NCBI GenBank assembly: GCA_028821605.1
Contig: JAPPFM010000040.1
Location: forward strand, 90,904-147,907
Direction of reading: 5' to 3'
From: Candidatus Poribacteria bacterium
Lineage (GTDB): Bacteria; Poribacteria; WGA-4E; WGA-3G
DNA: 57,004 nucleotides
The notes under the pieces: generated by a model
The model's input: the letters and a program-made list of their open reading frames with translations, nothing else
Databases searched by the model: none
Told to the model about the DNA's origin: nothing
Shown: positions 1 through 57,004 of the stretch, piece by piece
Position numbering within the stretch: position 1 is the stretch's first letter
How the letters are laid out: each line of letters begins with the position of its first letter
Translations under genes and position numbers: made by a program

Positions 1-157
1 CATAATCGGGTTTGAGTTCTATTGCTTTGGTATAGTCTGAAATAGCGTTGTCATATTGACCATTGTTCAAGTAAGTAAGCCCGCGATGATGATAGGCATC
101 TACATAATCGGGTTTGAGTTCTATTGCTTTGGTATAGTCTGAAATAGCGTTGTCATA
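1..157 (-). repeat. 102-bp coding repeat within TPR array
   Basis: Bases 1-55 and 103-157 are identical, giving a 102-bp period that equals 34 codons. The identity at DNA level, rather than only at protein level, suggests recent duplication of a TPR unit. The array continues past the window edge, so copy number cannot be read. Confidence 0.9.
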
Positions 158-967
158 CTCGTCTATATTAAAGTGAACCAACCCGCGATTATAATAGATA
201 ACGGCATCATTTGATTTCAATGCTAATGCTTCATTATAATGCATAATAGCTTTGTCAAAGGCGTTTTGTTTTTCTTCAGATGTACTCGCTTCAATTCCTC
301 TATGTTGCCAAGTTAGACCCCTATGATACTCAGTATAGGCACTATGATGAATGTTGTGAGTCATGACAAATCCATAGAGATCGTTATAAATGGTTTTAGT
401 AGATATACCATGTGCTTTCTGTAGGTGATCTAGTATAGATTGTTTGAGGTTATGTGGGATAGTGATTACATCAGATGCGTTCGGTTGAATAAAGCCCTTG
501 GGAGGTCTAATAAATACAATCTTTTGGATACTGACATGACCGTGTGGTTTCGACAAAGGATTGTAGATTATATCTTTTATTTCTTCGATTTTTTGTAGGA
601 TAACTCTACCATCTTTATCAGACGAATCAACACAGGCAAAGAAAAGGGCGATGAGATAGTCAGTTGTAAACTCAATGAGGTTAGTTTTCCCACCATAACG
701 TTGGATATCCATAAGGATGTTGAGATCGCTTGTTTCATCTGTGTAATCCTTCGCCTCGGTTAAAATTTCCATTTGAAGGGTTTCTATATCAAAAGAATCC
801 GTTTCAATATCTTGGTATTCGCGGTAGAGGCTTGAGCAGATTTTTGGATAGTGAGTGGGCTCTCCTCGATATATGTAGGTACTGTCTGCCAATTTTTCCG
901 TAATTTTACGAATAATTTCCAAAACGCTGCTTAAAAGACTATCTGGAGAACTGGATTGATTTAACAT
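1..967 (-). CDS. FRG-domain protein with C-terminal TPR repeats (partial, runs off the left edge)
   Basis: The reading frame is open from an ATG at 967 down to base 1 (322 codons, no stop), so the C-terminus is missing. Residues about 30-150 carry the FRG-domain signature: YIYRGE near residue 31, then MDIQRYGGKTNLIEFT and ALFFAC, matching the usual (F/Y)RG...QHxGxxTRLLDxT...ALxFA pattern. From about residue 215 onward there are TPR units of the type AISDYTKAIELKPDY repeated every 34 residues. AAGGA lies about 10 bases before the ATG. FRG domains are of unknown chemistry but are often found near defence genes; TPRs bind protein partners. The next genes on the same strand are a restriction endonuclease and toxin-antitoxin remnants, so a defence role is plausible but inferred. 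No signal peptide is visible. Confidence 0.8.
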   Translation of the reverse strand, partial: MLNQSSSPDSLLSSVLEIIRKITEKLADSTYIYRGEPTHYPKICSSLYREYQDIETDSFDIETLQMEILTEAKDYTDETSDLNILMDIQRYGGKTNLIEFTTDYLIALFFACVDSSDKDGRVILQKIEEIKDIIYNPLSKPHGHVSIQKIVFIRPPKGFIQPNASDVITIPHNLKQSILDHLQKAHGISTKTIYNDLYGFVMTHNIHHSAYTEYHRGLTWQHRGIEASTSEEKQNAFDKAIMHYNEALALKSNDAVIYYNRGLVHFNIDEYDNAISDYTKAIELKPDYVDAYHHRGLTYLNNGQYDNAISDYTKAIELKPDY

Positions 968-1041
968 AGGATCAACTTCCTTTATAAGGATGGCTTTTGT
1001 AATGCAATAATAACACATCCACGGAGATGCATCGGCGAATT

Positions 1042-1146
1042 TTATGGTAAAACCTAAAAACAAATAGACACTCTCCACTCACTGGTAGGCGAGGTTTCTA
1101 ACCTCACCGGTGCGGAGTGTCCAATTAATTCTAAACTTTACTATAA
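1042..1146. repeat. MITE-like element, copy 1 (TATAGTAAA termini)
   Basis: Terminal inverted repeats TTATGGTAAA (1042-1051) and TTTACTATAA (1137-1146) match at 9 of 10 positions. The centre is itself palindromic (GGTAGGCGAGGTT...AACCTCaCCGGT), flanked by ACACTC/GAGTGT. Two further elements with the same ends and about the same length lie at 28207 and 54407. It fills most of the gap between the FRG gene and the HNH gene; I see nothing else in 968-1251. Confidence 0.7.
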
Positions 1147-1251
1147 TCAGCGAACTTATTGACAAAGGGACACACATGGTTGCTAATAGTGTTTGCAAAA
1201 ATCAACGATGTATCCTATTGCGGTAATTTGCCGTTTTGTATTGGTTGGTTA

Positions 1252-2151
1252 TCAAGTTTTTACTTGATAAGGTTCTTTAAATACTTCTTTTAAATGCCAC
1301 CTCGTGAAATTTTCGTTAGGGTAGTAGATTTGCTCTTGTGGTGGAAAGTCAATCTCTCGACCGTCAAATTGCTTCAGCCATTCTTCAAAACCTACTGATG
1401 TTTTATCAACATATTCCGATACGCGAACTTCCAATTGGTCAGACAACGTAAAAGCACCTCGATCAAAAAGTTTATGGTGTAGTGAACATAAAGCAATTCC
1501 ATTTCCTTCTTTGTCGGGGCCTTTTGCCATTCTCCACTTGATATGGGCGGCTTCCAACGCGATAGGACGGTTGCGTAATGTCACGTTAAAGCCGCAGATC
1601 GCGCACCTGTGCCTATATGCTTCCAAGATTTTCCGCCGAAAGTTGGGGTCACGTGGTTGATTAGGTAGCCCAAAGGACAATTCAATCCCGACAGCTTGTA
1701 AAATGTCTTCATGGTATGAGATTGGAAAATGGGAAGTTAACAGACGACCGATTACTTCAAAAGTTAAACCGAAATCATTTTGAAGTTGATCGGCGATTTC
1801 TTCTGGAAAACCACCAGAAGTTTCATATTCCCTCAGATCCGTTATAGAGGCATTACCTTTGTGAACATAAATTTTGTCGGCATTAGTAACCTCCCAAACT
1901 TCGTCATTTTGCAAGCGCCAAAACGGGTCTGCTGGATTATATTGCTCACGCCACGGTCCAAATTCTCGTAGTAAGTCTGGAAGATGTGTTTCTATATCTA
2001 CGTATGATGTGAATCTACCTGTACAATCTTCACCGCCCAACAATTTTCCCATCGCGTACAATACAAGAAGTGGCTTGTGTACTGCCCTTTCTTCGCCTCG
2101 TTTCCATGGATTCAATTTCTGGAATTTTCGGATAATTGTTTCTCTATCCAT
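1252..2151 (-). CDS. HNH endonuclease with probable sulfur-binding domain (phosphorothioate-dependent, type IV restriction)
   Basis: About 299 residues. The N-terminal half has the pattern HKPLLVLYAMGKL ... ITY-like strand ... LLREFGPW ... PFWRLQNDEVWEV, which I recognise from the sulfur-binding domain of ScoMcrA/SprMcrA-type enzymes that bind phosphorothioate DNA. The C-terminal half is an HNH nuclease: RCAICGFN, AAHIKWR, then GNGIALCSLHHKLFDRGAF. Start chosen at 2151 (MDRETIIRKF) because GGAG sits 7 bases upstream; an in-frame ATG at 2172 lacks such a site. A broken DndC-like fragment lies immediately upstream on the same strand. Family identity is from memory of the motifs; an ordinary HNH restriction enzyme of unknown specificity is the alternative. 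Confidence 0.8.
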   Translation of the reverse strand: MDRETIIRKFQKLNPWKRGEERAVHKPLLVLYAMGKLLGGEDCTGRFTSYVDIETHLPDLLREFGPWREQYNPADPFWRLQNDEVWEVTNADKIYVHKGNASITDLREYETSGGFPEEIADQLQNDFGLTFEVIGRLLTSHFPISYHEDILQAVGIELSFGLPNQPRDPNFRRKILEAYRHRCAICGFNVTLRNRPIALEAAHIKWRMAKGPDKEGNGIALCSLHHKLFDRGAFTLSDQLEVRVSEYVDKTSVGFEEWLKQFDGREIDFPPQEQIYYPNENFTRWHLKEVFKEPYQVKT

Positions 2152-2168
2152 TGGTAATCTCCACAGTA

Positions 2169-2358
2169 TCATTTATGGCAAATCAAACACGGTTCTTCGT
2201 CATCTTCATCGTCATGGACATCGGTGAGGACATCTATCAGATTCGGTATCAGAAAAGAAGTATTCCATCTCTGGCACTCTATCGCGCATGTAAACAGCGA
2301 GTACAGAACTGTCTTTTCCGTCAGATAGACCGAGAAGATGTCGTATCTTTTGTCCCAC
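2169..2358 (-). pseudogene. Remnant of a DndC-like / PAPS-reductase-family (PP-loop) gene
   Basis: Read from a GTG at 2358, preceded by AGGAGG at 2363-2368, the frame gives KIRHLLGLSDGKDSSVLAVY followed by MRDRVPEMEYFFSDTE, a clear PP-loop start of the PAPS-reductase/DndC group, then stops at 2212. The loop normally reads SGGKDS; here the second glycine is Asp. A different frame continues to a stop at 2169 with an acidic tail ending EEPCLICHK, which may be the original C-terminus. Only about 60 codons remain of a gene normally several hundred codons long, so a large internal deletion plus frameshift is likely. It sits directly upstream of the HNH gene on the same strand. Confidence 0.6.
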
Positions 2359-2378
2359 ATTTCCTCCTGGGATCGTTT

Positions 2379-2420
2379 CTATCCGCCAATATACTTATTT
2401 GTATCCAGTACGATACACAT
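2379..2420 (-). pseudogene. N-terminal stub of a PIN-domain toxin
   Basis: The ATG at 2418-2420 overlaps the antitoxin stop codon (TAATG), the usual translational coupling in toxin-antitoxin pairs. It encodes MCIVLDTNKYIGG and then a stop; MxIVLDTN is the first strand and first catalytic Asp of PIN nucleases. Downstream sequence is the DndC-like remnant, so the toxin body has been deleted. The short length makes this tentative. Confidence 0.5.
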
Positions 2421-2719
2421 TAGGGAGATAATTTATTCCTTTTACCTGCTCTCTCTGCGCCTCCTTCAGTGATTGCCTGTTCAATATCTGCCTGTGCTTC
2501 TTCTTCACTCACTGCTGGCACTTTTTTCCATATCCTATCCAACACTGAAAAGGATTTCTCTCGCTGTTTAAGCATTTCCTCGTAGACTTCAATCGGAACA
2601 ATGGCGGCGAATGGTTTGTTGGCACGTTTGACTATCAGTCGGTCTCCATTGCGGTGGATCCCGTCAAGTAATTCACCGAGTTTCCGATGTAATTCCGTTG
2701 CAGAAACTTCTTTCCTCAT
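2420..2719 (-). CDS. Type II toxin-antitoxin system antitoxin, Phd/YefM family
   Basis: 99 residues. The N-terminus (KEVSATELHRKLGELLDGI, then DRLIVKRANKPFAAIVPIEVYEEM) is the Phd/YefM DNA-binding and dimerisation fold. The C-terminal 45 residues are charged and would wrap the toxin. CAGGAG lies 7 bases before the ATG. The cognate toxin is reduced to a 13-codon PIN stub at 2379-2420, so this is an orphan antitoxin. Such antitoxins normally repress their own promoter. Confidence 0.85.
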   Translation of the reverse strand: MRKEVSATELHRKLGELLDGIHRNGDRLIVKRANKPFAAIVPIEVYEEMLKQREKSFSVLDRIWKKVPAVSEEEAQADIEQAITEGGAERAGKRNKLSP

Positions 2720-2938
2720 CGTTTACTCCTGTTATTTATTTTTATGTGTAAGGGACAGGACATATATTCCAAAGTATATCATAAGTTTAGCGAAAAATCA
2801 AAGATATTTCGTTAGGTGTTCAGAGGTATTCAGCAGTCAATGCGTATCGCGCCTACAGAAGAAATTGAAACGGAGGTTAGTGATGTGCTATACTAACACT
2901 GTTATTGTAACGCTGTATCGGAGGACGAACGCGCCTAC

Positions 2939-3661
2939 ATGCACATCGAAACACTTGATTACCCGCTAATCCACATCCCCGCTGGTGAGTTCACGATGGG
3001 AACGATTCCCACCGGAATGCGGAAGACCGATCCAGAAGAACCGCAACGGAGCGTCCAACTCGATGCTTACGCCATCGGTGCGTATCAGATCACGAATGCA
3101 CAGTACGCGCAATTTGTAGAGGCGACGGGACATCCGCATCCACTGTTCTGGACGGAAGAACATCTCAACGCATCCGATTGCCCGGTCGTCGGTGTGAGTT
3201 GGCAGGATGCGACGCATTTTTTGGCGTGGCTCGGTTCACTTGAAAACGCCGAATATCGCTTGCCGACGGAGGCGGAGTGGGAGAAAGCAGCACGCGGCAC
3301 CGATGCCCGCGAGTATCCCTGGGGAGATATATGGGATGCAAGTAGGGCAAACACATCGGAATCGGGAAACAAGCAGCTGATACCTGTTGGGAGTTATCCG
3401 TCAGGTGTGAGTCCTTACGGGTGCTACGATATGGCGGGCAACGCCTACGATTGGTGTTCCGACTGGTTCCACATGGAGACATATAAATACTCGCCTACCG
3501 AGAATCCGATCGGTGCAAGTGAAGGTCGGCGGAAAGTGATTCGTGGCGGTTCATGGATCGCACGAGGTGAGTTCGCCGCACGCTGCGCCAACCGTGCAGC
3601 GTATGAACCGATACAGGCGATTCACAGCGTCGGCTTTCGGATCGCCATGGATGTAGAATAG
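2939..3661 (+). CDS. FGE-sulfatase (SUMF1/EgtB/PvdO) fold protein
   Basis: 240 residues spanning one complete FGE-sulfatase domain: IPAGEFTMGT, ITNAQYAQFVEATGH, CPVVGVSWQDATHFLAWL, RLPTEAEWEKAARG, YPWGD, CYDMAGNAYDWCSDW, VIRGGSWIARGEF, VGFRIA. True formylglycine-generating enzymes carry a Cys pair just after RGGS; here those positions are Ala and Ala, and the only nearby Cys (AARCANR) is out of register. It is therefore unlikely to modify sulfatases; related domains serve as substrate-binding or oxygenase modules. There is no signal peptide. GGAGG lies about 14 bases upstream, longer than ideal. A secreted relative is at 25419. Confidence 0.85.
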   Translation: MHIETLDYPLIHIPAGEFTMGTIPTGMRKTDPEEPQRSVQLDAYAIGAYQITNAQYAQFVEATGHPHPLFWTEEHLNASDCPVVGVSWQDATHFLAWLGSLENAEYRLPTEAEWEKAARGTDAREYPWGDIWDASRANTSESGNKQLIPVGSYPSGVSPYGCYDMAGNAYDWCSDWFHMETYKYSPTENPIGASEGRRKVIRGGSWIARGEFAARCANRAAYEPIQAIHSVGFRIAMDVE

Positions 3662-3990
3662 TTGTCAGTTATCAATTACCAGTTGCCAGTTACCAGTTAT
3701 CAGTTGTCAGAAAGATGAATTGGTGCAAACCTCTAAGATGAGTTCATTTTTTACCAGATGTGTAAAAGACACAGACATTCTAATCCTGAAAATCTTTGAA
3801 TCCTGTAAATCCCGCTTCAGATGAAGATGCCAAAAGCAAGAATGACCAAAATCCGCGCAATCCGCGTAATCCGCGACAATCCGCGATTCAGACGAATTAA
3901 CCATCAACAATCAGCCAGCGTCAATAATCCTGAAAATCTAAAAATCCTGTAAATCCCGCTTCAGACAAGCAACAATTCAGACAAATAAAT
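3662..3990. repeat. Non-coding gap with dispersed repeat motifs
   Basis: 3661-3716 is a run of the GTTATCAGTTACCAGTTA-type motif found in many gaps of this window. 3850-3900 contains five near-tandem AATCCGCG units ending in GATTCAGACGAATTAA, also seen around 5228 and 6560. AATCCTGTAAATCCCGCTTCAGA occurs twice in diverged form (near 3798 and 3941). No gene is evident. Confidence 0.6.
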
Positions 3991-5076
3991 ATGCACAAAA
4001 AACCCTTACCCGAACACTACCAAGATTTCCGAGATGCACTCCTAGCGTGGTTCAAGAAATACCAGCGCGACATGCCGTGGCGGAGCACAGACGATCCCTA
4101 CCGGATTTGGGTCTCCGAGGTGATGCTCCAACAGACGCAAGTCAAGAAGGTTGTCGGATACTATGGAACATTCATCGAACGTTTTCCAGATGTGCAGCGT
4201 TTGGCAGTCGCGCCGCTACAAGACGTACTGAAGGTATGGGAAGGCTTGGGGTATTATGCGAGGGCACGGAATCTCCATAAGGCAGCGCAGGTTATTGTCA
4301 ACGAACTGGATGGGAAGGTCCCACAGGACTATGCAACCTTTCGGAAGTTGCCCGGTGTCGGCGATTATAGTGCAGCAGCGGTGCAAAGCATCGCTTTTGA
4401 CGCGCCATACGCGGCGGTAGACGGGAACATCAAACGCGTGCTGGCGCGCCTGTTTCTGATGGATGCCCCGATCAACGACGCGAAGTCAGCGAAGTTGTTT
4501 CAGGCGAAAGCGGATGCACTTTTGGATCGGAACGTACCGGGACTTTTCAATCAGGCGGTGATGGAGTTGGGGGCAACGATGTGTCGTCCACAATCGCCAG
4601 TCTGTCTTGTCTGTCCCGTGAATTCCTTTTGTGAGGCGTTCCACACAGGGTACCAAGCCGAATTTCCGAAGCGACGGGAGACGAAACCGGTTCCTGAACA
4701 TCACATCGCAGTTGGGGTTATCTATAAGGCAGGTGAGGTTTTAATCACGCAACGGCAGCTGGACGGTCTGCTCGGTGGACTTTGGGAGTTTCCGGGTGGA
4801 CAGCTCGCCGATGGTGAAACCGCCGAAACCGCTTGCATTCGTCACATCGCCGATGTCGTCAACCTCTCTGTCACCAACGTGCGGTATCTCACCCGTGTCA
4901 GGCACGCCTACACCCATTTCAAGGTCGTCGTAGATGTCTTTGAATGCGACTACCAAGCAGGCGAGGTCGTTCTGAATGGACCGCGGGACGCGAAGTGGAT
5001 TAAGGTTGCAGCACTACAGGATTATCCGCTCCCACGTGTGACGCATAAGTTTTTAGGTGAGTTGATTAGGGGATAA
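3991..5076 (+). CDS. mutY: Adenine DNA glycosylase MutY
   Basis: 361 residues, normal length. It removes adenine mispaired with 8-oxoguanine or guanine in base-excision repair. The catalytic Glu is in VSEVMLQQTQV (E43); the helix-hairpin-helix reads LPGVGDYSAAAV and the catalytic Asp is in VDGNIKRV. The iron-sulfur cluster motif C-x6-C-x2-C-x5-C is intact (MCRPQSPVCLVCPVNSFC). The C-terminal 125 residues form the NUDIX-like 8-oxoG-reading domain (LLGGLWEFPGGQLADGET). The upstream region is repeat sequence with no strong ribosome-binding site. It is followed at once by a perfect 27-bp palindrome. Confidence 0.97.
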   Translation: MHKKPLPEHYQDFRDALLAWFKKYQRDMPWRSTDDPYRIWVSEVMLQQTQVKKVVGYYGTFIERFPDVQRLAVAPLQDVLKVWEGLGYYARARNLHKAAQVIVNELDGKVPQDYATFRKLPGVGDYSAAAVQSIAFDAPYAAVDGNIKRVLARLFLMDAPINDAKSAKLFQAKADALLDRNVPGLFNQAVMELGATMCRPQSPVCLVCPVNSFCEAFHTGYQAEFPKRRETKPVPEHHIAVGVIYKAGEVLITQRQLDGLLGGLWEFPGGQLADGETAETACIRHIADVVNLSVTNVRYLTRVRHAYTHFKVVVDVFECDYQAGEVVLNGPRDAKWIKVAALQDYPLPRVTHKFLGELIRG

Positions 5077-5079
5077 CTG

Positions 5080-5106
5080 GTAGGGGTTGGGTTACCCAAC
5101 CCCTAC
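5080..5106. repeat. 27-bp perfect palindrome (GTAGG...CCTAC family)
   Basis: Two 13-base arms (GTAGGGGTTGGGT and its exact complement) around one base, four bases after the mutY stop. Copies of the same 27-bp design occur at 16532 and inside a gene at 21747. It could act as a terminator-like hairpin, but no T-run follows. Confidence 0.75.
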
Positions 5107-5169
5107 GGTTCCCTCCACGTGTGCAAATAATTACAGGCTCTACTATAGTGGCGGAACCGGCGCGGTTAT

Positions 5170-5303
5170 ATGAAGTTTGAAAAAATAACTCGGTAATTCT
5201 GCGAAAGACATTTTTCAACCAAGAAATCTATAATCCGCGAAATCCGTGTAATCCGTGTAATCCGTGATTCAGACAATTAACACATACATTACCCAATTAA
5301 ACT
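5170..5303. repeat. Dispersed repeat, copy A (left of aldo/keto reductase)
   Basis: Begins ATGAAGTTTGAAAAAATA, continues through GGTAATTCT, a CAACCAAGAA box and a run of AATCCGTG units, and ends GATTCAGACAATTAACACAT and ACCCAATTAAA. A diverged copy in the same orientation is at 6409-6609, and a short inverted piece (AACTTCATCAA) is near 28380-28415. The rest of 5107-5370 shows no gene. Confidence 0.6.
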
Positions 5304-5370
5304 CCAAATCCTTACTAAACCTTGTCTCCCTTGGTTGGTAAACTGACAGCTGACTGCCGACAGCCGATTG

Positions 5371-6321
5371 CTAATTTCCCCCAAACCGCGCCTCGTATTT
5401 CTCCCATACCTCATCAGGTAAAGGTGTACTGGCGGCACGGACATTTGCCTCAAGCTGCTCAACGTTGAGACTCCCGATGTTGTTGCCTTGAATCCGCTCC
5501 TCTTTCAGACAGAACTGGAGTGCAAGTTGAAGCAAACTTATGCCTTCTTCAACGCACCATTCCCAAATTGGATATGCTGCTGCAACATCACCTTCTTTTT
5601 TCCAGCGTCCACGTTCAATTTCTGCATCGATATCGACACCTGTGAGGATACCGCGTAGGATCGACCAACCGTTCATAACCCCGATGTCCGCTTCAGCAGC
5701 GGCAGGGAGGACCTCATCAGCGGCGGTCTGGCGGATGAGGTTGTAATCGTTGAAGCACAGGATGAGGTCTATATCACCTGTTGCCATCGCCTTGAGGTGG
5801 AAATCGTGCTGACGCATGCCATATCCGACGTGATTCACGAGTCCGCGGGCTTTGCACCGGAGCAAACCATCGAGTGTGCCACCTTTTTCAAGCGTCGGAT
5901 CGATCTCACCGGGGTCGTGGATGAGCATGCCATCGAAGTAGTCTACGTTGAGAAGTTGGAGTTGGTCTTCCAGGTCAGCGATTGCACGTTCGGCGGAGTA
6001 ATCCGGTCTACCCTGTCCGTAGCCACCCCACTCTGCCGCGGAGTGGCAACAGAGCCGTCCCGTAATGATGACATCCTCGCGCGGAATCTCCTTCATCGCC
6101 AGACCGAGTTTCCGCATCGAATCCCCATAACAGCGCGCACAATCGAAGTGATTCACACCGATCGATACCGAGTGTTTGATGAGCGCGACAGCCTCTTCAT
6201 CTGAAACGAAGCCAAAGTTATTTCCGAACCCCTGCGTACCGAACGGAACCACAGGAATACTCAATTCCGTCCTTCCCAATCGTCGTCTCGGAATTGTAGG
6301 TAGATCTTGATTAGTTTCCAT
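5371..6321 (-). CDS. Aldo/keto reductase family oxidoreductase
   Basis: 316 residues. The fold starts with the usual RRRLGRTELSIPVVPFGTQGFG. The catalytic Asp and Tyr are in HFDCARCYGDS, and the catalytic His is in DGMLIHDP. The active-site Lys position (normally xxxSTK) reads ITGRL, so the Lys may be replaced by Arg. The NADPH-binding end is recognisable as NNIGSLNVEQLEANV. Substrate is unknown; related genes in similar genomes act on sugars. AGAGGA lies 6 bases before the ATG. The gene is bracketed by two copies of a dispersed repeat. Confidence 0.9.
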   Translation of the reverse strand: METNQDLPTIPRRRLGRTELSIPVVPFGTQGFGNNFGFVSDEEAVALIKHSVSIGVNHFDCARCYGDSMRKLGLAMKEIPREDVIITGRLCCHSAAEWGGYGQGRPDYSAERAIADLEDQLQLLNVDYFDGMLIHDPGEIDPTLEKGGTLDGLLRCKARGLVNHVGYGMRQHDFHLKAMATGDIDLILCFNDYNLIRQTAADEVLPAAAEADIGVMNGWSILRGILTGVDIDAEIERGRWKKEGDVAAAYPIWEWCVEEGISLLQLALQFCLKEERIQGNNIGSLNVEQLEANVRAASTPLPDEVWEKYEARFGGN

Positions 6322-6746
6322 AAAGTTCCTCTCTGTGAGTTATCAGTTTTCAGTACGATTTTTCTGCGAAAAATCTTTCAGTTATCAGTTATCAGAGCGG
6401 TTTTTCTGATGAAGTTTAATAAAATATTTGGGTAATTCTATAAAGGACAGTTTTCAATCAAGAAGACTCCATAATCCTGTCCATCCTATAATCCTGTAAG
6501 TCCTGCTTCAGACGATGAACACCGCGCACGCCAAAATTTCCGCGTCCTCCGCGTCCTCCGTGTTCTCCGTGATTCAGACGATTAACACATACATTACCCG
6601 ATTAAATTCTTAATCTTCATGCGAAAAACCTTTCAGTTTGCCTCGCAGTAAGAGAAAGAGAGTTGGGATATTCTCAAAACCTCTTAACTGACAACTGAGT
6701 ACTGACAACTGAAAACTATTCCTCTGATAACTGAAAACTATTTCCT
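6322..6746. repeat. Non-coding gap with dispersed repeats, copy B at 6409-6609
   Basis: 6337-6400 holds GTTATCAGTTTTCAG motifs with an inner hairpin GATTTTTCTGCGAAAAATC. 6409-6609 is the diverged second copy of the repeat at 5170-5303; the two share ATGAAGTTT, GGTAATTCT, TCAAGAA and the end GATTCAGACGATTAACACAT. 6683-6745 again carries AACTGACAACTGAGTACTG motifs. No gene is evident. Confidence 0.6.
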
Positions 6747-7370
6747 CTAATACTGATCCGAGCCTTCAAGTGGAAGTGCAACTGCCCAGACGTTCCGATA
6801 CCTGACATCGTTGCCGTGATCTTGCAGACGGAGTGGACCTGGCTCGGCAGCCTCACCCACGCTCCCGCCTGTTGTGCTGGCGAGCTGCGCGTTATTGATG
6901 ATGACCAAACCGTTCTGAATCACAGTGATGCGGGGTCCTTCAGACATCTCACCTGCGTCGTTGAAACGCGGTGCGCGGAAGGTAATATCGTAAGACTGCC
7001 ATTCAAGGGGTGGTTTACAAGCGTTGACGAGCGGTGCGAACTGGTTGTAAATTGCGCCGCAGTCGCCCATGCCGGGGACATCGATACCGTAGGAATCCAA
7101 AACCTGAACTTCATATCTACCTTGGAGGAATACGCCGCTGTTGCCTTTTGCCTGTCCGGAGGCTTCAGGCATATCGGGACACCTAAATTCGATATGGACG
7201 AAGTGATCCGTAAAGGTTTCTTTGCTTATTATGTCGCCGGTACGTGGGATGACGAGCATCGCGTCGCCTTCGACTTCCCAACCCGGTTCGCTGCCATCGA
7301 GGCTTGTCCAGTTGCTGAGGTCTGTGCCGTCAAAGAGAACAACTGCCGATTCTGGTGGTGTTTGTGTCAT
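6747..7370 (-). CDS. DUF1080 (3-keto-disaccharide hydrolase-type) domain protein
   Basis: 207 residues forming one jelly-roll domain of the PF06439 type: VVLFDGTDLSNWTSLDG, WEVEGDAMLV, GDIISKETFTDHFVHIEFRCP, GNSGVFLQGRYEVQVLDS, WQSYDITFRAPRF, TVIQNGLVI and GPLRLQDHGNDVRYRNVWA. These domains bind or hydrolyse glycosides, with some members acting on 3-keto-sugars. No signal peptide and no tail motif are present, unlike its relatives elsewhere in the window, which suggests a cytoplasmic enzyme. AAAGGA precedes the ATG by 6 bases. The neighbouring aldo/keto reductase on the same strand could be in the same sugar pathway, by inference. Confidence 0.88.
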   Translation of the reverse strand: MTQTPPESAVVLFDGTDLSNWTSLDGSEPGWEVEGDAMLVIPRTGDIISKETFTDHFVHIEFRCPDMPEASGQAKGNSGVFLQGRYEVQVLDSYGIDVPGMGDCGAIYNQFAPLVNACKPPLEWQSYDITFRAPRFNDAGEMSEGPRITVIQNGLVIINNAQLASTTGGSVGEAAEPGPLRLQDHGNDVRYRNVWAVALPLEGSDQY

Positions 7371-7483
7371 GAGTTTTCCTTTCGTATGCTAAGCATGCGC
7401 AAATGGTATAGTGAGAATTACAATCCTGCACTATTTTAGCGAAATCCATTTTTTTGTCAAGCGATCAGATATTTTGGACAGAA

Positions 7484-9088
7484 TCATTCAGGTGAGATTT
7501 GCGATGGAGGTGCTTGGAGGACTGGAATGACATAACTGTGAATTGTGCAATCATCAATCGTATCTGTTTCCACTCGCGGTTCTGGGTTTTCGCGATAATC
7601 GAACACCACATAGTAGCCTTCCATTGCGTTTTCTAATTTAAGATATGCTGCGAGTTGTTGCTTGCCTGCCTGATAGCTTCGTTCACTACGCCACACCTTC
7701 GTTTCAACAACGTATGTCTGTCCGCTGTGAGAAATCACGAGATCGGCTCTGCCTCTACCAGTTGGAACTTCTAAGTACATAGCAGCACCAACGATTTTCA
7801 CAAATTCATCGAGATAGGCAAACAGGAGATATTGCCCGACGAATTCTTGTGGTGTATCCGGGACTTGGAGTATTCTGAATCCCGCACGTGCGATGAAGTC
7901 ATTGAAATTTTCCATGAGGGTCCGTATCTGAAGTTGTCCAGTGGATGTCATATATTCCGAAAAGTCAACGGGACCATCTTGGGGGAAGTATTCGTCCTCA
8001 AGTCCATTTATCAGCGGTTGGAATGCTTGCAAAACCCGATGTAAATAGATTGGGTTGAGAATCTGACACATTCCGTCTCCATCTGCTCCAATGATACCGT
8101 AAGTTGCTAACTCACTGATGATGTCATCGTCGAAATTAAAGCGTCTGCTTTCTTGATAAAAGGCGATACGCATAAGCATCTTTTCAAAACGTGGATCTCT
8201 GCGAACATTTGTAATAAGGTGTGAAATGTTGGTGTTTCTCTCTGACAAGAGTTGTTCGTGTGCTTGTGAAAAGTGAGACATCTGAATCGTCTCGGTTTTG
8301 GGGATACCTAATTCCTCTGTGAGAATCTGTGCAAACCTATTCACGAGGAAGGGTTGTCCTGCTGTCTGTTTATGAACCTTCTCAACGAGTTTCGGCGCGA
8401 ATTGCTGTCCGACTTCATCGGTGTACTGGGTAAGGAGTTCATGTACCTGTTCTATACTGAAGTTTGGCAGCGTGAATTCGTCTTGTATATTGAACGGCGA
8501 GATCGAACGATCGTAGTTGAGTTGTGTGATATTTTTAACCCCGACAATACCTACGCTATAGGGTGCGCGTCCTTCGCGTCCTGTGAGGTATATCCGGCGA
8601 AGCGAACGGAGGAATCCGTTGAGCGCGTCCCGTGGAATGCCATCAAATTCGTCAATAATGAGAACGACCCGTTGATTCTCCGCGAAGCGGGTGAAGTGTT
8701 CAAAAAATTCACGCATCGAGAGATGATTTGTCATCTGCGCGTTCACCAAAAAATTGTCGAGTTCCGAAGATATCTGATCGCTACGGACGCGGAAGACCTT
8801 CTGGATTTCCCTACAGATTTCTCTACAAAGTGATTGGTAGAACTCTATGGGCGTTATGTACTCGTACTCTTCAAAATTGAGTTGTATTGGGAAATAGTCT
8901 GTCCCTTCCGCTGCAAGTGCTTTGAGGGCACCTTGAAAAAACGTCGTTTTACCGGTCTGCCTCGGTGCGAACAGGACGATATATCGTCCCTGTTTAACGC
9001 GGTCGACGAAATCGGCGAGTTCCTCACGCCGTGCGACGACGTAGTTATCTTGCGGATTGACGGGACCTTGCGTTCCAAATCGTCTCAT
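7484..9088 (-). CDS. AAA ATPase with C-terminal PD-(D/E)XK nuclease-like domain
   Basis: 534 residues. Walker A is APRQTGKTT at residues 41-49, and Walker B is VVLIIDEFDGI. The winged-helix-like middle is followed by a C-terminal domain with GRADLVI...TYVVETKVW, the D...ExK pattern of the PD-(D/E)XK superfamily (PDDEXK_9-like). This arrangement matches the large AAA-ATPase-like/PDDEXK_9 family, which is patchily distributed and often expanded in genomes, with suggested defence or mobile-element roles. AGGAG lies 6 bases before the ATG. The gene stands alone, divergent from hisC. Function is not established. Confidence 0.85.
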   Translation of the reverse strand: MRRFGTQGPVNPQDNYVVARREELADFVDRVKQGRYIVLFAPRQTGKTTFFQGALKALAAEGTDYFPIQLNFEEYEYITPIEFYQSLCREICREIQKVFRVRSDQISSELDNFLVNAQMTNHLSMREFFEHFTRFAENQRVVLIIDEFDGIPRDALNGFLRSLRRIYLTGREGRAPYSVGIVGVKNITQLNYDRSISPFNIQDEFTLPNFSIEQVHELLTQYTDEVGQQFAPKLVEKVHKQTAGQPFLVNRFAQILTEELGIPKTETIQMSHFSQAHEQLLSERNTNISHLITNVRRDPRFEKMLMRIAFYQESRRFNFDDDIISELATYGIIGADGDGMCQILNPIYLHRVLQAFQPLINGLEDEYFPQDGPVDFSEYMTSTGQLQIRTLMENFNDFIARAGFRILQVPDTPQEFVGQYLLFAYLDEFVKIVGAAMYLEVPTGRGRADLVISHSGQTYVVETKVWRSERSYQAGKQQLAAYLKLENAMEGYYVVFDYRENPEPRVETDTIDDCTIHSYVIPVLQAPPSQISPE

Positions 9089-9191
9089 GTTTTTCTCCTA
9101 TTGTTTCAGGTGAAAGGTATTGTATCAGATATCTATCTGAAAGTCAATTATGAGTGGTTTATGCGTACGGACGTTTCGGTGAAAAATTCCT

Positions 9192-9220
9192 TTTTGAAAA
9201 AGGAGAGAATGTGTTATAAT
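9192..9220 (+). promoter_or_regulatory. Putative sigma-70 promoter upstream of hisC
   Basis: A perfect -10 box TATAAT at 9215-9220. The best -35 match with 17-base spacing is TTTTGA (9192-9197); TTGAAA (9194-9199) gives only 15. The hisC start is 73 bases downstream. Confidence 0.4.
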
Positions 9221-9292
9221 AGAAGTGTATTTGAACGCGTCAGCGAATGCGTTCGCAATAAGAGAGACGAGTGAATTGAGAAACGAAACGTT

Positions 9293-10375
9293 ATGCTAAA
9301 ACCGAAACCCAGCATTGACACGATTCAACCCTATCAAGGTGGGAAACCGATCGAAGAAGTCCAGCGCGAGTTCGGTATTACCGATATTATCAAACTGGCA
9401 TCCAACGAAAATCCGCTGGGTCCCTCGCCATTAGCGACGCAAGCGATTGCTAAGAGTGCCACGCAGGTGCATCTCTATCCCGATGGTAATGCTTACTACC
9501 TTAAACGGGATCTCGCACAACATATCGGCATCTCTGAAGATCACCTAATTCTGGGGAACGGATCCAATGACATACTGCAATTAATCGCTGAAGCTTACGT
9601 TGCACCTGAGGATGAGGTAGTCTATGCGGCGGGCGCGTTCGTCGTCTACAGCCTTGTAACGAAACTCTGCAGTGCGACAGCAGTCGTCGTACCGATGCAG
9701 AAGGATACCCACGACCTCACCGCGATGGCAGCGGCAATTACCGATAAAACGAAGGTGATCTTTGTCGCGAATCCGAATAACCCTACGGGTACGATGGTCA
9801 CAGCGGACGAGACAGCGGCGTTTATGAAACAGGTACCCGACGATGTGTTGGTTGTTTTTGACGAAGCCTATTATGAGTATGTTTCACGCTCAGACTATCC
9901 ACAAACGCTCCCTTATGTGCTGGAGGGACGGAACTTCGTCATCACTCGGACGTTCTCTAAAATCTATGGGCTTGCTGGGCTTCGTGTTGGATACGGCATC
10001 GCGCCACCCGCGCTGATTGAGACATTGAATCGCGTTCGCCAACCCTTCAATTGCAGTTTGATAGGGCAAGCAGCGGCACGCGCAGCACTAAAAGATACTG
10101 ATCACGTCGCGAAGAGCCAAGAACACAACAACATCGGTAAAACCTTTCTCTACAATACTTTTGATGACCTTGGACTTCGGTATCGCGAGACTGAGGGCAA
10201 TTTCATCATGTTACAGGTTGGGCAATCAGGCGCAGATGTCGCCGACGCGCTTCTGAGAAAGGGCGTTATCGTCCGTCCGATAGCGGGCTACGGCTACCCA
10301 GATGCGGTGCGTGTGACGATCGGGACACAGCAGGAAAACGAAAAATTTATCACGGCTCTAAGGCACATCTTGTAA
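9293..10375 (+). CDS. hisC: Histidinol-phosphate aminotransferase
   Basis: 360 residues, normal length for HisC. It is a PLP enzyme that transaminates histidinol phosphate in histidine synthesis; relatives also act on aromatic amino acids. Visible hallmarks are IKLASNENPLGPSP near the N-terminus, LGNGSNDILQLI, VANPNNPTGT, VVFDEAYYEYV and the PLP-binding Lys in TRTFSKIYGLAGLRVGYG. No other his gene is in the window. ispG follows on the same strand after 120 bases. Confidence 0.95.
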   Translation: MLKPKPSIDTIQPYQGGKPIEEVQREFGITDIIKLASNENPLGPSPLATQAIAKSATQVHLYPDGNAYYLKRDLAQHIGISEDHLILGNGSNDILQLIAEAYVAPEDEVVYAAGAFVVYSLVTKLCSATAVVVPMQKDTHDLTAMAAAITDKTKVIFVANPNNPTGTMVTADETAAFMKQVPDDVLVVFDEAYYEYVSRSDYPQTLPYVLEGRNFVITRTFSKIYGLAGLRVGYGIAPPALIETLNRVRQPFNCSLIGQAAARAALKDTDHVAKSQEHNNIGKTFLYNTFDDLGLRYRETEGNFIMLQVGQSGADVADALLRKGVIVRPIAGYGYPDAVRVTIGTQQENEKFITALRHIL

Positions 10376-10498
10376 GCCCGTATGAAAAAAGTAAAATATC
10401 ACTAATAACGTTAGCCCGCAACAACGGCGCGGGCGGTTCTTGAAGTAAATCGTTATAGGTTTAATCGCCTGACTGGACGCTTGCGAATCATTAAAAAA

Positions 10499-11623
10499 AT
10501 GAAAGAACTCATACAACTCAACAACAAACGTCCTACACGAAAAATCATGGTAGGGAACATCCCGATCGGTGGTGGCAGCCCCATCTCTATCCAGACGATG
10601 ACAACCACGCTGACACACGACGTTGATGCCACGCTAGCACAGGTAGAGCGATGCGCAGAGGCAGGCGCGCAGATTGTCCGTGTCGCTGTCCCCGCAGAAC
10701 CGGACGCAAAGGCACTCGGTCCGCTTGTGAAACGCTCCCCAGTCCCGATAGTGTCGGATATCCACTTCAACTACCGGTACGCACTCGCGGCGGTGGATGC
10801 AGGTGTAGCGAAGGTTCGCATCAATCCGGGCAACATCGGTAGTGAGAAACGGATTGCGGAGGTGCTATCTGCAGCGAAAGCAGCGAATATCCCGATCCGT
10901 ATAGGTGTCAATGAGGGGTCGCTTGAGAAGGATTTATTGGATAAATATCCGTCCCCAACAGCGGAGGCTTTGGTAGAGAGCGCGATGCGGCATGTCAATA
11001 TCTGCGAAGAGCACGATTTCAGAGACATCGCGATCTCCGTCAAATCGAGTGATCCACTTCGGATGATAGAAGCGAACCGTCAGCTTTCAGCGAAAGTCCC
11101 ATATCCGTTGCATCTCGGTGTGACAGAAGCCGGTACGCCTCGACGGGCGCATGTCAAATCGACGCTCGGTATCGGCACGCTCCTGCTGGAAGGAATAGGG
11201 GACACCATCCGCATCTCGATTACCGGCGATCCGGTTGAAGAGGTCTTGACTGCCAAAGAACTCCTCCGCACACTCGGTATGGCTGAAGACATGCTCGACG
11301 TTGTTTCTTGCCCGTTCTGTGGGCGCGGCGACCCTGACGCAGGTTATGAGAATATCGTCGCTGTCGCTGAGGAACTTTTAGAGAAACACGGTATTAATAT
11401 CCCAGTGGCAGTGATGGGATGTGAAGTCAACGGACCTGGTGAGACACGGAACGCTGAAGTAGGCATCCATTTGGGCGGTAAGGAACTTGCCGTTCTAAAA
11501 GTTCGTGGTGAACGCGTGCGTACCTTCCGAGGAAAAGACGAAGTGAACCCGGAATTTTTGGCGAATGCGTTGTTAGAAGCAGCGCAGCAGTTGGTGGCAG
11601 TGCAAACCGATAAAGCCGTATAA
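10499..11623 (+). CDS. ispG: 4-hydroxy-3-methylbut-2-en-1-yl diphosphate synthase (IspG/GcpE)
   Basis: 374 residues from the ATG at 10499; an in-frame TTG at 10481 would add six residues, and neither has a convincing ribosome-binding site. It converts MEcPP to HMBPP in the MEP isoprenoid pathway. The TIM-barrel part begins RKIMVGNIPIGGGSPISIQTMT; the 4Fe-4S ligands are in SCPFCGRGD and GCEVNGPGE, the last Glu completing the cluster environment. It is the short two-domain bacterial form. The gene fits with uppP and the terpene cyclase further along, though these are not in one operon. Confidence 0.95.
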   Translation: MKELIQLNNKRPTRKIMVGNIPIGGGSPISIQTMTTTLTHDVDATLAQVERCAEAGAQIVRVAVPAEPDAKALGPLVKRSPVPIVSDIHFNYRYALAAVDAGVAKVRINPGNIGSEKRIAEVLSAAKAANIPIRIGVNEGSLEKDLLDKYPSPTAEALVESAMRHVNICEEHDFRDIAISVKSSDPLRMIEANRQLSAKVPYPLHLGVTEAGTPRRAHVKSTLGIGTLLLEGIGDTIRISITGDPVEEVLTAKELLRTLGMAEDMLDVVSCPFCGRGDPDAGYENIVAVAEELLEKHGINIPVAVMGCEVNGPGETRNAEVGIHLGGKELAVLKVRGERVRTFRGKDEVNPEFLANALLEAAQQLVAVQTDKAV

Positions 11624-11629
11624 GAAAAA

Positions 11630-13147
11630 ATGAAACACTTACAACAGCGTATCCAAACAGCGATTCGGTTAATTCCCGTCCAGATTGGATTACTCGCGCT
11701 ATTTTTCTGTGCCTACCACATATTCCTATTTTACATCATGCGCGAAACAGGTCTTGACCTCGGTGCGGTGGGGTTCAACAGGCACATTGTCCCTCTTTAT
11801 GCCCAACCGAGTTTCGACTTGAGTTTGTGGATATTGCCTGCCCTTGTGGTGTGTATCGGTTTCCTCTATCTCTGCCATAGATACCTGCTTTCGGATACGT
11901 CTGAGCGACGCTTAATCTGGATAGCGTTCGCTTGCTTCATCGCAATTCATATTAGCGTTGCCCAAATTGATGGATACCGGGAGATTGAACGCGATGGTGA
12001 GAAGACGCGGATCTTAACGCTTTTGGAACCGTATACACGTACATCGTTGGAGTATTATGGCGATGTGCCGCGCGTTGACGAACTCGGCATCCGCAGGTTT
12101 CTCAAGGATTATAGCAAACCGGAACTGTTTGATACACTTTCAGGACACACGCGCACCCATCCGCCGGGGGGTGTGCTTTTCTTATGGCATGTCAGTGGAC
12201 TCTTCGGTTACAATCTCGTATCGGCATCGTTAGTCTCAATTATCTTCACCGCGCTCACAGTGATACCAATCTATCGCCTCGGCGTGTACCTCTACGGCGA
12301 AAAGGTCGGCCGATATGCCCTTCTCCTATTCCTCGTCACCCCCAATTTCGTGATGTTCACCGGTACGTCAATGGACGGTCCCTTCAGCGTTTTCCCAATT
12401 TTAAGCATCTACCTCTTTTATAAAGCGCAGGAACGGGAAACCATACCCGACCAGAAGTGGCATGAATTCCGGCCTTATAGTTTACTAACAGGACTTTCGC
12501 TTGCACTCGGAATGTTCATGACGTATTCAACGGTCGTTGTCGGTGTATTTTTGTGTGTTGTTGCTTTATTGGAGCGGAAGCAGTTCCGGCAGTATCTGAA
12601 GGTTTTGCTGTTCGCGGCTTCAGGATTTATCGGATTTTACCTATTGCTTTTTGTCTTGACGGGATTCCGTCCGATTGAGGCACTCTGGGCGGCTATCAAA
12701 AAGGATGAATCAGGCATGGGGACGGGGTATGAAAGCATCGACCGTTATTTCCATCTGAGTTTTGCCAACCTATTTGCCTTCCTGATCGGTGTCGGATTTC
12801 CGATAACACTGGTCTGGCTCCGAGAAATTGTATCAGCACTGAAACAGTGGAAACAGGACAGCACGTCATCTGAACAGGCGAGTAATGGTGCGCGTCTCCC
12901 TTGGATATTTCGTCATGAAAAATTAGACACGTTCATCATCGGTTTCCTAATCACCCTCCTCTTTTTCACATTTTCGACGCTATTTACAATGGAAGTTGAG
13001 CGGATATGGATTTTCATGGTGCCGTTCTTCGTTATCCCTGTCGCGAAACATCTCACGGCGCGTCCGATATCGGATTTCTATTGGGTCATAGGTATACTCG
13101 TCGCGCAACTCATCATCGGAGAAGTTCTACTCTACACGTATTGGTAG
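11630..13147 (+). CDS. Multi-pass membrane glycosyltransferase (GT39/PMT-ArnT-like)
   Basis: 505 residues with about ten hydrophobic segments, the first at residues 17-35. A large loop holds HTRTHPPGGVLFLW, comparable to the HPP(G/A) loop of lipid-linked sugar transferases, and TSMDGPFSVFPILS follows in the next segments. Enzymes of this type use polyprenyl-phosphate sugars to glycosylate proteins or lipids at the outer face of the membrane. It starts 7 bases after the ispG stop, so co-transcription is likely. Confidence 0.75.
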   Translation: MKHLQQRIQTAIRLIPVQIGLLALFFCAYHIFLFYIMRETGLDLGAVGFNRHIVPLYAQPSFDLSLWILPALVVCIGFLYLCHRYLLSDTSERRLIWIAFACFIAIHISVAQIDGYREIERDGEKTRILTLLEPYTRTSLEYYGDVPRVDELGIRRFLKDYSKPELFDTLSGHTRTHPPGGVLFLWHVSGLFGYNLVSASLVSIIFTALTVIPIYRLGVYLYGEKVGRYALLLFLVTPNFVMFTGTSMDGPFSVFPILSIYLFYKAQERETIPDQKWHEFRPYSLLTGLSLALGMFMTYSTVVVGVFLCVVALLERKQFRQYLKVLLFAASGFIGFYLLLFVLTGFRPIEALWAAIKKDESGMGTGYESIDRYFHLSFANLFAFLIGVGFPITLVWLREIVSALKQWKQDSTSSEQASNGARLPWIFRHEKLDTFIIGFLITLLFFTFSTLFTMEVERIWIFMVPFFVIPVAKHLTARPISDFYWVIGILVAQLIIGEVLLYTYW

Positions 13148-13315
13148 GGAGCAGCTGTCGGCAGTAAGTCTTGTAGGTTGGGTTGAACGGAGATCTACTA
13201 AAAATCGCACACGGTACAGTGTTTTCAGAGATCAGAGAAACCTGAAATCACCCAAAAACCGAGTGAAACCCAACGCATTAATCAGAGAATTTTTACCGCA
13301 AGGAAAATTAAAAAA

Positions 13316-14422
13316 TTGCGAATTCTCTACGTCATTGATTCTATGACAAAGGATGGTGCCGAGTCGCAGCTGCTCAAGACATTAGATCGGTTGCCGCCGG
13401 AGCAGTATGAGGCTTATGTTGTGCTGAGCCGTGCCGAAGGCGAACGCGTAGCAGAACTTGCTGAGATCTCCTGCGTAAAGGATGTCGCCACATTTGGAAG
13501 CGGAGGTAGGCGCATGAAGTTATTGGAAAAAGCCTTCGCGCTCGCTGGTATTGTCAATGCGGTTAAACCGAACATCGTACATAGTTGGTTATGGTATTCC
13601 AATTTCCTTTGTGGACTTTCCCGTAAACTTGGGCTGTGGCGGAAAATTCCATTCATTGCCTCACAACGCGGCGACTACCACGCGAGATACGGAAAGTTTC
13701 GGCTCTGGCTCACAGAAAAACTTATTTATAACACTGCTGACACTCTACTGACGAATTCAGTGCAAATTCAACGGCATCTCCGCGAACAGTATCCAGACAA
13801 AAAGGTTGTTAGCATTCCAAACCTATTGGAATTACCGACCGAAAAATGGTCTCAGCAACGCGGAGACGGTACCCAAGAAAAGTTAATCGTGAGTGTAGGA
13901 CGCTTCGCACCTGAAAAAGGGCACCGGTATCTGATTGAGGCGTTGAATTTACTGAACCAACAGAATGTCGCGTGGCGATGCACATTTCTCGGTGAAGGCG
14001 AACTGGAAGCGGAACTCCGTGCACTCGTAGCAGAATACGGACTCTCAGAACAGATAGCGTTTCCCGGTTTCTGCGAAGATGTCTTTTCTGTGCTTTTCAC
14101 GGCAGATGTTTTTGTGCTTCCCTCACTCCACGAGAGCTCGCCAAATGCACTGATTGAGGCGATGGGAACCGGGATGCCCTGCATTGCTTCGGATGTGGGT
14201 GGCATTGTAGATTTAATTGAGGCTGAGAAAAACGGTATCCGGGTTCCACCACAAGATCCAGAAGCGTTAGCGACAGCACTCCATCGGATGTTGACTGATT
14301 CTGACTTTGCAAGTGCGTTGGGAAAAAACGCCCGCGCAACGATTCAGGAGAAGTTCGACAGCACGGAGTCCCTTCGGAAATTGGAAGAGATTTATCAAGG
14401 TTATAGATTCATAAAGGCATAA
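13316..14422 (+). CDS. Glycosyltransferase, GT4 family
   Basis: 368 residues, read from a TTG (MRILYVIDSMTKDGAESQLL). The N-terminal Rossmann half ends with IVHSWLWYSNFL and IASQRGDY. The C-terminal donor-binding half has SVGRFAPEKGHRYLIEAL, FLGEGELEAELR, FPGFCEDV and the E-x7-E motif region PSLHESSPNALIEAMGTGMPCIASDVGGI. It probably transfers a sugar from a nucleotide donor to a surface glycan precursor. AAGGA lies about 12 bases upstream. Neighbours include a membrane glycosyltransferase and a methyltransferase. Confidence 0.9.
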   Translation: MRILYVIDSMTKDGAESQLLKTLDRLPPEQYEAYVVLSRAEGERVAELAEISCVKDVATFGSGGRRMKLLEKAFALAGIVNAVKPNIVHSWLWYSNFLCGLSRKLGLWRKIPFIASQRGDYHARYGKFRLWLTEKLIYNTADTLLTNSVQIQRHLREQYPDKKVVSIPNLLELPTEKWSQQRGDGTQEKLIVSVGRFAPEKGHRYLIEALNLLNQQNVAWRCTFLGEGELEAELRALVAEYGLSEQIAFPGFCEDVFSVLFTADVFVLPSLHESSPNALIEAMGTGMPCIASDVGGIVDLIEAEKNGIRVPPQDPEALATALHRMLTDSDFASALGKNARATIQEKFDSTESLRKLEEIYQGYRFIKA

Positions 14423-14522
14423 TTTCCTTAAAAATATGATAGCAATTTTTGTCTGTCAGAATTCACAACAATCCCACAACGGCTTCGCAGATGGGTGAAT
14501 TCTTTATTCTCGGGAAAATAGA

Positions 14523-15206
14523 TTGACAAAATGGCACCGCTCCTACATCCAGAACGCTTACCGCGAATTAGAACACGGCATCACGCAACAGCAGCTTGAT
14601 GCTTTGGGTATCAATGCTAACGGCAAAAGGGTGTTGGACGTTGGATGCGGACCGGGGAACCTGCTTGTTGTGCTCTCCGCTGATACTCCAGAACTCCTTG
14701 TTGGCGTTGATGTAGATACGATCTTTTTGAAGGTGGGACGCTCTGAAATTGAGAAGTTGATTGAAAAGTCCACTATAACCCCTGCTTTGCTACGTGCTGC
14801 ACTCCCGACGCTCCCCTTTGCAGATGCGTCTTTTGATCTCGTAACCTGCTTCCTCGTCATGCCACATGTCCCCGATGACAGAGCGGCTTTGACTGAACTC
14901 GCGCGGGTCTTGAAACCAGGTGGGGTGCTTGCTATTTCTGGACACGGCTTAGGATTTCCGCTTCGCTATCTCAAACGCTTCAGGCTGAAACCCTTGCAGA
15001 TGTATCTCGCCAGTCTGATTTATAGATGCACTGGGAAAAAATTGGTCCGGAACACGCTGCAGAATGATAAAAAAATGTGCGACATCTTAAAGAGTATCGG
15101 TGTGGTCCCAGAAATGCAGCACTACAACAGAAAAGTGCTTGGATGCGTCGCGACTTACTGGATTAAGGCGATTAAAAGCGAAGTGAGTCCTAAAGCCACG
15201 CAGTAG
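14523..15206 (+). CDS. Class I SAM-dependent methyltransferase
   Basis: 227 residues from a TTG start, with GGGA nine bases upstream. SAM-binding motif I is VLDVGCGPGNLLVVL, followed by GVDVD (motif II), LPFADASFDLVTCFLVMPHV and LARVLKPGGVLAISGHG. Substrate is unknown; the glycosyltransferase upstream suggests a glycan or lipid. Its last 52 bases overlap the 3' end of uppP on the other strand. Confidence 0.88.
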   Translation: MTKWHRSYIQNAYRELEHGITQQQLDALGINANGKRVLDVGCGPGNLLVVLSADTPELLVGVDVDTIFLKVGRSEIEKLIEKSTITPALLRAALPTLPFADASFDLVTCFLVMPHVPDDRAALTELARVLKPGGVLAISGHGLGFPLRYLKRFRLKPLQMYLASLIYRCTGKKLVRNTLQNDKKMCDILKSIGVVPEMQHYNRKVLGCVATYWIKAIKSEVSPKATQ

Positions 15207-15985
15207 TAAGAGAACACCGAGAATTTACCTCGGTTAAGCATGACCAATAGAAATCGCAACGCGATGTAACCGACGATAAACGAGGCGAGCATACCGGTAC
15301 CCATGATATGGAGCGGGACACTGGTATCTCCAACATCCCGGATTTTAAGCGCAACTGCACCGAGTATGGCAGGAATTGAGAGCAGAAAGGAGTATTCCGC
15401 AGCTATTTTCCCTGGGATTCCCAAGAAGAGTGCCAGCGATATTGTCGAGCCGGAGCGGGAGATACCGGGTGTAATTGCGCATCCTTGTGCAATTCCGATG
15501 AGTGGCGCGTGCCATGTTTTCAATCGTCCGACTGGGTTATCTGCCTTTTCTCTCCGAAGCCTGGGTAATTGAAGGATAACACCGGTGAGAATTAGCATCA
15601 TGCTCACGAGACGAACTTCATCGAAAAAGGATTCTAACTCTGTCTTGAACAGGACAGCGATAATACCTGTCGGAATAGAGCCGAGCAGTATCAACCCTAT
15701 AAACTTCAGTTCGGTGGAGGTATTGAGCGTTGCCCTCGGTTGTCGCCAAAATTGCGTCCCTCCAAGTGTGGAAAGCCCTCCTACCACTAACCGTTTTATT
15801 GCACCGCGATATGCGACAAGCACGGCGGCTAACGTTCCAACGTGAAGCATTACGTCAAAAAAGACGAGAGGCTCCTTGAGTCCTAAAAACTGCTGTGCTA
15901 AGACGAGATGTCCTGAACTGCTGACGGGTAGGAATTCTGTTAAGCCTTGTAAGATGCCGAGGAGAATCGCTTCAAAAAATGTCAT
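15155..15985 (-). CDS. uppP: Undecaprenyl-diphosphate phosphatase UppP/BacA
   Basis: 276 residues. It recycles undecaprenyl diphosphate for cell-wall and glycan synthesis. The two signature regions are present: GLTEFLPVSSSGHLVLAQ at the N-terminus and GITPGISRSGSTISLAL in the middle. About eight membrane segments are visible. Start chosen at 15985 (MTFFEAILLG...), which is where homologues begin; an upstream in-frame ATG at 16096 would add 37 non-homologous residues and run into the opposite gene's start. The 3' end overlaps the methyltransferase gene by 52 bases. Confidence 0.95.
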   Translation of the reverse strand: MTFFEAILLGILQGLTEFLPVSSSGHLVLAQQFLGLKEPLVFFDVMLHVGTLAAVLVAYRGAIKRLVVGGLSTLGGTQFWRQPRATLNTSTELKFIGLILLGSIPTGIIAVLFKTELESFFDEVRLVSMMLILTGVILQLPRLRREKADNPVGRLKTWHAPLIGIAQGCAITPGISRSGSTISLALFLGIPGKIAAEYSFLLSIPAILGAVALKIRDVGDTSVPLHIMGTGMLASFIVGYIALRFLLVMLNRGKFSVFSYYCVALGLTSLLIALIQ

Positions 15986-16094
15986 AGTGCTATTGTAGCA
16001 CTTAATGCTTCGACTCGCAAGGCGAAATTTTCCGTGTGTTTGCCTATTACGGGCATCTGTGGTAAAATAACCTAATTTTTCAAAGGAGGCATCC

Positions 16095-16463
16095 ATGCAG
16101 AATCTTTTCTTTGCACTCGGTTCAGGTTTGAGCCTATTGGGGGTCGTTTTCGGGGCGTTTGGCGCACATGCGCTTCGGTCAAAACTCTCGCCAGAAATGC
16201 TTGAGACGTTTGAAATAGCCGTGCGGTATCAGATGTACCATAGTTTGGGGTTGATCGCTGCGGCGTGGGCAGTCTCACAATGGCAGAATCAACTCACGGC
16301 AACATCGGGATGGTGTTTTTTCGCTGGCATCCTAATCTTTTCAGGGAGTCTATATATTCTTAGCCTCACAGGCATTCGATGGCTCGGTGCGATTACGCCA
16401 ATCGGCGGGTTAGCGTTTATCGTGGGGTGGAGTTGCCTGACACTCGCTGCGATTCGCGGGTAA
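16095..16463 (+). CDS. DUF423 family small membrane protein
   Basis: 122 residues with four hydrophobic segments: LFFALGSGLSLLGVVFGAFGA, YHSLGLIAAAWAV, CFFAGILIFSGSLYIL and IGGLAFIVGWSCLTLAAI. This matches the DUF423/YwdK family, including the GAFGAHALR motif. An excellent AAAGGAGG lies 5 bases before the ATG. Function of the family is unknown. Confidence 0.88.
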   Translation: MQNLFFALGSGLSLLGVVFGAFGAHALRSKLSPEMLETFEIAVRYQMYHSLGLIAAAWAVSQWQNQLTATSGWCFFAGILIFSGSLYILSLTGIRWLGAITPIGGLAFIVGWSCLTLAAIRG

Positions 16464-16531
16464 AGTACCTGAGTTTCAACCAGAATCATTCAGTTATTAG
16501 TTATTGGTTATCAGTAAAGGGATTCCTCCTC

Positions 16532-16558
16532 GTAGGCGAGGTTTGAAATCTCGCCTAC
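16532..16558. repeat. 27-bp near-perfect palindrome (GTAGG...CCTAC family)
   Basis: Arms GTAGGCGAGGTTT and AAATCTCGCCTAC pair at 12 of 13 positions around one base, the same design as 5080-5106 and 21747-21773. Confidence 0.75.
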
Positions 16559-16577
16559 CCTACCGTGGATAGAGAGA

Positions 16578-16727
16578 AATAACCTAAGTTGCCACCTTAT
16601 GTGAAATAAACAAGAATTGTAGGGCGGGACACCATAAAATACCAGCATTAGAGGAAATTCCTTAATATTTTCAATCAAAAACGGTGTATGTTTGTCTAAA
16701 GTCTTGTAAGTAGCAACTTGGGTTATT
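16578..16727. repeat. 150-bp MITE-like element ending just before a promoter
   Basis: Terminal inverted repeats AATAACCTAAGTTGCCAC (16578-16595) and the complement of 16710-16727 match at 16 of 18 positions. There is no coding sequence inside. Its right end lies 10 bases before the -35 box of the LamG gene promoter. I see no second copy in this window. Confidence 0.6.
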
Positions 16728-16737
16728 GTATAATGTA

Positions 16738-16766
16738 TTGACGCTATTTCAAGTTTATGTTAAAAT
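16738..16766 (+). promoter_or_regulatory. Putative sigma-70 promoter of the LamG protein gene
   Basis: TTGACG (16738-16743), a 17-base spacer, then TAAAAT (16761-16766). The start codon is 31 bases further on, with AAGGAGGA in between, which is a normal layout. Confidence 0.6.
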
Positions 16767-16796
16767 TCTTGTTAAAATACTTAAGGAGGAACGAAA

Positions 16797-17582
16797 ATGC
16801 GTAGAAGTCTAATCCTGTTGGGACTTGCAGCGATCTGTGTATTTGCCGTGAGTCTCTCCGATGCCGTCGAGGAAAAGGATGTCCTCGTCTATTACTCTTT
16901 TGACAAGTTAAGTGGTAATAAAGTCACCGATGATTCTGAAAACGGGAATGATGCAAAGTTGGTCGGAAAAGGTTCACTTGTTAAAGGTCCGTTCAACAAA
17001 GCGATCCAACTGAATGGTGGTGTCGTCCAAATGGAACAGAATGACTTCATCGTTCCAATCGGGGAGATAGGGGAAATCACGATGGAAGCGTGGTTTTTCC
17101 TTAATCAACACGCTTCGTACGATGGAATCATCTCGATTGAAGCCGCTGCCGCGGGATGTTGTGAATTCCGCACGATGGTGAACCCGAGTTTCAACCCGTT
17201 TTGGGATGCCGGACATCACGCCGACAAGAGCCTCGCGAACTTTCAGTTTGAATTAAAAGAGTGGTACCACTATGTTATGGTTGCCGATGGGAAGGATGGC
17301 AAAATCTATGTCAACGGTGAATTTATCGGCGCGCAGCCAGAGAATTTTAAGTGGCCCAAGTTCAAAGAGGCAGCGATTTACATCGGCGCAGGCGAAAATC
17401 CGAACCTCCACAAGGTAGAAGATGCCATTATTGATGAGGTCGTCATATACGCGAAAGCGTTGACTGCAAAAGAGGTTGAGGAATCGATGGAACAGAGTCT
17501 CCCGGGTGTGCTTGGTTGGCTTGCGGTTGAAGCACGCGACAAGTTAGCAGTGACGTGGGGAGAATTGAAAACCGATTTCTAA
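16797..17582 (+). CDS. Secreted LamG/concanavalin-like protein with KLAxTWG C-terminal tail
   Basis: 261 residues. A signal peptide is clear (RRSLILLGLAAICVFAVSLSDA). Residues about 28-225 form a LamG/pentraxin-like jelly roll: LVYYSFDKLSGNKVTDDSENG, NKAIQLNGGVV, ITMEAWFFLNQ, WYHYVMVADGKDGKIYVNG, AAIYIGAGENP, AIIDEVVIYAKALTAKEV. Such domains bind carbohydrates or proteins outside the cell. The last residues, VEARDKLAVTWGELKTDF, carry the tail motif shared with five other proteins here. AAGGAGGA lies 6 bases before the ATG, behind a good promoter. A palindrome follows the stop codon. Confidence 0.9.
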   Translation: MRRSLILLGLAAICVFAVSLSDAVEEKDVLVYYSFDKLSGNKVTDDSENGNDAKLVGKGSLVKGPFNKAIQLNGGVVQMEQNDFIVPIGEIGEITMEAWFFLNQHASYDGIISIEAAAAGCCEFRTMVNPSFNPFWDAGHHADKSLANFQFELKEWYHYVMVADGKDGKIYVNGEFIGAQPENFKWPKFKEAAIYIGAGENPNLHKVEDAIIDEVVIYAKALTAKEVEESMEQSLPGVLGWLAVEARDKLAVTWGELKTDF

Positions 17583-17593
17583 GATAATTTGTT

Positions 17594-17624
17594 GTAGGGC
17601 GAGGCACTTCCGCCTCAGCCCTAC
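17594..17624. repeat. 31-bp palindrome after the LamG gene
   Basis: GTAGGGCGAGGC and GCCTCAGCCCTAC pair almost fully around a short loop. It may stabilise or end the upstream transcript, but no T-run follows. Confidence 0.55.
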
Positions 17625-17641
17625 ATTTATTCGGAGACGCT

Positions 17642-18031
17642 ATGAAATTTGGATTTTTATCAAAAATTTTTGAAGGTGCTTTAAGTATCGAAAAAACATA
17701 TAACCAGTGCGATAAAGCGCTTGGTGAACTAAAAGCCTACAATCAAAAACGCCAAGAGGCGGATTTTCGTATTTCAGATGAAGATAAAGCGGCATTAGAT
17801 GAAGTTGTCAACACTGCTCTTGAAAATGCAACCCGTATCATTGACAAAGAAGGCGAGCGGAATTGGCCCGGTGTGTTTCGAGAAATGCACAAAAATTTAG
17901 CAAACCTCTATTTGGAACTTGACGAACACGATAAAGTCCGGGCAGCCTGTGAAAATCTTCAAAACTATGGTGAAGTCGGCAGACTCGATGCCGATGAGGT
18001 CATGCAAAGCCTCAAGGAGAAAGAGGAGTAG
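17642..18031 (+). CDS. Hypothetical helical protein
   Basis: 129 residues, mostly helical and charged, without a signal peptide or membrane segment. I do not recognise the family. The second half (NWPGVFREMHKNLANLYLEL) has the feel of a degenerate TPR-like helix pair. GGAG lies 5 bases before the ATG, supporting translation. It sits between the LamG gene and a vWA-domain gene on the same strand. Confidence 0.65.
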   Translation: MKFGFLSKIFEGALSIEKTYNQCDKALGELKAYNQKRQEADFRISDEDKAALDEVVNTALENATRIIDKEGERNWPGVFREMHKNLANLYLELDEHDKVRAACENLQNYGEVGRLDADEVMQSLKEKEE

Positions 18032-18034
18032 CGG

Positions 18035-18138
18035 TTGTTAGTTATCAGTTGTCGGTTGTTGATCTGTGGCGGTTGCGTATTATTTCACCATCACAAATGT
18101 CTCTTAACTGAAAACTGAAAACTGATAACCGACGACTA
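18035..18138. repeat. Palindromic repeat of the TAGTTATCAGTT family
   Basis: Left arm TTAGTTATCAGTTGTCGG, right arm AACTGATAACCGACGACTAT; the two pair imperfectly. The same family fills several gaps in the type II secretion operon. It ends directly at the next start codon, so that gene lacks a ribosome-binding site of its own. Confidence 0.65.
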
Positions 18139-18140
18139 TA

Positions 18141-20042
18141 ATGCAATTCCTAAACCCTGCCGCGTTTTATCTGCTGGGTGTTATTCCTATTGTGGTGGCA
18201 CTTCACTTCCTGAAATTGCGCCGTCATACCCGTCTCGTCCCCAGCATTATGCTTTGGCTCTCCACCGATGAGGACCGGAGAGCGAATGTCCCTTTCCAAA
18301 GACTCCGTAACCTCCTGCTCCCACTTTTACAGGTCCTGTTTTTAGTGCTTCTCACGTGCAGCATAGCACGTCCTGCGCTGTACAAGCCGGGTTTCATGCC
18401 CGGTAAAGTGATTCTTATCGTCGATAATTCCGCGAGTATGTTATCAACAGAGATGGGAGAGATTCGTCTAACACTCGCAAAGCAGGAAGCACAGAGGTAC
18501 ATTAAAGAGGTTTCCGCGAGTGGGGGCATGATGCTTATGACCACAAATGCCCCCGGAACCTATATCCAACAAGCGTTCACCACAGATACAGCAAAACTCC
18601 ACCGCGCGGTAGAAAACATTACGTCAACCCATACCCCTCGAAATCTCCGTCCCGTCTTTGATGCAGCAACGCGTTACGCCGAATCGCCACAAGACAAGGT
18701 TGTTTTTATCAGTGATACCTTTGAAAACCTACCGGATATATCGCTGCCTGTCCATAAAATCGGAGTGGGTAGGAAAGCGGATAATGTCGGTATCATTCGG
18801 TTTAGTGTTGAGGTCGTAGGGAACCGATACGAGGTGTTAGTGGGGATTCAAAACTTCACTGATATGTCCAAGGAATTTGACGTTCGATTGGCAGTCGAAA
18901 ATGTTTTCCTTGATGATAGAACGGTATCTATCCGTCCCGGTAAGACCAGATCCATCCTATTTTCAGATGATTCGAGCGGTTTAGAGGGGAAAGTCATGGG
19001 GATACATCTTGATATAGAAGATGATTTCGCGTCCGATAACAGTGCCTCCGCAATACTATCCGCTGTCCCGCCGTTACACATTTTACTTATCAGCGACAAT
19101 CGAAATTCTTTACTCCCTATGCTTTTGGAAGCGTATGGAGATCACATAAAACTGGACCTTGTTGATCCTGTGGATTATCACGGTACTGTCGATGCGGATC
19201 TCATAATCTTTGATGGTAGCACGCCCGCTGGACGCGATGCACTTGGTGATTTTTCTGAAGTTGACTCGGAGACACATCTAATCTTCATCGCTCCAGGCAG
19301 TAACCTGCCTCTCATTCTTGACGATGTTTCCGCTGTCGAAATGGTTAGTACGCCTACACGCGTTATCAAGGAGGATGAAGGGCATCCACTCATGGTTGGT
19401 GTGTCGCTGCAAGGGGTGTTGGTGAAAGAATCTTGGCATCGAGAATTGCCACTCTGGGGAGATGCGCTTGTTGAGACAGAAAAGGGGGCACTGATATGGA
19501 CCGGTCAGAAATCGGACAACCAACGCCTTGTCTTTGAGTTTGATGCATTCAATCCCAAAATCTCTGACTTCGCTTTGACGATTCCAGCTGCTCCACAGTT
19601 CGTCTATCAGTGTTTAGCATGGTTTGAGGCAGGGACTGCGCCTCTCCAGCCACTTCTGTTTCAAGAAGGTAAAACCCGGCACGCATTCCGAACTGGCGAA
19701 CAGGTGAAAGTAGGATTGACACGCGAGGGACGCACGCTTCACGTGCAGAAACCCGATAAAACGATGGTTGAACTCGACAATCCTATATTTACCCAGACAG
19801 ATCAGATTGGGGTCTATACCCTTTTGGCTGACAATATAGAACTTGAACGGTTTACGGTCAACCTATTAAACGCTAAAGAGTCAGCACTGCCACATTCTTT
19901 AGGGTCAACGATACCAGAGGATTCGACGGACACGGAAGCCGGTTTGCAACCCATCGCTCAGGAGATATGGCGTTGGTTTGCCTTCACTGCCTGTCTATTC
20001 CTTCTCGTGGAGTGGTGGTTTTATCACCGAAATAGTCTGTAA
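18141..20042 (+). CDS. BatA-like membrane protein with von Willebrand factor A domain
   Basis: 633 residues. The N-terminus (FLNPAAFYLLGVIPIVVALHFLKLRR) is the BatA/aerotolerance-regulator N-terminal domain with two membrane segments, the second at LLLPLLQVLFLVLLTCSIARP. A vWA domain follows, with the metal-binding DxSxS motif as VDNSASM and a later KVVFISDTFEN strand. The middle resembles a class I glutamine-amidotransferase-like half as in many such proteins. A last membrane segment is at FAFTACLFLLVEWWFY. Proteins of this type work with MoxR ATPases, but none is present here. No Shine-Dalgarno site is visible. Confidence 0.85.
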   Translation: MQFLNPAAFYLLGVIPIVVALHFLKLRRHTRLVPSIMLWLSTDEDRRANVPFQRLRNLLLPLLQVLFLVLLTCSIARPALYKPGFMPGKVILIVDNSASMLSTEMGEIRLTLAKQEAQRYIKEVSASGGMMLMTTNAPGTYIQQAFTTDTAKLHRAVENITSTHTPRNLRPVFDAATRYAESPQDKVVFISDTFENLPDISLPVHKIGVGRKADNVGIIRFSVEVVGNRYEVLVGIQNFTDMSKEFDVRLAVENVFLDDRTVSIRPGKTRSILFSDDSSGLEGKVMGIHLDIEDDFASDNSASAILSAVPPLHILLISDNRNSLLPMLLEAYGDHIKLDLVDPVDYHGTVDADLIIFDGSTPAGRDALGDFSEVDSETHLIFIAPGSNLPLILDDVSAVEMVSTPTRVIKEDEGHPLMVGVSLQGVLVKESWHRELPLWGDALVETEKGALIWTGQKSDNQRLVFEFDAFNPKISDFALTIPAAPQFVYQCLAWFEAGTAPLQPLLFQEGKTRHAFRTGEQVKVGLTREGRTLHVQKPDKTMVELDNPIFTQTDQIGVYTLLADNIELERFTVNLLNAKESALPHSLGSTIPEDSTDTEAGLQPIAQEIWRWFAFTACLFLLVEWWFYHRNSL

Positions 20043-20104
20043 TACCTACGCAAAAATACCTCGCCTACCGAGTGAGTGAAGAGATTTTTGACAAGGAAAA
20101 AGAA

Positions 20105-20368
20105 CTATTTATCCGGTTCCACGTCCTTAGGTTCCGGCTTGCTGTTTTGGACTTCTACGGATTTTCTATGTTCTTCAAACTGTTCTTTTTCTTTTTCAAA
20201 CTGCTCTTTTTCTGCTTTGAACTGTTTTCGTTCTTCTCTGAGTTTTGCCCGTTCTTCACGAGCGCGTCGTAAAAACATAAGACTGATTCCTTCTTCAAAA
20301 AGTGTTAGCAGAGTTGCGGCTGACAAGACACTTGAGACATTGACCACAACAGTATAAAGAAAACTCAC
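20105..20368 (-). CDS. Small membrane-anchored coiled-coil protein
   Basis: 87 residues from a GTG. An N-terminal hydrophobic stretch (LYTVVVNVSSVLSAATLLTLF) is followed by a long charged helix (ERAKLREERKQFKAEKEQFE and on) with heptad spacing, then a Pro/Lys-rich tail. I do not recognise a family. It begins 7 bases after a 31-codon gene with a strong ribosome-binding site, so the pair looks like one operon. Low-complexity composition makes a chance frame possible. Confidence 0.55.
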   Translation of the reverse strand: MSFLYTVVVNVSSVLSAATLLTLFEEGISLMFLRRAREERAKLREERKQFKAEKEQFEKEKEQFEEHRKSVEVQNSKPEPKDVEPDK

Positions 20369-20375
20369 AATGTTA

Positions 20376-20471
20376 TTACGTCGGTTTTTTCAGACCAACA
20401 GACTTGAAGATTTCTCCAAAACATGTTATCATCGTTTCTGGAGTGACCCGTTTCGGGGATCTCTTTTTCAT
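20376..20471 (-). CDS. 31-residue small protein, ribosome-binding site inside an inverted repeat
   Basis: The ATG at 20471 is preceded at 6 bases by TAAGGAGGT, a full match to the 16S rRNA 3' end. The frame encodes a basic peptide (MKKRSPKRVTPETM ... FKSVGLKKPT) and stops at 20376, 7 bases before the next gene's GTG. No family is recognisable. The start region is the right arm of the perfect inverted repeat at 20470-20537, so translation could be controlled by RNA folding. Confidence 0.55.
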   Translation of the reverse strand: MKKRSPKRVTPETMITCFGEIFKSVGLKKPT

Positions 20472-20537
20472 AAAATACCTCCTTACGATTTTATGACGTT
20501 GTTTGTCATTACAGACGGTTGTAAGGAGGTATTTTAT
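20470..20537 (-). promoter_or_regulatory. Perfect 17-bp inverted repeat occluding a start site
   Basis: On the minus-strand transcript the 5' arm ATAAAATACCTCCTTAC (from 20537) pairs without mismatch to GTAAGGAGGTATTTTAT (ending at 20470), with a 34-base loop that contains a smaller ATGAC/GTCAT stem. The 3' arm includes the whole Shine-Dalgarno site and the first two bases of the start codon. This is a plausible translational switch or the footprint of an inserted element. Confidence 0.6.
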
Positions 20538-20634
20538 CACAAACCCACTGACTTTCTCACACCTTTCTCACCCGAAATCGTTCACCACAGCACTTGATAA
20601 AAAAATGGGGGGGTAAGTGGCCCCTCATAAAAAA

Positions 20635-20664
20635 TTGACGCTTGTGGTAGTTATATGCTAAACT
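20635..20664 (+). promoter_or_regulatory. Putative promoter of the terpene-cyclase-like gene
   Basis: TTGACG (20635-20640), 18 bases, then TAAACT (20659-20664); the gene starts 70 bases on. The -35 box is the same as that of the LamG gene. Confidence 0.4.
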
Positions 20665-20734
20665 ATACATCAGAATTCAGTGATATGAAAGATGGACACA
20701 TCACCTTTTCAGTGAAATTCACCCGGGAAGAATT

Positions 20735-22501
20735 ATGAAGGAACAGGTCGCATCTGCATTAACGCACGGTACTGCCGCTTTGCTTGCACAACAAGACAAA
20801 GACGGAAATTTTGAAGGGCAACTCTCTTCAAGTACTTTCCCCACCTGCGCGTATGCCTGGATTGAACTTATCCGAAGCGAGACGTTGGATCCTGCCCTCA
20901 CCGAATGGTTTATCGCAAATCAGAAGGAAGATGGTGGTTGGGGACTGGATACGGCAAACATATCGAATACAGAAGCGACTCTATTTGTCCGCTTAATACT
21001 GGAGCAGATTCAGAAACAAGCACCAGACCCATCCGTTGAAAAGGCATTGGCATCCGCTCCCAAATCTCCGTCGCACCTCGCCTTGGTTAAGTTGGCTTAC
21101 GCCGCCTTTAGCGAGTTTGATTGGACAGAATTGACCTTATCAGAAAACGCGCTGCCGCTCATGAAACTGGCGAGACAATTGACGAAAATCCCATTCCTCG
21201 GTAGTCGGTTGAAACCACCCAGACACCGTTTGCCACCCGTTGCTCTCTTCAACACCCCAATGTTTGACGCACTGTTCATTGCCGAACAACATACACTCGT
21301 GCCTGTCTTCATCATGATTGAACTGAATACGCACAAACGTCCTGAAGTGATTGCGTCGCTGACGGCTTGGTTGAAATCGCATGTCCTCAGTGACGGCAGC
21401 TGGTTTCGGGTAAACTACATTACTGCTCTCTCTGTTTTGGCACTCATTGAACTTGAAAAAAAATGGACAGCAAACGAAGAAATCTCGGCGTTTATTGAAC
21501 GCGGGATCGATTGGCTTCGTAAGACGCGAAACCCCGATGGTGGGTGCCGAGAGGCACTAAACCTCAATGTATGGGATACTGCCCTGAGTATCATCGCACT
21601 AACAGAGGTGTATGCTACACATAATGAATCGGGGTTACAAACGCCTCCTACAAATGAACTCATAGGTAAAGTGAAACGTGCCGCGCAGTGGCTCGTCAAA
21701 CACCAAAACACCGATGGTGGATGGGCATTTTCAGGATTAGAGGATTGTAGGGACGAGGTAACCTCGCCCCTACCGAGCGACGCTGACGATACAGCACTCG
21801 GCACCCTTGCGCTGATTCGTTCGCTCTTTGTGGGTGCACCTATTGACCGTGAGGCATTGGATCAAGCAGTTCACCGCGGGATAGGATGGTTAAAGACACA
21901 ACAGAGTCCCGATGGCAGTTGGAGCACATATCAACCCGGTCAAGGAGATGTGGGTTGCGTGAGTATCACCGCGCATGCAATTGAGGCACTCCTCGCACTT
22001 AACCAAAGCGACGTTTCTGATAAACCAGATGTTCAGAATGAGATCAATCGTGGAATTCATTGGCTCCGACGGCAAATTCATCGAGATGGTTATTGGCGAG
22101 ACCTCTGGCTGGCGAAGGACACATACGGCACCGCCTGCGCGATAATAGCACTCATCAAAGCCGGACAGGAAAGTGCCCCTGAAATCCAACGTGGTGTCGA
22201 ATGGCTCGAACGCACCCAAAATGCGGATGGGGGTTGGGGAGAAGATATGTTTGGGAATCCAACCGAAAGCACAGTTGAGCAGACGGCTTGGAGTACTTAT
22301 GCTCTCCTACTCGCCAATCCAGAAAAACATGCCGCCAAAGAAGGCGTAGCGTTTTTACTCGAACATCAACGAGAAGATGGTTCCTGGCCCGAGCAGTGTG
22401 TCGGCATCTATTGGGAGATCATCGGTGGCTACGCCGATCCAATTTATGCGTCCGTCTTCCCGATACTTGCCTTGTGTCAGGCATCGCAAACAAACCTTTA
22501 G
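20735..22501 (+). CDS. Squalene-hopene-cyclase-like class II terpene cyclase / prenyltransferase-repeat protein
   Basis: 588 residues made of (alpha/alpha) barrel repeats with QW-type motifs: QKEDGGWGLD, NPDGGCRE, NTDGGWAFS, SPDGSWSTY, NADGGWGED and REDGSWPEQ. The catalytic acid motif of class II cyclases, DxDDTA, appears as SDADDTALGTLAL at about residue 350. The C-terminus (WEIIGGYADPIYASVFPILAL) resembles the substrate-channel end of squalene-hopene cyclase, which is usually a little longer. Products could be hopanoids or another cyclic terpenoid. A 27-bp palindromic repeat is embedded just before the DADD motif. The GT2 gene follows after 8 bases. Confidence 0.8.
   Translation: MKEQVASALTHGTAALLAQQDKDGNFEGQLSSSTFPTCAYAWIELIRSETLDPALTEWFIANQKEDGGWGLDTANISNTEATLFVRLILEQIQKQAPDPSVEKALASAPKSPSHLALVKLAYAAFSEFDWTELTLSENALPLMKLARQLTKIPFLGSRLKPPRHRLPPVALFNTPMFDALFIAEQHTLVPVFIMIELNTHKRPEVIASLTAWLKSHVLSDGSWFRVNYITALSVLALIELEKKWTANEEISAFIERGIDWLRKTRNPDGGCREALNLNVWDTALSIIALTEVYATHNESGLQTPPTNELIGKVKRAAQWLVKHQNTDGGWAFSGLEDCRDEVTSPLPSDADDTALGTLALIRSLFVGAPIDREALDQAVHRGIGWLKTQQSPDGSWSTYQPGQGDVGCVSITAHAIEALLALNQSDVSDKPDVQNEINRGIHWLRRQIHRDGYWRDLWLAKDTYGTACAIIALIKAGQESAPEIQRGVEWLERTQNADGGWGEDMFGNPTESTVEQTAWSTYALLLANPEKHAAKEGVAFLLEHQREDGSWPEQCVGIYWEIIGGYADPIYASVFPILALCQASQTNL
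21747..21773. repeat. 27-bp palindrome inside the terpene-cyclase-like gene
   Basis: GTAGGGACGAGGT and ACCTCGCCCCTAC pair at 12 of 13 positions around one base. It has the same size and ends as the intergenic copies at 5080 and 16532 but lies within coding sequence, giving the irregular stretch CRDEVTSPLPS between a QW motif and the catalytic DADD. Confidence 0.75.
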
Positions 22502-22509
22502 GTTCGCCC

Positions 22510-23196
22510 ATGGCGACGGCACGAAAAATATCAATTATCATCCCCATTCTGAACGAGGCAAAGATTTTAGAAAAGACACTGTTTCAACTCCAGTTGACCC
22601 AGGGATGCCACGAACTCATTATCGTAGATGGCGGAAGCACGGATGGCTCAATCTGTATCGCCAAGAAGTATGGGAAGGTGCTAACATCAGAACGCGGAAG
22701 GGCAAAGCAGTTAAACATAGGTGCAGCGGCAGCGACAGGGGACATCCTGCTCTTCCTACATGCAGATATCTGGCTTGAACCGGGCGCATTGGCAGCCGTA
22801 GAAACCGCGCTGTCATCGGGTTACATCGGTGGTGGGTTTCAACAGAAGATTGATGGAAAGAGTATCCTCTATCGTATGATTGAGATCGCGGGGAATATAC
22901 GAGGCAGACATCTGAAGGTATTTTATGGGGATAGCGGTATCTTCCTTGCACGCGCCAACTTTGATAAAATCGGGGGTTTCCCGGAGATTCCAATTCTGGA
23001 GGAGATGGAATTTTCAAAAGGACTACGGAGACTTGGGAAAACAACGCTCGTCAGCCCTTGTATCCACATTTCTGCCCGACGCTGGGAAACCGGAGGTATT
23101 GTCCGAACGACACTAAGTAACTGGCTCATTACTTTGCTCTATTTCCTCGGGGTTTCCCCGGAGAAACTCGCGCGGCTCTATCGCCATATCCGATAG
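22510..23196 (+). CDS. Glycosyltransferase family 2 (TIGR04283-like)
   Basis: 228 residues from the ATG at 22510. Motifs are ISIIIPILNEAKILEKTL, ELIIVDGGSTDGS, VLTSERGRAKQLNIGAAAA and LLFLHADIWLEPGA, which match the GT2 subfamily often placed with radical-SAM/selenodomain genes. The catalytic DxD equivalent is HAD. It starts 8 bases after the cyclase stop, so one transcript is likely; modification of the terpenoid or of a lipid carrier is a possible link. A longer in-frame reading upstream overlaps the cyclase and is not needed. Confidence 0.9.
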   Translation: MATARKISIIIPILNEAKILEKTLFQLQLTQGCHELIIVDGGSTDGSICIAKKYGKVLTSERGRAKQLNIGAAAATGDILLFLHADIWLEPGALAAVETALSSGYIGGGFQQKIDGKSILYRMIEIAGNIRGRHLKVFYGDSGIFLARANFDKIGGFPEIPILEEMEFSKGLRRLGKTTLVSPCIHISARRWETGGIVRTTLSNWLITLLYFLGVSPEKLARLYRHIR

Positions 23197-23202
23197 CGCA
23201 AC

Positions 23203-23250
23203 AAAAAAGGGAATTCCCTGCCTGCCTTGGATGGCAAACAGGAAATTCCC
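23203..23250 (-). terminator. Rho-independent terminator for the minus-strand gene
   Basis: On the minus strand GGGAATTTCCTGTTTGCC-AT pairs with GGCAGGCAGGGAATTCCC around CCAA, followed by TTTTTTGT. It lies 55 bases after the stop of the gene ending at 23305. It may also affect the convergent GT2 transcript. Confidence 0.8.
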
Positions 23251-23304
23251 CATCAGGGATGTTGAGATAATTTTGCTGCTACCCCAACACGAGCGTGTAT
23301 GAAA

Positions 23305-24171
23305 TTAACGACCCACCTTGAGTGAACCCCAAGTTGTCGCTAACTTGTTCTTGGCTTCAACATCAAATGTCCCATTTTCAGAGAGCCAATTGTTGATGAA
23401 TTCAACGACACCAATACCGCGGACATCCGGTTTCTCTGGCCATTCAGGTCTCCCGACCTGCCACATGGCTGCAATCATGCCGGTCCCATCTTTACCCGGT
23501 GTCTTGCTGACTGCAACTGCTGGATCCGCTGTATTCTTATCCGCTAAAGCAAAAGCAACGACATCCCAATCCGATTTCTCGAACTGCTCAAGATGCCACG
23601 GACGGGTGGATTTAAACGGCTTGAATGAAGGGATAGCCTTTTTCCCCTCAGCAGTCGCTTCAAAGTTAGCTCCCCGATCACTAAAAGTTAACCCAGGGAT
23701 ATCAAAGACATTGGCAGCACCGTCTGCACCATTATTTGGACTCCGTATCCCGCCCTCGTAGCTCATGTAGAAGATCCAATCCGCCACGTTAATGACAACG
23801 TTACCTTCTTCAATAAAGTTCTCTACATTGGAGCCATCAGGATCTTTGTTTGGAAACTGATAAAGTCCACTCGGTGTGGTTCCACAGGCAAGGATAATAA
23901 CATCCTGTTGACCGTTGCCGGTATGTTCCACACACCACTTTGCGAGCGGAGAATTGTCGCCGACTTCATCGCCATCACCGAAATCTTCAATACTATTAAA
24001 CAGTGCCTTGATGCCCGGATCACTCTTGATTACCTTGACATTCTCAGCAACTGCCTTATCGGAAATCCAACCCGGGTTGGTTGGTCCTGAGTAAAATGCT
24101 AAGTCGTTGGCTGAGACCATAGCCATACCACCCACAAGGGCGAAAATGACTATACTTACATAGAGTTTCAT
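23305..24171 (-). CDS. Secreted protein of unknown family with KLATTWG C-terminal tail
   Basis: 288 residues. Start chosen at 24171, where a signal peptide begins (MKLYVSIVIFALVGGMAMVSA); AGGAGG lies 10 bases upstream. The mature part has alternating strands with VIILACGTTPSGLYQFPNK and NVVINVADWIFYMSYEGG, suggesting a flavodoxin-like or glutamine-amidotransferase-like fold; I cannot name the family. The C-terminus reads FDVEAKNKLATTWGSLKVGR, the shared tail. It has its own promoter candidate and a terminator, so it is a single-gene unit. Confidence 0.8.
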   Translation of the reverse strand: MKLYVSIVIFALVGGMAMVSANDLAFYSGPTNPGWISDKAVAENVKVIKSDPGIKALFNSIEDFGDGDEVGDNSPLAKWCVEHTGNGQQDVIILACGTTPSGLYQFPNKDPDGSNVENFIEEGNVVINVADWIFYMSYEGGIRSPNNGADGAANVFDIPGLTFSDRGANFEATAEGKKAIPSFKPFKSTRPWHLEQFEKSDWDVVAFALADKNTADPAVAVSKTPGKDGTGMIAAMWQVGRPEWPEKPDVRGIGVVEFINNWLSENGTFDVEAKNKLATTWGSLKVGR

Positions 24172-24417
24172 GATATGTAATACCTCCTGTCTGGTTGCCA
24201 TCAGTATAGGTTCTGACCTATCTCTATTTGTTGCGGTGGATCGTTAATGTGCCACCCCAACACCTGTCGTAGTATTGTCAAAGAGACAACTAACAAACAA
24301 CTTTAATTTCCTCCAAGGCATCGTCACTCTGCCCTGGATCTCTATAACGGTTGTAATACTTCTGTGTTCTACGAGTCAATTGTTGATAAATTATTTGCCC
24401 GCAGAGTACTTTCTTAG

Positions 24418-24447
24418 AGTGTACCTTAAAATGCAAATTAGTGTCAA
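24418..24447 (-). promoter_or_regulatory. Putative promoter with long leader
   Basis: On the minus strand TTGACA (24447-24442), 18 bases, TACACT (24423-24418). The leader to the start codon at 24171 would be about 240 bases; I see no riboswitch fold I can name in it. The remainder of 24202-24532 holds nothing else I can identify. Confidence 0.35.
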
Positions 24448-24532
24448 CACTTTTTTGCAGAAAATCGCAATAATTTAGAGCTACTTCTGCTTTTTAGTGT
24501 CAAGCATACCAATTTTCTAAAACACAGAATGA

Positions 24533-25264
24533 CTACTGTTTGAGGTTCGCCCACGTTACAGCAAGTTTGCCTTCCGGTTCAACAGCGAGATTCACCTCAC
24601 GCGGGTTATCGTAAAGGAACAGGTTATCAATGTAATAGTGCTGGAGCTGGTTGGTGTGAATTCCGAGCACACCCTTAGGATGAAGATTCTTGTCATCCCT
24701 CCACTCAGTAACCTTTTCATAGACGAGTTCGCCCTGTTTCTTTATATGGAGTTGAAAGTTGTTGTCATCCCCGAGTAACGCCAGCGTGTACCACTCCTTT
24801 GTCGTAACAGGAAACGGGAATTCGGCTCTGAAATCACGATACTCGTTCCAGGTACCCCGGTCATTCCCTTCACGCTTGTACCAACGCGCGGAGTTCGGGC
24901 GACCGAATCCATTCTCAGGCGTGATAATTAATTGATAGAAGTGTAAGTCTTCGTTGGCGCGAAACAGGAGCTCCATCTTGCTCGGAAAATCATCATCGTT
25001 AAACAGATAGAAATCAAGGCGAAGCCCGAAATCTTCAAATTCTATCAACCCATATCCAAAATCCGCTTCTCCGTTGCCATCTCCGCCGAGCCTCTCGATT
25101 TCCAGATGACCGCCCTTTACTTTCCAGGACTCGTCCTGACCTTTCCAATACTTATTGTTAAGTTTACCTTTAAAATCATCCGCTACGAGAAGTTTTGCAT
25201 CACTCATACGACACAAAAACAGAACAGATGCTATCAGGTAAAAAAGAATAGCAACTTTTCGCAC
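24533..25264 (-). CDS. Secreted DUF1080/LamG-like jelly-roll protein with KLAVTWA tail
   Basis: 243 residues from a GTG with GGAGG 8 bases upstream. Signal peptide: VAILFYLIASVLFLCRMSDA. The mature domain begins LLVADDFKGKLNNKYWKGQD and WKVKGGHLEIE, typical for DUF1080-like glycan-binding or hydrolytic jelly rolls, and ends HYYIDNLFLYDNP. The C-terminal tail is AVEPEGKLAVTWANLKQ. A strong promoter candidate is 34 bases upstream. The gene is divergent from an FGE-fold gene. Confidence 0.85.
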   Translation of the reverse strand: MRKVAILFYLIASVLFLCRMSDAKLLVADDFKGKLNNKYWKGQDESWKVKGGHLEIERLGGDGNGEADFGYGLIEFEDFGLRLDFYLFNDDDFPSKMELLFRANEDLHFYQLIITPENGFGRPNSARWYKREGNDRGTWNEYRDFRAEFPFPVTTKEWYTLALLGDDNNFQLHIKKQGELVYEKVTEWRDDKNLHPKGVLGIHTNQLQHYYIDNLFLYDNPREVNLAVEPEGKLAVTWANLKQ

Positions 25265-25297
25265 GGTAGTTACCTCCCTCTGTATCAGATTTTTTTA

Positions 25298-25327
25298 ATT
25301 ATAATTTATTTTGTCGGAATTTGTCAA
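25298..25327 (-). promoter_or_regulatory. Strong sigma-70-type promoter for the jelly-roll gene
   Basis: On the minus strand TTGACA (25327-25322), an 18-base AT-rich spacer, then TATAAT (25303-25298). Both boxes match the consensus exactly. Confidence 0.7.
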
Positions 25328-25418
25328 GAATTGTTTAATATTTTTTCAGAGAAGTAAAATCTCTCTATTGCGATGTAGGAGTATTCATGATAAAATAACC
25401 CAAATTGGTAAAAGGTGT

Positions 25419-26336
25419 ATGAAAATGAATTTCAAGTGCAAAATCGTTCACCGATGGATCGAAAACAGGCACATTTTCATTCTTCTCTGTGTCTGTTTTC
25501 TCATCTGTAATGGTCCAGTGTTCACCGAACCTTCTCCTGTCATTGTCAACGAAATTGATGGTAGCGAGATGGTTCTGATTCCGTCAGGGACCTATCGCAT
25601 CGGAAGCGCATCGGCACAAACTACCGCTTTGATCAACAAGGACGCGCGACTCGCTGAGAATTTTTTCGAGGCGGAACACCCACAACACACTATGTCCCTA
25701 TCCGCCTTCTACATCGATCGTTACCCCGTAAGTAACGCACAATACGCTGCGTTTATCGCAGCAACGGGTCATCCAACACCGAAATACTGGAAAGACGCAC
25801 CACAAATGGGCGCAGAAAAACCCTTTCCTGTAGGGGCTAACAACGCGACACATCCCGTTGTCGGTGTCTCTTATGCTGATGCTCTCGCATATTGTGAATG
25901 GGCAGGCAAACGACTTCCTACAGAGGCGGAATGGGAAACGGCGGCACGCGGTGGGCTTGTCAATCAGAACTATCCGTGGGGGAACGAATCCTCTCGAAAC
26001 CATGCGAACACTGTTGGTATTTGGGGAAAAGATAGATGGCACTGGACCTCGCCCATCGGAAGTTTCCCTCCTAATGGATACGGGTTGTATGACATGGCAG
26101 GGAATGTGTTTGAATGGTGTGTTGACTGGTATGCACCGGATTACTATCAGCGCAGCCAACCTGAAAATCCGCGGGGACCTGAAACAGGGCAAACCCGTGT
26201 GCTACGCGGTGGTTCATGGAGCAACAATCTCTTGGGTATCTATCAGATGCGGTGCGCTTATCGGTTTCATGCTCGTCCAGAAACCCGTAATCTAATCATC
26301 GGTTTCCGATGTGTCACAACACTACCTCCTCAATAA
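25419..26336 (+). CDS. Secreted FGE-sulfatase-fold protein
   Basis: 305 residues from the ATG at 25419, which has AAAGG four bases upstream. A hydrophobic segment (HIFILLCVCFLICNGPVF) near residues 18-35 suggests a signal peptide, with Cys residues that could fit a lipoprotein only poorly. The FGE fold is complete: MVLIPSGTYRIGS, PVSNAQYAAFIAATGHP, HPVVGVSYADALAYCEWAGK, RLPTEAEWETAARGG, YPWGNE, GLYDMAGNVFEWCVDWY, VLRGGSW and IGFRCV. The catalytic Cys pair after RGGS is absent (Ser, Leu region), as in the protein at 2939. Its 3' end overlaps the UnbV gene on the other strand by 7 bases. Confidence 0.87.
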   Translation: MKMNFKCKIVHRWIENRHIFILLCVCFLICNGPVFTEPSPVIVNEIDGSEMVLIPSGTYRIGSASAQTTALINKDARLAENFFEAEHPQHTMSLSAFYIDRYPVSNAQYAAFIAATGHPTPKYWKDAPQMGAEKPFPVGANNATHPVVGVSYADALAYCEWAGKRLPTEAEWETAARGGLVNQNYPWGNESSRNHANTVGIWGKDRWHWTSPIGSFPPNGYGLYDMAGNVFEWCVDWYAPDYYQRSQPENPRGPETGQTRVLRGGSWSNNLLGIYQMRCAYRFHARPETRNLIIGFRCVTTLPPQ

Positions 26337-28015
26337 GTTTCAATCTGATTCTCACCCTCTATAATTTTCAGAAACCGATTCACCGGCACGCCTGAAAATT
26401 TCTGAACGCTTCCACTCTGCCACCGAATTTCTAACGTAACGCTTTCTGCTGTCCCGACCCCAAAATGTAAACGCAAATCGTTTTGTGAGAGATAACTTGA
26501 ACCGCTCCGCACCTCCCGCACCTGACTGTGTGCACCGGCTTTGATTAGCACTCGTGTCCCAATCGCCGCTCGGTTAGAAACAGTCCCTACCAGTTTAAGG
26601 TTCATCCAATTCCCTAAACTGTGTCCGCCATCATTCCGCAGAATATCCACACGTTCACCGACATTCGACACTACCAGATCCAGATCACCATCATTATCCA
26701 AATCCCCAACAGCACTACCGCGGCTGGAGCGTTGCAGTGCGAGCCCCGGACCGCTCTCGGCTGTGACATCCGTAAAGGTACCATCTCTCTTGTTCCAAAA
26801 CAGATGGTTCAGTTGTGCATAAGTGGTTGAACTATCAATGAGGGGCACATTATCGTGGATATGTCCATTCGCAACGAAGATGTCTTGAAACCCGTCCTGA
26901 TCGAAGTCAAAAAAATTGACACCCCACGCCAAATACGGTAGACTGACCTCGCCAGTGCCGGAGAAATAGGTCTGATCTGTGAAGAACTCACCCGCGTCGC
27001 TATAGTAGAGCGTATTCGTTTGATGCTGAAAGTTCGTGACGACAAGGTCTAACCAGGTATCATTATCGTAATCGCCGAAAGCCACACCCATCCCATTTTC
27101 AACCAATCCATGCTCGCTCAGTGCCACGCCAGCAAACTGACTCTGTTCTTGAAAACGCCCACTTCCATCGTTGTTGTAGAGGAAGTTAGCATCCGCATCA
27201 TTTGCTACGTAGAGATCGGTGTCACCATCTGCGTCATAATCGCCGAAGGTAACACCGAGACCGCGCGCAGCGAAGTTGTCAAAACCGGCATTCTGTGTAT
27301 CCTCTGTAAAGGTGCCATCGCCGTTATTGCGAAAAAAAACATCTTTTACCCCATCATACGTGCGGGGACTACAGTAAACAAGGATCCCTTTGACGCGACA
27401 CGGTGTGTGCGTCTCCACAGAAAAGTCAACGTAATTCGCAACGTAGAGATCAAGGTCGCCATCTGCATCCACATCTCCAAAGGCACACCCTGCGCTCCAC
27501 TCAGAAACCGCTACGCCTGCTTCTGCCGTCTGATCACGAAAAGTTCCATCCCCACTGTTTCGATACAGGACATTAGCACCGAAGTTGGTGACGTACATAT
27601 CAAGCCAGCCATCGTTATCGTAATCACCGACACAAACACCAACGCCATATCCCTGATGCCCAACTCCACTCGCTTCGGTTACGTCAACGAAATGTCCCGT
27701 TCCATCGTTGCGGTAGAGGCGATTCATCGCGTCTGTAGTCGGGTCGGGTGAATCCAAATTGGTTCCGTTGACGAGATAAATATCGACATCATTGTCGTTG
27801 TCATAATCGAACAGTGCAACCCCAGAACCAAGTGTCTCGACAAAATACTTCTTGTAACTACGGCCATCCTCGTGCTGGAACACCACACCGCTCTCCGCTG
27901 TGACATCCGTAAACCTAACAGTTGGTTGTCCATCTCCATTAGAGACAATGAAAAGACACAGAAGAAGTGGAAGCACGGTCTTTATAAAAAAACGCTTATA
28001 GACGCGATCCGTCAT
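26330..28015 (-). CDS. Secreted FG-GAP/VCBS-repeat protein with ASPIC/UnbV domain (CRTAC1-like)
   Basis: 561 residues. Signal peptide: FFIKTVLPLLLCLFIVSNGDGQ. At least seven FG-GAP blades carry calcium-binding DxDxDG-type loops (DYDNDNDVDIYL, DYDNDGWLDMYV, DVDADGDLDLYV, DYDADGDTDLYV, DYDNDTWLDLVV, DFDQDGFQDIFV, DLDNDGDLDLVV). The C-terminus is an ASPIC/UnbV domain (GTRVLIKAG, QVREVRSGSSYLSQND, LHFGVG). The fold is a beta-propeller, extracellular, probably for adhesion or glycan binding; enzyme activity is not known. A promoter and an AGGAG site lie upstream. Confidence 0.9.
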   Translation of the reverse strand: MTDRVYKRFFIKTVLPLLLCLFIVSNGDGQPTVRFTDVTAESGVVFQHEDGRSYKKYFVETLGSGVALFDYDNDNDVDIYLVNGTNLDSPDPTTDAMNRLYRNDGTGHFVDVTEASGVGHQGYGVGVCVGDYDNDGWLDMYVTNFGANVLYRNSGDGTFRDQTAEAGVAVSEWSAGCAFGDVDADGDLDLYVANYVDFSVETHTPCRVKGILVYCSPRTYDGVKDVFFRNNGDGTFTEDTQNAGFDNFAARGLGVTFGDYDADGDTDLYVANDADANFLYNNDGSGRFQEQSQFAGVALSEHGLVENGMGVAFGDYDNDTWLDLVVTNFQHQTNTLYYSDAGEFFTDQTYFSGTGEVSLPYLAWGVNFFDFDQDGFQDIFVANGHIHDNVPLIDSSTTYAQLNHLFWNKRDGTFTDVTAESGPGLALQRSSRGSAVGDLDNDGDLDLVVSNVGERVDILRNDGGHSLGNWMNLKLVGTVSNRAAIGTRVLIKAGAHSQVREVRSGSSYLSQNDLRLHFGVGTAESVTLEIRWQSGSVQKFSGVPVNRFLKIIEGENQIETY

Positions 28016-28072
28016 CGCAAGCGGTTCTCCTAATTTTTACGAGCGATAATTCAGAGTATTCTTACACAAGGC

Positions 28073-28101
28073 ATTATACCCCACCCGTGTATAGAAGTCC
28101 A
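28073..28101 (-). promoter_or_regulatory. Putative promoter of the UnbV-domain gene
   Basis: On the minus strand TGGACT (28101-28096), 17 bases, then a perfect TATAAT (28078-28073), 57 bases before the start codon. Confidence 0.5.
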
Positions 28102-28206
28102 GCATCTTTCGCTACTGTCGGGTTGCAATAAAACGGCAAACTCGCTAAAATATAGCAGAACTTACGCAGTATCCTTTGCTGGCGAGGTTTCATGAAGATT
28201 AAGAAT

Positions 28207-28326
28207 TTATAGTAAAACCTACAATTAACTAGACATTATGGAAGGGCGAGGTTACAAACCTCGCCAGCGGTGGTGAAGTGTTTTATGTCTTCCAAAGTGC
28301 CCTTTTATTTTCGGATTTTACTATAA
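28207..28326. repeat. MITE-like element, copy 2 (TATAGTAAA termini)
   Basis: Perfect terminal inverted repeats TTATAGTAAAA (28207-28217) and its complement-like TTTTACTATAA (28316-28326). The inside has GGCGAGGTTACAAACCTCGCC. It is the best-preserved of three copies. In the rest of 28016-28477 I see an inverted fragment of the 5170 repeat (28380-28415) and another AACCTCGCC half-site, but no gene. Confidence 0.8.
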
Positions 28327-28477
28327 TTCGGTAATTGCGGGCAGGTACAAGACCTCCCCCTACAACATTTTTTACGGATAACATCACCGAAGTATTTATT
28401 TAAACTTCATCAAACCTCGCCAGCGGTGTATGGACCATTGGAGAGTTCAATCTCAAGTGTGCAAGAAAGGTAAATTG

Positions 28478-30352
28478 ATGTCCTACCGTCAACCGCTAAT
28501 TTGGATTTGTGTCCTGCTCATTACGATTGGAAGCACAACTGTCGCAAGCGAAAAAGCGATGTCCCTGTTCTCGCAAGGGGTCGAGGAGTTAAACGCCGGA
28601 CAGTTAGACGCTGCGCTTGAAACCTTCGAGCATGTTACGACAATCGCGCCTAACTTCGCGGATGCCCACTACCACCTCGGACTCGTTTACTATCGGAAAA
28701 CGGAATATCGAAAAGCGATTGATGCCTTTACGCAAACCTTAAAACTTCTGCCTCGCGACACAGACGCACTTGTCAAATTGGGGTTGGCTTCACACAAAGC
28801 AGGCGATGCGGATGCTACAGACGCGCCTGCCAAGCGTACCTTCCATGAACAGGCAGTCAAAGCCTATCAAACTGCGCTTGAAATTCAGCCACATAACGTA
28901 GAAGCGCTTAACAATTTAGGGCTTGCCTACCAAGAATTAGGTCGGTTTAGCGAAGCAATCGCAGTGTATGAGGAAGGCTTGACCCTTAACCCAGACCTAC
29001 CGCAACTGCACGTCAATCTGGCAACCGTTCGCGACTTACAGGCTGGCGTTTATTCACTCGCAGCGTATCAGCACTACAAGGTAGGAACACGGGCGAAGCG
29101 TGCAGGACGAACCGAAGCAGCAATAGCAGCATGGAAACAAGCCATTACTGAAAGTCCAAAGTATCTACAAGCATATCTTCAACTGGCTGAACTCTATTTT
29201 CAAAGCACCGAATATGAGTCCGCAATTCGCACTTACCTTTCGGCAATCGCGTTGCTATCCGAAAGGGAACCTTCTCAGCGTTCAGGCACAGCAGACATCT
29301 TCTATAATCTCGGCAATAACTATCTCTATGCCCAGCAATTGGAATCAGCAATCTCCGCCTATCAACAAGCAGTAGATATGAATCCGGAAATGGTCGGTGC
29401 TTGGGCAAACATGGGCACGGTACTGCTTGAAATGGAAAGGTTTGGGGAGGCTATCATAGCGTGTCAGTCGGCATTAAAAGCAAATACCGCTGTGAGTTCC
29501 TCAGGGGAAGACGTATCTATTTCACCATCTGAATTAAATGCGATTGAATTTACACGCAACACGGCTCAAGATATTAAAAACGGTGAATACACGATGCAGG
29601 CGTATCGTATATGGAGACGAGGAATTTCAGCGAGAAACCGCGGAGATATATCGACTGCGCTTAAATTGTGGAAGCAGGCTGTCACGCTGAGTCCACGTTA
29701 TGCGATGGTGTATGAGAACTTAGCGTGGGTCTACTTCAACCTAAAACGGTTCGACGATGCAATCCAATCGTGCAAAACTGTTCAAACAATTCGTCCGAGT
29801 CCACAGGTTGCACAATTACTTACATTCGCCAGTGAACTCAAAGCCGGAAAATACCCGTTTGAAGCCTATCAACTGTGGGAACAGGGGCGACATGCCAGTG
29901 CAGCAGGCAATCTGACAGAGGCGGTTACACTGCTCTCGCAAGCAATTGAGGTAGGTCCTGAGTTTGCGGCAGCGTACAATACGTTAGCGTGGCTCTATGC
30001 TGATAAATTGGGAACGAACTTAGCAGAAGCAGAAAAGTTGGCGAGACGAGCGCACAAACTTGATCCAAACGCAACACATATTTACGATACGCTTGGGTGG
30101 GTACTGCACAAACAGGGGCGGCACACAGAAGCCCTCAATGCCTTCAAGCAGGCACTTGAGCACACCCCAAACAATCCCGAATATCTATACCACGCCAGTT
30201 TAGCAGCGATAGAAAGCGGACAATCCTCTCAAGCGTTGAAATACCTCGCTGAAGCCATTACACTCGATAAGCGATTCATACAGCGCGCGCAAACCCAAAG
30301 CGAATTCGATGCTATCCGTTTTACCCCGGCATTCCGAAACCTCGTTCGGTAA
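28478..30352 (+). CDS. Secreted or membrane-anchored TPR-repeat protein
   Basis: 624 residues from the ATG at 28478, with AAAGG seven bases upstream; an in-frame ATG at 28430 lies in repeat sequence. A signal peptide or anchor is at LIWICVLLITIGSTTVAS. Then follow about a dozen TPR units (for example ALETFEHVTTIAPNFADAHY, AVKAYQTALEIQPHNVEALN, AIAVYEEGLTLNPDLPQLHV, AISAYQQAVDMNPEMVGAWA). It probably acts as a protein-binding scaffold in the periplasm. It is convergent with the secretin gene, so a link to the secretion system is possible but only positional. Confidence 0.88.
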   Translation: MSYRQPLIWICVLLITIGSTTVASEKAMSLFSQGVEELNAGQLDAALETFEHVTTIAPNFADAHYHLGLVYYRKTEYRKAIDAFTQTLKLLPRDTDALVKLGLASHKAGDADATDAPAKRTFHEQAVKAYQTALEIQPHNVEALNNLGLAYQELGRFSEAIAVYEEGLTLNPDLPQLHVNLATVRDLQAGVYSLAAYQHYKVGTRAKRAGRTEAAIAAWKQAITESPKYLQAYLQLAELYFQSTEYESAIRTYLSAIALLSEREPSQRSGTADIFYNLGNNYLYAQQLESAISAYQQAVDMNPEMVGAWANMGTVLLEMERFGEAIIACQSALKANTAVSSSGEDVSISPSELNAIEFTRNTAQDIKNGEYTMQAYRIWRRGISARNRGDISTALKLWKQAVTLSPRYAMVYENLAWVYFNLKRFDDAIQSCKTVQTIRPSPQVAQLLTFASELKAGKYPFEAYQLWEQGRHASAAGNLTEAVTLLSQAIEVGPEFAAAYNTLAWLYADKLGTNLAEAEKLARRAHKLDPNATHIYDTLGWVLHKQGRHTEALNAFKQALEHTPNNPEYLYHASLAAIESGQSSQALKYLAEAITLDKRFIQRAQTQSEFDAIRFTPAFRNLVR

Positions 30353-30394
30353 CCGCGGCATGGTTGTCGGTGTGCCTCGCAGTGAGAGTCTTCG

Positions 30395-30475
30395 GTTAAG
30401 AAACCTTGTGGCAGTGACTCCAAAGACCCTCCACAATAAACCTCTTTAACCGATAACCGATAACTGATAATCGTT
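30395..30475. repeat. Palindromic repeat of the TAGTTATCAGTT family, after gspD
   Basis: Holds GTTAAGAAACC, GTGGCAGT and ACCTCTTTAACCGATAACCG, the same parts as the copies inside the operon. It lies between the convergent TPR and gspD genes. Confidence 0.55.
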
Positions 30476-30497
30476 TGTTGTGCGACTCTGACAATAC

Positions 30498-33428
30498 CTA
30501 CTCTTCTGAAGTCTCTTCCTCCATTCGGGTGGTTCCGTTACTCTGCCAATTATCCGCCTTCTCCTTGAGTCTCTCAAGGTCTTCAGAGTTCTTGATGTCA
30601 ACAATGTGGGGTGTAATGATGATAACAATTTCGGTATCCTCGACAGCAGTTTCAGTATTTTTGAAGAGCCGACCAATCAACGGAATGTCCCCTAAGATTG
30701 GAAGTTTGTTTTCCACCTGCTTCTGCTTTTTACGGATGATACCACCGACAACAATCCGTTGACCGTCTTCAACATCAATGTAGACGCTGAGCGAATTATC
30801 ATCGGTAATAGGGGCGTTGAAGTCGGTAAACTCAATGAAGTTACTGGCACTGATGTTTGTGATATCCAGCCCGATAGTGCGTTTACCATCCTTACCTGCT
30901 TGCGATTTGGCGATATAAGGTGTAAGCGAGATATTGATGCCGACAGGTGGATCAATAAAATCGTAGTTGAAGAGCGGTTGTGAGACCGTCTCACCCAAGA
31001 TACTGGTGGTATCAACACTCTGGAGGAACGGAATACGGCGGCCACTACTCCACGTGGCGGCTCTGGAATCTCGTGTCAAAAGCACCGGTGTTGAGAGGGT
31101 TTGCACCTTGTTCTCGCGCATAAGGGTGTGGAGAAGTGCCATATACTCCTTGGTTGCCAAACCGAGGTTAAACCCTGAGATTTCCTGATCGAGTCCGAGT
31201 TGTGCGTCAAGTTCTCCGATAAGTGGATTTCCGGGTCTTGGAGATACACCGAAAATTTTGTTCTCTTTCGCTGTGAGTTCAATGCCGAGTTTAGTGGTCT
31301 CGTCAAGGGTGACTTCAAGAATTTGAATGTCGATCCAGACCTGACCTCGGACGAAGTCTAACTCCTTAATGAGTGCCATGACATCCGGCAGGTATCGCTG
31401 CTGTGTTGTGATAATCAGGGAATTCGTGTCGGGATCAGCAAAAACAGTGACTTTTCCACGTAAGGAATTAATGTCTTGCTGTTGTTGTCTTCCACCTGAG
31501 GCAAAGAACGCCCTAAAGCTAAAACCGCCATCTTCTTCGCCTGCCCAAACCTGCTCGAGGACTAACTGAAGCTGCTCAGCACTGCCATACTCAAGTCGAA
31601 TCGCCTTAGTAATCTCTTTCTGTCCTTCCGGTGTAGGGACATCCATGGAATTGATAAACTCTGTGATGAGCTCGAAGTTACGTTGTGTAGCGGTTGAGAC
31701 AATGACAGCGTTAAGCGTAGGATACGCTTCAGCAGTGACGTTCCCTGCCAATGACCCTTGCGTTTGATTACGGTTACGTTCAGCAAGAAAAAAGAAGAAG
31801 TTCCCAGTGTTGCTGGAGCTCCCTTGATAGACGTTGTTGATGGTAGCCGCAACGTTATCTGCGTCAGCAAATTTAAGTTTATACATGCGGGTCCCCCACT
31901 CCTGGTCCGGCATGTTGACATCAAGTCTTTTGATGAGCGAATCAATGGTTTCAAAGTTCTGGGCACTCGTTGATATGAGAATAGCATTGAGGCGTGAGTC
32001 AGCAACGAGATGAACCTCGCCTTGGACCCCGAAACCAGCGTTTTCAGTCGGTTCCCGGTCCCGGCGACGCCACCAAGGGAGGTCCCTATCTGCGCCTGCA
32101 CTGCCACCTTCAAAAAGGTCTTGCAGATTTGGAGTAAGGGTTTCAGCATCAGCATACTTAAGAAAATAGAGTCTGATTTCTTCTTGGGTTTGCTCTTGGT
32201 CAAGCTCATTGATAACTTTTTCGATGATAGAAAAGTTACGTGGGTCGGAGGAGACAACGATAACGTTGAGCCGATCATTGTGAGAGACGTTGACAGTGCC
32301 GACGATCCCTTCTTGGTCAAGTCCCTGTTCGCGTCGCCAGTTCGTTAATTTTGCGCGATCCCAAGCATCCATTCTGCGGCGGTCATTTCCAACCTCACCG
32401 GTGAGTACTTCTTGGAGGGTTTGCGCGACATCCTCAGCGGCTGCATATTGAAGCCGAAAAGTGCGAATCTGGGTTTGTGAGGTAGGTGAGACATCGAGTT
32501 CCTTGATGATCTCTTGCAGGAATACCAAATTTGCCTCAGAGGCTTTAAGGACGAGTGAATTGGAGTTAGGTTCCGGGATAATCTTGATGGTGCCATCAAG
32601 AACTTCGTAGCCGGTGCCGTCAGCCTTCATCTGTTCCGCTGCAGCTTTCGCCTCTTCTGCAGTAATACGGGCACCGCCGCTTTCAGGTTTACCCTCGTCG
32701 CGTCCTTCGCCTTGCTGCAAAACGTTTGTGAGGGCTTGTGCTAATGAATTAGCATCTGCATAAACCAGTGGGTAGATGAGAATCTTTAATGGGAACCTTT
32801 CACCTTCGTCAGCAACTTGTAGAATCGCAACGATTCGGCGTATATTGGAGGAGACATCGGTGATGACAAGCGCGTTTGTTCCGCTATCGGCGGAAATATG
32901 CGCCTGCTTGTTGAGCAGGGGCTTAAGGGCGTTTACCTGTTGTGACGCAACAACATTCGTCAATCGAATGATATAGGTTTGGATCTCATCAGTCATTTCA
33001 ACGAGTTCAGGGTTCGGCGGGATGCTTTTAACAACGCCTTTTGTCGCCAGCGCACGCGCAAAGGTTGTGACGAGGAGTGTACTATCGGTTCGAATGAGCG
33101 TGAGGTCATATTGTGTTAGGACAGTTTTGATTTTTTCGATGACTTCATCAAGTGTTACGTTTCTGAGATTTGTGAGTGCGAACCTTTTATCTCTAATGTC
33201 TTCTTCACTTGCGATGATGGTGAGGTCAGCCTCTCGCGAGAGCCATTCCAAGAGTCCTTTAAGTTCTTGGCTTGTAAAGTTAAAGTCGAAACGGATTGCA
33301 CGCCCCTGTTCGTCAGTTTCAGCGACACGCATTTCGGGCTGCTGTTCCTGCGCATAGAGTTCAGCAAGCCCAACAATGAGCAATCCTAAACAAAGTAATG
33401 AAATAAATGAGAGCCTTTTTCTTCGCAT
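30498..33428 (-). CDS. gspD: Type II secretion secretin GspD with six N1-type repeats
   Basis: 976 residues from the ATG at 33428 (an in-frame TTG is at 33437). A signal peptide (LSFISLLCLGLLIVGLAELYAQ) is followed by an N0 domain and by six N1/NolW-like modules, recognisable as IIRLTNVVASQQVNAL, YPLVYADANSLAQAL, FRLQYAAAEDVAQTL, YFLKYADAETLTPNL, YKLKFADADNVAATI and IRLEYGSAEQLQLVL. Ordinary GspD has three, which explains its larger size. The C-terminal secretin domain includes VWIDIQILEVTLDE and PILGDIPLIGRLFKNT. It forms the outer-membrane channel. It is the last gene of the operon. Confidence 0.95.
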   Translation of the reverse strand: MRRKRLSFISLLCLGLLIVGLAELYAQEQQPEMRVAETDEQGRAIRFDFNFTSQELKGLLEWLSREADLTIIASEEDIRDKRFALTNLRNVTLDEVIEKIKTVLTQYDLTLIRTDSTLLVTTFARALATKGVVKSIPPNPELVEMTDEIQTYIIRLTNVVASQQVNALKPLLNKQAHISADSGTNALVITDVSSNIRRIVAILQVADEGERFPLKILIYPLVYADANSLAQALTNVLQQGEGRDEGKPESGGARITAEEAKAAAEQMKADGTGYEVLDGTIKIIPEPNSNSLVLKASEANLVFLQEIIKELDVSPTSQTQIRTFRLQYAAAEDVAQTLQEVLTGEVGNDRRRMDAWDRAKLTNWRREQGLDQEGIVGTVNVSHNDRLNVIVVSSDPRNFSIIEKVINELDQEQTQEEIRLYFLKYADAETLTPNLQDLFEGGSAGADRDLPWWRRRDREPTENAGFGVQGEVHLVADSRLNAILISTSAQNFETIDSLIKRLDVNMPDQEWGTRMYKLKFADADNVAATINNVYQGSSSNTGNFFFFLAERNRNQTQGSLAGNVTAEAYPTLNAVIVSTATQRNFELITEFINSMDVPTPEGQKEITKAIRLEYGSAEQLQLVLEQVWAGEEDGGFSFRAFFASGGRQQQQDINSLRGKVTVFADPDTNSLIITTQQRYLPDVMALIKELDFVRGQVWIDIQILEVTLDETTKLGIELTAKENKIFGVSPRPGNPLIGELDAQLGLDQEISGFNLGLATKEYMALLHTLMRENKVQTLSTPVLLTRDSRAATWSSGRRIPFLQSVDTTSILGETVSQPLFNYDFIDPPVGINISLTPYIAKSQAGKDGKRTIGLDITNISASNFIEFTDFNAPITDDNSLSVYIDVEDGQRIVVGGIIRKKQKQVENKLPILGDIPLIGRLFKNTETAVEDTEIVIIITPHIVDIKNSEDLERLKEKADNWQSNGTTRMEEETSEE

Positions 33429-33445
33429 AACATCCAATCCTTTTT

Positions 33446-33556
33446 AGTTATCAGTTACCAGTTATCAGTTAAAGAGGTTTGTTGTAGGGGTAACCGTTAT
33501 GGTTACTGCCACAAGGTTTCTTAACTGAAAACCGACAACTATCCCTCTGACGACTA
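33446..33556. repeat. Palindromic repeat between gspM and gspD
   Basis: Left arm TTATCAGTTAAAGAGGTTT, right arm AAGGTTTCTTAACTGAAAAC, with outer ends AGTTATCAGTT and CTGACGACTATT. It fills nearly the whole gap and could fold in the transcript. Confidence 0.7.
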
Positions 33557-34843
33557 TTAAAATATTCGAGCGATGAGGAGGATATCCACATTTAAATTTG
33601 TTGCACCACGATCTTCGGAGTCCCGTCCGCGTCCCGCTGGACGCGCCGCTGTCTGCTTATCGGCAGAGATCCGCAAATCGCGCACCGTGAGCCATTTGGC
33701 ACCCGTTTCAATGAGGTGATTTAAGTTAACCAGTTTTTCGAGATCTGTTTTGAATTTCATTTCAACTGTGTAGTGTTCGGTTTGATACGTTAGTGGCACT
33801 AACGCCAGCTGCTCTAAGAGTGTCGCGCGCCGCTGCTGAATTTGCTCTATGTATTTGACAAGCGCATATTGGAGTTGATCCATATCCAAGGACTCGTCGG
33901 TGTAAGTGTCTGGTGCCTGTGTGAGAATCTCTAAAAGGATACTGTCCGTTCGCAATTGGGTTTCGACAGTAGCAGGCTTTGCCCCGATCCCGAAAATACC
34001 GGATGTGGCGGCGGTTCTGACTTTATGAACCTGTGTTTCAAAGAAATCCTGTCTGGAATCTGCCGCCCCTCGAAGCTGCCGCGTCAGCATGCCCTTGATA
34101 ACCCCTGCGAGTTTAATTCGGAGCGAGGCTGGTATTACCTCTGGAAGCGAAGCGAATTCCCACTCCGCCGCAGCGTCTACCGGATACATCGCCTCCTCCT
34201 TATTACTCGCGAGTTCTACTTTCTTTGTTGATGAATCTGTCTCAGACATTGAACCCTCTGTTTTATCTGATCCGGTATCCGTTTCATCTTCTGTCCCTGA
34301 CAACCACGCATCCATTAGTGCATTGTATGCGTCGTCTTCCGACTCTTGTTCAACCATTTCTGTGAGTTCTGCTTCTTCCGTCTCTATATGTTTGAGATAA
34401 TGATAGAGGACAAGATTCGCTCGGTTCTCCACCGTTAGTTTTTGAGTTTGTTTAGCGGTTCCGGGTTTCGTGAGAAGTTGATAATTCTGCTGAATACCAG
34501 CACGTCTGACGAGTGCATCAATACGGGATCTGATGACGGTCTCTGGAAGTTCAGCATCAAAGAGTGTAGCAGTGCGTTGTGTACCCGTACGTGCCTGCTG
34601 ATTCGATTCAGGTGCTAACCCGGTTTCCTTGTAAATCTCAGATTCAACAGGTTTGAGTACTTCGGCAGCACGCACCAAATCTTCAGTCTTTAACAACTGT
34701 TCCTGCTTCGCCTTAGCGTCTTGATTCGCAAATAAGCGATAAAAGGCAGGTCCGCCCTGTATCGCGAGCAAAATGAGGAGTAATCCCCCCAAGATACCAA
34801 GCAATATTCGGCTCCGTGGCGTTAATTGGAGATCCAGTTCCAT
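33557..34843 (-). CDS. gspM: GspM/PilO-like type II secretion inner-membrane component
   Basis: 428 residues. One N-terminal membrane segment (ILLGILGGLLLILLAIQGG) after a short cytoplasmic start, then a coiled coil and a long periplasmic part. The end (YTVEMKFKTDLEKLVNLNHL, then KWLTVRDLRIS) matches the ferredoxin-like half of PilO/GspM proteins. A long acidic insert (EDETDTGSDKTEGSMSETDS) makes it about twice the usual GspM size. Identification rests on topology and position between the PilM-like gene and gspD. Confidence 0.75.
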   Translation of the reverse strand: MELDLQLTPRSRILLGILGGLLLILLAIQGGPAFYRLFANQDAKAKQEQLLKTEDLVRAAEVLKPVESEIYKETGLAPESNQQARTGTQRTATLFDAELPETVIRSRIDALVRRAGIQQNYQLLTKPGTAKQTQKLTVENRANLVLYHYLKHIETEEAELTEMVEQESEDDAYNALMDAWLSGTEDETDTGSDKTEGSMSETDSSTKKVELASNKEEAMYPVDAAAEWEFASLPEVIPASLRIKLAGVIKGMLTRQLRGAADSRQDFFETQVHKVRTAATSGIFGIGAKPATVETQLRTDSILLEILTQAPDTYTDESLDMDQLQYALVKYIEQIQQRRATLLEQLALVPLTYQTEHYTVEMKFKTDLEKLVNLNHLIETGAKWLTVRDLRISADKQTAARPAGRGRDSEDRGATNLNVDILLIARIF

Positions 34844-34860
34844 AAGTCAATCCTTTTGAA

Positions 34861-34955
34861 ATAGTTACGAGTCATCAGTAACGAGTTATCGGTTAAAGAG
34901 CAACGAGCGTATGAAATGTTCCCTCTTTAACTGAAAACTGGTAACCAGTAACTAT
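34861..34955. repeat. Palindromic repeat between gspL and gspM
   Basis: Left arm AGTAACGAGTTATCGGTTAA, right arm TTTAACTGAAAACTGGTAAC; ends ATAGTTAC and GTAACTATT. Confidence 0.65.
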
Positions 34956-36761
34956 TTATTCGTTTTTCTCGTCTTCAAGAGTTTCAGTCATAGGCGGTGA
35001 AAGACGCAGTTCTGTATCCGTTTCTGGTTCATCAATTTGTATTTCCGGCATTGGGTAGCGTTTCTTAGCGAATGCTTTGATAGCGGATGCTGTTAGGTTA
35101 CACCGCACCTGTACTTGAAAAATCTGTTTCCTGTTCTGGGTAATTGTTGTGACCTCACCGGGTCGGACATTGGTGAACACACCGGAACGATCAAGTGCGC
35201 CCAAGAGTGTATTGATGGCGTTATGAGAAGCACTTTCCAAATTGAATGTAATGCGCGCTATCGTTGGTTCGTGAAGGTTCGTAATATTGAAATTGGTCCA
35301 GGCAACCTGTGTTCTGTCTCCAAACATCTCGCTGAGGGCATATAAAATATCAAGTGGTGAGATATGATGCGCTAACATGTCAGTAAGTGCCAATTCTCTT
35401 CCAAGTTGTGCTTGTGCGGCAGCCATCGGTTGCGCGTAATGCGCAAGCTGCGCTTCTACCGCTTCGTTTCTATGTTGTTGTGCGCGTTGGAGCGTGTAAC
35501 CGCCGAAAAAGATTCCCCCAACCAACAAGATGCCCAATCCAGCAGCGGCTAAAAGTTGACGTTGCCGTGTAGTCTGTGTGAGTGTCTCAACTGCCTCTTG
35601 CGGCAACAGGGAAACCTGGGGTCCCGGTTTTAGCGCATTGAGTCCAACACCCAAAGGAACGGCAAGCGTATCACCCCACTCGTCCAGAATAGCTTCTACC
35701 CCCGAATGAAGGGGACGGATGTCAATATCTGCGTGCTGTTGGAGTGTGTGAACCGGATTCCACAATTGTGTCGGAATGTCGAGTTCTGCTTCACAAATGG
35801 ATGCGAGATCTTGGACACGGGCACCCTCACCACACAACCAGAGTTCGGTTTCCGCTTCTGCTGAATAGTTATCAGTTAAAGAATCTCCCGTCGCAGCCAC
35901 AGAACCTTCTTGTAACTGATCATTGATAACTGATGACTGACGACTATTCGATTCACGATGTGCGGTGGCAGCAGCAATGGAACGTTGAAGTTCCGCGATA
36001 AACTGCGTTGTCCATGTGGATGCCGGAGCCTCGCTTGCAGAGACGTGCTGTTTCTCCTGTGCTGCCGCCTCAATATCTATATTCAAGCTGCTGCTAATAT
36101 GTTCAGAGAGATGATTACCGCCGAGTCGGAAACTACGTGAAAAGCGGAGTTCCTGACCCTGCATGAAACAGAAATCTGTTTGTTCCGCACCTATATCAAC
36201 AACGAATGTAGACTTTGTGCATCCGCTGTTGGCTGCGACTTCCGCGATCGCTATCATCGACGGTGTGACACCCGATGGGGAAACGCCAATTTGTTCAAGG
36301 AGATCCAAATAACCTGTAACCGTCGCCCGCCGTGTGGATATTAATTCTACGGAGGTGGCTTCTGAGGTCCGCTGCACATCGTGATATGTAAAGATTGCTT
36401 CTTCAATTCGGAAAGGGAGTTCCGCTTCTGCAGCGATTGCGACGATGCTCGCGAGCTGTTCATCTCCTGCAGCAGGCAAATTGGCTAAGCGTTTCGTGTT
36501 CACCAAGAATCGCGGCAAGGCAAGAACAACTTCCGTACGATCCCGATTGAACAGTGAGCGAAGGTTCCCTTGTACCGGGGAGTCCCCAACAGATTCCCAA
36601 AGACGTTTCACCGATTCAGCGACCTGCTGTTGGTCTTCTTTGTCCGGATACATCACAATATTTGCGTTGATGAGATGCACAGCTCCAGATGACTGCTCAA
36701 GCTGAACCATTTTGGCTGTGTTTGTGCCGATGTCTATCGCTATGACTTGATTTTTTGCCAT
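34956..36761 (-). CDS. gspL: GspL-like fusion of PilM (actin-like) and PilN domains
   Basis: 601 residues. Residues 1-370 are the actin-like PilM/GspL-cytoplasmic domain: QVIAIDIGTNTAKMVQLE, EVVLALPRFLVNTKRL, FVVDIGAEQTDFCFMQG, FRLGGNHL, ELWLCGEG. A membrane segment follows (LLAAAGLGILLVGGIFFGGYTL), then a PilN-like coiled coil and ferredoxin-like domain (ISPLDILYALSEMFGDRTQV). It would link the cytoplasmic ATPase GspE to the inner-membrane platform. Codons 272-299 derive exactly from an inserted 84-bp repeat. A run of nine A residues, not a Shine-Dalgarno site, precedes the ATG. Confidence 0.88.
   Translation of the reverse strand: MAKNQVIAIDIGTNTAKMVQLEQSSGAVHLINANIVMYPDKEDQQQVAESVKRLWESVGDSPVQGNLRSLFNRDRTEVVLALPRFLVNTKRLANLPAAGDEQLASIVAIAAEAELPFRIEEAIFTYHDVQRTSEATSVELISTRRATVTGYLDLLEQIGVSPSGVTPSMIAIAEVAANSGCTKSTFVVDIGAEQTDFCFMQGQELRFSRSFRLGGNHLSEHISSSLNIDIEAAAQEKQHVSASEAPASTWTTQFIAELQRSIAAATAHRESNSRQSSVINDQLQEGSVAATGDSLTDNYSAEAETELWLCGEGARVQDLASICEAELDIPTQLWNPVHTLQQHADIDIRPLHSGVEAILDEWGDTLAVPLGVGLNALKPGPQVSLLPQEAVETLTQTTRQRQLLAAAGLGILLVGGIFFGGYTLQRAQQHRNEAVEAQLAHYAQPMAAAQAQLGRELALTDMLAHHISPLDILYALSEMFGDRTQVAWTNFNITNLHEPTIARITFNLESASHNAINTLLGALDRSGVFTNVRPGEVTTITQNRKQIFQVQVRCNLTASAIKAFAKKRYPMPEIQIDEPETDTELRLSPPMTETLEDEKNE
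35865..35948. repeat. 84-bp palindromic repeat inserted in frame inside gspL
   Basis: Ends ATAGTTATCAGTTAAAGAA and AACTGATGACTGACGACTAT are those of the intergenic family (compare 33446-33556). Its length is 28 codons and it begins and ends on codon borders, adding NSRQSSVINDQLQEG...LTDNY to the actin-like domain without breaking the frame. Confidence 0.8.
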
Positions 36762-36770
36762 TTTTTTTTT

Positions 36771-36857
36771 GTTGGCTGTCAGCCATCAGTCACGTCTTGT
36801 GGCAGTTACACATACTAACACTGCCACAGTAAACCTCTTACTGAAAGCCGAAAGCTA
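36771..36857. repeat. Palindromic repeat between gspK and gspL
   Basis: GGCTGTCAGCCATCAGTCACG and TTACTGAAAGCCGAAAGCTAT form the outer arms, with GTGGCAGT/ACTGCCAC as a perfect inner stem. Confidence 0.65.
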
Positions 36858-36858
36858 T

Positions 36859-38445
36859 CTAATCCTGTAGCCAATATTTTACAATTATCTGGTCACCCGT
36901 CCGGTCAATGACACCAACACAAGTTGAGATAACTTTGTTTGCGGTATCAACACCGTTTGCCTCAATGCGATATCCGTGTGAACGGTAAGTTACCGAATCA
37001 ACGACTTCACGGAAGGTTTCAAAGTTAATATCCTCTAATTGCGACAGTTCGGAGATACGAGTGAACGGATTCCCTTTTATCTCCTCTTCAGTAAAACTTT
37101 GTACCTGCGAGGTGTCGGGTGCATCTTCTTCGCGGCGTTCGACAATTGCTTGTGCTTTTTGTGGGTCCATCCCCGGTAGCAGTGCTAAGATCTCGGGTGG
37201 TGCTGTGTTTACGTTGATGAGACCTTCGCGGATGTCCCCCTCTTTTAGTGTTATTTTGTCAATAATACCGATGAATTCCTGCTGCGTTAACATCTTCACA
37301 TCTTTGATTGCATCAATGTTCTGGAAAAGCCCCTGTGAATCCCGATGGTCAACGATGCGTTCAGCAATGCCTTCATCAACACCCTGCAAAGATTGCAAGG
37401 TGTCTACATCGGCGGTATTGATATTAACTTGTCCACTTTCTCCCTGTGGTTGTTGTGGTTGTCCTTGCCCCGGTGGGCTATTTCCTTGTGGAGCGTTGGT
37501 TTCTTCCTCTTCATTCGCTTCCCCACCGGCATCTTCTGTGGTAAGTTGGTCTTGTATGTTGTTAAAAAGTTCGTCAGAAACCGCTTGCACATCCAGGAGT
37601 GAAGCGAACCTGTCAAAATCTCGTTGCTGGATAAGCGATTCCGCTTCCGCTTGCGAGAAAACAGGTTGGTTTTGCTGTGTGTTAATTTGTGTCAGTTCAT
37701 TTGCATCCGCCGTATTGACATCGACAAGCGGTTCACCGTTCGGATCCGTGCTGGCATCAACCGAGTAAATAGTGGTTAAATCAACAAGCCCCGGTGGCGT
37801 GTCTGCTGACGTTGCTTGTGGGCTGCCAAAGCCTGCTGTTGACGGACCTTCAGCCGTCCCCGTGGATGTCGGTTGCACACTCACACTGTTTTGTGCAAAC
37901 GTCCCGGCTTGTTGTGCCCCGTAGAGAAGTTCAGATGTTATCCCTTCGACCCGTGCGAGGTCACGAACGGTGCGGTAAGGTCGTCCCTCCACAATTCTGT
38001 TGGCAAGTTCTTGAATAAACGCCTCATCTGATATAGTGCCCACCTGCATGAGTAAATTATTGATGAGGTCTACATCGACAGTGTTGATATTAACCTTTGA
38101 TGCTTCATCTGTAATTGTCACAGAATAGTTTAAGAAATTGCCAACCTGAATTCCATCTTCAACCTGTCCTTGGATGGGTTCAGCCCAAGTTTCACCAAGC
38201 GAATCGAAAGGGGTCTGGTCTGCACGTACGACAGCGAGTGTCCACTCAAAGCCCGCTCTTGCGGCATAGTGGAACTTCGCCCTGTCCAAAAAATTCCGCT
38301 GCGTCCGCTGTTCTATATGAATCGAGTAAAGCAGCTGCGTCGCAAGAATAGAGAGTATGGTGAGTATCCAGAGGGTTGAGACGAGAGATAACCCGACCTG
38401 CTCCTCGTAGAATGTGCGGAAACCCCGCGTTCTAAATAGCGTCAT
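36859..38445 (-). CDS. gspK: GspK-like minor pseudopilin with expanded helix-hairpin-helix motifs
   Basis: 528 residues from the ATG at 38445, with GAGG ten bases upstream. The N-terminus (EEQVGLSLVSTLWILTILSILATQLLY) is a prepilin-like helix with Gly before the mature start. Four NxNTAxxxxL units follow: VNINTVDVDLINNLL, VDVNTADANELTQI, VNINTADVDTLQSL and INVNTAPPEILALL, two of them with clear helix-hairpin-helix tails (GVDEGIAERIVDHR, GMDPQKAQAIVERR). Usual GspK is near 330 residues. A low-complexity linker (QGNSPPGQGQPQQPQGESGQ) separates units 2 and 3. It would cap the pseudopilus tip with GspI and GspJ. Confidence 0.88.
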   Translation of the reverse strand: MTLFRTRGFRTFYEEQVGLSLVSTLWILTILSILATQLLYSIHIEQRTQRNFLDRAKFHYAARAGFEWTLAVVRADQTPFDSLGETWAEPIQGQVEDGIQVGNFLNYSVTITDEASKVNINTVDVDLINNLLMQVGTISDEAFIQELANRIVEGRPYRTVRDLARVEGITSELLYGAQQAGTFAQNSVSVQPTSTGTAEGPSTAGFGSPQATSADTPPGLVDLTTIYSVDASTDPNGEPLVDVNTADANELTQINTQQNQPVFSQAEAESLIQQRDFDRFASLLDVQAVSDELFNNIQDQLTTEDAGGEANEEEETNAPQGNSPPGQGQPQQPQGESGQVNINTADVDTLQSLQGVDEGIAERIVDHRDSQGLFQNIDAIKDVKMLTQQEFIGIIDKITLKEGDIREGLINVNTAPPEILALLPGMDPQKAQAIVERREEDAPDTSQVQSFTEEEIKGNPFTRISELSQLEDINFETFREVVDSVTYRSHGYRIEANGVDTANKVISTCVGVIDRTGDQIIVKYWLQD

Positions 38446-38458
38446 CTGTAAGACTCCT

Positions 38459-39364
38459 CTAAGGTCCACCTCCTGCTCCACCGCCAGCAGTAGCACTTAC
38501 TGGAAGATACACCATTGTCGATTGGGTCATACCAATGGACTGTCCTGTAGGCTGCCGCTGCGTCGTGAGTTGTGCTGTATTTGTACTTACAGGTGCCTGT
38601 GACTCTCCTTGGGCAGTTATCAGGATCTGTACAGCACTCGGAAGACTCTCCGTATCATCCCATGAGGTTCTCCATGCTTCTGCTTCAGCATCAAAATACT
38701 TTAAATCAAAACTGATGAGCCCAGCAATGAGCGTCGAAATATCGGCATAAATCGGTTCTCCATTTTCGTCCGTTTGCGGGACCTCACCCGTTTGTAGAAA
38801 GGGACCGATAACAGTTTCTGGATCAAGTGTTGTTGTTCTCACACGAAAGAGGGCAAGTTCACCCTCTTGTTGATCCATAGTGTTGCCCGTAAATGCATCT
38901 TGAAGGTTAGAAGAACCCAAGCTGGATTCGCCAGGCACCGGTTCGGGGCCGACGAAGTAAGCCACACGCTGCACATCACTTACAAGCGGTATAAGAGGCT
39001 GCGAGGAGGTCTGTGCTTGGAAACTTTCGAGTTGTTTTAAAAAGGGGTCTGGATCTGTCCTGACGAGCGTGACAAAACTGAGCATATCTCTATCCCCTAA
39101 TTGGCTCGGTCCATCTTGGGTGTAGATGACAAGTTCTGGTTCCTCAAGTGAGACTTGCATGTTACGAAGATCCGTCACCAGTCGATCCATCGCGACCCGG
39201 CACCTTTGTGCCGCCAATATCCTTGTTTTTGTCTGCTGATACGCATCTACGGCTGTTTTGAAAGCAAAATATGCAGATCCTCCAATAATGACGAGGATAC
39301 TGACTGCCATGAGCATTTCAACGAGTGTAAATCCACTTTCGGTGCGAATTTCTTGAGTCTTCAT
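38459..39364 (-). CDS. gspJ: GspJ-like minor pseudopilin
   Basis: 301 residues. Prepilin cleavage motif ESG/FTLVEMLMAVSILVIIGG with Glu at +5, followed by the hydrophobic helix. The rest has FLQTGEVPQTDENGEPIY and FDLKYFDAEAEAWRTSWDD, the region typical of GspJ. The end is rich in Gly and Ala (AGGGAGGGP). The gap to gspK is 13 bases. It would form the pseudopilus tip complex. Confidence 0.9.
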   Translation of the reverse strand: MKTQEIRTESGFTLVEMLMAVSILVIIGGSAYFAFKTAVDAYQQTKTRILAAQRCRVAMDRLVTDLRNMQVSLEEPELVIYTQDGPSQLGDRDMLSFVTLVRTDPDPFLKQLESFQAQTSSQPLIPLVSDVQRVAYFVGPEPVPGESSLGSSNLQDAFTGNTMDQQEGELALFRVRTTTLDPETVIGPFLQTGEVPQTDENGEPIYADISTLIAGLISFDLKYFDAEAEAWRTSWDDTESLPSAVQILITAQGESQAPVSTNTAQLTTQRQPTGQSIGMTQSTMVYLPVSATAGGGAGGGP

Positions 39365-39367
39365 TTT

Positions 39368-39498
39368 TAGTAGTTGTCGGTTATCAGTTTTCAGTTTTCA
39401 GTTAAAGAGGAACTCTGTAACAATAGGCTGCTTGCTGAAGTCTACAAATTAGGGTAGATTGTTAAAACATCTCTTAACTGGTAACCGACAACTGATAA
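39368..39498. repeat. Palindromic repeat between gspI and gspJ
   Basis: Left arm TAGTTGTCGGTTATCAGTTT, right arm AACTGGTAACCGACAACTGA; the arms pair well. AACAATAGGC...GATTGTT forms an inner stem. Confidence 0.7.
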
Positions 39499-39918
39499 CT
39501 ATTCCTGCTGTGCTTGTGGCATCTGTCGGTCCGCAATATAGGTACTCATAGACATTGAGCTCTCTCTGTTTCTATGCAGCCATGTGACGGTCACTTGAAC
39601 CCGACGGACGTTTTCAACATCTTCGGAGTCCACATCCTCAACGACAGAACGCCAACGATAGCGTGTATTCTCACCAAATTCACCAGTTTCTTCACCAACA
39701 TCTGGATAACCTTCCATCTCAATTTCTGACATCCGAAATTTCAGGAGGTAAAGAGCGGTAGTGCTGTTATCTGAAAGTCCTTGATTACGTGCAGCGGTCG
39801 TAAACGCCTGCAAAAGTGCAGGCAAGATCGCCGCCAAAATTGTTAATGTTACAAGTATCTCGACGAGTGTAAAGCCGTCTTTTTCTCCTGATCTTGAGTG
39901 TATAATTGATAAATTCAT
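39499..39918 (-). CDS. gspI: GspI-like minor pseudopilin
   Basis: 139 residues. Cleavage site KDG/FTLVEILVTLTILAAILPALL with Glu at +5. The mature part contains MSEIEMEGYPDVGEETGEFG and YRWRSVVEDVDSEDVENVRR followed by VQVTVTWLH, as in GspI. Its own end carries the first bases of the neighbouring repeat (AACTATTCC). Confidence 0.9.
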   Translation of the reverse strand: MNLSIIHSRSGEKDGFTLVEILVTLTILAAILPALLQAFTTAARNQGLSDNSTTALYLLKFRMSEIEMEGYPDVGEETGEFGENTRYRWRSVVEDVDSEDVENVRRVQVTVTWLHRNRESSMSMSTYIADRQMPQAQQE

Positions 39919-39921
39919 TTT

Positions 39922-39974
39922 TCCGACTTACGAGTAAAGAGTTGGTTTGTTATCATAAGTTACTCTTTAACTGG
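39922..39974. repeat. Palindromic repeat between gspH and gspI
   Basis: TTACGAGTAAAGAGTTGGTT pairs with the following AGTTACTCTTTAACTGGTTACTCG; the element ends at ACTGGTTACTATT inside the last codons of gspH. Confidence 0.6.
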
Positions 39975-40676
39975 TTACTCGTTACTGGTTACTATTCCTA
40001 ACATTTCAATCTCTGCGGGTGTGAGTTGTCGGACTCGGACACGCCCACTTGCTGCCTCGACATTAACAGACATTATCTGATTGCGCGAGTTCCGCAGGTA
40101 CACGACTGTCTCCTCAGAGGTCGCAGTCGGCGAAAAGTAGACGTATTCCACGCCGGAATCGATGCTTGCAGTTCTTCCGTTGTGATTGGTTACCATTGCG
40201 GCTAATGTTACGTTTCGTTCCATTGCGTTAGGCACACCAAGGATGCCGCTGGTGCGTGCCAAAGGAACCCGTTGAGTGGAAGTCCCCGTTGTAAGTGGGT
40301 TGCCAGTTGCGCTGTTCTGTCCGGCAGCAACAACCGTGGAATTTTGAGCAGTTAGCAAAGACGTGAGTGGATTCGCTGGATTGAACGTCTCACTGGAGGC
40401 AAGCCAGTAACGATCCCTGTCAAGATCAAAAACGACCAAATGCGTCGTCCGGTCCGTGATCGCCATATCTCTGGCAAACATGAGTAGACTACGGAGCGAG
40501 TAGGCTGAAGACTTCAAACGGCGTGTTGCCGCGAAACCTTTCAGCGTCGGCATAGAGATCGCTGACAGGATGCCGATAAGCGTTAAAACGATTAGTAGCT
40601 CCGTAATGGTGAAACCACTCTGGAATTGAGAATTCGGCGCGATACGGAGATCGCGCCGAATAGCCGTTCGTAACAC
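39975..40676 (-). CDS. gspH: GspH-like minor pseudopilin
   Basis: 233 residues from a GTG 4 bases after gspG. Cleavage site QSG/FTITELLIVLTLIGILSAI with Glu at +5. LKSSAYSLRSLLMFARDMAI is the conserved amphipathic segment of GspH/FimT proteins. The C-terminus VEYVYFSPT and VYLRNSRNQIMSVNVEAASGR fits the GspH beta domain. Confidence 0.9.
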   Translation of the reverse strand: MLRTAIRRDLRIAPNSQFQSGFTITELLIVLTLIGILSAISMPTLKGFAATRRLKSSAYSLRSLLMFARDMAITDRTTHLVVFDLDRDRYWLASSETFNPANPLTSLLTAQNSTVVAAGQNSATGNPLTTGTSTQRVPLARTSGILGVPNAMERNVTLAAMVTNHNGRTASIDSGVEYVYFSPTATSEETVVYLRNSRNQIMSVNVEAASGRVRVRQLTPAEIEMLGIVTSNE

Positions 40677-40680
40677 TGTT

Positions 40681-41136
40681 TTAATTTACCGCCGCATTCT
40701 CATCTACCCAGTTGGTGATGTCAGCGTCCAGTTCTGTACCGCCTACCTTTCCATCTTTACCCATCGAATACAAGTCGTAGTCGTATCCGTAGCGACTACT
40801 CGGTTGGCGATAGACGTATTGATTGCTCCATGGATCCATGAAACTTGGGTTATCAACATACGGGCCATCCCAATTGAGGGGTGCGGGACTTGGTGCCCGC
40901 CATAACGCACTTAAGCCCTGTTCGGTGGTGGGATATTCCCCTGTGGCTATGGCATACTGTTCCAGAGCGGTTTTGATACCGTTAATTTCTGTTTGCGCTT
41001 TCGCAACCTTCGCTTGCTGAGGGGCATTTATGACTCGCGGAGCGATGAAGGCTGCTAAAATGCCTAAGATGACAATGACAATCGTTAGTTCAATTAGGGT
41101 TAATCCGGATTCATCGGATTTTAATTGCATGAACAT
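40681..41136 (-). CDS. gspG: Major pseudopilin GspG
   Basis: 151 residues from the ATG at 41136 (MFMQLKSDESG/LTLIELTIV); an upstream in-frame TTG would add 12 unneeded residues. Glu at +5 is present. The signature LAAFIAPRVINAPQQAKVAK and ALEQYAIATGEYPTTEQGLSAL, followed by WGxY-like WDGPYVDNPSFMDPW and YDYDLYSMGKDGKVGG, is diagnostic for GspG, including the calcium-site loop. It builds the pseudopilus shaft. Confidence 0.96.
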   Translation of the reverse strand: MFMQLKSDESGLTLIELTIVIVILGILAAFIAPRVINAPQQAKVAKAQTEINGIKTALEQYAIATGEYPTTEQGLSALWRAPSPAPLNWDGPYVDNPSFMDPWSNQYVYRQPSSRYGYDYDLYSMGKDGKVGGTELDADITNWVDENAAVN

Positions 41137-41282
41137 TATAATTTTTTCTCCTATAGAAATGACTGTCAGCAATTGATTATGGGTTGTCAGTCAATCGTTG
41201 TGGTTATTGCTAATGTTTCCCTCGTCACAACGTTCTTTTTATCGAAAGTCGAAAGCAAAGCGACCCGATAGCCGAGAGCCAT

Positions 41283-42509
41283 TTAGTTGCTTAATAATTG
41301 GTTCGCCTCGAAAATCGGGAGGATCATCGCAACAGCGATAAACCCGATAACAATTCCCATCAGCAGAATGACTAACGGACCGATGGAACTCGTCAAACGT
41401 TCAAGGCTCTTTTTTATTTCTAAATCGTAATATTCAGAGAGTTTACTTAGCATGTGAACAGGTTCGCCGGATTCCTCGCCGACAGCCACCATGTGCGTGA
41501 CAAATTCGGGAAAATCCCCACTTTTACCGAGTTCACGAGAGAGCGTGGAACCCTGTTCAACTTCTGTTTCGGCTGCAGCGACGACGTTACTGTACACCTT
41601 GTTCCCTATAGTGTCTTTGACGACTTGTAGGGCGGGCAGCATCCGTACACCGTTTTCCAAAAGTGTTGCCATCGTTCGAGTGAAACGCACAATGGCAAAG
41701 GTGCTAAATATTGGTCCAATAAGTGGTAATTTAAGTCTCAGGCGGTCAAACCAGACTTGTCCGGTTTCACGTCGGAGATATTGTTTTAAACCCGCTATAC
41801 CTAAGATGACAACGACCAATCCGATCCACCAATAGGTTTGGAACGCACCGGTCGCCCCAATGAGAATTTGTGTTGGCAGCGGTAAGGCGACACCGAGATC
41901 GTTGAACATTGCGGTAAATTTCGGTATCACAAGAATCATGAGTACGGCGACAGCAGTAACACTGAGCGTCAATAAGATAATCGGATAGAAAAGTGCTGAG
42001 ACGACATCGTTTTTAAGAAGCCGTTGGCGTTCCGCGAATTCCGCAAGACGTTCCAGAACTAAACCGAGTACACCACCACTTTCGCCTGCTCTCACCATGT
42101 TGACATAGAGGTCCGAAAACACTTTGGGATGTTGCGTGAGCGCGTCATGAAAAGTCGCACCGTGTTCCACATCGTATTTCACTTGCGAGATAATACGATG
42201 GAGTGCTGGATTTTGGATTTGCCCAAGTGTAACCTCTAATGCACGCGGCAGCGGAACATGCGCGTTTACCAGTGTTGCCAGTTGATATGTGAAGAACTCA
42301 ACATCCGCGGGTTTGATTCTGCTGCGTCCAATTTCAAGCCACCGACGTACATTACTTGGGACCGCCTCCTCAACCTCCTCAACGATCTGTGTGGGCCAAT
42401 AGCCCATCTGTCGTAATCGAGAGATAAGTTCGGTTTTGGAGTCGGCTTCAAGTGTGTTATTAACGGTGTCTCCACCATGGGTGAGTGCTTCGTATCGGAA
42501 TATTGGCAC
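41283..42509 (-). CDS. gspF: Type II secretion inner-membrane platform protein GspF
   Basis: 408 residues. The GTG at 42509 (MPIFRYEALTHGG) is chosen because GAGAGG lies 6 bases upstream and homologues begin MPxFRYEA; a TTG two codons earlier sits directly on that site. Two copies of the T2SSF domain are seen (FTYQLATLVNAHVPLPRALE and VRFTRTMATLLENGVRMLPA), each followed by the GE(S/E)SG motif and hydrophobic helices. 41162-41282, between F and G, has only weak repeat traces. Confidence 0.95.
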   Translation of the reverse strand: MPIFRYEALTHGGDTVNNTLEADSKTELISRLRQMGYWPTQIVEEVEEAVPSNVRRWLEIGRSRIKPADVEFFTYQLATLVNAHVPLPRALEVTLGQIQNPALHRIISQVKYDVEHGATFHDALTQHPKVFSDLYVNMVRAGESGGVLGLVLERLAEFAERQRLLKNDVVSALFYPIILLTLSVTAVAVLMILVIPKFTAMFNDLGVALPLPTQILIGATGAFQTYWWIGLVVVILGIAGLKQYLRRETGQVWFDRLRLKLPLIGPIFSTFAIVRFTRTMATLLENGVRMLPALQVVKDTIGNKVYSNVVAAAETEVEQGSTLSRELGKSGDFPEFVTHMVAVGEESGEPVHMLSKLSEYYDLEIKKSLERLTSSIGPLVILLMGIVIGFIAVAMILPIFEANQLLSN

Positions 42510-42546
42510 GATCAACCTCTCTATCGCAATTCAGGAAGATGAGGGA

Positions 42547-42657
42547 TTAGTTATCAGTTATCAGTTCGGTTTTTCTACGAAAAACCTTTCAGTTATCAGA
42601 AAGAGAGTTTTGGCGTATCTAAGCCCTCTTGCAACTGACAACTCGTAACTATTATAT
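42547..42657. repeat. Palindromic repeat upstream of gspF
   Basis: Begins TAGTTATCAGTTATCAGTT and ends AACTGACAACTCGTAACTA. An inner perfect hairpin GGTTTTTC-TAC-GAAAAACC is the same kind as at 6353-6375. Confidence 0.7.
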
Positions 42658-42658
42658 A

Positions 42659-43483
42659 CTAAAAACGCTTTAGACTTCCCCACATTGTTGCGAGTTTCGC
42701 TTTGGGCATTACTGATAACCCAGCATTTTCCGGGATACTGTCGCCGGTGATCACAACATTGTCGAATCTCGCCGTCTGGTTCGAGAGACCCAAACCCGCC
42801 GCTCCCGTCAAGAAGTCATGGAATCCGTCTAACTGTAATGGGTGAAATATCTTTATATTTCCAGGATTAGGTGGGTGCGCCTTTTTGGCAGCTTCAAAAC
42901 GCTCGAAGGTTTTACGGTTTGGCAGTCGGACAGGTCCAATAATCAACTCACCGTTAATCCAAAAGTTTAGGGTATTTTCTTCAACTGCCAACTTCAACTT
43001 CGACCACTTCTTTAATTTTAATGATCGATGGAGTTCGGCATGTGTATAGAAGATTGTGTTTTGGTCATGAAAATTGCCAGCAGCAAACAAAGCTTCAGAG
43101 GCGTTTTTGCGAAATCCTGGCAAATCACCGATGAGACACCATACCACCCAACTCTCCTTGATTCGAGCGGCAATAGCGATATTGCTGGGACCCGGTTTTT
43201 CAAGCGGTTTGACATCAAATTCGATGGTGTAATCGCGCCATGTCTCATCACCAATTGTGAGCAAACGTGTGCTTTCATCGGGGCTTACCGCATGAAGTTC
43301 ACCATTAACGATTTCCCAAGAACCGGGCGGCGGATCATCTACATCCAAAAAAAGAAAATCCTGCGTCAAAATAAGCTCCTGCCACGCCTTCAAGTTTCCG
43401 TTATCAAAGTTTTCCAGATATGTTCCTGCCCTCGTCGAAAAGGCAGCGAGGAAAACAATACTTGCAATCACTACCAACTTCAT
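42659..43483 (-). CDS. Secreted jelly-roll protein with KLATMWG tail, encoded inside the type II secretion operon (paralogue 1)
   Basis: 274 residues. Signal peptide: MKLVVIASIVFLAAFSTRAG. The mature part is a concanavalin-like/DUF1080-like domain: YLENFDNGNLKAWQEL, GSWEIVNGELHAVSPDE, WRDYTIEFDVKPLEKPGPSN, WSKLKLAVEENTLNFWINGE, TARFDNVVITGDSIPE. The C-terminus is LSVMPKAKLATMWGSLKRF. AAAGGAGG is 5 bases before the ATG, the best ribosome-binding site in this stretch. It is a tandem paralogue of the next gene and lies between gspE and gspF, so it is a candidate substrate of the system. Enzyme activity is unknown. Confidence 0.88.
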   Translation of the reverse strand: MKLVVIASIVFLAAFSTRAGTYLENFDNGNLKAWQELILTQDFLFLDVDDPPPGSWEIVNGELHAVSPDESTRLLTIGDETWRDYTIEFDVKPLEKPGPSNIAIAARIKESWVVWCLIGDLPGFRKNASEALFAAGNFHDQNTIFYTHAELHRSLKLKKWSKLKLAVEENTLNFWINGELIIGPVRLPNRKTFERFEAAKKAHPPNPGNIKIFHPLQLDGFHDFLTGAAGLGLSNQTARFDNVVITGDSIPENAGLSVMPKAKLATMWGSLKRF

Positions 43484-43548
43484 ACCGGCCTCCTTTAGTA
43501 GCCGTCAATTATTAGCAGTTAGGCACATCTCAGGATCACACGTATATC

Positions 43549-44334
43549 TTAAAAACGCTTTAGACTGCTCCACATCGTAGTGAGTTTAGTTCTGGGGTTT
43601 ACCGACAACCCACCTCTGTTCGGGATACTGTCGCCGGTGATCACAACGTTGTCGAATCTCGCTGTTTGATTTGAAAGTCCTAAGCCTGCTGCGCCTGTCA
43701 AAAAGTCTTGGAGCCCGTTCAGCTGCAATGCTGGCAATTCCTTCCCTTCTTCAGCTGCATGCTCCTTTCTGATAGCATCAAAACGCTCAAAACTTCTACG
43801 GTTTGGAAGTTGGACAGGTCCAATAACCTGATTTCCATTAATCCAAAAGTTTAGAATGTTTTCTTTAACGTCCAACTTTAGTTTCGACCATCTGTTTAAT
43901 TTCAAAAATCGAAAGCGTTTGCTATGCGAAAATAAGAATGTATTTGGATCCTGAAAATTGCCAGCAGCGAACTTAACTTCGGAGACGTTGTCAACAAATG
44001 GCAAATCACCGATGAGACACCATACAAGCCAACTCCCCTTGATTCGAGCGGTAATAACAATATTGCTGGGACCTCGATTATCAAGCGGTTTGACATCAAA
44101 TTCAAAGGTGTAATCTCGCCACGTCTTATCACCAACTGTAAGTAAACGGGTCCAGCCATCAGGACTTACCGCATGAAGTTCACCGTCAACGATTTCCCAG
44201 GAGCCCGGCACGGCATCAGCCATGAGAAGTTCTTGCCATACGCCCAAGTTATTATCAAAATCCTCCAAAAACACCCCTGCCCCTGCCGAGAGTGTGAAGA
44301 GTAAAATTATACTTCCAATCACTACTAATTTCAT
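43549..44334 (-). CDS. Secreted jelly-roll protein with KLTTMWS tail, encoded inside the type II secretion operon (paralogue 2)
   Basis: 261 residues from the ATG at 44334; an in-frame GTG three codons earlier abuts the GAGGA site. Signal peptide: MKLVVIGSIILLFTLSAGAG. Long identical stretches with the neighbouring gene (for example GELHAVSPD, GLGLSNQTARFDNVVITGDSIP) show a recent tandem duplication. The tail is LSVNPRTKLTTMWSSLKRF. It begins 36 bases after the gspE stop and is surely co-transcribed. As with its paralogue, secretion by the linked system is inferred. Confidence 0.88.
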   Translation of the reverse strand: MKLVVIGSIILLFTLSAGAGVFLEDFDNNLGVWQELLMADAVPGSWEIVDGELHAVSPDGWTRLLTVGDKTWRDYTFEFDVKPLDNRGPSNIVITARIKGSWLVWCLIGDLPFVDNVSEVKFAAGNFQDPNTFLFSHSKRFRFLKLNRWSKLKLDVKENILNFWINGNQVIGPVQLPNRRSFERFDAIRKEHAAEEGKELPALQLNGLQDFLTGAAGLGLSNQTARFDNVVITGDSIPNRGGLSVNPRTKLTTMWSSLKRF

Positions 44335-44370
44335 GAGGGGCACTCCTCAGATAGGAACATTTAGAACGGC

Positions 44371-46140
44371 TTATACAACTTCCACGAAATCGAATTCGTC
44401 TTCCTGTGTTAACCGGACGACCTCGTCAATCGTTGTCAATCCTGCAGCGACCTTACGCCAACCATCTTCACGTAAACCTTTCATGCCCATCTGGACAGCG
44501 AGACGACGAATCTCACTCGTCGATGCCTGTTTCAGTGCTATCGAACGAATTTCATCAGTCATGAATAAAACTTCAAAGAGACCGATTCTACCTTTGTAAC
44601 CTCTCCCTCGGCACTCCTTACATCCGACTGCGCGCGGAATTTTCAGATCGTAAGGGATAGCGGCACTGTTGCCGTTACCGTTACCTATAAGTCCCGTCAG
44701 TTCGTGCATGTCAGGGGAATGCATCTCACAACACGCCCTGCAGACACGGCGAGCAAGTCTTTGGGCGATGACACCCTCTACCGTGGAGGCAACGAGATAG
44801 GGTTCAACGTTCATATCAATAAGTCGCGTGATTGCGCCGGGAGCATCGTTCGTGTGAAGTGTGCTAAAGACAAGGTGTCCCGTAAGTGAGGTATGAATTG
44901 CCATCTCCGCGGTCTCGTAGTCACGAATCTCACCGACCAATACCTTATCTGGGTCCTGCCGCAGGATATGGCGGAGTCCCTGAGCGAAGGTAAAGCCTAT
45001 ATCTGGATTGACCTGGATCTGGTTGATGCCCTCTAATTCATACTCCACTGGATCCTCGAGCGTGATGATTTTGACATCCGGCGAGTTAATCTCTTTCAAA
45101 CAGGCGTAAAGCGACGTGGTCTTCCCACTACCGGTAGGTCCGGTTGCGAGGATGATACCGTGCGGTTTACGAATCATGCGTTCAAAGAGTTGGAGGTTGT
45201 CCTCGGTTAATCCGAGTTCTGTGAGTCCAAATTCAATAGACTGTCGGTCGAGGATACGGAGTACAACGCTTTCGCCATGGAGCGTTGCGACCGTCGGTAC
45301 AGTGGAAACACGGAGGTCTATTTGCCGATTGCCGACGCTGGCAATCTGCCTACTGATTTTGCCATCTTGCGGACGGCGCCGTTCTGCGACATCCATCTCC
45401 GCCATGATTTTGATTCGGGAAGTGATTGCGGATTGGAGATAAGCAGGGGGTTGCGGTTGGTCTTCTAACACACCATCAACGCGGAACCGGATTTTCAATT
45501 GGGTCGGGTAGGGTTCAATGTGAATATCACTTGCTCCCATCCGGACGGCATCAATAATCATCTGGTCAACGGCGTGTATAACCGTCGGATCTTGGCTGAG
45601 ATCCTTCTCATCAATTCCGAAGTCTTCAATCGTCTCGCGTTCAAGCGTGGCAGCTGCGCCGACGGGGCCCTTGATACCAGCACTGAGCAAACTCTCAGCA
45701 GTGCGTCCATAGAGACGAACAATTGCCTCATCAATATCTCCCTCATCTGCAAGGACAGGCGTAATTTGGTAGCCTGTGATGAGTTCAATCTCGTCAATGA
45801 GAATGACATCCTGAACATCTACCATTGCGATGGTCAGTTGATCGTCTGTCAACGCAATAGGTACGATTTTATTTCGGTATGCGAACCCCGGTGAAACCTT
45901 TTCAAGTACGTCAGGTTCAGGCGCAACATCCTCTAATTGGATGAAGGGTGTTCCGTATTCAACGCTCTTCGTCGCGAGCGCGAGAACATCAGATGATACG
46001 CCGTGTTTAGAAAGCACAGCTGCCTCTGACGCTCCGGTTTGTTCTATTTCTGCGATGATGTCCGTATAGTCCTGTTCCGAAATGAGAGATGCCTGTCGCA
46101 TCACCTCGACGAGTGAAGCCGTATTCAGTGTCTGTTGCAT
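44371..46140 (-). CDS. gspE: Type II secretion ATPase GspE
   Basis: 589 residues. An N-terminal MshEN/N1E domain (FIQLEDVAPEPDVLEKVSPG, VPIALTDDQLTIAM) precedes the hexameric ATPase: DIHIEPYPTQLKIRFRVDG, Walker A ATGPTGSGKTTSLYA, Asp box ITLEDPVEYELEGINQIQVN, Walker B DPDKVLVGEIRD, His box TGHLVFSTLHTND. The zinc tetracysteine is present as CRACC...GCKEC. It powers pseudopilus assembly. It is the first gene of the operon. No clear promoter was identified in 46141-46498. Confidence 0.97.
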   Translation of the reverse strand: MQQTLNTASLVEVMRQASLISEQDYTDIIAEIEQTGASEAAVLSKHGVSSDVLALATKSVEYGTPFIQLEDVAPEPDVLEKVSPGFAYRNKIVPIALTDDQLTIAMVDVQDVILIDEIELITGYQITPVLADEGDIDEAIVRLYGRTAESLLSAGIKGPVGAAATLERETIEDFGIDEKDLSQDPTVIHAVDQMIIDAVRMGASDIHIEPYPTQLKIRFRVDGVLEDQPQPPAYLQSAITSRIKIMAEMDVAERRRPQDGKISRQIASVGNRQIDLRVSTVPTVATLHGESVVLRILDRQSIEFGLTELGLTEDNLQLFERMIRKPHGIILATGPTGSGKTTSLYACLKEINSPDVKIITLEDPVEYELEGINQIQVNPDIGFTFAQGLRHILRQDPDKVLVGEIRDYETAEMAIHTSLTGHLVFSTLHTNDAPGAITRLIDMNVEPYLVASTVEGVIAQRLARRVCRACCEMHSPDMHELTGLIGNGNGNSAAIPYDLKIPRAVGCKECRGRGYKGRIGLFEVLFMTDEIRSIALKQASTSEIRRLAVQMGMKGLREDGWRKVAAGLTTIDEVVRLTQEDEFDFVEVV

Positions 46141-46498
46141 GGTGTAAATGCTCTACCTATCGCGGAATTCTGTCCTTCACGCGAGGAGTAGCCTCTATTT
46201 TATTTTTCTTTATTAAATCTATCTGTGGGTGTCTACTGTTGATAATTAAGACGCAAAGGTTGGAAATAAGTTTAACGAACTGGCTACAATTCCCATTTTG
46301 AGAGACATATTGCAGGCACGTACTGTGTAGGCATTTACCCTTCTAAACAAGTTTCAATATTAAATTTTTATATTTTTAGTTTCCATATCCGTTGGCAGAT
46401 TGGAAGGATGGAAGAGAGACGGGACGCTGTTTCTTCCAGTCTTCCTTCCCTTCCATCCATCCTCAAAAACCTAAAATTCGTTTCTCAATATTGCTCAC
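46141..46498. repeat. Gap between HEAT-repeat gene and gspE with a GGAAGGATGG palindrome
   Basis: TGGAAGGATGGAAG (46401-46414) pairs imperfectly with CTTCCCTTCCATCC (46446-46459) around a GGGACGCTG loop region. It follows the HEAT gene's 3' end and might terminate it. The remainder is AT-rich, with no gene or convincing promoter that I can name. Confidence 0.4.
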
Positions 46499-47677
46499 TT
46501 ATTTGGCTGCCTCTATCCGTCGAATCGCCTTTTTCGCGGCATCGCGAACAGTTTTGGAACTATCGTTGAGTACGTGTGTCAATGCAGCCCGCACGTCTGG
46601 CGACTTTGCGCGCATTTCGCCCAATTCGTCAGCAGCGTTGCGTCGAACATCTTTGGCACTATCCTCCAATGCGACAAGAAGGGGTTTAACGACCATCTCA
46701 CCAGAATCTCCGCTCTCTACGAGTTCTTCACCAATTCCGCCAAGCACATCAACAATATGTCCACGCGTTACGGCTGATTCACTGCTCGTAAGCGCATCCG
46801 CCAACATCGGTGCGACAGTTGCAGCAGCACCTTTACCCAATTTAATCAACACGTCTTCGGCGCGTGCCCGGACGGATTTAGATTTGTCTGACAACGCACC
46901 TATCAACGCCGTGAACGTTTCAGTGGACGCGGCTCGTATGTCAGACAACTCCTCTATCGCATTGGTTCGGACTTTTGTCGAATTATCATTTAGACCAAGA
47001 ATTAGAGCGTCTCGGATTGTGTCGGTGGATTGCCCACTTTTTGCGAGGTTTTCGCCGATCTGTCCTAAGACATCAAGGACATCGTCGCGCGCGCTTGATG
47101 AACCTTTCGTTTGTACAGCGATGAGTGCTGGTATAACGACAGCAATTGATTCCGCAGATGTCGGACGAACGTCACCCAATTCTGCGATTGCTTCACGAAA
47201 AACATCATCAGAAGTATCTTTAAGTGCCATTGCCAATCCGATTGCAGCGGCATCATAACTTTTGCCTGCTTTCCGCTCATCTTCACCAATTTTGCCCAAT
47301 TTGTCAACAACCTTCTTACGTACCTGTTTAGACGGATCTTGGAGCATCGCAACAAGGGCAGGGGTGCCGGGACTTCCAAGCTCTTCAAGGAAATCCACAA
47401 ATTGGCGTTTTACGGCATTAGACTCGTCCTCTAAGGTTGGAACGACTTGGGCAAGCAATTCCGACTGCCACTTCGCCTGTATCCTTTTATGTTCTACTTT
47501 GAGCGCGTCAAGTTCCGCAGCCAGTTCGGATAAGTCATCCTCTTGTGACTCTGCAGTCGCCTCTTGAAACTGAAGCACTTGACTCATTCCGAAACTGAAT
47601 AACAAAACAACGGCAATTGTTATCATCCAAAACCATCGTTTCATGTTTGCATTCTGTCCAAATCTTTTCTGAATCAC
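46499..47677 (-). CDS. Secreted or anchored HEAT-repeat protein
   Basis: 392 residues from a GTG with GAGGAGG 8 bases upstream. A membrane anchor or signal segment lies at residues 14-34 (RWFWMITIAVVLLFSFGMSQV). A coiled coil (DLSELAAELDALKVEHKRIQ) is followed by about seven HEAT units such as PALVAMLQDPSKQVRKKVVD, LILGLNDNSTKVRTNAIEEL, LIGALSDKSKSVRARAEDVL and LTHVLNDSSKTVRDAAKKAI. It probably acts as a scaffold at the membrane. No tail motif is present. Confidence 0.85.
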   Translation of the reverse strand: MIQKRFGQNANMKRWFWMITIAVVLLFSFGMSQVLQFQEATAESQEDDLSELAAELDALKVEHKRIQAKWQSELLAQVVPTLEDESNAVKRQFVDFLEELGSPGTPALVAMLQDPSKQVRKKVVDKLGKIGEDERKAGKSYDAAAIGLAMALKDTSDDVFREAIAELGDVRPTSAESIAVVIPALIAVQTKGSSSARDDVLDVLGQIGENLAKSGQSTDTIRDALILGLNDNSTKVRTNAIEELSDIRAASTETFTALIGALSDKSKSVRARAEDVLIKLGKGAAATVAPMLADALTSSESAVTRGHIVDVLGGIGEELVESGDSGEMVVKPLLVALEDSAKDVRRNAADELGEMRAKSPDVRAALTHVLNDSSKTVRDAAKKAIRRIEAAK

Positions 47678-47713
47678 TGTTGTTTCCTCCTCAAGCGGTT
47701 GCGCCTAATTAGG

Positions 47714-49387
47714 CTATTCCCACTCTACATCCATATTCCAAAGAAAAAATGGAACCAGTTTTGCTATCATTTCAATAGGTGTTTCTTCTTCCGACAGTGT
47801 TACTTCCAACAAAGCTGCATCACCTTCGATAGAAAGCCAAGCGAGCAGGAGTGCCATCTCTTCAGAATCGACAAGTAGTTTGTCAGCAGGCGGTGCTCCG
47901 TTTTGGATCTCCAGTACTCGCGCTAAATTCAGTTGGGCAAATGCTGTAGGTGTTTTTGGAACCTGCTTTAAGTAGGGTGGCTTCTTTTTTTCTTTTATTC
48001 CATCAATGAGCGCGTACACCTGTTCCTCTGAGAAACCGATAAGAAACAGTCCATCTACTTCGCTATGAAAAATATTTGAGGAGAGTTCTGACACCGTCTC
48101 ACCCTTGTAATTCGTTTGAGAAACAGAGACATTTTGTAGGTTAGAAATGCTATTGCCAACCTGATTCCACTTCATCCGGTACTTGGGGTTGAAAATGATG
48201 CCACCATCGGTCTCCACATCACCTGCATCAAGCGCAATTGCACCGTCAAACGCAAACTGAAAGCCGCTCAAGGCTTCTGGATCAAAACGTGTGAAATCAG
48301 GCACGGACAAAGCGAGTTCACCCGTCAACCCAACCATAATATCTTCTTCCAGATTGAGATTCAACATTCCCTCTAAAAAAGAGATCCCTTCGGCAGCGTC
48401 ATCAATGGGAACCAGCTCCCACATACTCTCTACAATTTTGGGAGACACGGTGACAAATAGATCGTCTTCAACAGATAATGCGTTTAGGGTTTCGAGTTTC
48501 TGTCCCTCTCTTAAAAACACACCGATCTCGTTTTCAGGCAAGTCGGGATTAAATTGCGCAGCCACTTGAAGGAAGGGACCGGTCTCCAGCAAATTGAGCC
48601 GTCCAAACACAGATTGAAAAATACCGAGGCGCTTTCGCAACAATGCCTCGACATCGTTCATCACAGATAAAATAGGCGGAACGTTAGCAAATACGACAAC
48701 TTCTCCTGACCCCGTTTTCTCTAACGCTTTGGCAAATTCCTCGTTCTGCTGAATAGAGGGCATATCTGTACGGTAAGTATCCATCAATTTTTCAAAACTA
48801 CCTTCACCCGCGCCGATCACAAGGAAATCATCTACAAACCCATATTTAGCGATACCATCAAACCTCTCTATCGCGTTGTAGCGAACGCGCTGATAAACAC
48901 CCGCATTCAAGCGCAAAGTATTTTCGCCACCCATCCCAAGGAGTCCTTCTACAATTTTGGTGAGCTGCTGAAGTTTGTCCAAATTTCCTCCCGAATGTAT
49001 CACGACACCGGTTTGGGTTTGCCAGTTGTTTGCTTCGTCCAGCCATATTGCTAATGCCGTTCGGTAACCCACCGTCTCTATGATGTCCAGCGGGTCAGTC
49101 CCAAGCATCCCTTGAAACATCATGAGTCCTTGCTGCATCTCCTGTGCGTTCGGCGTGTCTGTCAATAGCGCAAGTGCTTTTTCCCAACTTTCCGAAACCT
49201 CAATTTCGCCGTAGACTTCATCTATATCTTGGAGTTTCAGATAAAGAATACTCTCTTTCGGCAGGAAATCTTCCACTTCTGCAGCATTCGCAACGGCAGC
49301 CATCACCAGTAGTAGCATCACACCGCAAATTTTGGAAATCGCTTTTATATGGCATCTCCTACTTCGCCATGAAAATTTTGTCTTCAT
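47714..49387 (-). CDS. Secreted DUF3352-like protein
   Basis: 557 residues from the ATG at 49387 (CGGAGG six bases upstream); a longer reading overlaps the symporter gene. A long signal peptide ends at VMLLLVMAAVANAAEVEDFL. The mature part resembles DUF3352 proteins: FLPKESILYLKLQDIDEVY, RFDGIAKYGFVDDFLVIGAG, FAKALEKTGSGEVVVFANV, EDIMVGLTGELALSVPDF. Function of the family is unknown. The next gene upstream is the SSS symporter, 16 bases away. Confidence 0.75.
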   Translation of the reverse strand: MKTKFSWRSRRCHIKAISKICGVMLLLVMAAVANAAEVEDFLPKESILYLKLQDIDEVYGEIEVSESWEKALALLTDTPNAQEMQQGLMMFQGMLGTDPLDIIETVGYRTALAIWLDEANNWQTQTGVVIHSGGNLDKLQQLTKIVEGLLGMGGENTLRLNAGVYQRVRYNAIERFDGIAKYGFVDDFLVIGAGEGSFEKLMDTYRTDMPSIQQNEEFAKALEKTGSGEVVVFANVPPILSVMNDVEALLRKRLGIFQSVFGRLNLLETGPFLQVAAQFNPDLPENEIGVFLREGQKLETLNALSVEDDLFVTVSPKIVESMWELVPIDDAAEGISFLEGMLNLNLEEDIMVGLTGELALSVPDFTRFDPEALSGFQFAFDGAIALDAGDVETDGGIIFNPKYRMKWNQVGNSISNLQNVSVSQTNYKGETVSELSSNIFHSEVDGLFLIGFSEEQVYALIDGIKEKKKPPYLKQVPKTPTAFAQLNLARVLEIQNGAPPADKLLVDSEEMALLLAWLSIEGDAALLEVTLSEEETPIEMIAKLVPFFLWNMDVEWE

Positions 49388-49403
49388 TGAAAACCTCCGT
49401 TTT

Positions 49404-51101
49404 TTAAGGCACCCGAATGTCCTCAACGAGTGCTTGCACCTCATCCGGTGGCGGTGGTGTCAGGGCAGCAACACCAATAGACACTATGAAATTTAGCACC
49501 ATACCGAGGGTTCCGATTCCCTCAGGTGAAATGCCCCATAACCAGTGCTCCGATGTGTTGAGTTCTGGACTGATAAATTTGAAATAGATGATATACGCAG
49601 CTGTAAAGGTGATCCCAACAATCATACCGCTGATGGCACCTTCCTTGTTCATGCGTTTAGAAAAGATACCCATAACAATCGCAGGGAAGAAGGAGCTCGC
49701 CGCAAGTCCAAAAGCGAACGCTACGACCGGGGCTACAAAGTCCGGTGGGTTTATGCCGAAATATCCAGCGATACAGACAGCGACACCTGCAGCGATGCGT
49801 GCGGCAACCAATTCCTGCTTCTCCTGTAGTGTTGGTATAATTGCCCCCTTGAGGAGATCATGTGCGACTGCGGTCGAAATCACTAACAGCAAACCTGCCG
49901 CCGTTGAGAGTGCGGCTGCTAAACCACCAGCAGCAACCAACCCGACAACCCAGTTCGGAAGTTTCGCGATCTCAGGGTTCGCCAATACCATGATGTCCCG
50001 ATCAATTGTAAGTTCATTCTCGACATCAGATTTCGGTCCTCGGTACTGAATAGCACCATCACCGTTCACATCGTTGAACTCAATTAACCCCGTTGCTTCC
50101 CAATTTTTAAACCATGTCGGTACATCCTCATATTTGACATCTCTCAATTCACCGTTCTGTTCATATCTGACGGTTTTGAGGAGATTTGTCCGGGCAAACA
50201 CAGCGACTGCTGGTGCGGTGGTATAGAGAATCGCGATGAACAGTAGTGCCCACCCTGCAGAGATCCGGGCTTCCGAGGCTTTTCGCACCGTATAGAAACG
50301 GATAATCACGTGTGGAAGTCCCGCTGTTCCTAACATCAACGCCGCTGTAATAAAAAAGACATCAATGGTGGCTTTACTGCCACCTGTATATAGGTGAAAC
50401 CCCAATTCTTCGTTCAAACCGTTGAGGCGATCTAAGAGGTATAGCCCTGAACCATCTGCTACCTTTCCCATCAATCCCAACTGAGGGATAGCGTTGCCTG
50501 TAATGAGGATAGAGATAAAAATCGCAGGGACGAGATATGCAAAAATCAACACACAATACTGCGCAACCTGTGTATATGTAATGCCCTTCATACCCCCAAG
50601 TACGGCGTAAAAGAACACAATACCCATACCGATAAGCACACCGGTTTCAACATTGACATTCAGAAACCGAGAAAAGACAATACCGACACCACGCATCTGT
50701 CCGGCTACGTAAGTAAAGGAGACAAAAATCGCACACACCACAGCGACGATCCGAGCCAATTGCGAGTAGTATCGGTCGCCGACGAAGTCAGGGACTGTGT
50801 ACTTACCGAATTTACGGAGGTAGGGTGCCAATAACAATGCGAGTAGCACGTAGCCACCCGTCCATCCGAGCAGATAAACGGAGCCATCACGTCCCATAAA
50901 GGAGATCATGCCTGCCATTGCGATAAAGGATGCTGCGCTCATCCAGTCCGCCGCTGTTGCCATGCCGTTGACAACTGGATGCACATTGCTTCCTGCGACA
51001 TAGAAATCCCCTGTCGAACGTGCCTTCGACCAGAGTGCCACACCGATATACAACGCGAAGGAGAGGCCCACCATCACAAATGTCCATGCTTGTACGTTCA
51101 T
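49404..51101 (-). CDS. Sodium:solute symporter, acetate-permease-like (VC_2705 subfamily)
   Basis: 565 residues and about 13 membrane segments. Motifs are DFYVAGSNVHPVVNGMATAADWMSAASFI (split here only for naming: GMATAADWMSAA is the sodium-site helix), FIAMAGMISFMGRDG, YVAGQMRGVGIVFSRFL and GLAAALSTAAGLLLVISTA. A loop of about 70 residues (VRYEQNGELRDVKYEDVPTW) is typical of this subfamily, which takes up acetate or other small carboxylates. The start overlaps the DUF4212 gene by 4 bases (ATGA), the usual two-subunit arrangement. Confidence 0.93.
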   Translation of the reverse strand: MNVQAWTFVMVGLSFALYIGVALWSKARSTGDFYVAGSNVHPVVNGMATAADWMSAASFIAMAGMISFMGRDGSVYLLGWTGGYVLLALLLAPYLRKFGKYTVPDFVGDRYYSQLARIVAVVCAIFVSFTYVAGQMRGVGIVFSRFLNVNVETGVLIGMGIVFFYAVLGGMKGITYTQVAQYCVLIFAYLVPAIFISILITGNAIPQLGLMGKVADGSGLYLLDRLNGLNEELGFHLYTGGSKATIDVFFITAALMLGTAGLPHVIIRFYTVRKASEARISAGWALLFIAILYTTAPAVAVFARTNLLKTVRYEQNGELRDVKYEDVPTWFKNWEATGLIEFNDVNGDGAIQYRGPKSDVENELTIDRDIMVLANPEIAKLPNWVVGLVAAGGLAAALSTAAGLLLVISTAVAHDLLKGAIIPTLQEKQELVAARIAAGVAVCIAGYFGINPPDFVAPVVAFAFGLAASSFFPAIVMGIFSKRMNKEGAISGMIVGITFTAAYIIYFKFISPELNTSEHWLWGISPEGIGTLGMVLNFIVSIGVAALTPPPPDEVQALVEDIRVP

Positions 51102-51379
51102 GATTGTTCTGTGCCCTCCTCATCTTCCTGTTGTGTATATTTCCTCTCCAGACGGTTCATCAGCCATGCATAAACAAAAATAAGTTCAACGAAAATCCAG
51201 ATCGATGCTTGTTGCGCAAAATAAAAACCGAGACGATAGCCTCTGATTTGGATTTTGTCCAGTTGATCAACAAATACAATTGAGCATAAATACGAGGTGA
51301 TAAACCAAATTCCCAATAAAATGGCGAGGTATTGCAGGTTTTTCCGCCAATATACCTTATTTTTTTCCGATGTTTCCAT
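51098..51379 (-). CDS. DUF4212 small subunit of the sodium:solute symporter
   Basis: 93 residues with two membrane helices. It matches DUF4212 closely: VYWRKNLQYLAILLGIWFIT, SIVFVDQLDKIQI, GFYFAQQASIWIFVELIFVY and AWLMNRLERKY. GGAGG lies 7 bases before the ATG. It is translationally coupled to the symporter gene. Confidence 0.93.
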   Translation of the reverse strand: METSEKNKVYWRKNLQYLAILLGIWFITSYLCSIVFVDQLDKIQIRGYRLGFYFAQQASIWIFVELIFVYAWLMNRLERKYTQQEDEEGTEQS

Positions 51380-51453
51380 AAATTACCCTCCGCTGTTAAG
51401 TTGCAAACCCTAAAGAAATCTTCACAAAACCGTATCAAAGAACGGTGTTACTG

Positions 51454-52041
51454 TCAATAATTCTCTGGGAACATCAACCGCTCAATATGCTCTATCAAGA
51501 TGTGCAATACTTTTATATGGATTTCCTGAATCCGATCTGCGGTGTTTCCGGGTGCGATTAGACAAATATCGCAGTGTTGTTTAAGGTCTCCACCATCCCC
51601 ACCGAGCAGCCCAAACACCTGCATCCCGCGTGATTTCGCCGCCACCGCAGCACGCACAACATTTTCAGAGTTTCCGCTGGTCGAGAGAACGATAAGCAAG
51701 TCACCGGGATGACCGAGTGCCAAGAGTGGACGCGCGAAGATCTCTGCAAACCCGAAATCGTTTGCTGTGCAGGTGATATGTCCCGCGTCGCCGAGTGCAA
51801 TTGCCGGAAGCGGCTTTCTATCACTACGGAATTTGCCTGTGCATTCTTCAGCAAAATGGACGGCATCGCACAAACTCCCGCCATTTCCGCAGGTGAAGAT
51901 TCTCCCCTCCTGTTCAAAAACGTCTCGCATCATCTCCGCTGTTTCCGCGATGGTTGCGATGTTCTCAGGGTTTCCGATAAACCGATTGAGGGTATCCTGT
52001 GCTTCCAACAACGCACCGCGAATGCTATGTAAAATATCCAT
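51454..52041 (-). CDS. gmhA: SIS-domain phosphosugar isomerase, GmhA-like
   Basis: 195 residues, normal for sedoheptulose-7-phosphate isomerase, the first step of ADP-heptose synthesis. The signature is nearly complete: TCGNGGSLCDAVHFAEECTG, AIALGDAGHITCTANDFGF, EIFARPLLALGHPGDLLIVL, STSGNSENVV, and the C-terminal QEIHIKVLHILIEHIE with the metal-site His. The other heptose genes are not in the window. It could instead isomerise another sugar phosphate. Confidence 0.88.
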   Translation of the reverse strand: MDILHSIRGALLEAQDTLNRFIGNPENIATIAETAEMMRDVFEQEGRIFTCGNGGSLCDAVHFAEECTGKFRSDRKPLPAIALGDAGHITCTANDFGFAEIFARPLLALGHPGDLLIVLSTSGNSENVVRAAVAAKSRGMQVFGLLGGDGGDLKQHCDICLIAPGNTADRIQEIHIKVLHILIEHIERLMFPENY

Positions 52042-52129
52042 TATATTTCTATTTCCAAGTGTAAGTGTTTTTAGTCTATTTCCAGATCGAAAGAAAAAAG
52101 CAATTTGCCATTGCTATTCTTCTTGTTGC

Positions 52130-52159
52130 AAAAAAGCAGGGCAATTCCAAATGCCCTGC
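52130..52159 (-). terminator. Rho-independent terminator
   Basis: On the minus strand GCAGGGCA-TTTGGAAT-TGCCCTGC is followed by TTTTTT. It lies 50 bases after the stop of the small gene at 52210 and 90 bases before gmhA, so gmhA starts a new transcript. Confidence 0.85.
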
Positions 52160-52209
52160 TTATATTCTAAATTCTGTCTGTACGGAACAAGAGCGTAGAC
52201 GCATTAGTC

Positions 52210-52395
52210 CTATTTATGACGTTTGGCTGGCGGCAGAGATACATATTTCCAACCTTCCGCTTTGTTCTTTTTATTTTCTGCCTTCAAATAATCGACAAGT
52301 TCCTGCATGTTTTTAAACCGGGCGTTGAATTCTGCCTTCATCCGGTAGCACTCTTCAAGGACGGGATCCATGGGTGGATGTTCTTTCTCTTTCAT
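52210..52395 (-). CDS. Small hypothetical protein
   Basis: 61 residues from the ATG at 52395 (MKEKEHPPMDPVLEECYRMK), chosen because GAGG is 8 bases upstream; an in-frame ATG at 52479 would add 28 residues but has no such site. The sequence is helical and charged with a basic end (LPPAKRHK). No family is recognised. A good terminator follows, which supports it as a real gene. Confidence 0.6.
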   Translation of the reverse strand: MKEKEHPPMDPVLEECYRMKAEFNARFKNMQELVDYLKAENKKNKAEGWKYVSLPPAKRHK

Positions 52396-52541
52396 TTGCG
52401 TTTCCTCAATCAATTCTGCAGGGGTGCGGTGGTTTCGATGTATACACTCACTCGGTTTTATTTCTTCATATTTTAGCATGAAATCAATTTGCTTTCAAAT
52501 CGTTCTTCTATTAACGAACAGCGTTGTTTTCGTAAATATTC

Positions 52542-54341
52542 CTAAATGCGGAAAATTTCTCCTAACTTTCCACCAAGCACACGTCCGGCACCGAGCAGGC
52601 ACGCGATTAGAATTAACATCCCCACCACACCCAATGCACTTGCTGTATATGCGCCGTGATCAGGACGTTGGGAGAGTGCCCAAATCGCTTTTGTAATTGG
52701 GTAGTACTTATCCTGCATTGCTAAGATTAAGCTATCACTCACCTCCAACATGGAGAATGAGAATACCAGAATCGCACCAGCGAGGATGTTCGCGATGACC
52801 AAAGGCAAGGTGATCTTATACAAGGTTCGGATCGGTGTCGCGCCCACGTTTTGTGATGCCTCTTCGTATGACACGCTCGTCTGTTGAAGTCCTGCGTAGA
52901 TGGAACGCAGCATATACGGCAACCGCCGCACTGCATAGCTGATAATTAACAGGAACGTCGGATTCTTCCTCGGATCAATCACATTGATGAACGTGTCTGG
53001 AAGATGTTTCAGTAAAAGCGTAGTATCTGCGAAGCTGCCCATGTATCCGAATGCTATCGCCACCCCGGGCAATGCTAAGGGTAACATCGCGATTGCATCC
53101 AACAGATTTTGAAACGGGAGACGTTTGCGAGTGAGTAGATACGACACCACGACACCTACCAGAAGTGCCAATAGTGTGCTGAAAATGCTGTATTTTAGGC
53201 TGTTGAGGATACTCGGCAGCGTATCGGAATGTGTGAAGGTTTCAATATAGTGCGCAAAGGTCAAAGATTGCGGTAGCACACTTAATCGCCACTGGCTTGC
53301 ATCCGGAGTTAAAGAGATTAGAATCACACTCATGTGGGGTAACAACGCCATAAACGTCAGTCCACCAATAAAGAGGTAGATGATACTACGCATCGCCCAT
53401 TTCGTATCTACCTCGCGTGAAGTCACGTGTCCCCTGCCAAGCATTTCATAGTGTCTACTGCCCGTCCACCGCTTAGAAACATAAAAGGCGAGTGCCGTCA
53501 GGACGATGATTAGCACAACAAGCGCGTACCCCATCGGGTTCTGATTCGCTTCAGTCACTTGTCGGAAGATTCGCACCGCAACGACTTCATTGTAATTAAA
53601 GATTAGAGGTGTGCCGAGATCCGTAAATGCCCAGATAAAGACGAGAATCGCCCCAGCGAAATAACCCGGCATCATCAACGGCAACGTTATTTGGCGGAAA
53701 ACCTGGAACCGTGATGCCCCCATATTTTCTGCGGCTTCTTCTAAACTCGGATCGACATTCGCGAGTGCAGCGACGATGTTGAGATACATTATCGGATATA
53801 GGTGCAACGTTGACAACATCACCACACCCCAGAACCCGCCACGGAACCAGTCTATGGTTTCCGATATATCAATTAGATTGAGTTTCACGAGAAGCATATT
53901 CACGCTTCCGAACAACCCAAAAAACTGCTGCATTCCAATTGCGCCAACGAAAGGTGGCATAATCATCGGAATTAAGATGACAGCGCGTAACATATCGCGT
54001 CCAGGGTACCGGTATCGTGTCAAAAAATACGCGAGTGGCAGGCTAACGATGCTCGTCATTATTGTGACCATCACACCGATTTCGAGACTATTGATAACCA
54101 GTTCTCGGATATTCGGATCGGTCACCATCAGTTTGAAGTAGGTAAGATTGAATGTATTTTCAATCCAGAACGCTTCTTTGAAAACATAAAGGAGTGGGTA
54201 TATAAGGAAAACGGCAAAGAACAACGCTGTCAGCCCGAAAATCAGTGTGATTGAGGGGGTTAAATCGTACTGCCGTCTGATCCTGTCCATTAAAGACAGA
54301 CTCCTATGTGTGCTCTGCTCTGCCTCTGAGCGATCCAGCAT
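52542..54341 (-). CDS. ABC transporter permease with two fused MetI-type domains (iron(III)/thiamine type)
   Basis: 599 residues from the ATG at 54341 with GGAG 6 bases upstream. Twelve membrane segments in two halves, each with the binding-protein-dependent EAA loop: EEAAENMGASRFQVFRQITL in the first half and YEEASQNVGATPIRTLYKIT in the second. This duplicated layout is that of FbpB/AfuB/ThiP-like permeases for ferric iron or similar ligands. The binding protein and ATPase are not in the window, so the ligand cannot be told. Confidence 0.92.
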   Translation of the reverse strand: MLDRSEAEQSTHRSLSLMDRIRRQYDLTPSITLIFGLTALFFAVFLIYPLLYVFKEAFWIENTFNLTYFKLMVTDPNIRELVINSLEIGVMVTIMTSIVSLPLAYFLTRYRYPGRDMLRAVILIPMIMPPFVGAIGMQQFFGLFGSVNMLLVKLNLIDISETIDWFRGGFWGVVMLSTLHLYPIMYLNIVAALANVDPSLEEAAENMGASRFQVFRQITLPLMMPGYFAGAILVFIWAFTDLGTPLIFNYNEVVAVRIFRQVTEANQNPMGYALVVLIIVLTALAFYVSKRWTGSRHYEMLGRGHVTSREVDTKWAMRSIIYLFIGGLTFMALLPHMSVILISLTPDASQWRLSVLPQSLTFAHYIETFTHSDTLPSILNSLKYSIFSTLLALLVGVVVSYLLTRKRLPFQNLLDAIAMLPLALPGVAIAFGYMGSFADTTLLLKHLPDTFINVIDPRKNPTFLLIISYAVRRLPYMLRSIYAGLQQTSVSYEEASQNVGATPIRTLYKITLPLVIANILAGAILVFSFSMLEVSDSLILAMQDKYYPITKAIWALSQRPDHGAYTASALGVVGMLILIACLLGAGRVLGGKLGEIFRI

Positions 54342-54406
54342 CCTTTTCTCCAAAATTTATAGGTGTACTTTTTGGCTCACAATCGAAAAAACGTGCAAGT
54401 TACGCT

Positions 54407-54527
54407 TTATAGTAAAGTCGAAAAATAAGCTTACAGTTCATCAGGGAACAAAAGCCTCACCGCCGCTGGCGAGTATTATATCCTCGCCCTTGCGTTGGTG
54501 TGTAGGTAATTCCAAATTTTACTATAA
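54407..54527. repeat. MITE-like element, copy 3 (TATAGTAAA termini)
   Basis: Perfect 10-bp terminal inverted repeats TTATAGTAAA (54407-54416) and TTTACTATAA (54518-54527), total 121 bp. The inside carries GCCTCACCGCCGCTGGCGAG, a diverged version of the centre in copies 1 and 2. Confidence 0.75.
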
Positions 54528-54693
54528 TTATACCCGATACACTGTCGAATTGCACCTATTTTTTTGCCTAACGTACATTCGGGAGTGGTCAGAAAGGGGT
54601 GTAAATATTTTGTCAAAAAGTTTGGGAGTAACATTTCACCATCGGGGTGACAGATGCCTTTGCACGGAAAAACGGGCAACATCTATCCCCTCA

Positions 54694-54717
54694 AAATGTT
54701 ATACTTGCGTAACATTT
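54694..54717. promoter_or_regulatory. Dyad symmetry at the start of a small membrane gene
   Basis: AAATGTTA, 8 bases, TAACATTT: perfect 8-bp arms ending at the start codon of the gene at 54719. Another TAACATTT lies at about 54630. This could be an operator or a chance dyad. Confidence 0.35.
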
Positions 54718-54718
54718 G

Positions 54719-54955
54719 ATGTGGTACGGTATGTCGTGGTTTATCTACAGGAAGGATCCGGAGAAAACCACGCATTGGATACAACAATTGTGGTATTTCC
54801 TATTGGTTTTCTCGGTTCTCTGTGGCGTTGTCGCAGCATATCTTCCGGGCTGGGTCGCCCATGAGACAGCAGGGATTCTGATTAACCTCGTTGTTTTATT
54901 CGCTTTTCCGATACTTCTTTTCTGTCGCGTGGGTTCGTCAAAATCGGATCGTTAA
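54719..54955 (+). CDS. Possible small membrane protein
   Basis: 78 residues with two hydrophobic segments (LWYFLLVFSVLCGVVAAYL and AGILINLVVLFAFPILLFC). No ribosome-binding site or family is recognisable. It overlaps the 3' end of the gene on the other strand by 18 bases. The membrane pattern favours a real gene, but the evidence is thin. Confidence 0.4.
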   Translation: MWYGMSWFIYRKDPEKTTHWIQQLWYFLLVFSVLCGVVAAYLPGWVAHETAGILINLVVLFAFPILLFCRVGSSKSDR

Positions 54956-55177
54956 CATTTTAACAGCTATCTCCACATCCATCAGGAATGTGAGGACCAT
55001 AGACAATAGGATTAACCATTTCAATACGGGGTGGGCTGAGGAGAAATTGTTTGTTTTATCGGTGATGAAGAACGCAGCAAATAGCAGAACCATGCCGTTG
55101 AAGTCTGTGAGAAGCATGACTGCGATAGCTGCGGCACACAGTGCGCCACCTATCCACTCCAATACCTTGTGCTTCAT
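54938..55177 (-). CDS. Small three-helix membrane protein
   Basis: 79 residues: VLEWIGGALCAAAIAVMLL, GMVLLFAAFFIT and WLILLSMVLTFLMDVEIAV are hydrophobic. Its ATG overlaps the stop of the upstream membrane-protein gene (ATGA), so it is translated with it. Family unknown. Confidence 0.65.
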   Translation of the reverse strand: MKHKVLEWIGGALCAAAIAVMLLTDFNGMVLLFAAFFITDKTNNFSSAHPVLKWLILLSMVLTFLMDVEIAVKMLTIRF

Positions 55178-56109
55178 AACAGAGGAGTCTCCTGTTGCTG
55201 TGTCTGCATCTGAAGATCAAAGCCTTCTTTTCGGATGCGCATATCGAAGTAAAGCAACGTCGTTCCGATCGCAAAGAGGGGCAAGATCGTGGAAATCGCA
55301 ACGCCTCGGAGAATGAACCGGAGAATGATATACACACCCCATCCCAGTTCACTCGGATCTTCAGAGAACAGCGAAATTATATCCTCAATGGCGGGCGGTT
55401 CAATCACACCTGTCCACACGAGCGGTGCCAAACAGACACCGAGGAGTATCACTGCGACCATTAAGGCGATAGCATAGAGTGCGGTTGCGATGCCAAAAAC
55501 ACGCCACTCCGTGCCTTTGACGAGTTCAGCACTGCGTCCGAAGGCCTTGTTGGCGGTGCTCCCTTCAAAGAGGATAACCATCTCGACGAAAAGCCATCGG
55601 ACGAGAAAATAGATCGCAAATGGGGCGAAGATCAGCGCGAGGGAAACCCCTTCTGTCATCCGAGGATCATCAAGAAGTTCAAAAAACTTCAGGAGGCATG
55701 CGACGAAGACGACAAGGGGGATGAACGTCACAATCCATTCACAGCAGCACGAACGAAACCGCTGTAGGACGCGTCGGAGTGCCGCCCGGCAGGTGATCTG
55801 TCGTCGGAAATAGATGTCCAGACTCGCTACGATTAATGCCGCCTCGATAAAGCATGCCAGAAAGTACTCCAAAAAACCTAAGCCCTCTACAAGGAAATGC
55901 GCGACCTTTACAAGGAAATGCGCACCGGGTGCCGTGGATGCCTCCAGCAGGAACGGATTGAGCAGATCAATGCCGACTTCTGAAACGCAATAAACCGCTA
56001 CAATCCGAAAAAACAGCCGGAAGTGTTCGCGATAGAGACTGAAGGTCGCATCCAAAATATCGCTGAATCCCATCGTTCCCCATGTCGGGGCGTGGTGTTT
56101 CTGTTCCAT
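55174..56109 (-). CDS. Multi-pass membrane protein
   Basis: 311 residues with about six membrane helices. It starts WGTMGFSDILDATFSLYREHFRL, a pattern common in glycerophosphodiester-phosphodiesterase-type membrane-domain and DUF7847-like proteins. Two Cys-rich stretches (RFRSCCCEWIV) and no catalytic motif are seen. It lies in a run of three small membrane-protein genes on this strand, probably one operon. Function is unknown. Confidence 0.75.
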   Translation of the reverse strand: MEQKHHAPTWGTMGFSDILDATFSLYREHFRLFFRIVAVYCVSEVGIDLLNPFLLEASTAPGAHFLVKVAHFLVEGLGFLEYFLACFIEAALIVASLDIYFRRQITCRAALRRVLQRFRSCCCEWIVTFIPLVVFVACLLKFFELLDDPRMTEGVSLALIFAPFAIYFLVRWLFVEMVILFEGSTANKAFGRSAELVKGTEWRVFGIATALYAIALMVAVILLGVCLAPLVWTGVIEPPAIEDIISLFSEDPSELGWGVYIILRFILRGVAISTILPLFAIGTTLLYFDMRIRKEGFDLQMQTQQQETPLL

Positions 56110-56124
56110 GGCACATCCAAGTGG

Positions 56125-56376
56125 TCAACTCTCCTTGTCCGCCTTCTGTCGTCCACTCCACAGGCGTTTTAAGCCGTTGAACACACCATCGAAGCAGCAG
56201 TCGGCGATAAAAAGACACACGCCCAGCAAGACGGCGCAGATCAGCAGCGTAATGACAGAAGCAACGATCGGCTGAAATCTGTCGTTGAAAATCTCTATGA
56301 CGACCAGCGACAGAAACGCTGTTAGGAAATGCGTTTTGAAGTTCCGTTTGAACTTTTGACGTAGACCCTTAAACAT
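56125..56376 (-). CDS. Small membrane protein
   Basis: 83 residues. A basic start (GLRQKFKRNFKTH) is followed by two hydrophobic segments (FLTAFLSLVVIEIF and PIVASVITLLICAVLLGVCLF). AGAGG precedes the ATG by 4 bases. It ends 15 bases before the next membrane-protein gene. Family unknown. Confidence 0.6.
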   Translation of the reverse strand: MFKGLRQKFKRNFKTHFLTAFLSLVVIEIFNDRFQPIVASVITLLICAVLLGVCLFIADCCFDGVFNGLKRLWSGRQKADKES

Positions 56377-56402
56377 ACTGCCTCTTTCTCAGGTTATGGT
56401 TC

Positions 56403-56845
56403 TTATCTTTTCAATTCTGCCCAAGTTGCCGTTGCTCGCCTTGTTGGATTTACACTTGCCTTTCCGATATTGGCGTTCACCCAAGCATTTACACTTATAT
56501 CGGACACATCAAAATCTTCGGTAAAAAGAACTGGAAAATCTACAGCGTATTCAGACCTTATCGCGTTCCCGTTCTCTATCATGTTTTGATTAACAAAAGT
56601 CTTTACGGTTGGTAGCACCTTATCTTCCAATATGAATATGTAAGCGATAGGTCTTCCAAAAGCACCGCGATGTATACCGTCAAGTGTTGTATCACTCTTT
56701 TCAAACAACACGATAATCTCTTTGCCCAATATAAGACTTTCCAAATAATTCCGACTTTGTATCGCCTCTTTTTTTTCTTGTTCAGTTTCGGCGTTCAACT
56801 CGGGAGTATCTATTCCAGCCAGCCTCACTCTAACACGCCTTGAAG
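56403..56845 (-). pseudogene. Staphylococcal-nuclease-like gene, 5' part lost to an IS3 insertion; KATATWAELK tail
   Basis: What remains starts in mid-domain with TSRRVRVRLAGIDTPELNAE, the heart of the SNase (OB) fold including the Asp of the calcium site; upstream strands with the first catalytic Asp are missing. The later part (GAFGRPIAYIFI) matches the family loosely, where catalytic Arg and Glu would be expected. The frame runs unbroken into the IS end at 56846, so the insertion cut the gene; a GTG at 56828 is only an internal codon. The end SVNPTRRATATWAELKR carries the shared tail, which suggests that the whole protein was secreted. Confidence 0.75.
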
Positions 56846-57004
56846 TGCTACCGTTTATTTAGACCAAAATTTAGCAAAGTTAAGACAAGTTTTGTCTTTG
56901 AAATTCGACAGGTGTCAAATACCCTAACGCCGAGTGGGGGCGTTTGTGATGATACACCTGTGTGATAAAATGACCGATCCGATCTCTCGCTTCATGGATG
57001 TGCT
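56846..57004 (-). mobile_element. IS3-family insertion sequence (one end)
   Basis: The proposed end begins TGCTACCGTTTATTTAGACC at 56846, next to the broken nuclease gene; IS3-family ends start with TG. The transposase stop is 34 bases inside. The other end is beyond the window, so target duplication cannot be checked. Confidence 0.75.
56880..57004 (-). CDS. IS3-family transposase (OrfB), C-terminal part
   Basis: About 41 codons are visible, ending VYHHKRPHSALGYLTPVEF and then QRQNLS-stop. The pattern YHHxRPHSALGYLTPxEF is the conserved end of the rve integrase domain in IS3-family transposases. The start lies outside the window. Confidence 0.92.
   Translation of the reverse strand, partial: HIHEARDRIGHFITQVYHHKRPHSALGYLTPVEFQRQNLS

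What the first reader, a model, noticed from the sequence alone, without database searches (positions are those of the whole stretch)
42659..44334. Two tail-bearing secreted paralogues sit between gspE and gspF: candidate cargo marking the tail as a type II secretion signal
The operon runs gspE, paralogue 2, paralogue 1, gspF onward on one strand. Type II secretion operons rarely hold cargo genes inside the machine genes. Both paralogues carry a signal peptide for the first export step and end in the tail. The other tail proteins could then use the same route. This links an undescribed tail to a specific machine.
Basis: partly seen in the sequence, partly recalled or inferred. Interest (0 to 1): 0.8.

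Follow-up and report, generated by a model that had tools for sequence, protein, structure and literature searches.

The report
Tail-bearing secreted genes inside secretion operon
In one genus of sponge-associated Poribacteria, one or two copies of a secreted, sugar-binding-like protein gene sit inside a type II secretion operon; their shared C-terminal tail is a real, apparently undescribed tag found across the whole phylum, but the insertion is patchy and mobile, so it does not show that this machine exports the tail.

Summary
Observation confirmed. On the minus strand the order is gspE (44371-46140), two paralogues (43549-44334 and 42659-43483, 69% identical), gspF (41283-42515), then gspG-K, L, M, D. 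Both paralogues have a signal peptide and end in the tail. The window is Candidatus Poribacteria.

The tail (xLxVEPxxKLATTWGxLK plus 0-8 residues) is real: 83 of 84 profile hits lie within 7 residues of the C terminus, at least 60 of 72 carriers have a signal peptide, none a lipobox. It occurs in 85 of 85 held genomes of the phylum (22 genera). I found no description of it.

The inference to type II secretion is weak. The E-F insertion occurs in 14 of 38 genomes of one genus, needs about 10 state changes on the gspE/F tree, and is absent from all 42 assessable genomes of other genera, which still carry many tails. Close relatives of the second paralogue sit in an unrelated tail-gene island in six genomes. 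T2SS and tail are both near-universal, so co-occurrence is uninformative.

A rival appeared: all nine genomes tested show SprA-like (T9SS translocon) matches, PorV-family proteins and 27-79 T9SS-type tails. The export route stays open.

The parts
44371..46140 (-). gspE, T2SS ATPase (589 aa)
   Evidence: TIGR02533 574 bits and TIGR02538 (PilB) 587 bits, both under cut-off; only T2SSE match over cut-off in the genome
43549..44334 (-). Secreted tail-bearing paralogue next to gspE: signal peptide, ConA-like/3-keto-disaccharide-hydrolase-like domain, C-terminal tail
   Evidence: PF06439 E=5e-7, over cut-off; alignment
42659..43483 (-). Second secreted tail-bearing paralogue, next to gspF; carries an extra TQDFLFLDV stretch shared with copies at another locus in relatives
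   Evidence: PF06439 E=1.8e-7, over cut-off; 81-84% identity to copies outside the operon; tree
43549..43608 (-). C-terminal tail of the gspE-side paralogue (LSVNPRTKLTTMWSSLKRF and stop)
42659..42718 (-). C-terminal tail of the gspF-side paralogue (LSVMPKAKLATMWGSLKRF and stop)
41283..42515 (-). gspF, T2SS inner membrane platform protein
   Evidence: TIGR02120 389 bits, E=3e-116, cut-off 424
40681..41172 (-). gspG, major pseudopilin
   Evidence: TIGR01710 143 bits, over cut-off
39975..40676 (-). gspH-like minor pseudopilin
   Evidence: TIGR01708 E=1e-10
39499..39918 (-). gspI-like minor pseudopilin
   Evidence: TIGR01707 43.4 bits, cut-off 44.35
38459..39364 (-). gspJ-like minor pseudopilin
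   Evidence: TIGR01711 E=2e-9
36859..38496 (-). gspK-like with helix-hairpin-helix repeats
   Evidence: NF037980 E=1e-25
34956..36761 (-). GspL/PilM-like protein
   Evidence: PF11104 E=4e-21
33557..34843 (-). GspM-like protein
   Evidence: NF040576 E=3e-4, weak
30498..33437 (-). gspD, secretin (979 aa)
   Evidence: TIGR02517 372 bits, over cut-off
16797..17582 (+). Another tail-bearing secreted protein, LamG domain
   Evidence: PF13385 E=3e-18; tail
23305..24201 (-). Another tail-bearing secreted protein, no Pfam match
24533..25264 (-). Another tail-bearing protein, no Pfam match
56403..56828 (-). Tail-bearing SNase-like protein; signal peptide not seen in this frame
   Evidence: PF00565 E=2e-6; tail

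Best explanation
The two genes are members of a multi-copy Poribacteria family of Sec-exported, ConA-like surface or extracellular proteins that carry a phylum-wide C-terminal tail. One or two copies have entered the gspE-gspF junction in some lineages of one genus, in the reading direction of the operon, and are lost, regained or exchanged often. Shown: signal peptide, tail, phylum-wide distribution, patchy and mobile insertion. Inferred: the tail acts after Sec as a C-terminal sorting signal, read by an outer-membrane export or anchoring system. Inferred: the position inside the T2SS operon is mostly incidental, perhaps tolerated because it gives envelope-linked expression, and does not identify the machine.
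For: Tail in 85/85 genomes and 22 genera; 150 of 150 scored candidates matched in the own genome. 83/84 hits at the C terminus, at least 60/72 with signal peptide, 0 lipobox. Carriers have different domains: 35/70 LamG, 12/70 3-keto-disaccharide hydrolase, others CBM9, F5/8C, SNase. E-F insertion in 14/38 genomes of the genus; the paralogue is absent from that junction in the other 24 and in 42 genomes of other genera. Copies 81-84% identical to the second paralogue sit outside the operon in six genomes, including single-contig G083, mostly next to other tail genes. The gene tree mixes operon and non-operon copies (at least 3 forced changes) and conflicts with the gspE/F tree: the window's gspE-side paralogue groups with G048 and G077, its gspE/F with G068, G076 and G081. 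15 tail genes observed in 602 kb around gspE/F, roughly 10-14 expected from background.
Against: All intact inserted genes at the E-F junction belong to this one tail-bearing family and share orientation, which a selective link to T2SS would also predict; within the genus 15 were seen against about 6-10 expected. Genomes are one per species and many are drafts. Tail function has not been tested by any experiment.
Confidence: 0.72

Rival explanations
1. The tail is a T2SS export signal and the inserted genes are cargo co-expressed with their machine.
For: Co-directional insertion with signal peptide and tail in 14 genomes; T2SS is near-universal in the phylum, as is the tail.
Against: Insertion patchy and genus-limited; relatives of the genes elsewhere; no overall enrichment of tail genes near gspE/F, and none in other genera where about 5 were expected. 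[quoted passage not shown]
Confidence: 0.2
2. The tail is read by a divergent T9SS-like translocon (SprA-like barrel with PorV-family partners), as a short alternative to the known T9SS C-terminal domain.
For: All nine genomes tested (eight genera) match TIGR04189 SprA in several collinear stretches, in eight of them within one open frame of about 2,150-2,300 aa (split over contigs in G012); 0 of 14 control genomes match. The own protein scores 151 bits, E=2e-44, and passes the Pfam cut-off of SprA_N. 13-30 PorV-family matches per genome, several over cut-off. 27-79 TIGR04183 T9SS-type tails per genome. A C-terminal signal on Sec-exported proteins is the logic of T9SS (PMC10994853).
Against: The SprA score is under the 200-bit NCBIfam cut-off; no match to solved SprA chains by phmmer or profile. 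The tail is about 18 residues and is not the 7-stranded T9SS domain; none of 70 tail proteins matched TIGR04183. The T9SS motor was not tested. No tail genes next to the PorV loci examined.
Confidence: 0.35
3. The tail is a surface-retention or anchoring motif, not an export signal; export follows another route.
For: Short and basic (mean net charge +2), with invariant W and K; carriers are mostly carbohydrate-binding-like folds.
Against: No partner identified; no sortase-like or transmembrane pattern in the tail.
Confidence: 0.3

Closest known systems
Type II secretion system operon (gsp)
   Same: GspD and GspG over NCBIfam cut-offs; E, F, H-K, L/PilM-like and M-like in order
   Different: One or two non-machine genes between E and F; no gspC seen among the window proteins scanned
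3-keto-disaccharide hydrolase / ConA-like family PF06439
   Same: Both paralogues over the Pfam cut-off
   Different: Only about 30 bits; enzymatic activity not shown; carries the tail
T9SS type A C-terminal domain (TIGR04183)
   Same: C-terminal position on Sec-exported proteins
   Different: About 18 residues, other sequence, no TIGR04183 match; TIGR04183-type tails exist separately in the same genomes and were noted in Poribacteria before (PMC3909097)
GlyGly-CTERM, PEP-CTERM and MYXO-CTERM tags
   Same: C-terminal tag shared by many otherwise different exported proteins of one lineage
   Different: GlyGly-CTERM, and by my own knowledge the others, combine a short motif, a hydrophobic helix and basic residues (PMC6219818, PMC11980579); this tail has no hydrophobic helix

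Membership tests
T2SS | Secretin GspD | tested here: met
   TIGR02517 372 bits, cut-off 351
T2SS | Major pseudopilin GspG | tested here: met
   TIGR01710 143 bits, cut-off 89
T2SS | Assembly ATPase GspE and platform protein GspF | tested here: inconclusive
   Strong matches, both under the equivalog cut-off
T2SS | GspC | not tested
   Not seen among window proteins scanned; no dedicated search
T2SS cargo | Sec signal peptide | tested here: met
   Sequence
T2SS cargo | GspD-dependent export | not testable with these tools
   Needs an experiment
T9SS cargo, type A | TIGR04183 C-terminal domain | tested here: not met
   No match in 70 tail proteins at E 0.1
T9SS machine | SprA/Sov translocon | tested here: inconclusive
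   151 bits under a cut-off of 200; Pfam SprA_N over cut-off; no match to solved chains
T9SS machine | PorV-family protein | tested here: met
   227 bits, cut-off 90
T9SS machine | GldL/M (PorL/M) motor | not tested
GlyGly/PEP/MYXO-CTERM tags | Hydrophobic helix followed by basic residues at the C terminus | tested here: not met
   Tail composition by column

The most novel reading that the evidence does not exclude
Poribacteria use a phylum-wide tail of about 18 residues as an outer-membrane export or surface-display signal on dozens to well over a hundred Sec-exported proteins per genome, read either by a T9SS-like SprA/PorV translocon outside the Bacteroidota or by the T2SS, which would then be the first short shared T2SS signal.
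Probability: 0.35. Interest if true: 0.85.

Novelty: new variant of a known kind. Interest (0 to 1): 0.52.

Why it matters
A short tag shared by a large part of the secretome of an uncultured, sponge-associated phylum would let anyone predict its exported proteins from sequence and ask which machine reads it. It also makes an older puzzle testable: a 2014 study found T9SS-type tails in Poribacteria but no T9SS structural genes (PMC3909097); a SprA-like protein and PorV-family proteins are now visible.

Tried and rejected
Presence/absence correlation of tail and T2SS in the phylum: no power, both are near-universal. Genomes that first looked T2SS-free (G003, G005, G012, G025) hold gsp genes, often at contig ends; G037 stays unresolved. 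AlphaFold model of the gspE-side paralogue from 12 close sequences: mean pLDDT 47, unusable, so no fold search was run. Control of the tail outside the phylum: not possible with the handles available. Literature search for the tail: nothing found. No plasmid relatives. Promoter and terminator scan: near chance level. Solved-structure search with the SprA-like protein: no SprA match.

Full report
What is there. The window is from Candidatus Poribacteria: the nine relatives of the paralogue found in the named genome collection are all Poribacteria. The minus strand reads gspE, two secreted paralogues, gspF, gspG to K, a GspL/PilM-like and a GspM-like protein and gspD. The paralogues are 69% identical, have Sec signal peptides, match PF06439 and share the same C-terminal tail.

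The tail. Six proteins of the window carry it. A first profile gave 150 matches in the own genome, where the tool scores at most 150. A refined 18-column profile found it in all 85 held genomes of the phylum and all 22 genera, from 19 to 108 each, with 108 as the cap of the search. A sample of 400 kb of the own genome held 6, which alone would suggest about 90 per genome; together with the 150 matches the true number is probably between 150 and 220. In a hand collection 83 of 84 hits end within 7 residues of the stop and at least 60 of 72 distinct carriers have a clear signal peptide; several of the rest are cut or start at a codon other than ATG; none has a lipobox. W and K are invariant, V, K and L nearly so, and mean net charge is +2. 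Of 70 carriers half match LamG, 12 the 3-keto-disaccharide hydrolase family, and single ones CBM9, F5/8C or SNase; others have no Pfam match. The collection was chosen by profile score and so favours close matches. No library model or paper that I could search describes the tail.

Is the insertion conserved? Regions around gspF were fetched from 80 other genomes. Thirteen of 37 other genomes of the genus, plus the window's own, hold one or two copies between E and F (G000, G076 and G050 two). The other 24 genomes of the genus have E and F adjacent, and so have 41 of other genera; G046 has a partial gspF in the gap instead, and G012 has its gspE on another contig and cannot be judged. On a gspE+gspF tree the label needs 10 changes, 9 of them forced by well-supported branches. 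The paralogue tree does not follow that tree. Relatives 81-84% identical to the gspF-side copy lie in a different neighbourhood with other tail genes in G083, G062, G053, G075, G054 and G078 (partly seen, as some contigs are short); G074 and G080 have further copies elsewhere. The stretch that the G083 copy shares with the window's second paralogue is little more than the coding sequence. So this looks like a gene that moves as a unit among sites.

Does it point to T2SS? In 602 kb around gspE/F of 80 genomes the only tail genes are the E-F inserts, 15 in all. Background density predicts about 6-10 within the genus and about 5 in other genera, where none was seen. Within the genus there is a mild excess from events that are not independent; over the phylum there is none. 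T2SS genes are found in practically every genome, so presence cannot discriminate. The T2SS reading remains possible, but the insertion adds little to it.

A rival machine. Nine genomes each gave 27-79 TIGR04183 matches, in line with an earlier report on Poribacteria (PMC3909097). That report found no Por structural genes, and a 2016 survey detected T9SS in no clade but Bacteroidetes (PMC4793230). Here all nine genomes show SprA matches, eight of them in one long frame of about 2,150-2,300 aa. The own protein (L123:2399-9136) matches TIGR04189 at 2e-44, under the curated cut-off, and SprA_N over the Pfam cut-off. PorV-family matches number 13-30 per genome. Eight of the SprA-like proteins align with each other at 43-81% identity to the first. 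Against it: no solved SprA chain was matched and the motor was not tested. In the own genome a tail-bearing LamG gene lies 1.7 kb upstream of the SprA-like gene, with a TnpB gene between; the other genomes looked at show no tail gene there.

Verdict. The claimed link to T2SS is not established; the position is best read as a lineage-limited, mobile insertion.

Noticed in passing
L123:2399-9136 (own genome C2), L243-L249: SprA-like protein of about 2,245 aa, one long frame per genome in eight of nine genomes tested, in a phylum reported to lack T9SS structural genes.
   Followed up: partly
own genome, e.g. L252 (C32:124572-125552): 13-30 PorV-family matches per Poribacteria genome, several over the curated cut-off.
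   Followed up: no
own genome, 79 places: A second, separate class of C-terminal tails (TIGR04183, T9SS-type), mostly on larger proteins.
   Followed up: no
G000:C2:157940-158347 (L158): A second gspG-like gene away from the operon, seen in several genomes of the phylum; no other gsp gene matched beside it.
   Followed up: no
L034:10193-10543: Partial gspF duplicate between gspF and gspG; similar fragments in G048 and G073.
   Followed up: no
L237:13136-16072, L238:4563-7532, L239:5654-8578: Proteins of about 970-990 aa, related to each other, whose start looks to me like an ECF sigma factor, near tail genes.
   Followed up: no
window 46499-49444: HEAT-repeat and DUF3352 genes upstream of gspE, kept at that place across the genus.
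   Followed up: no
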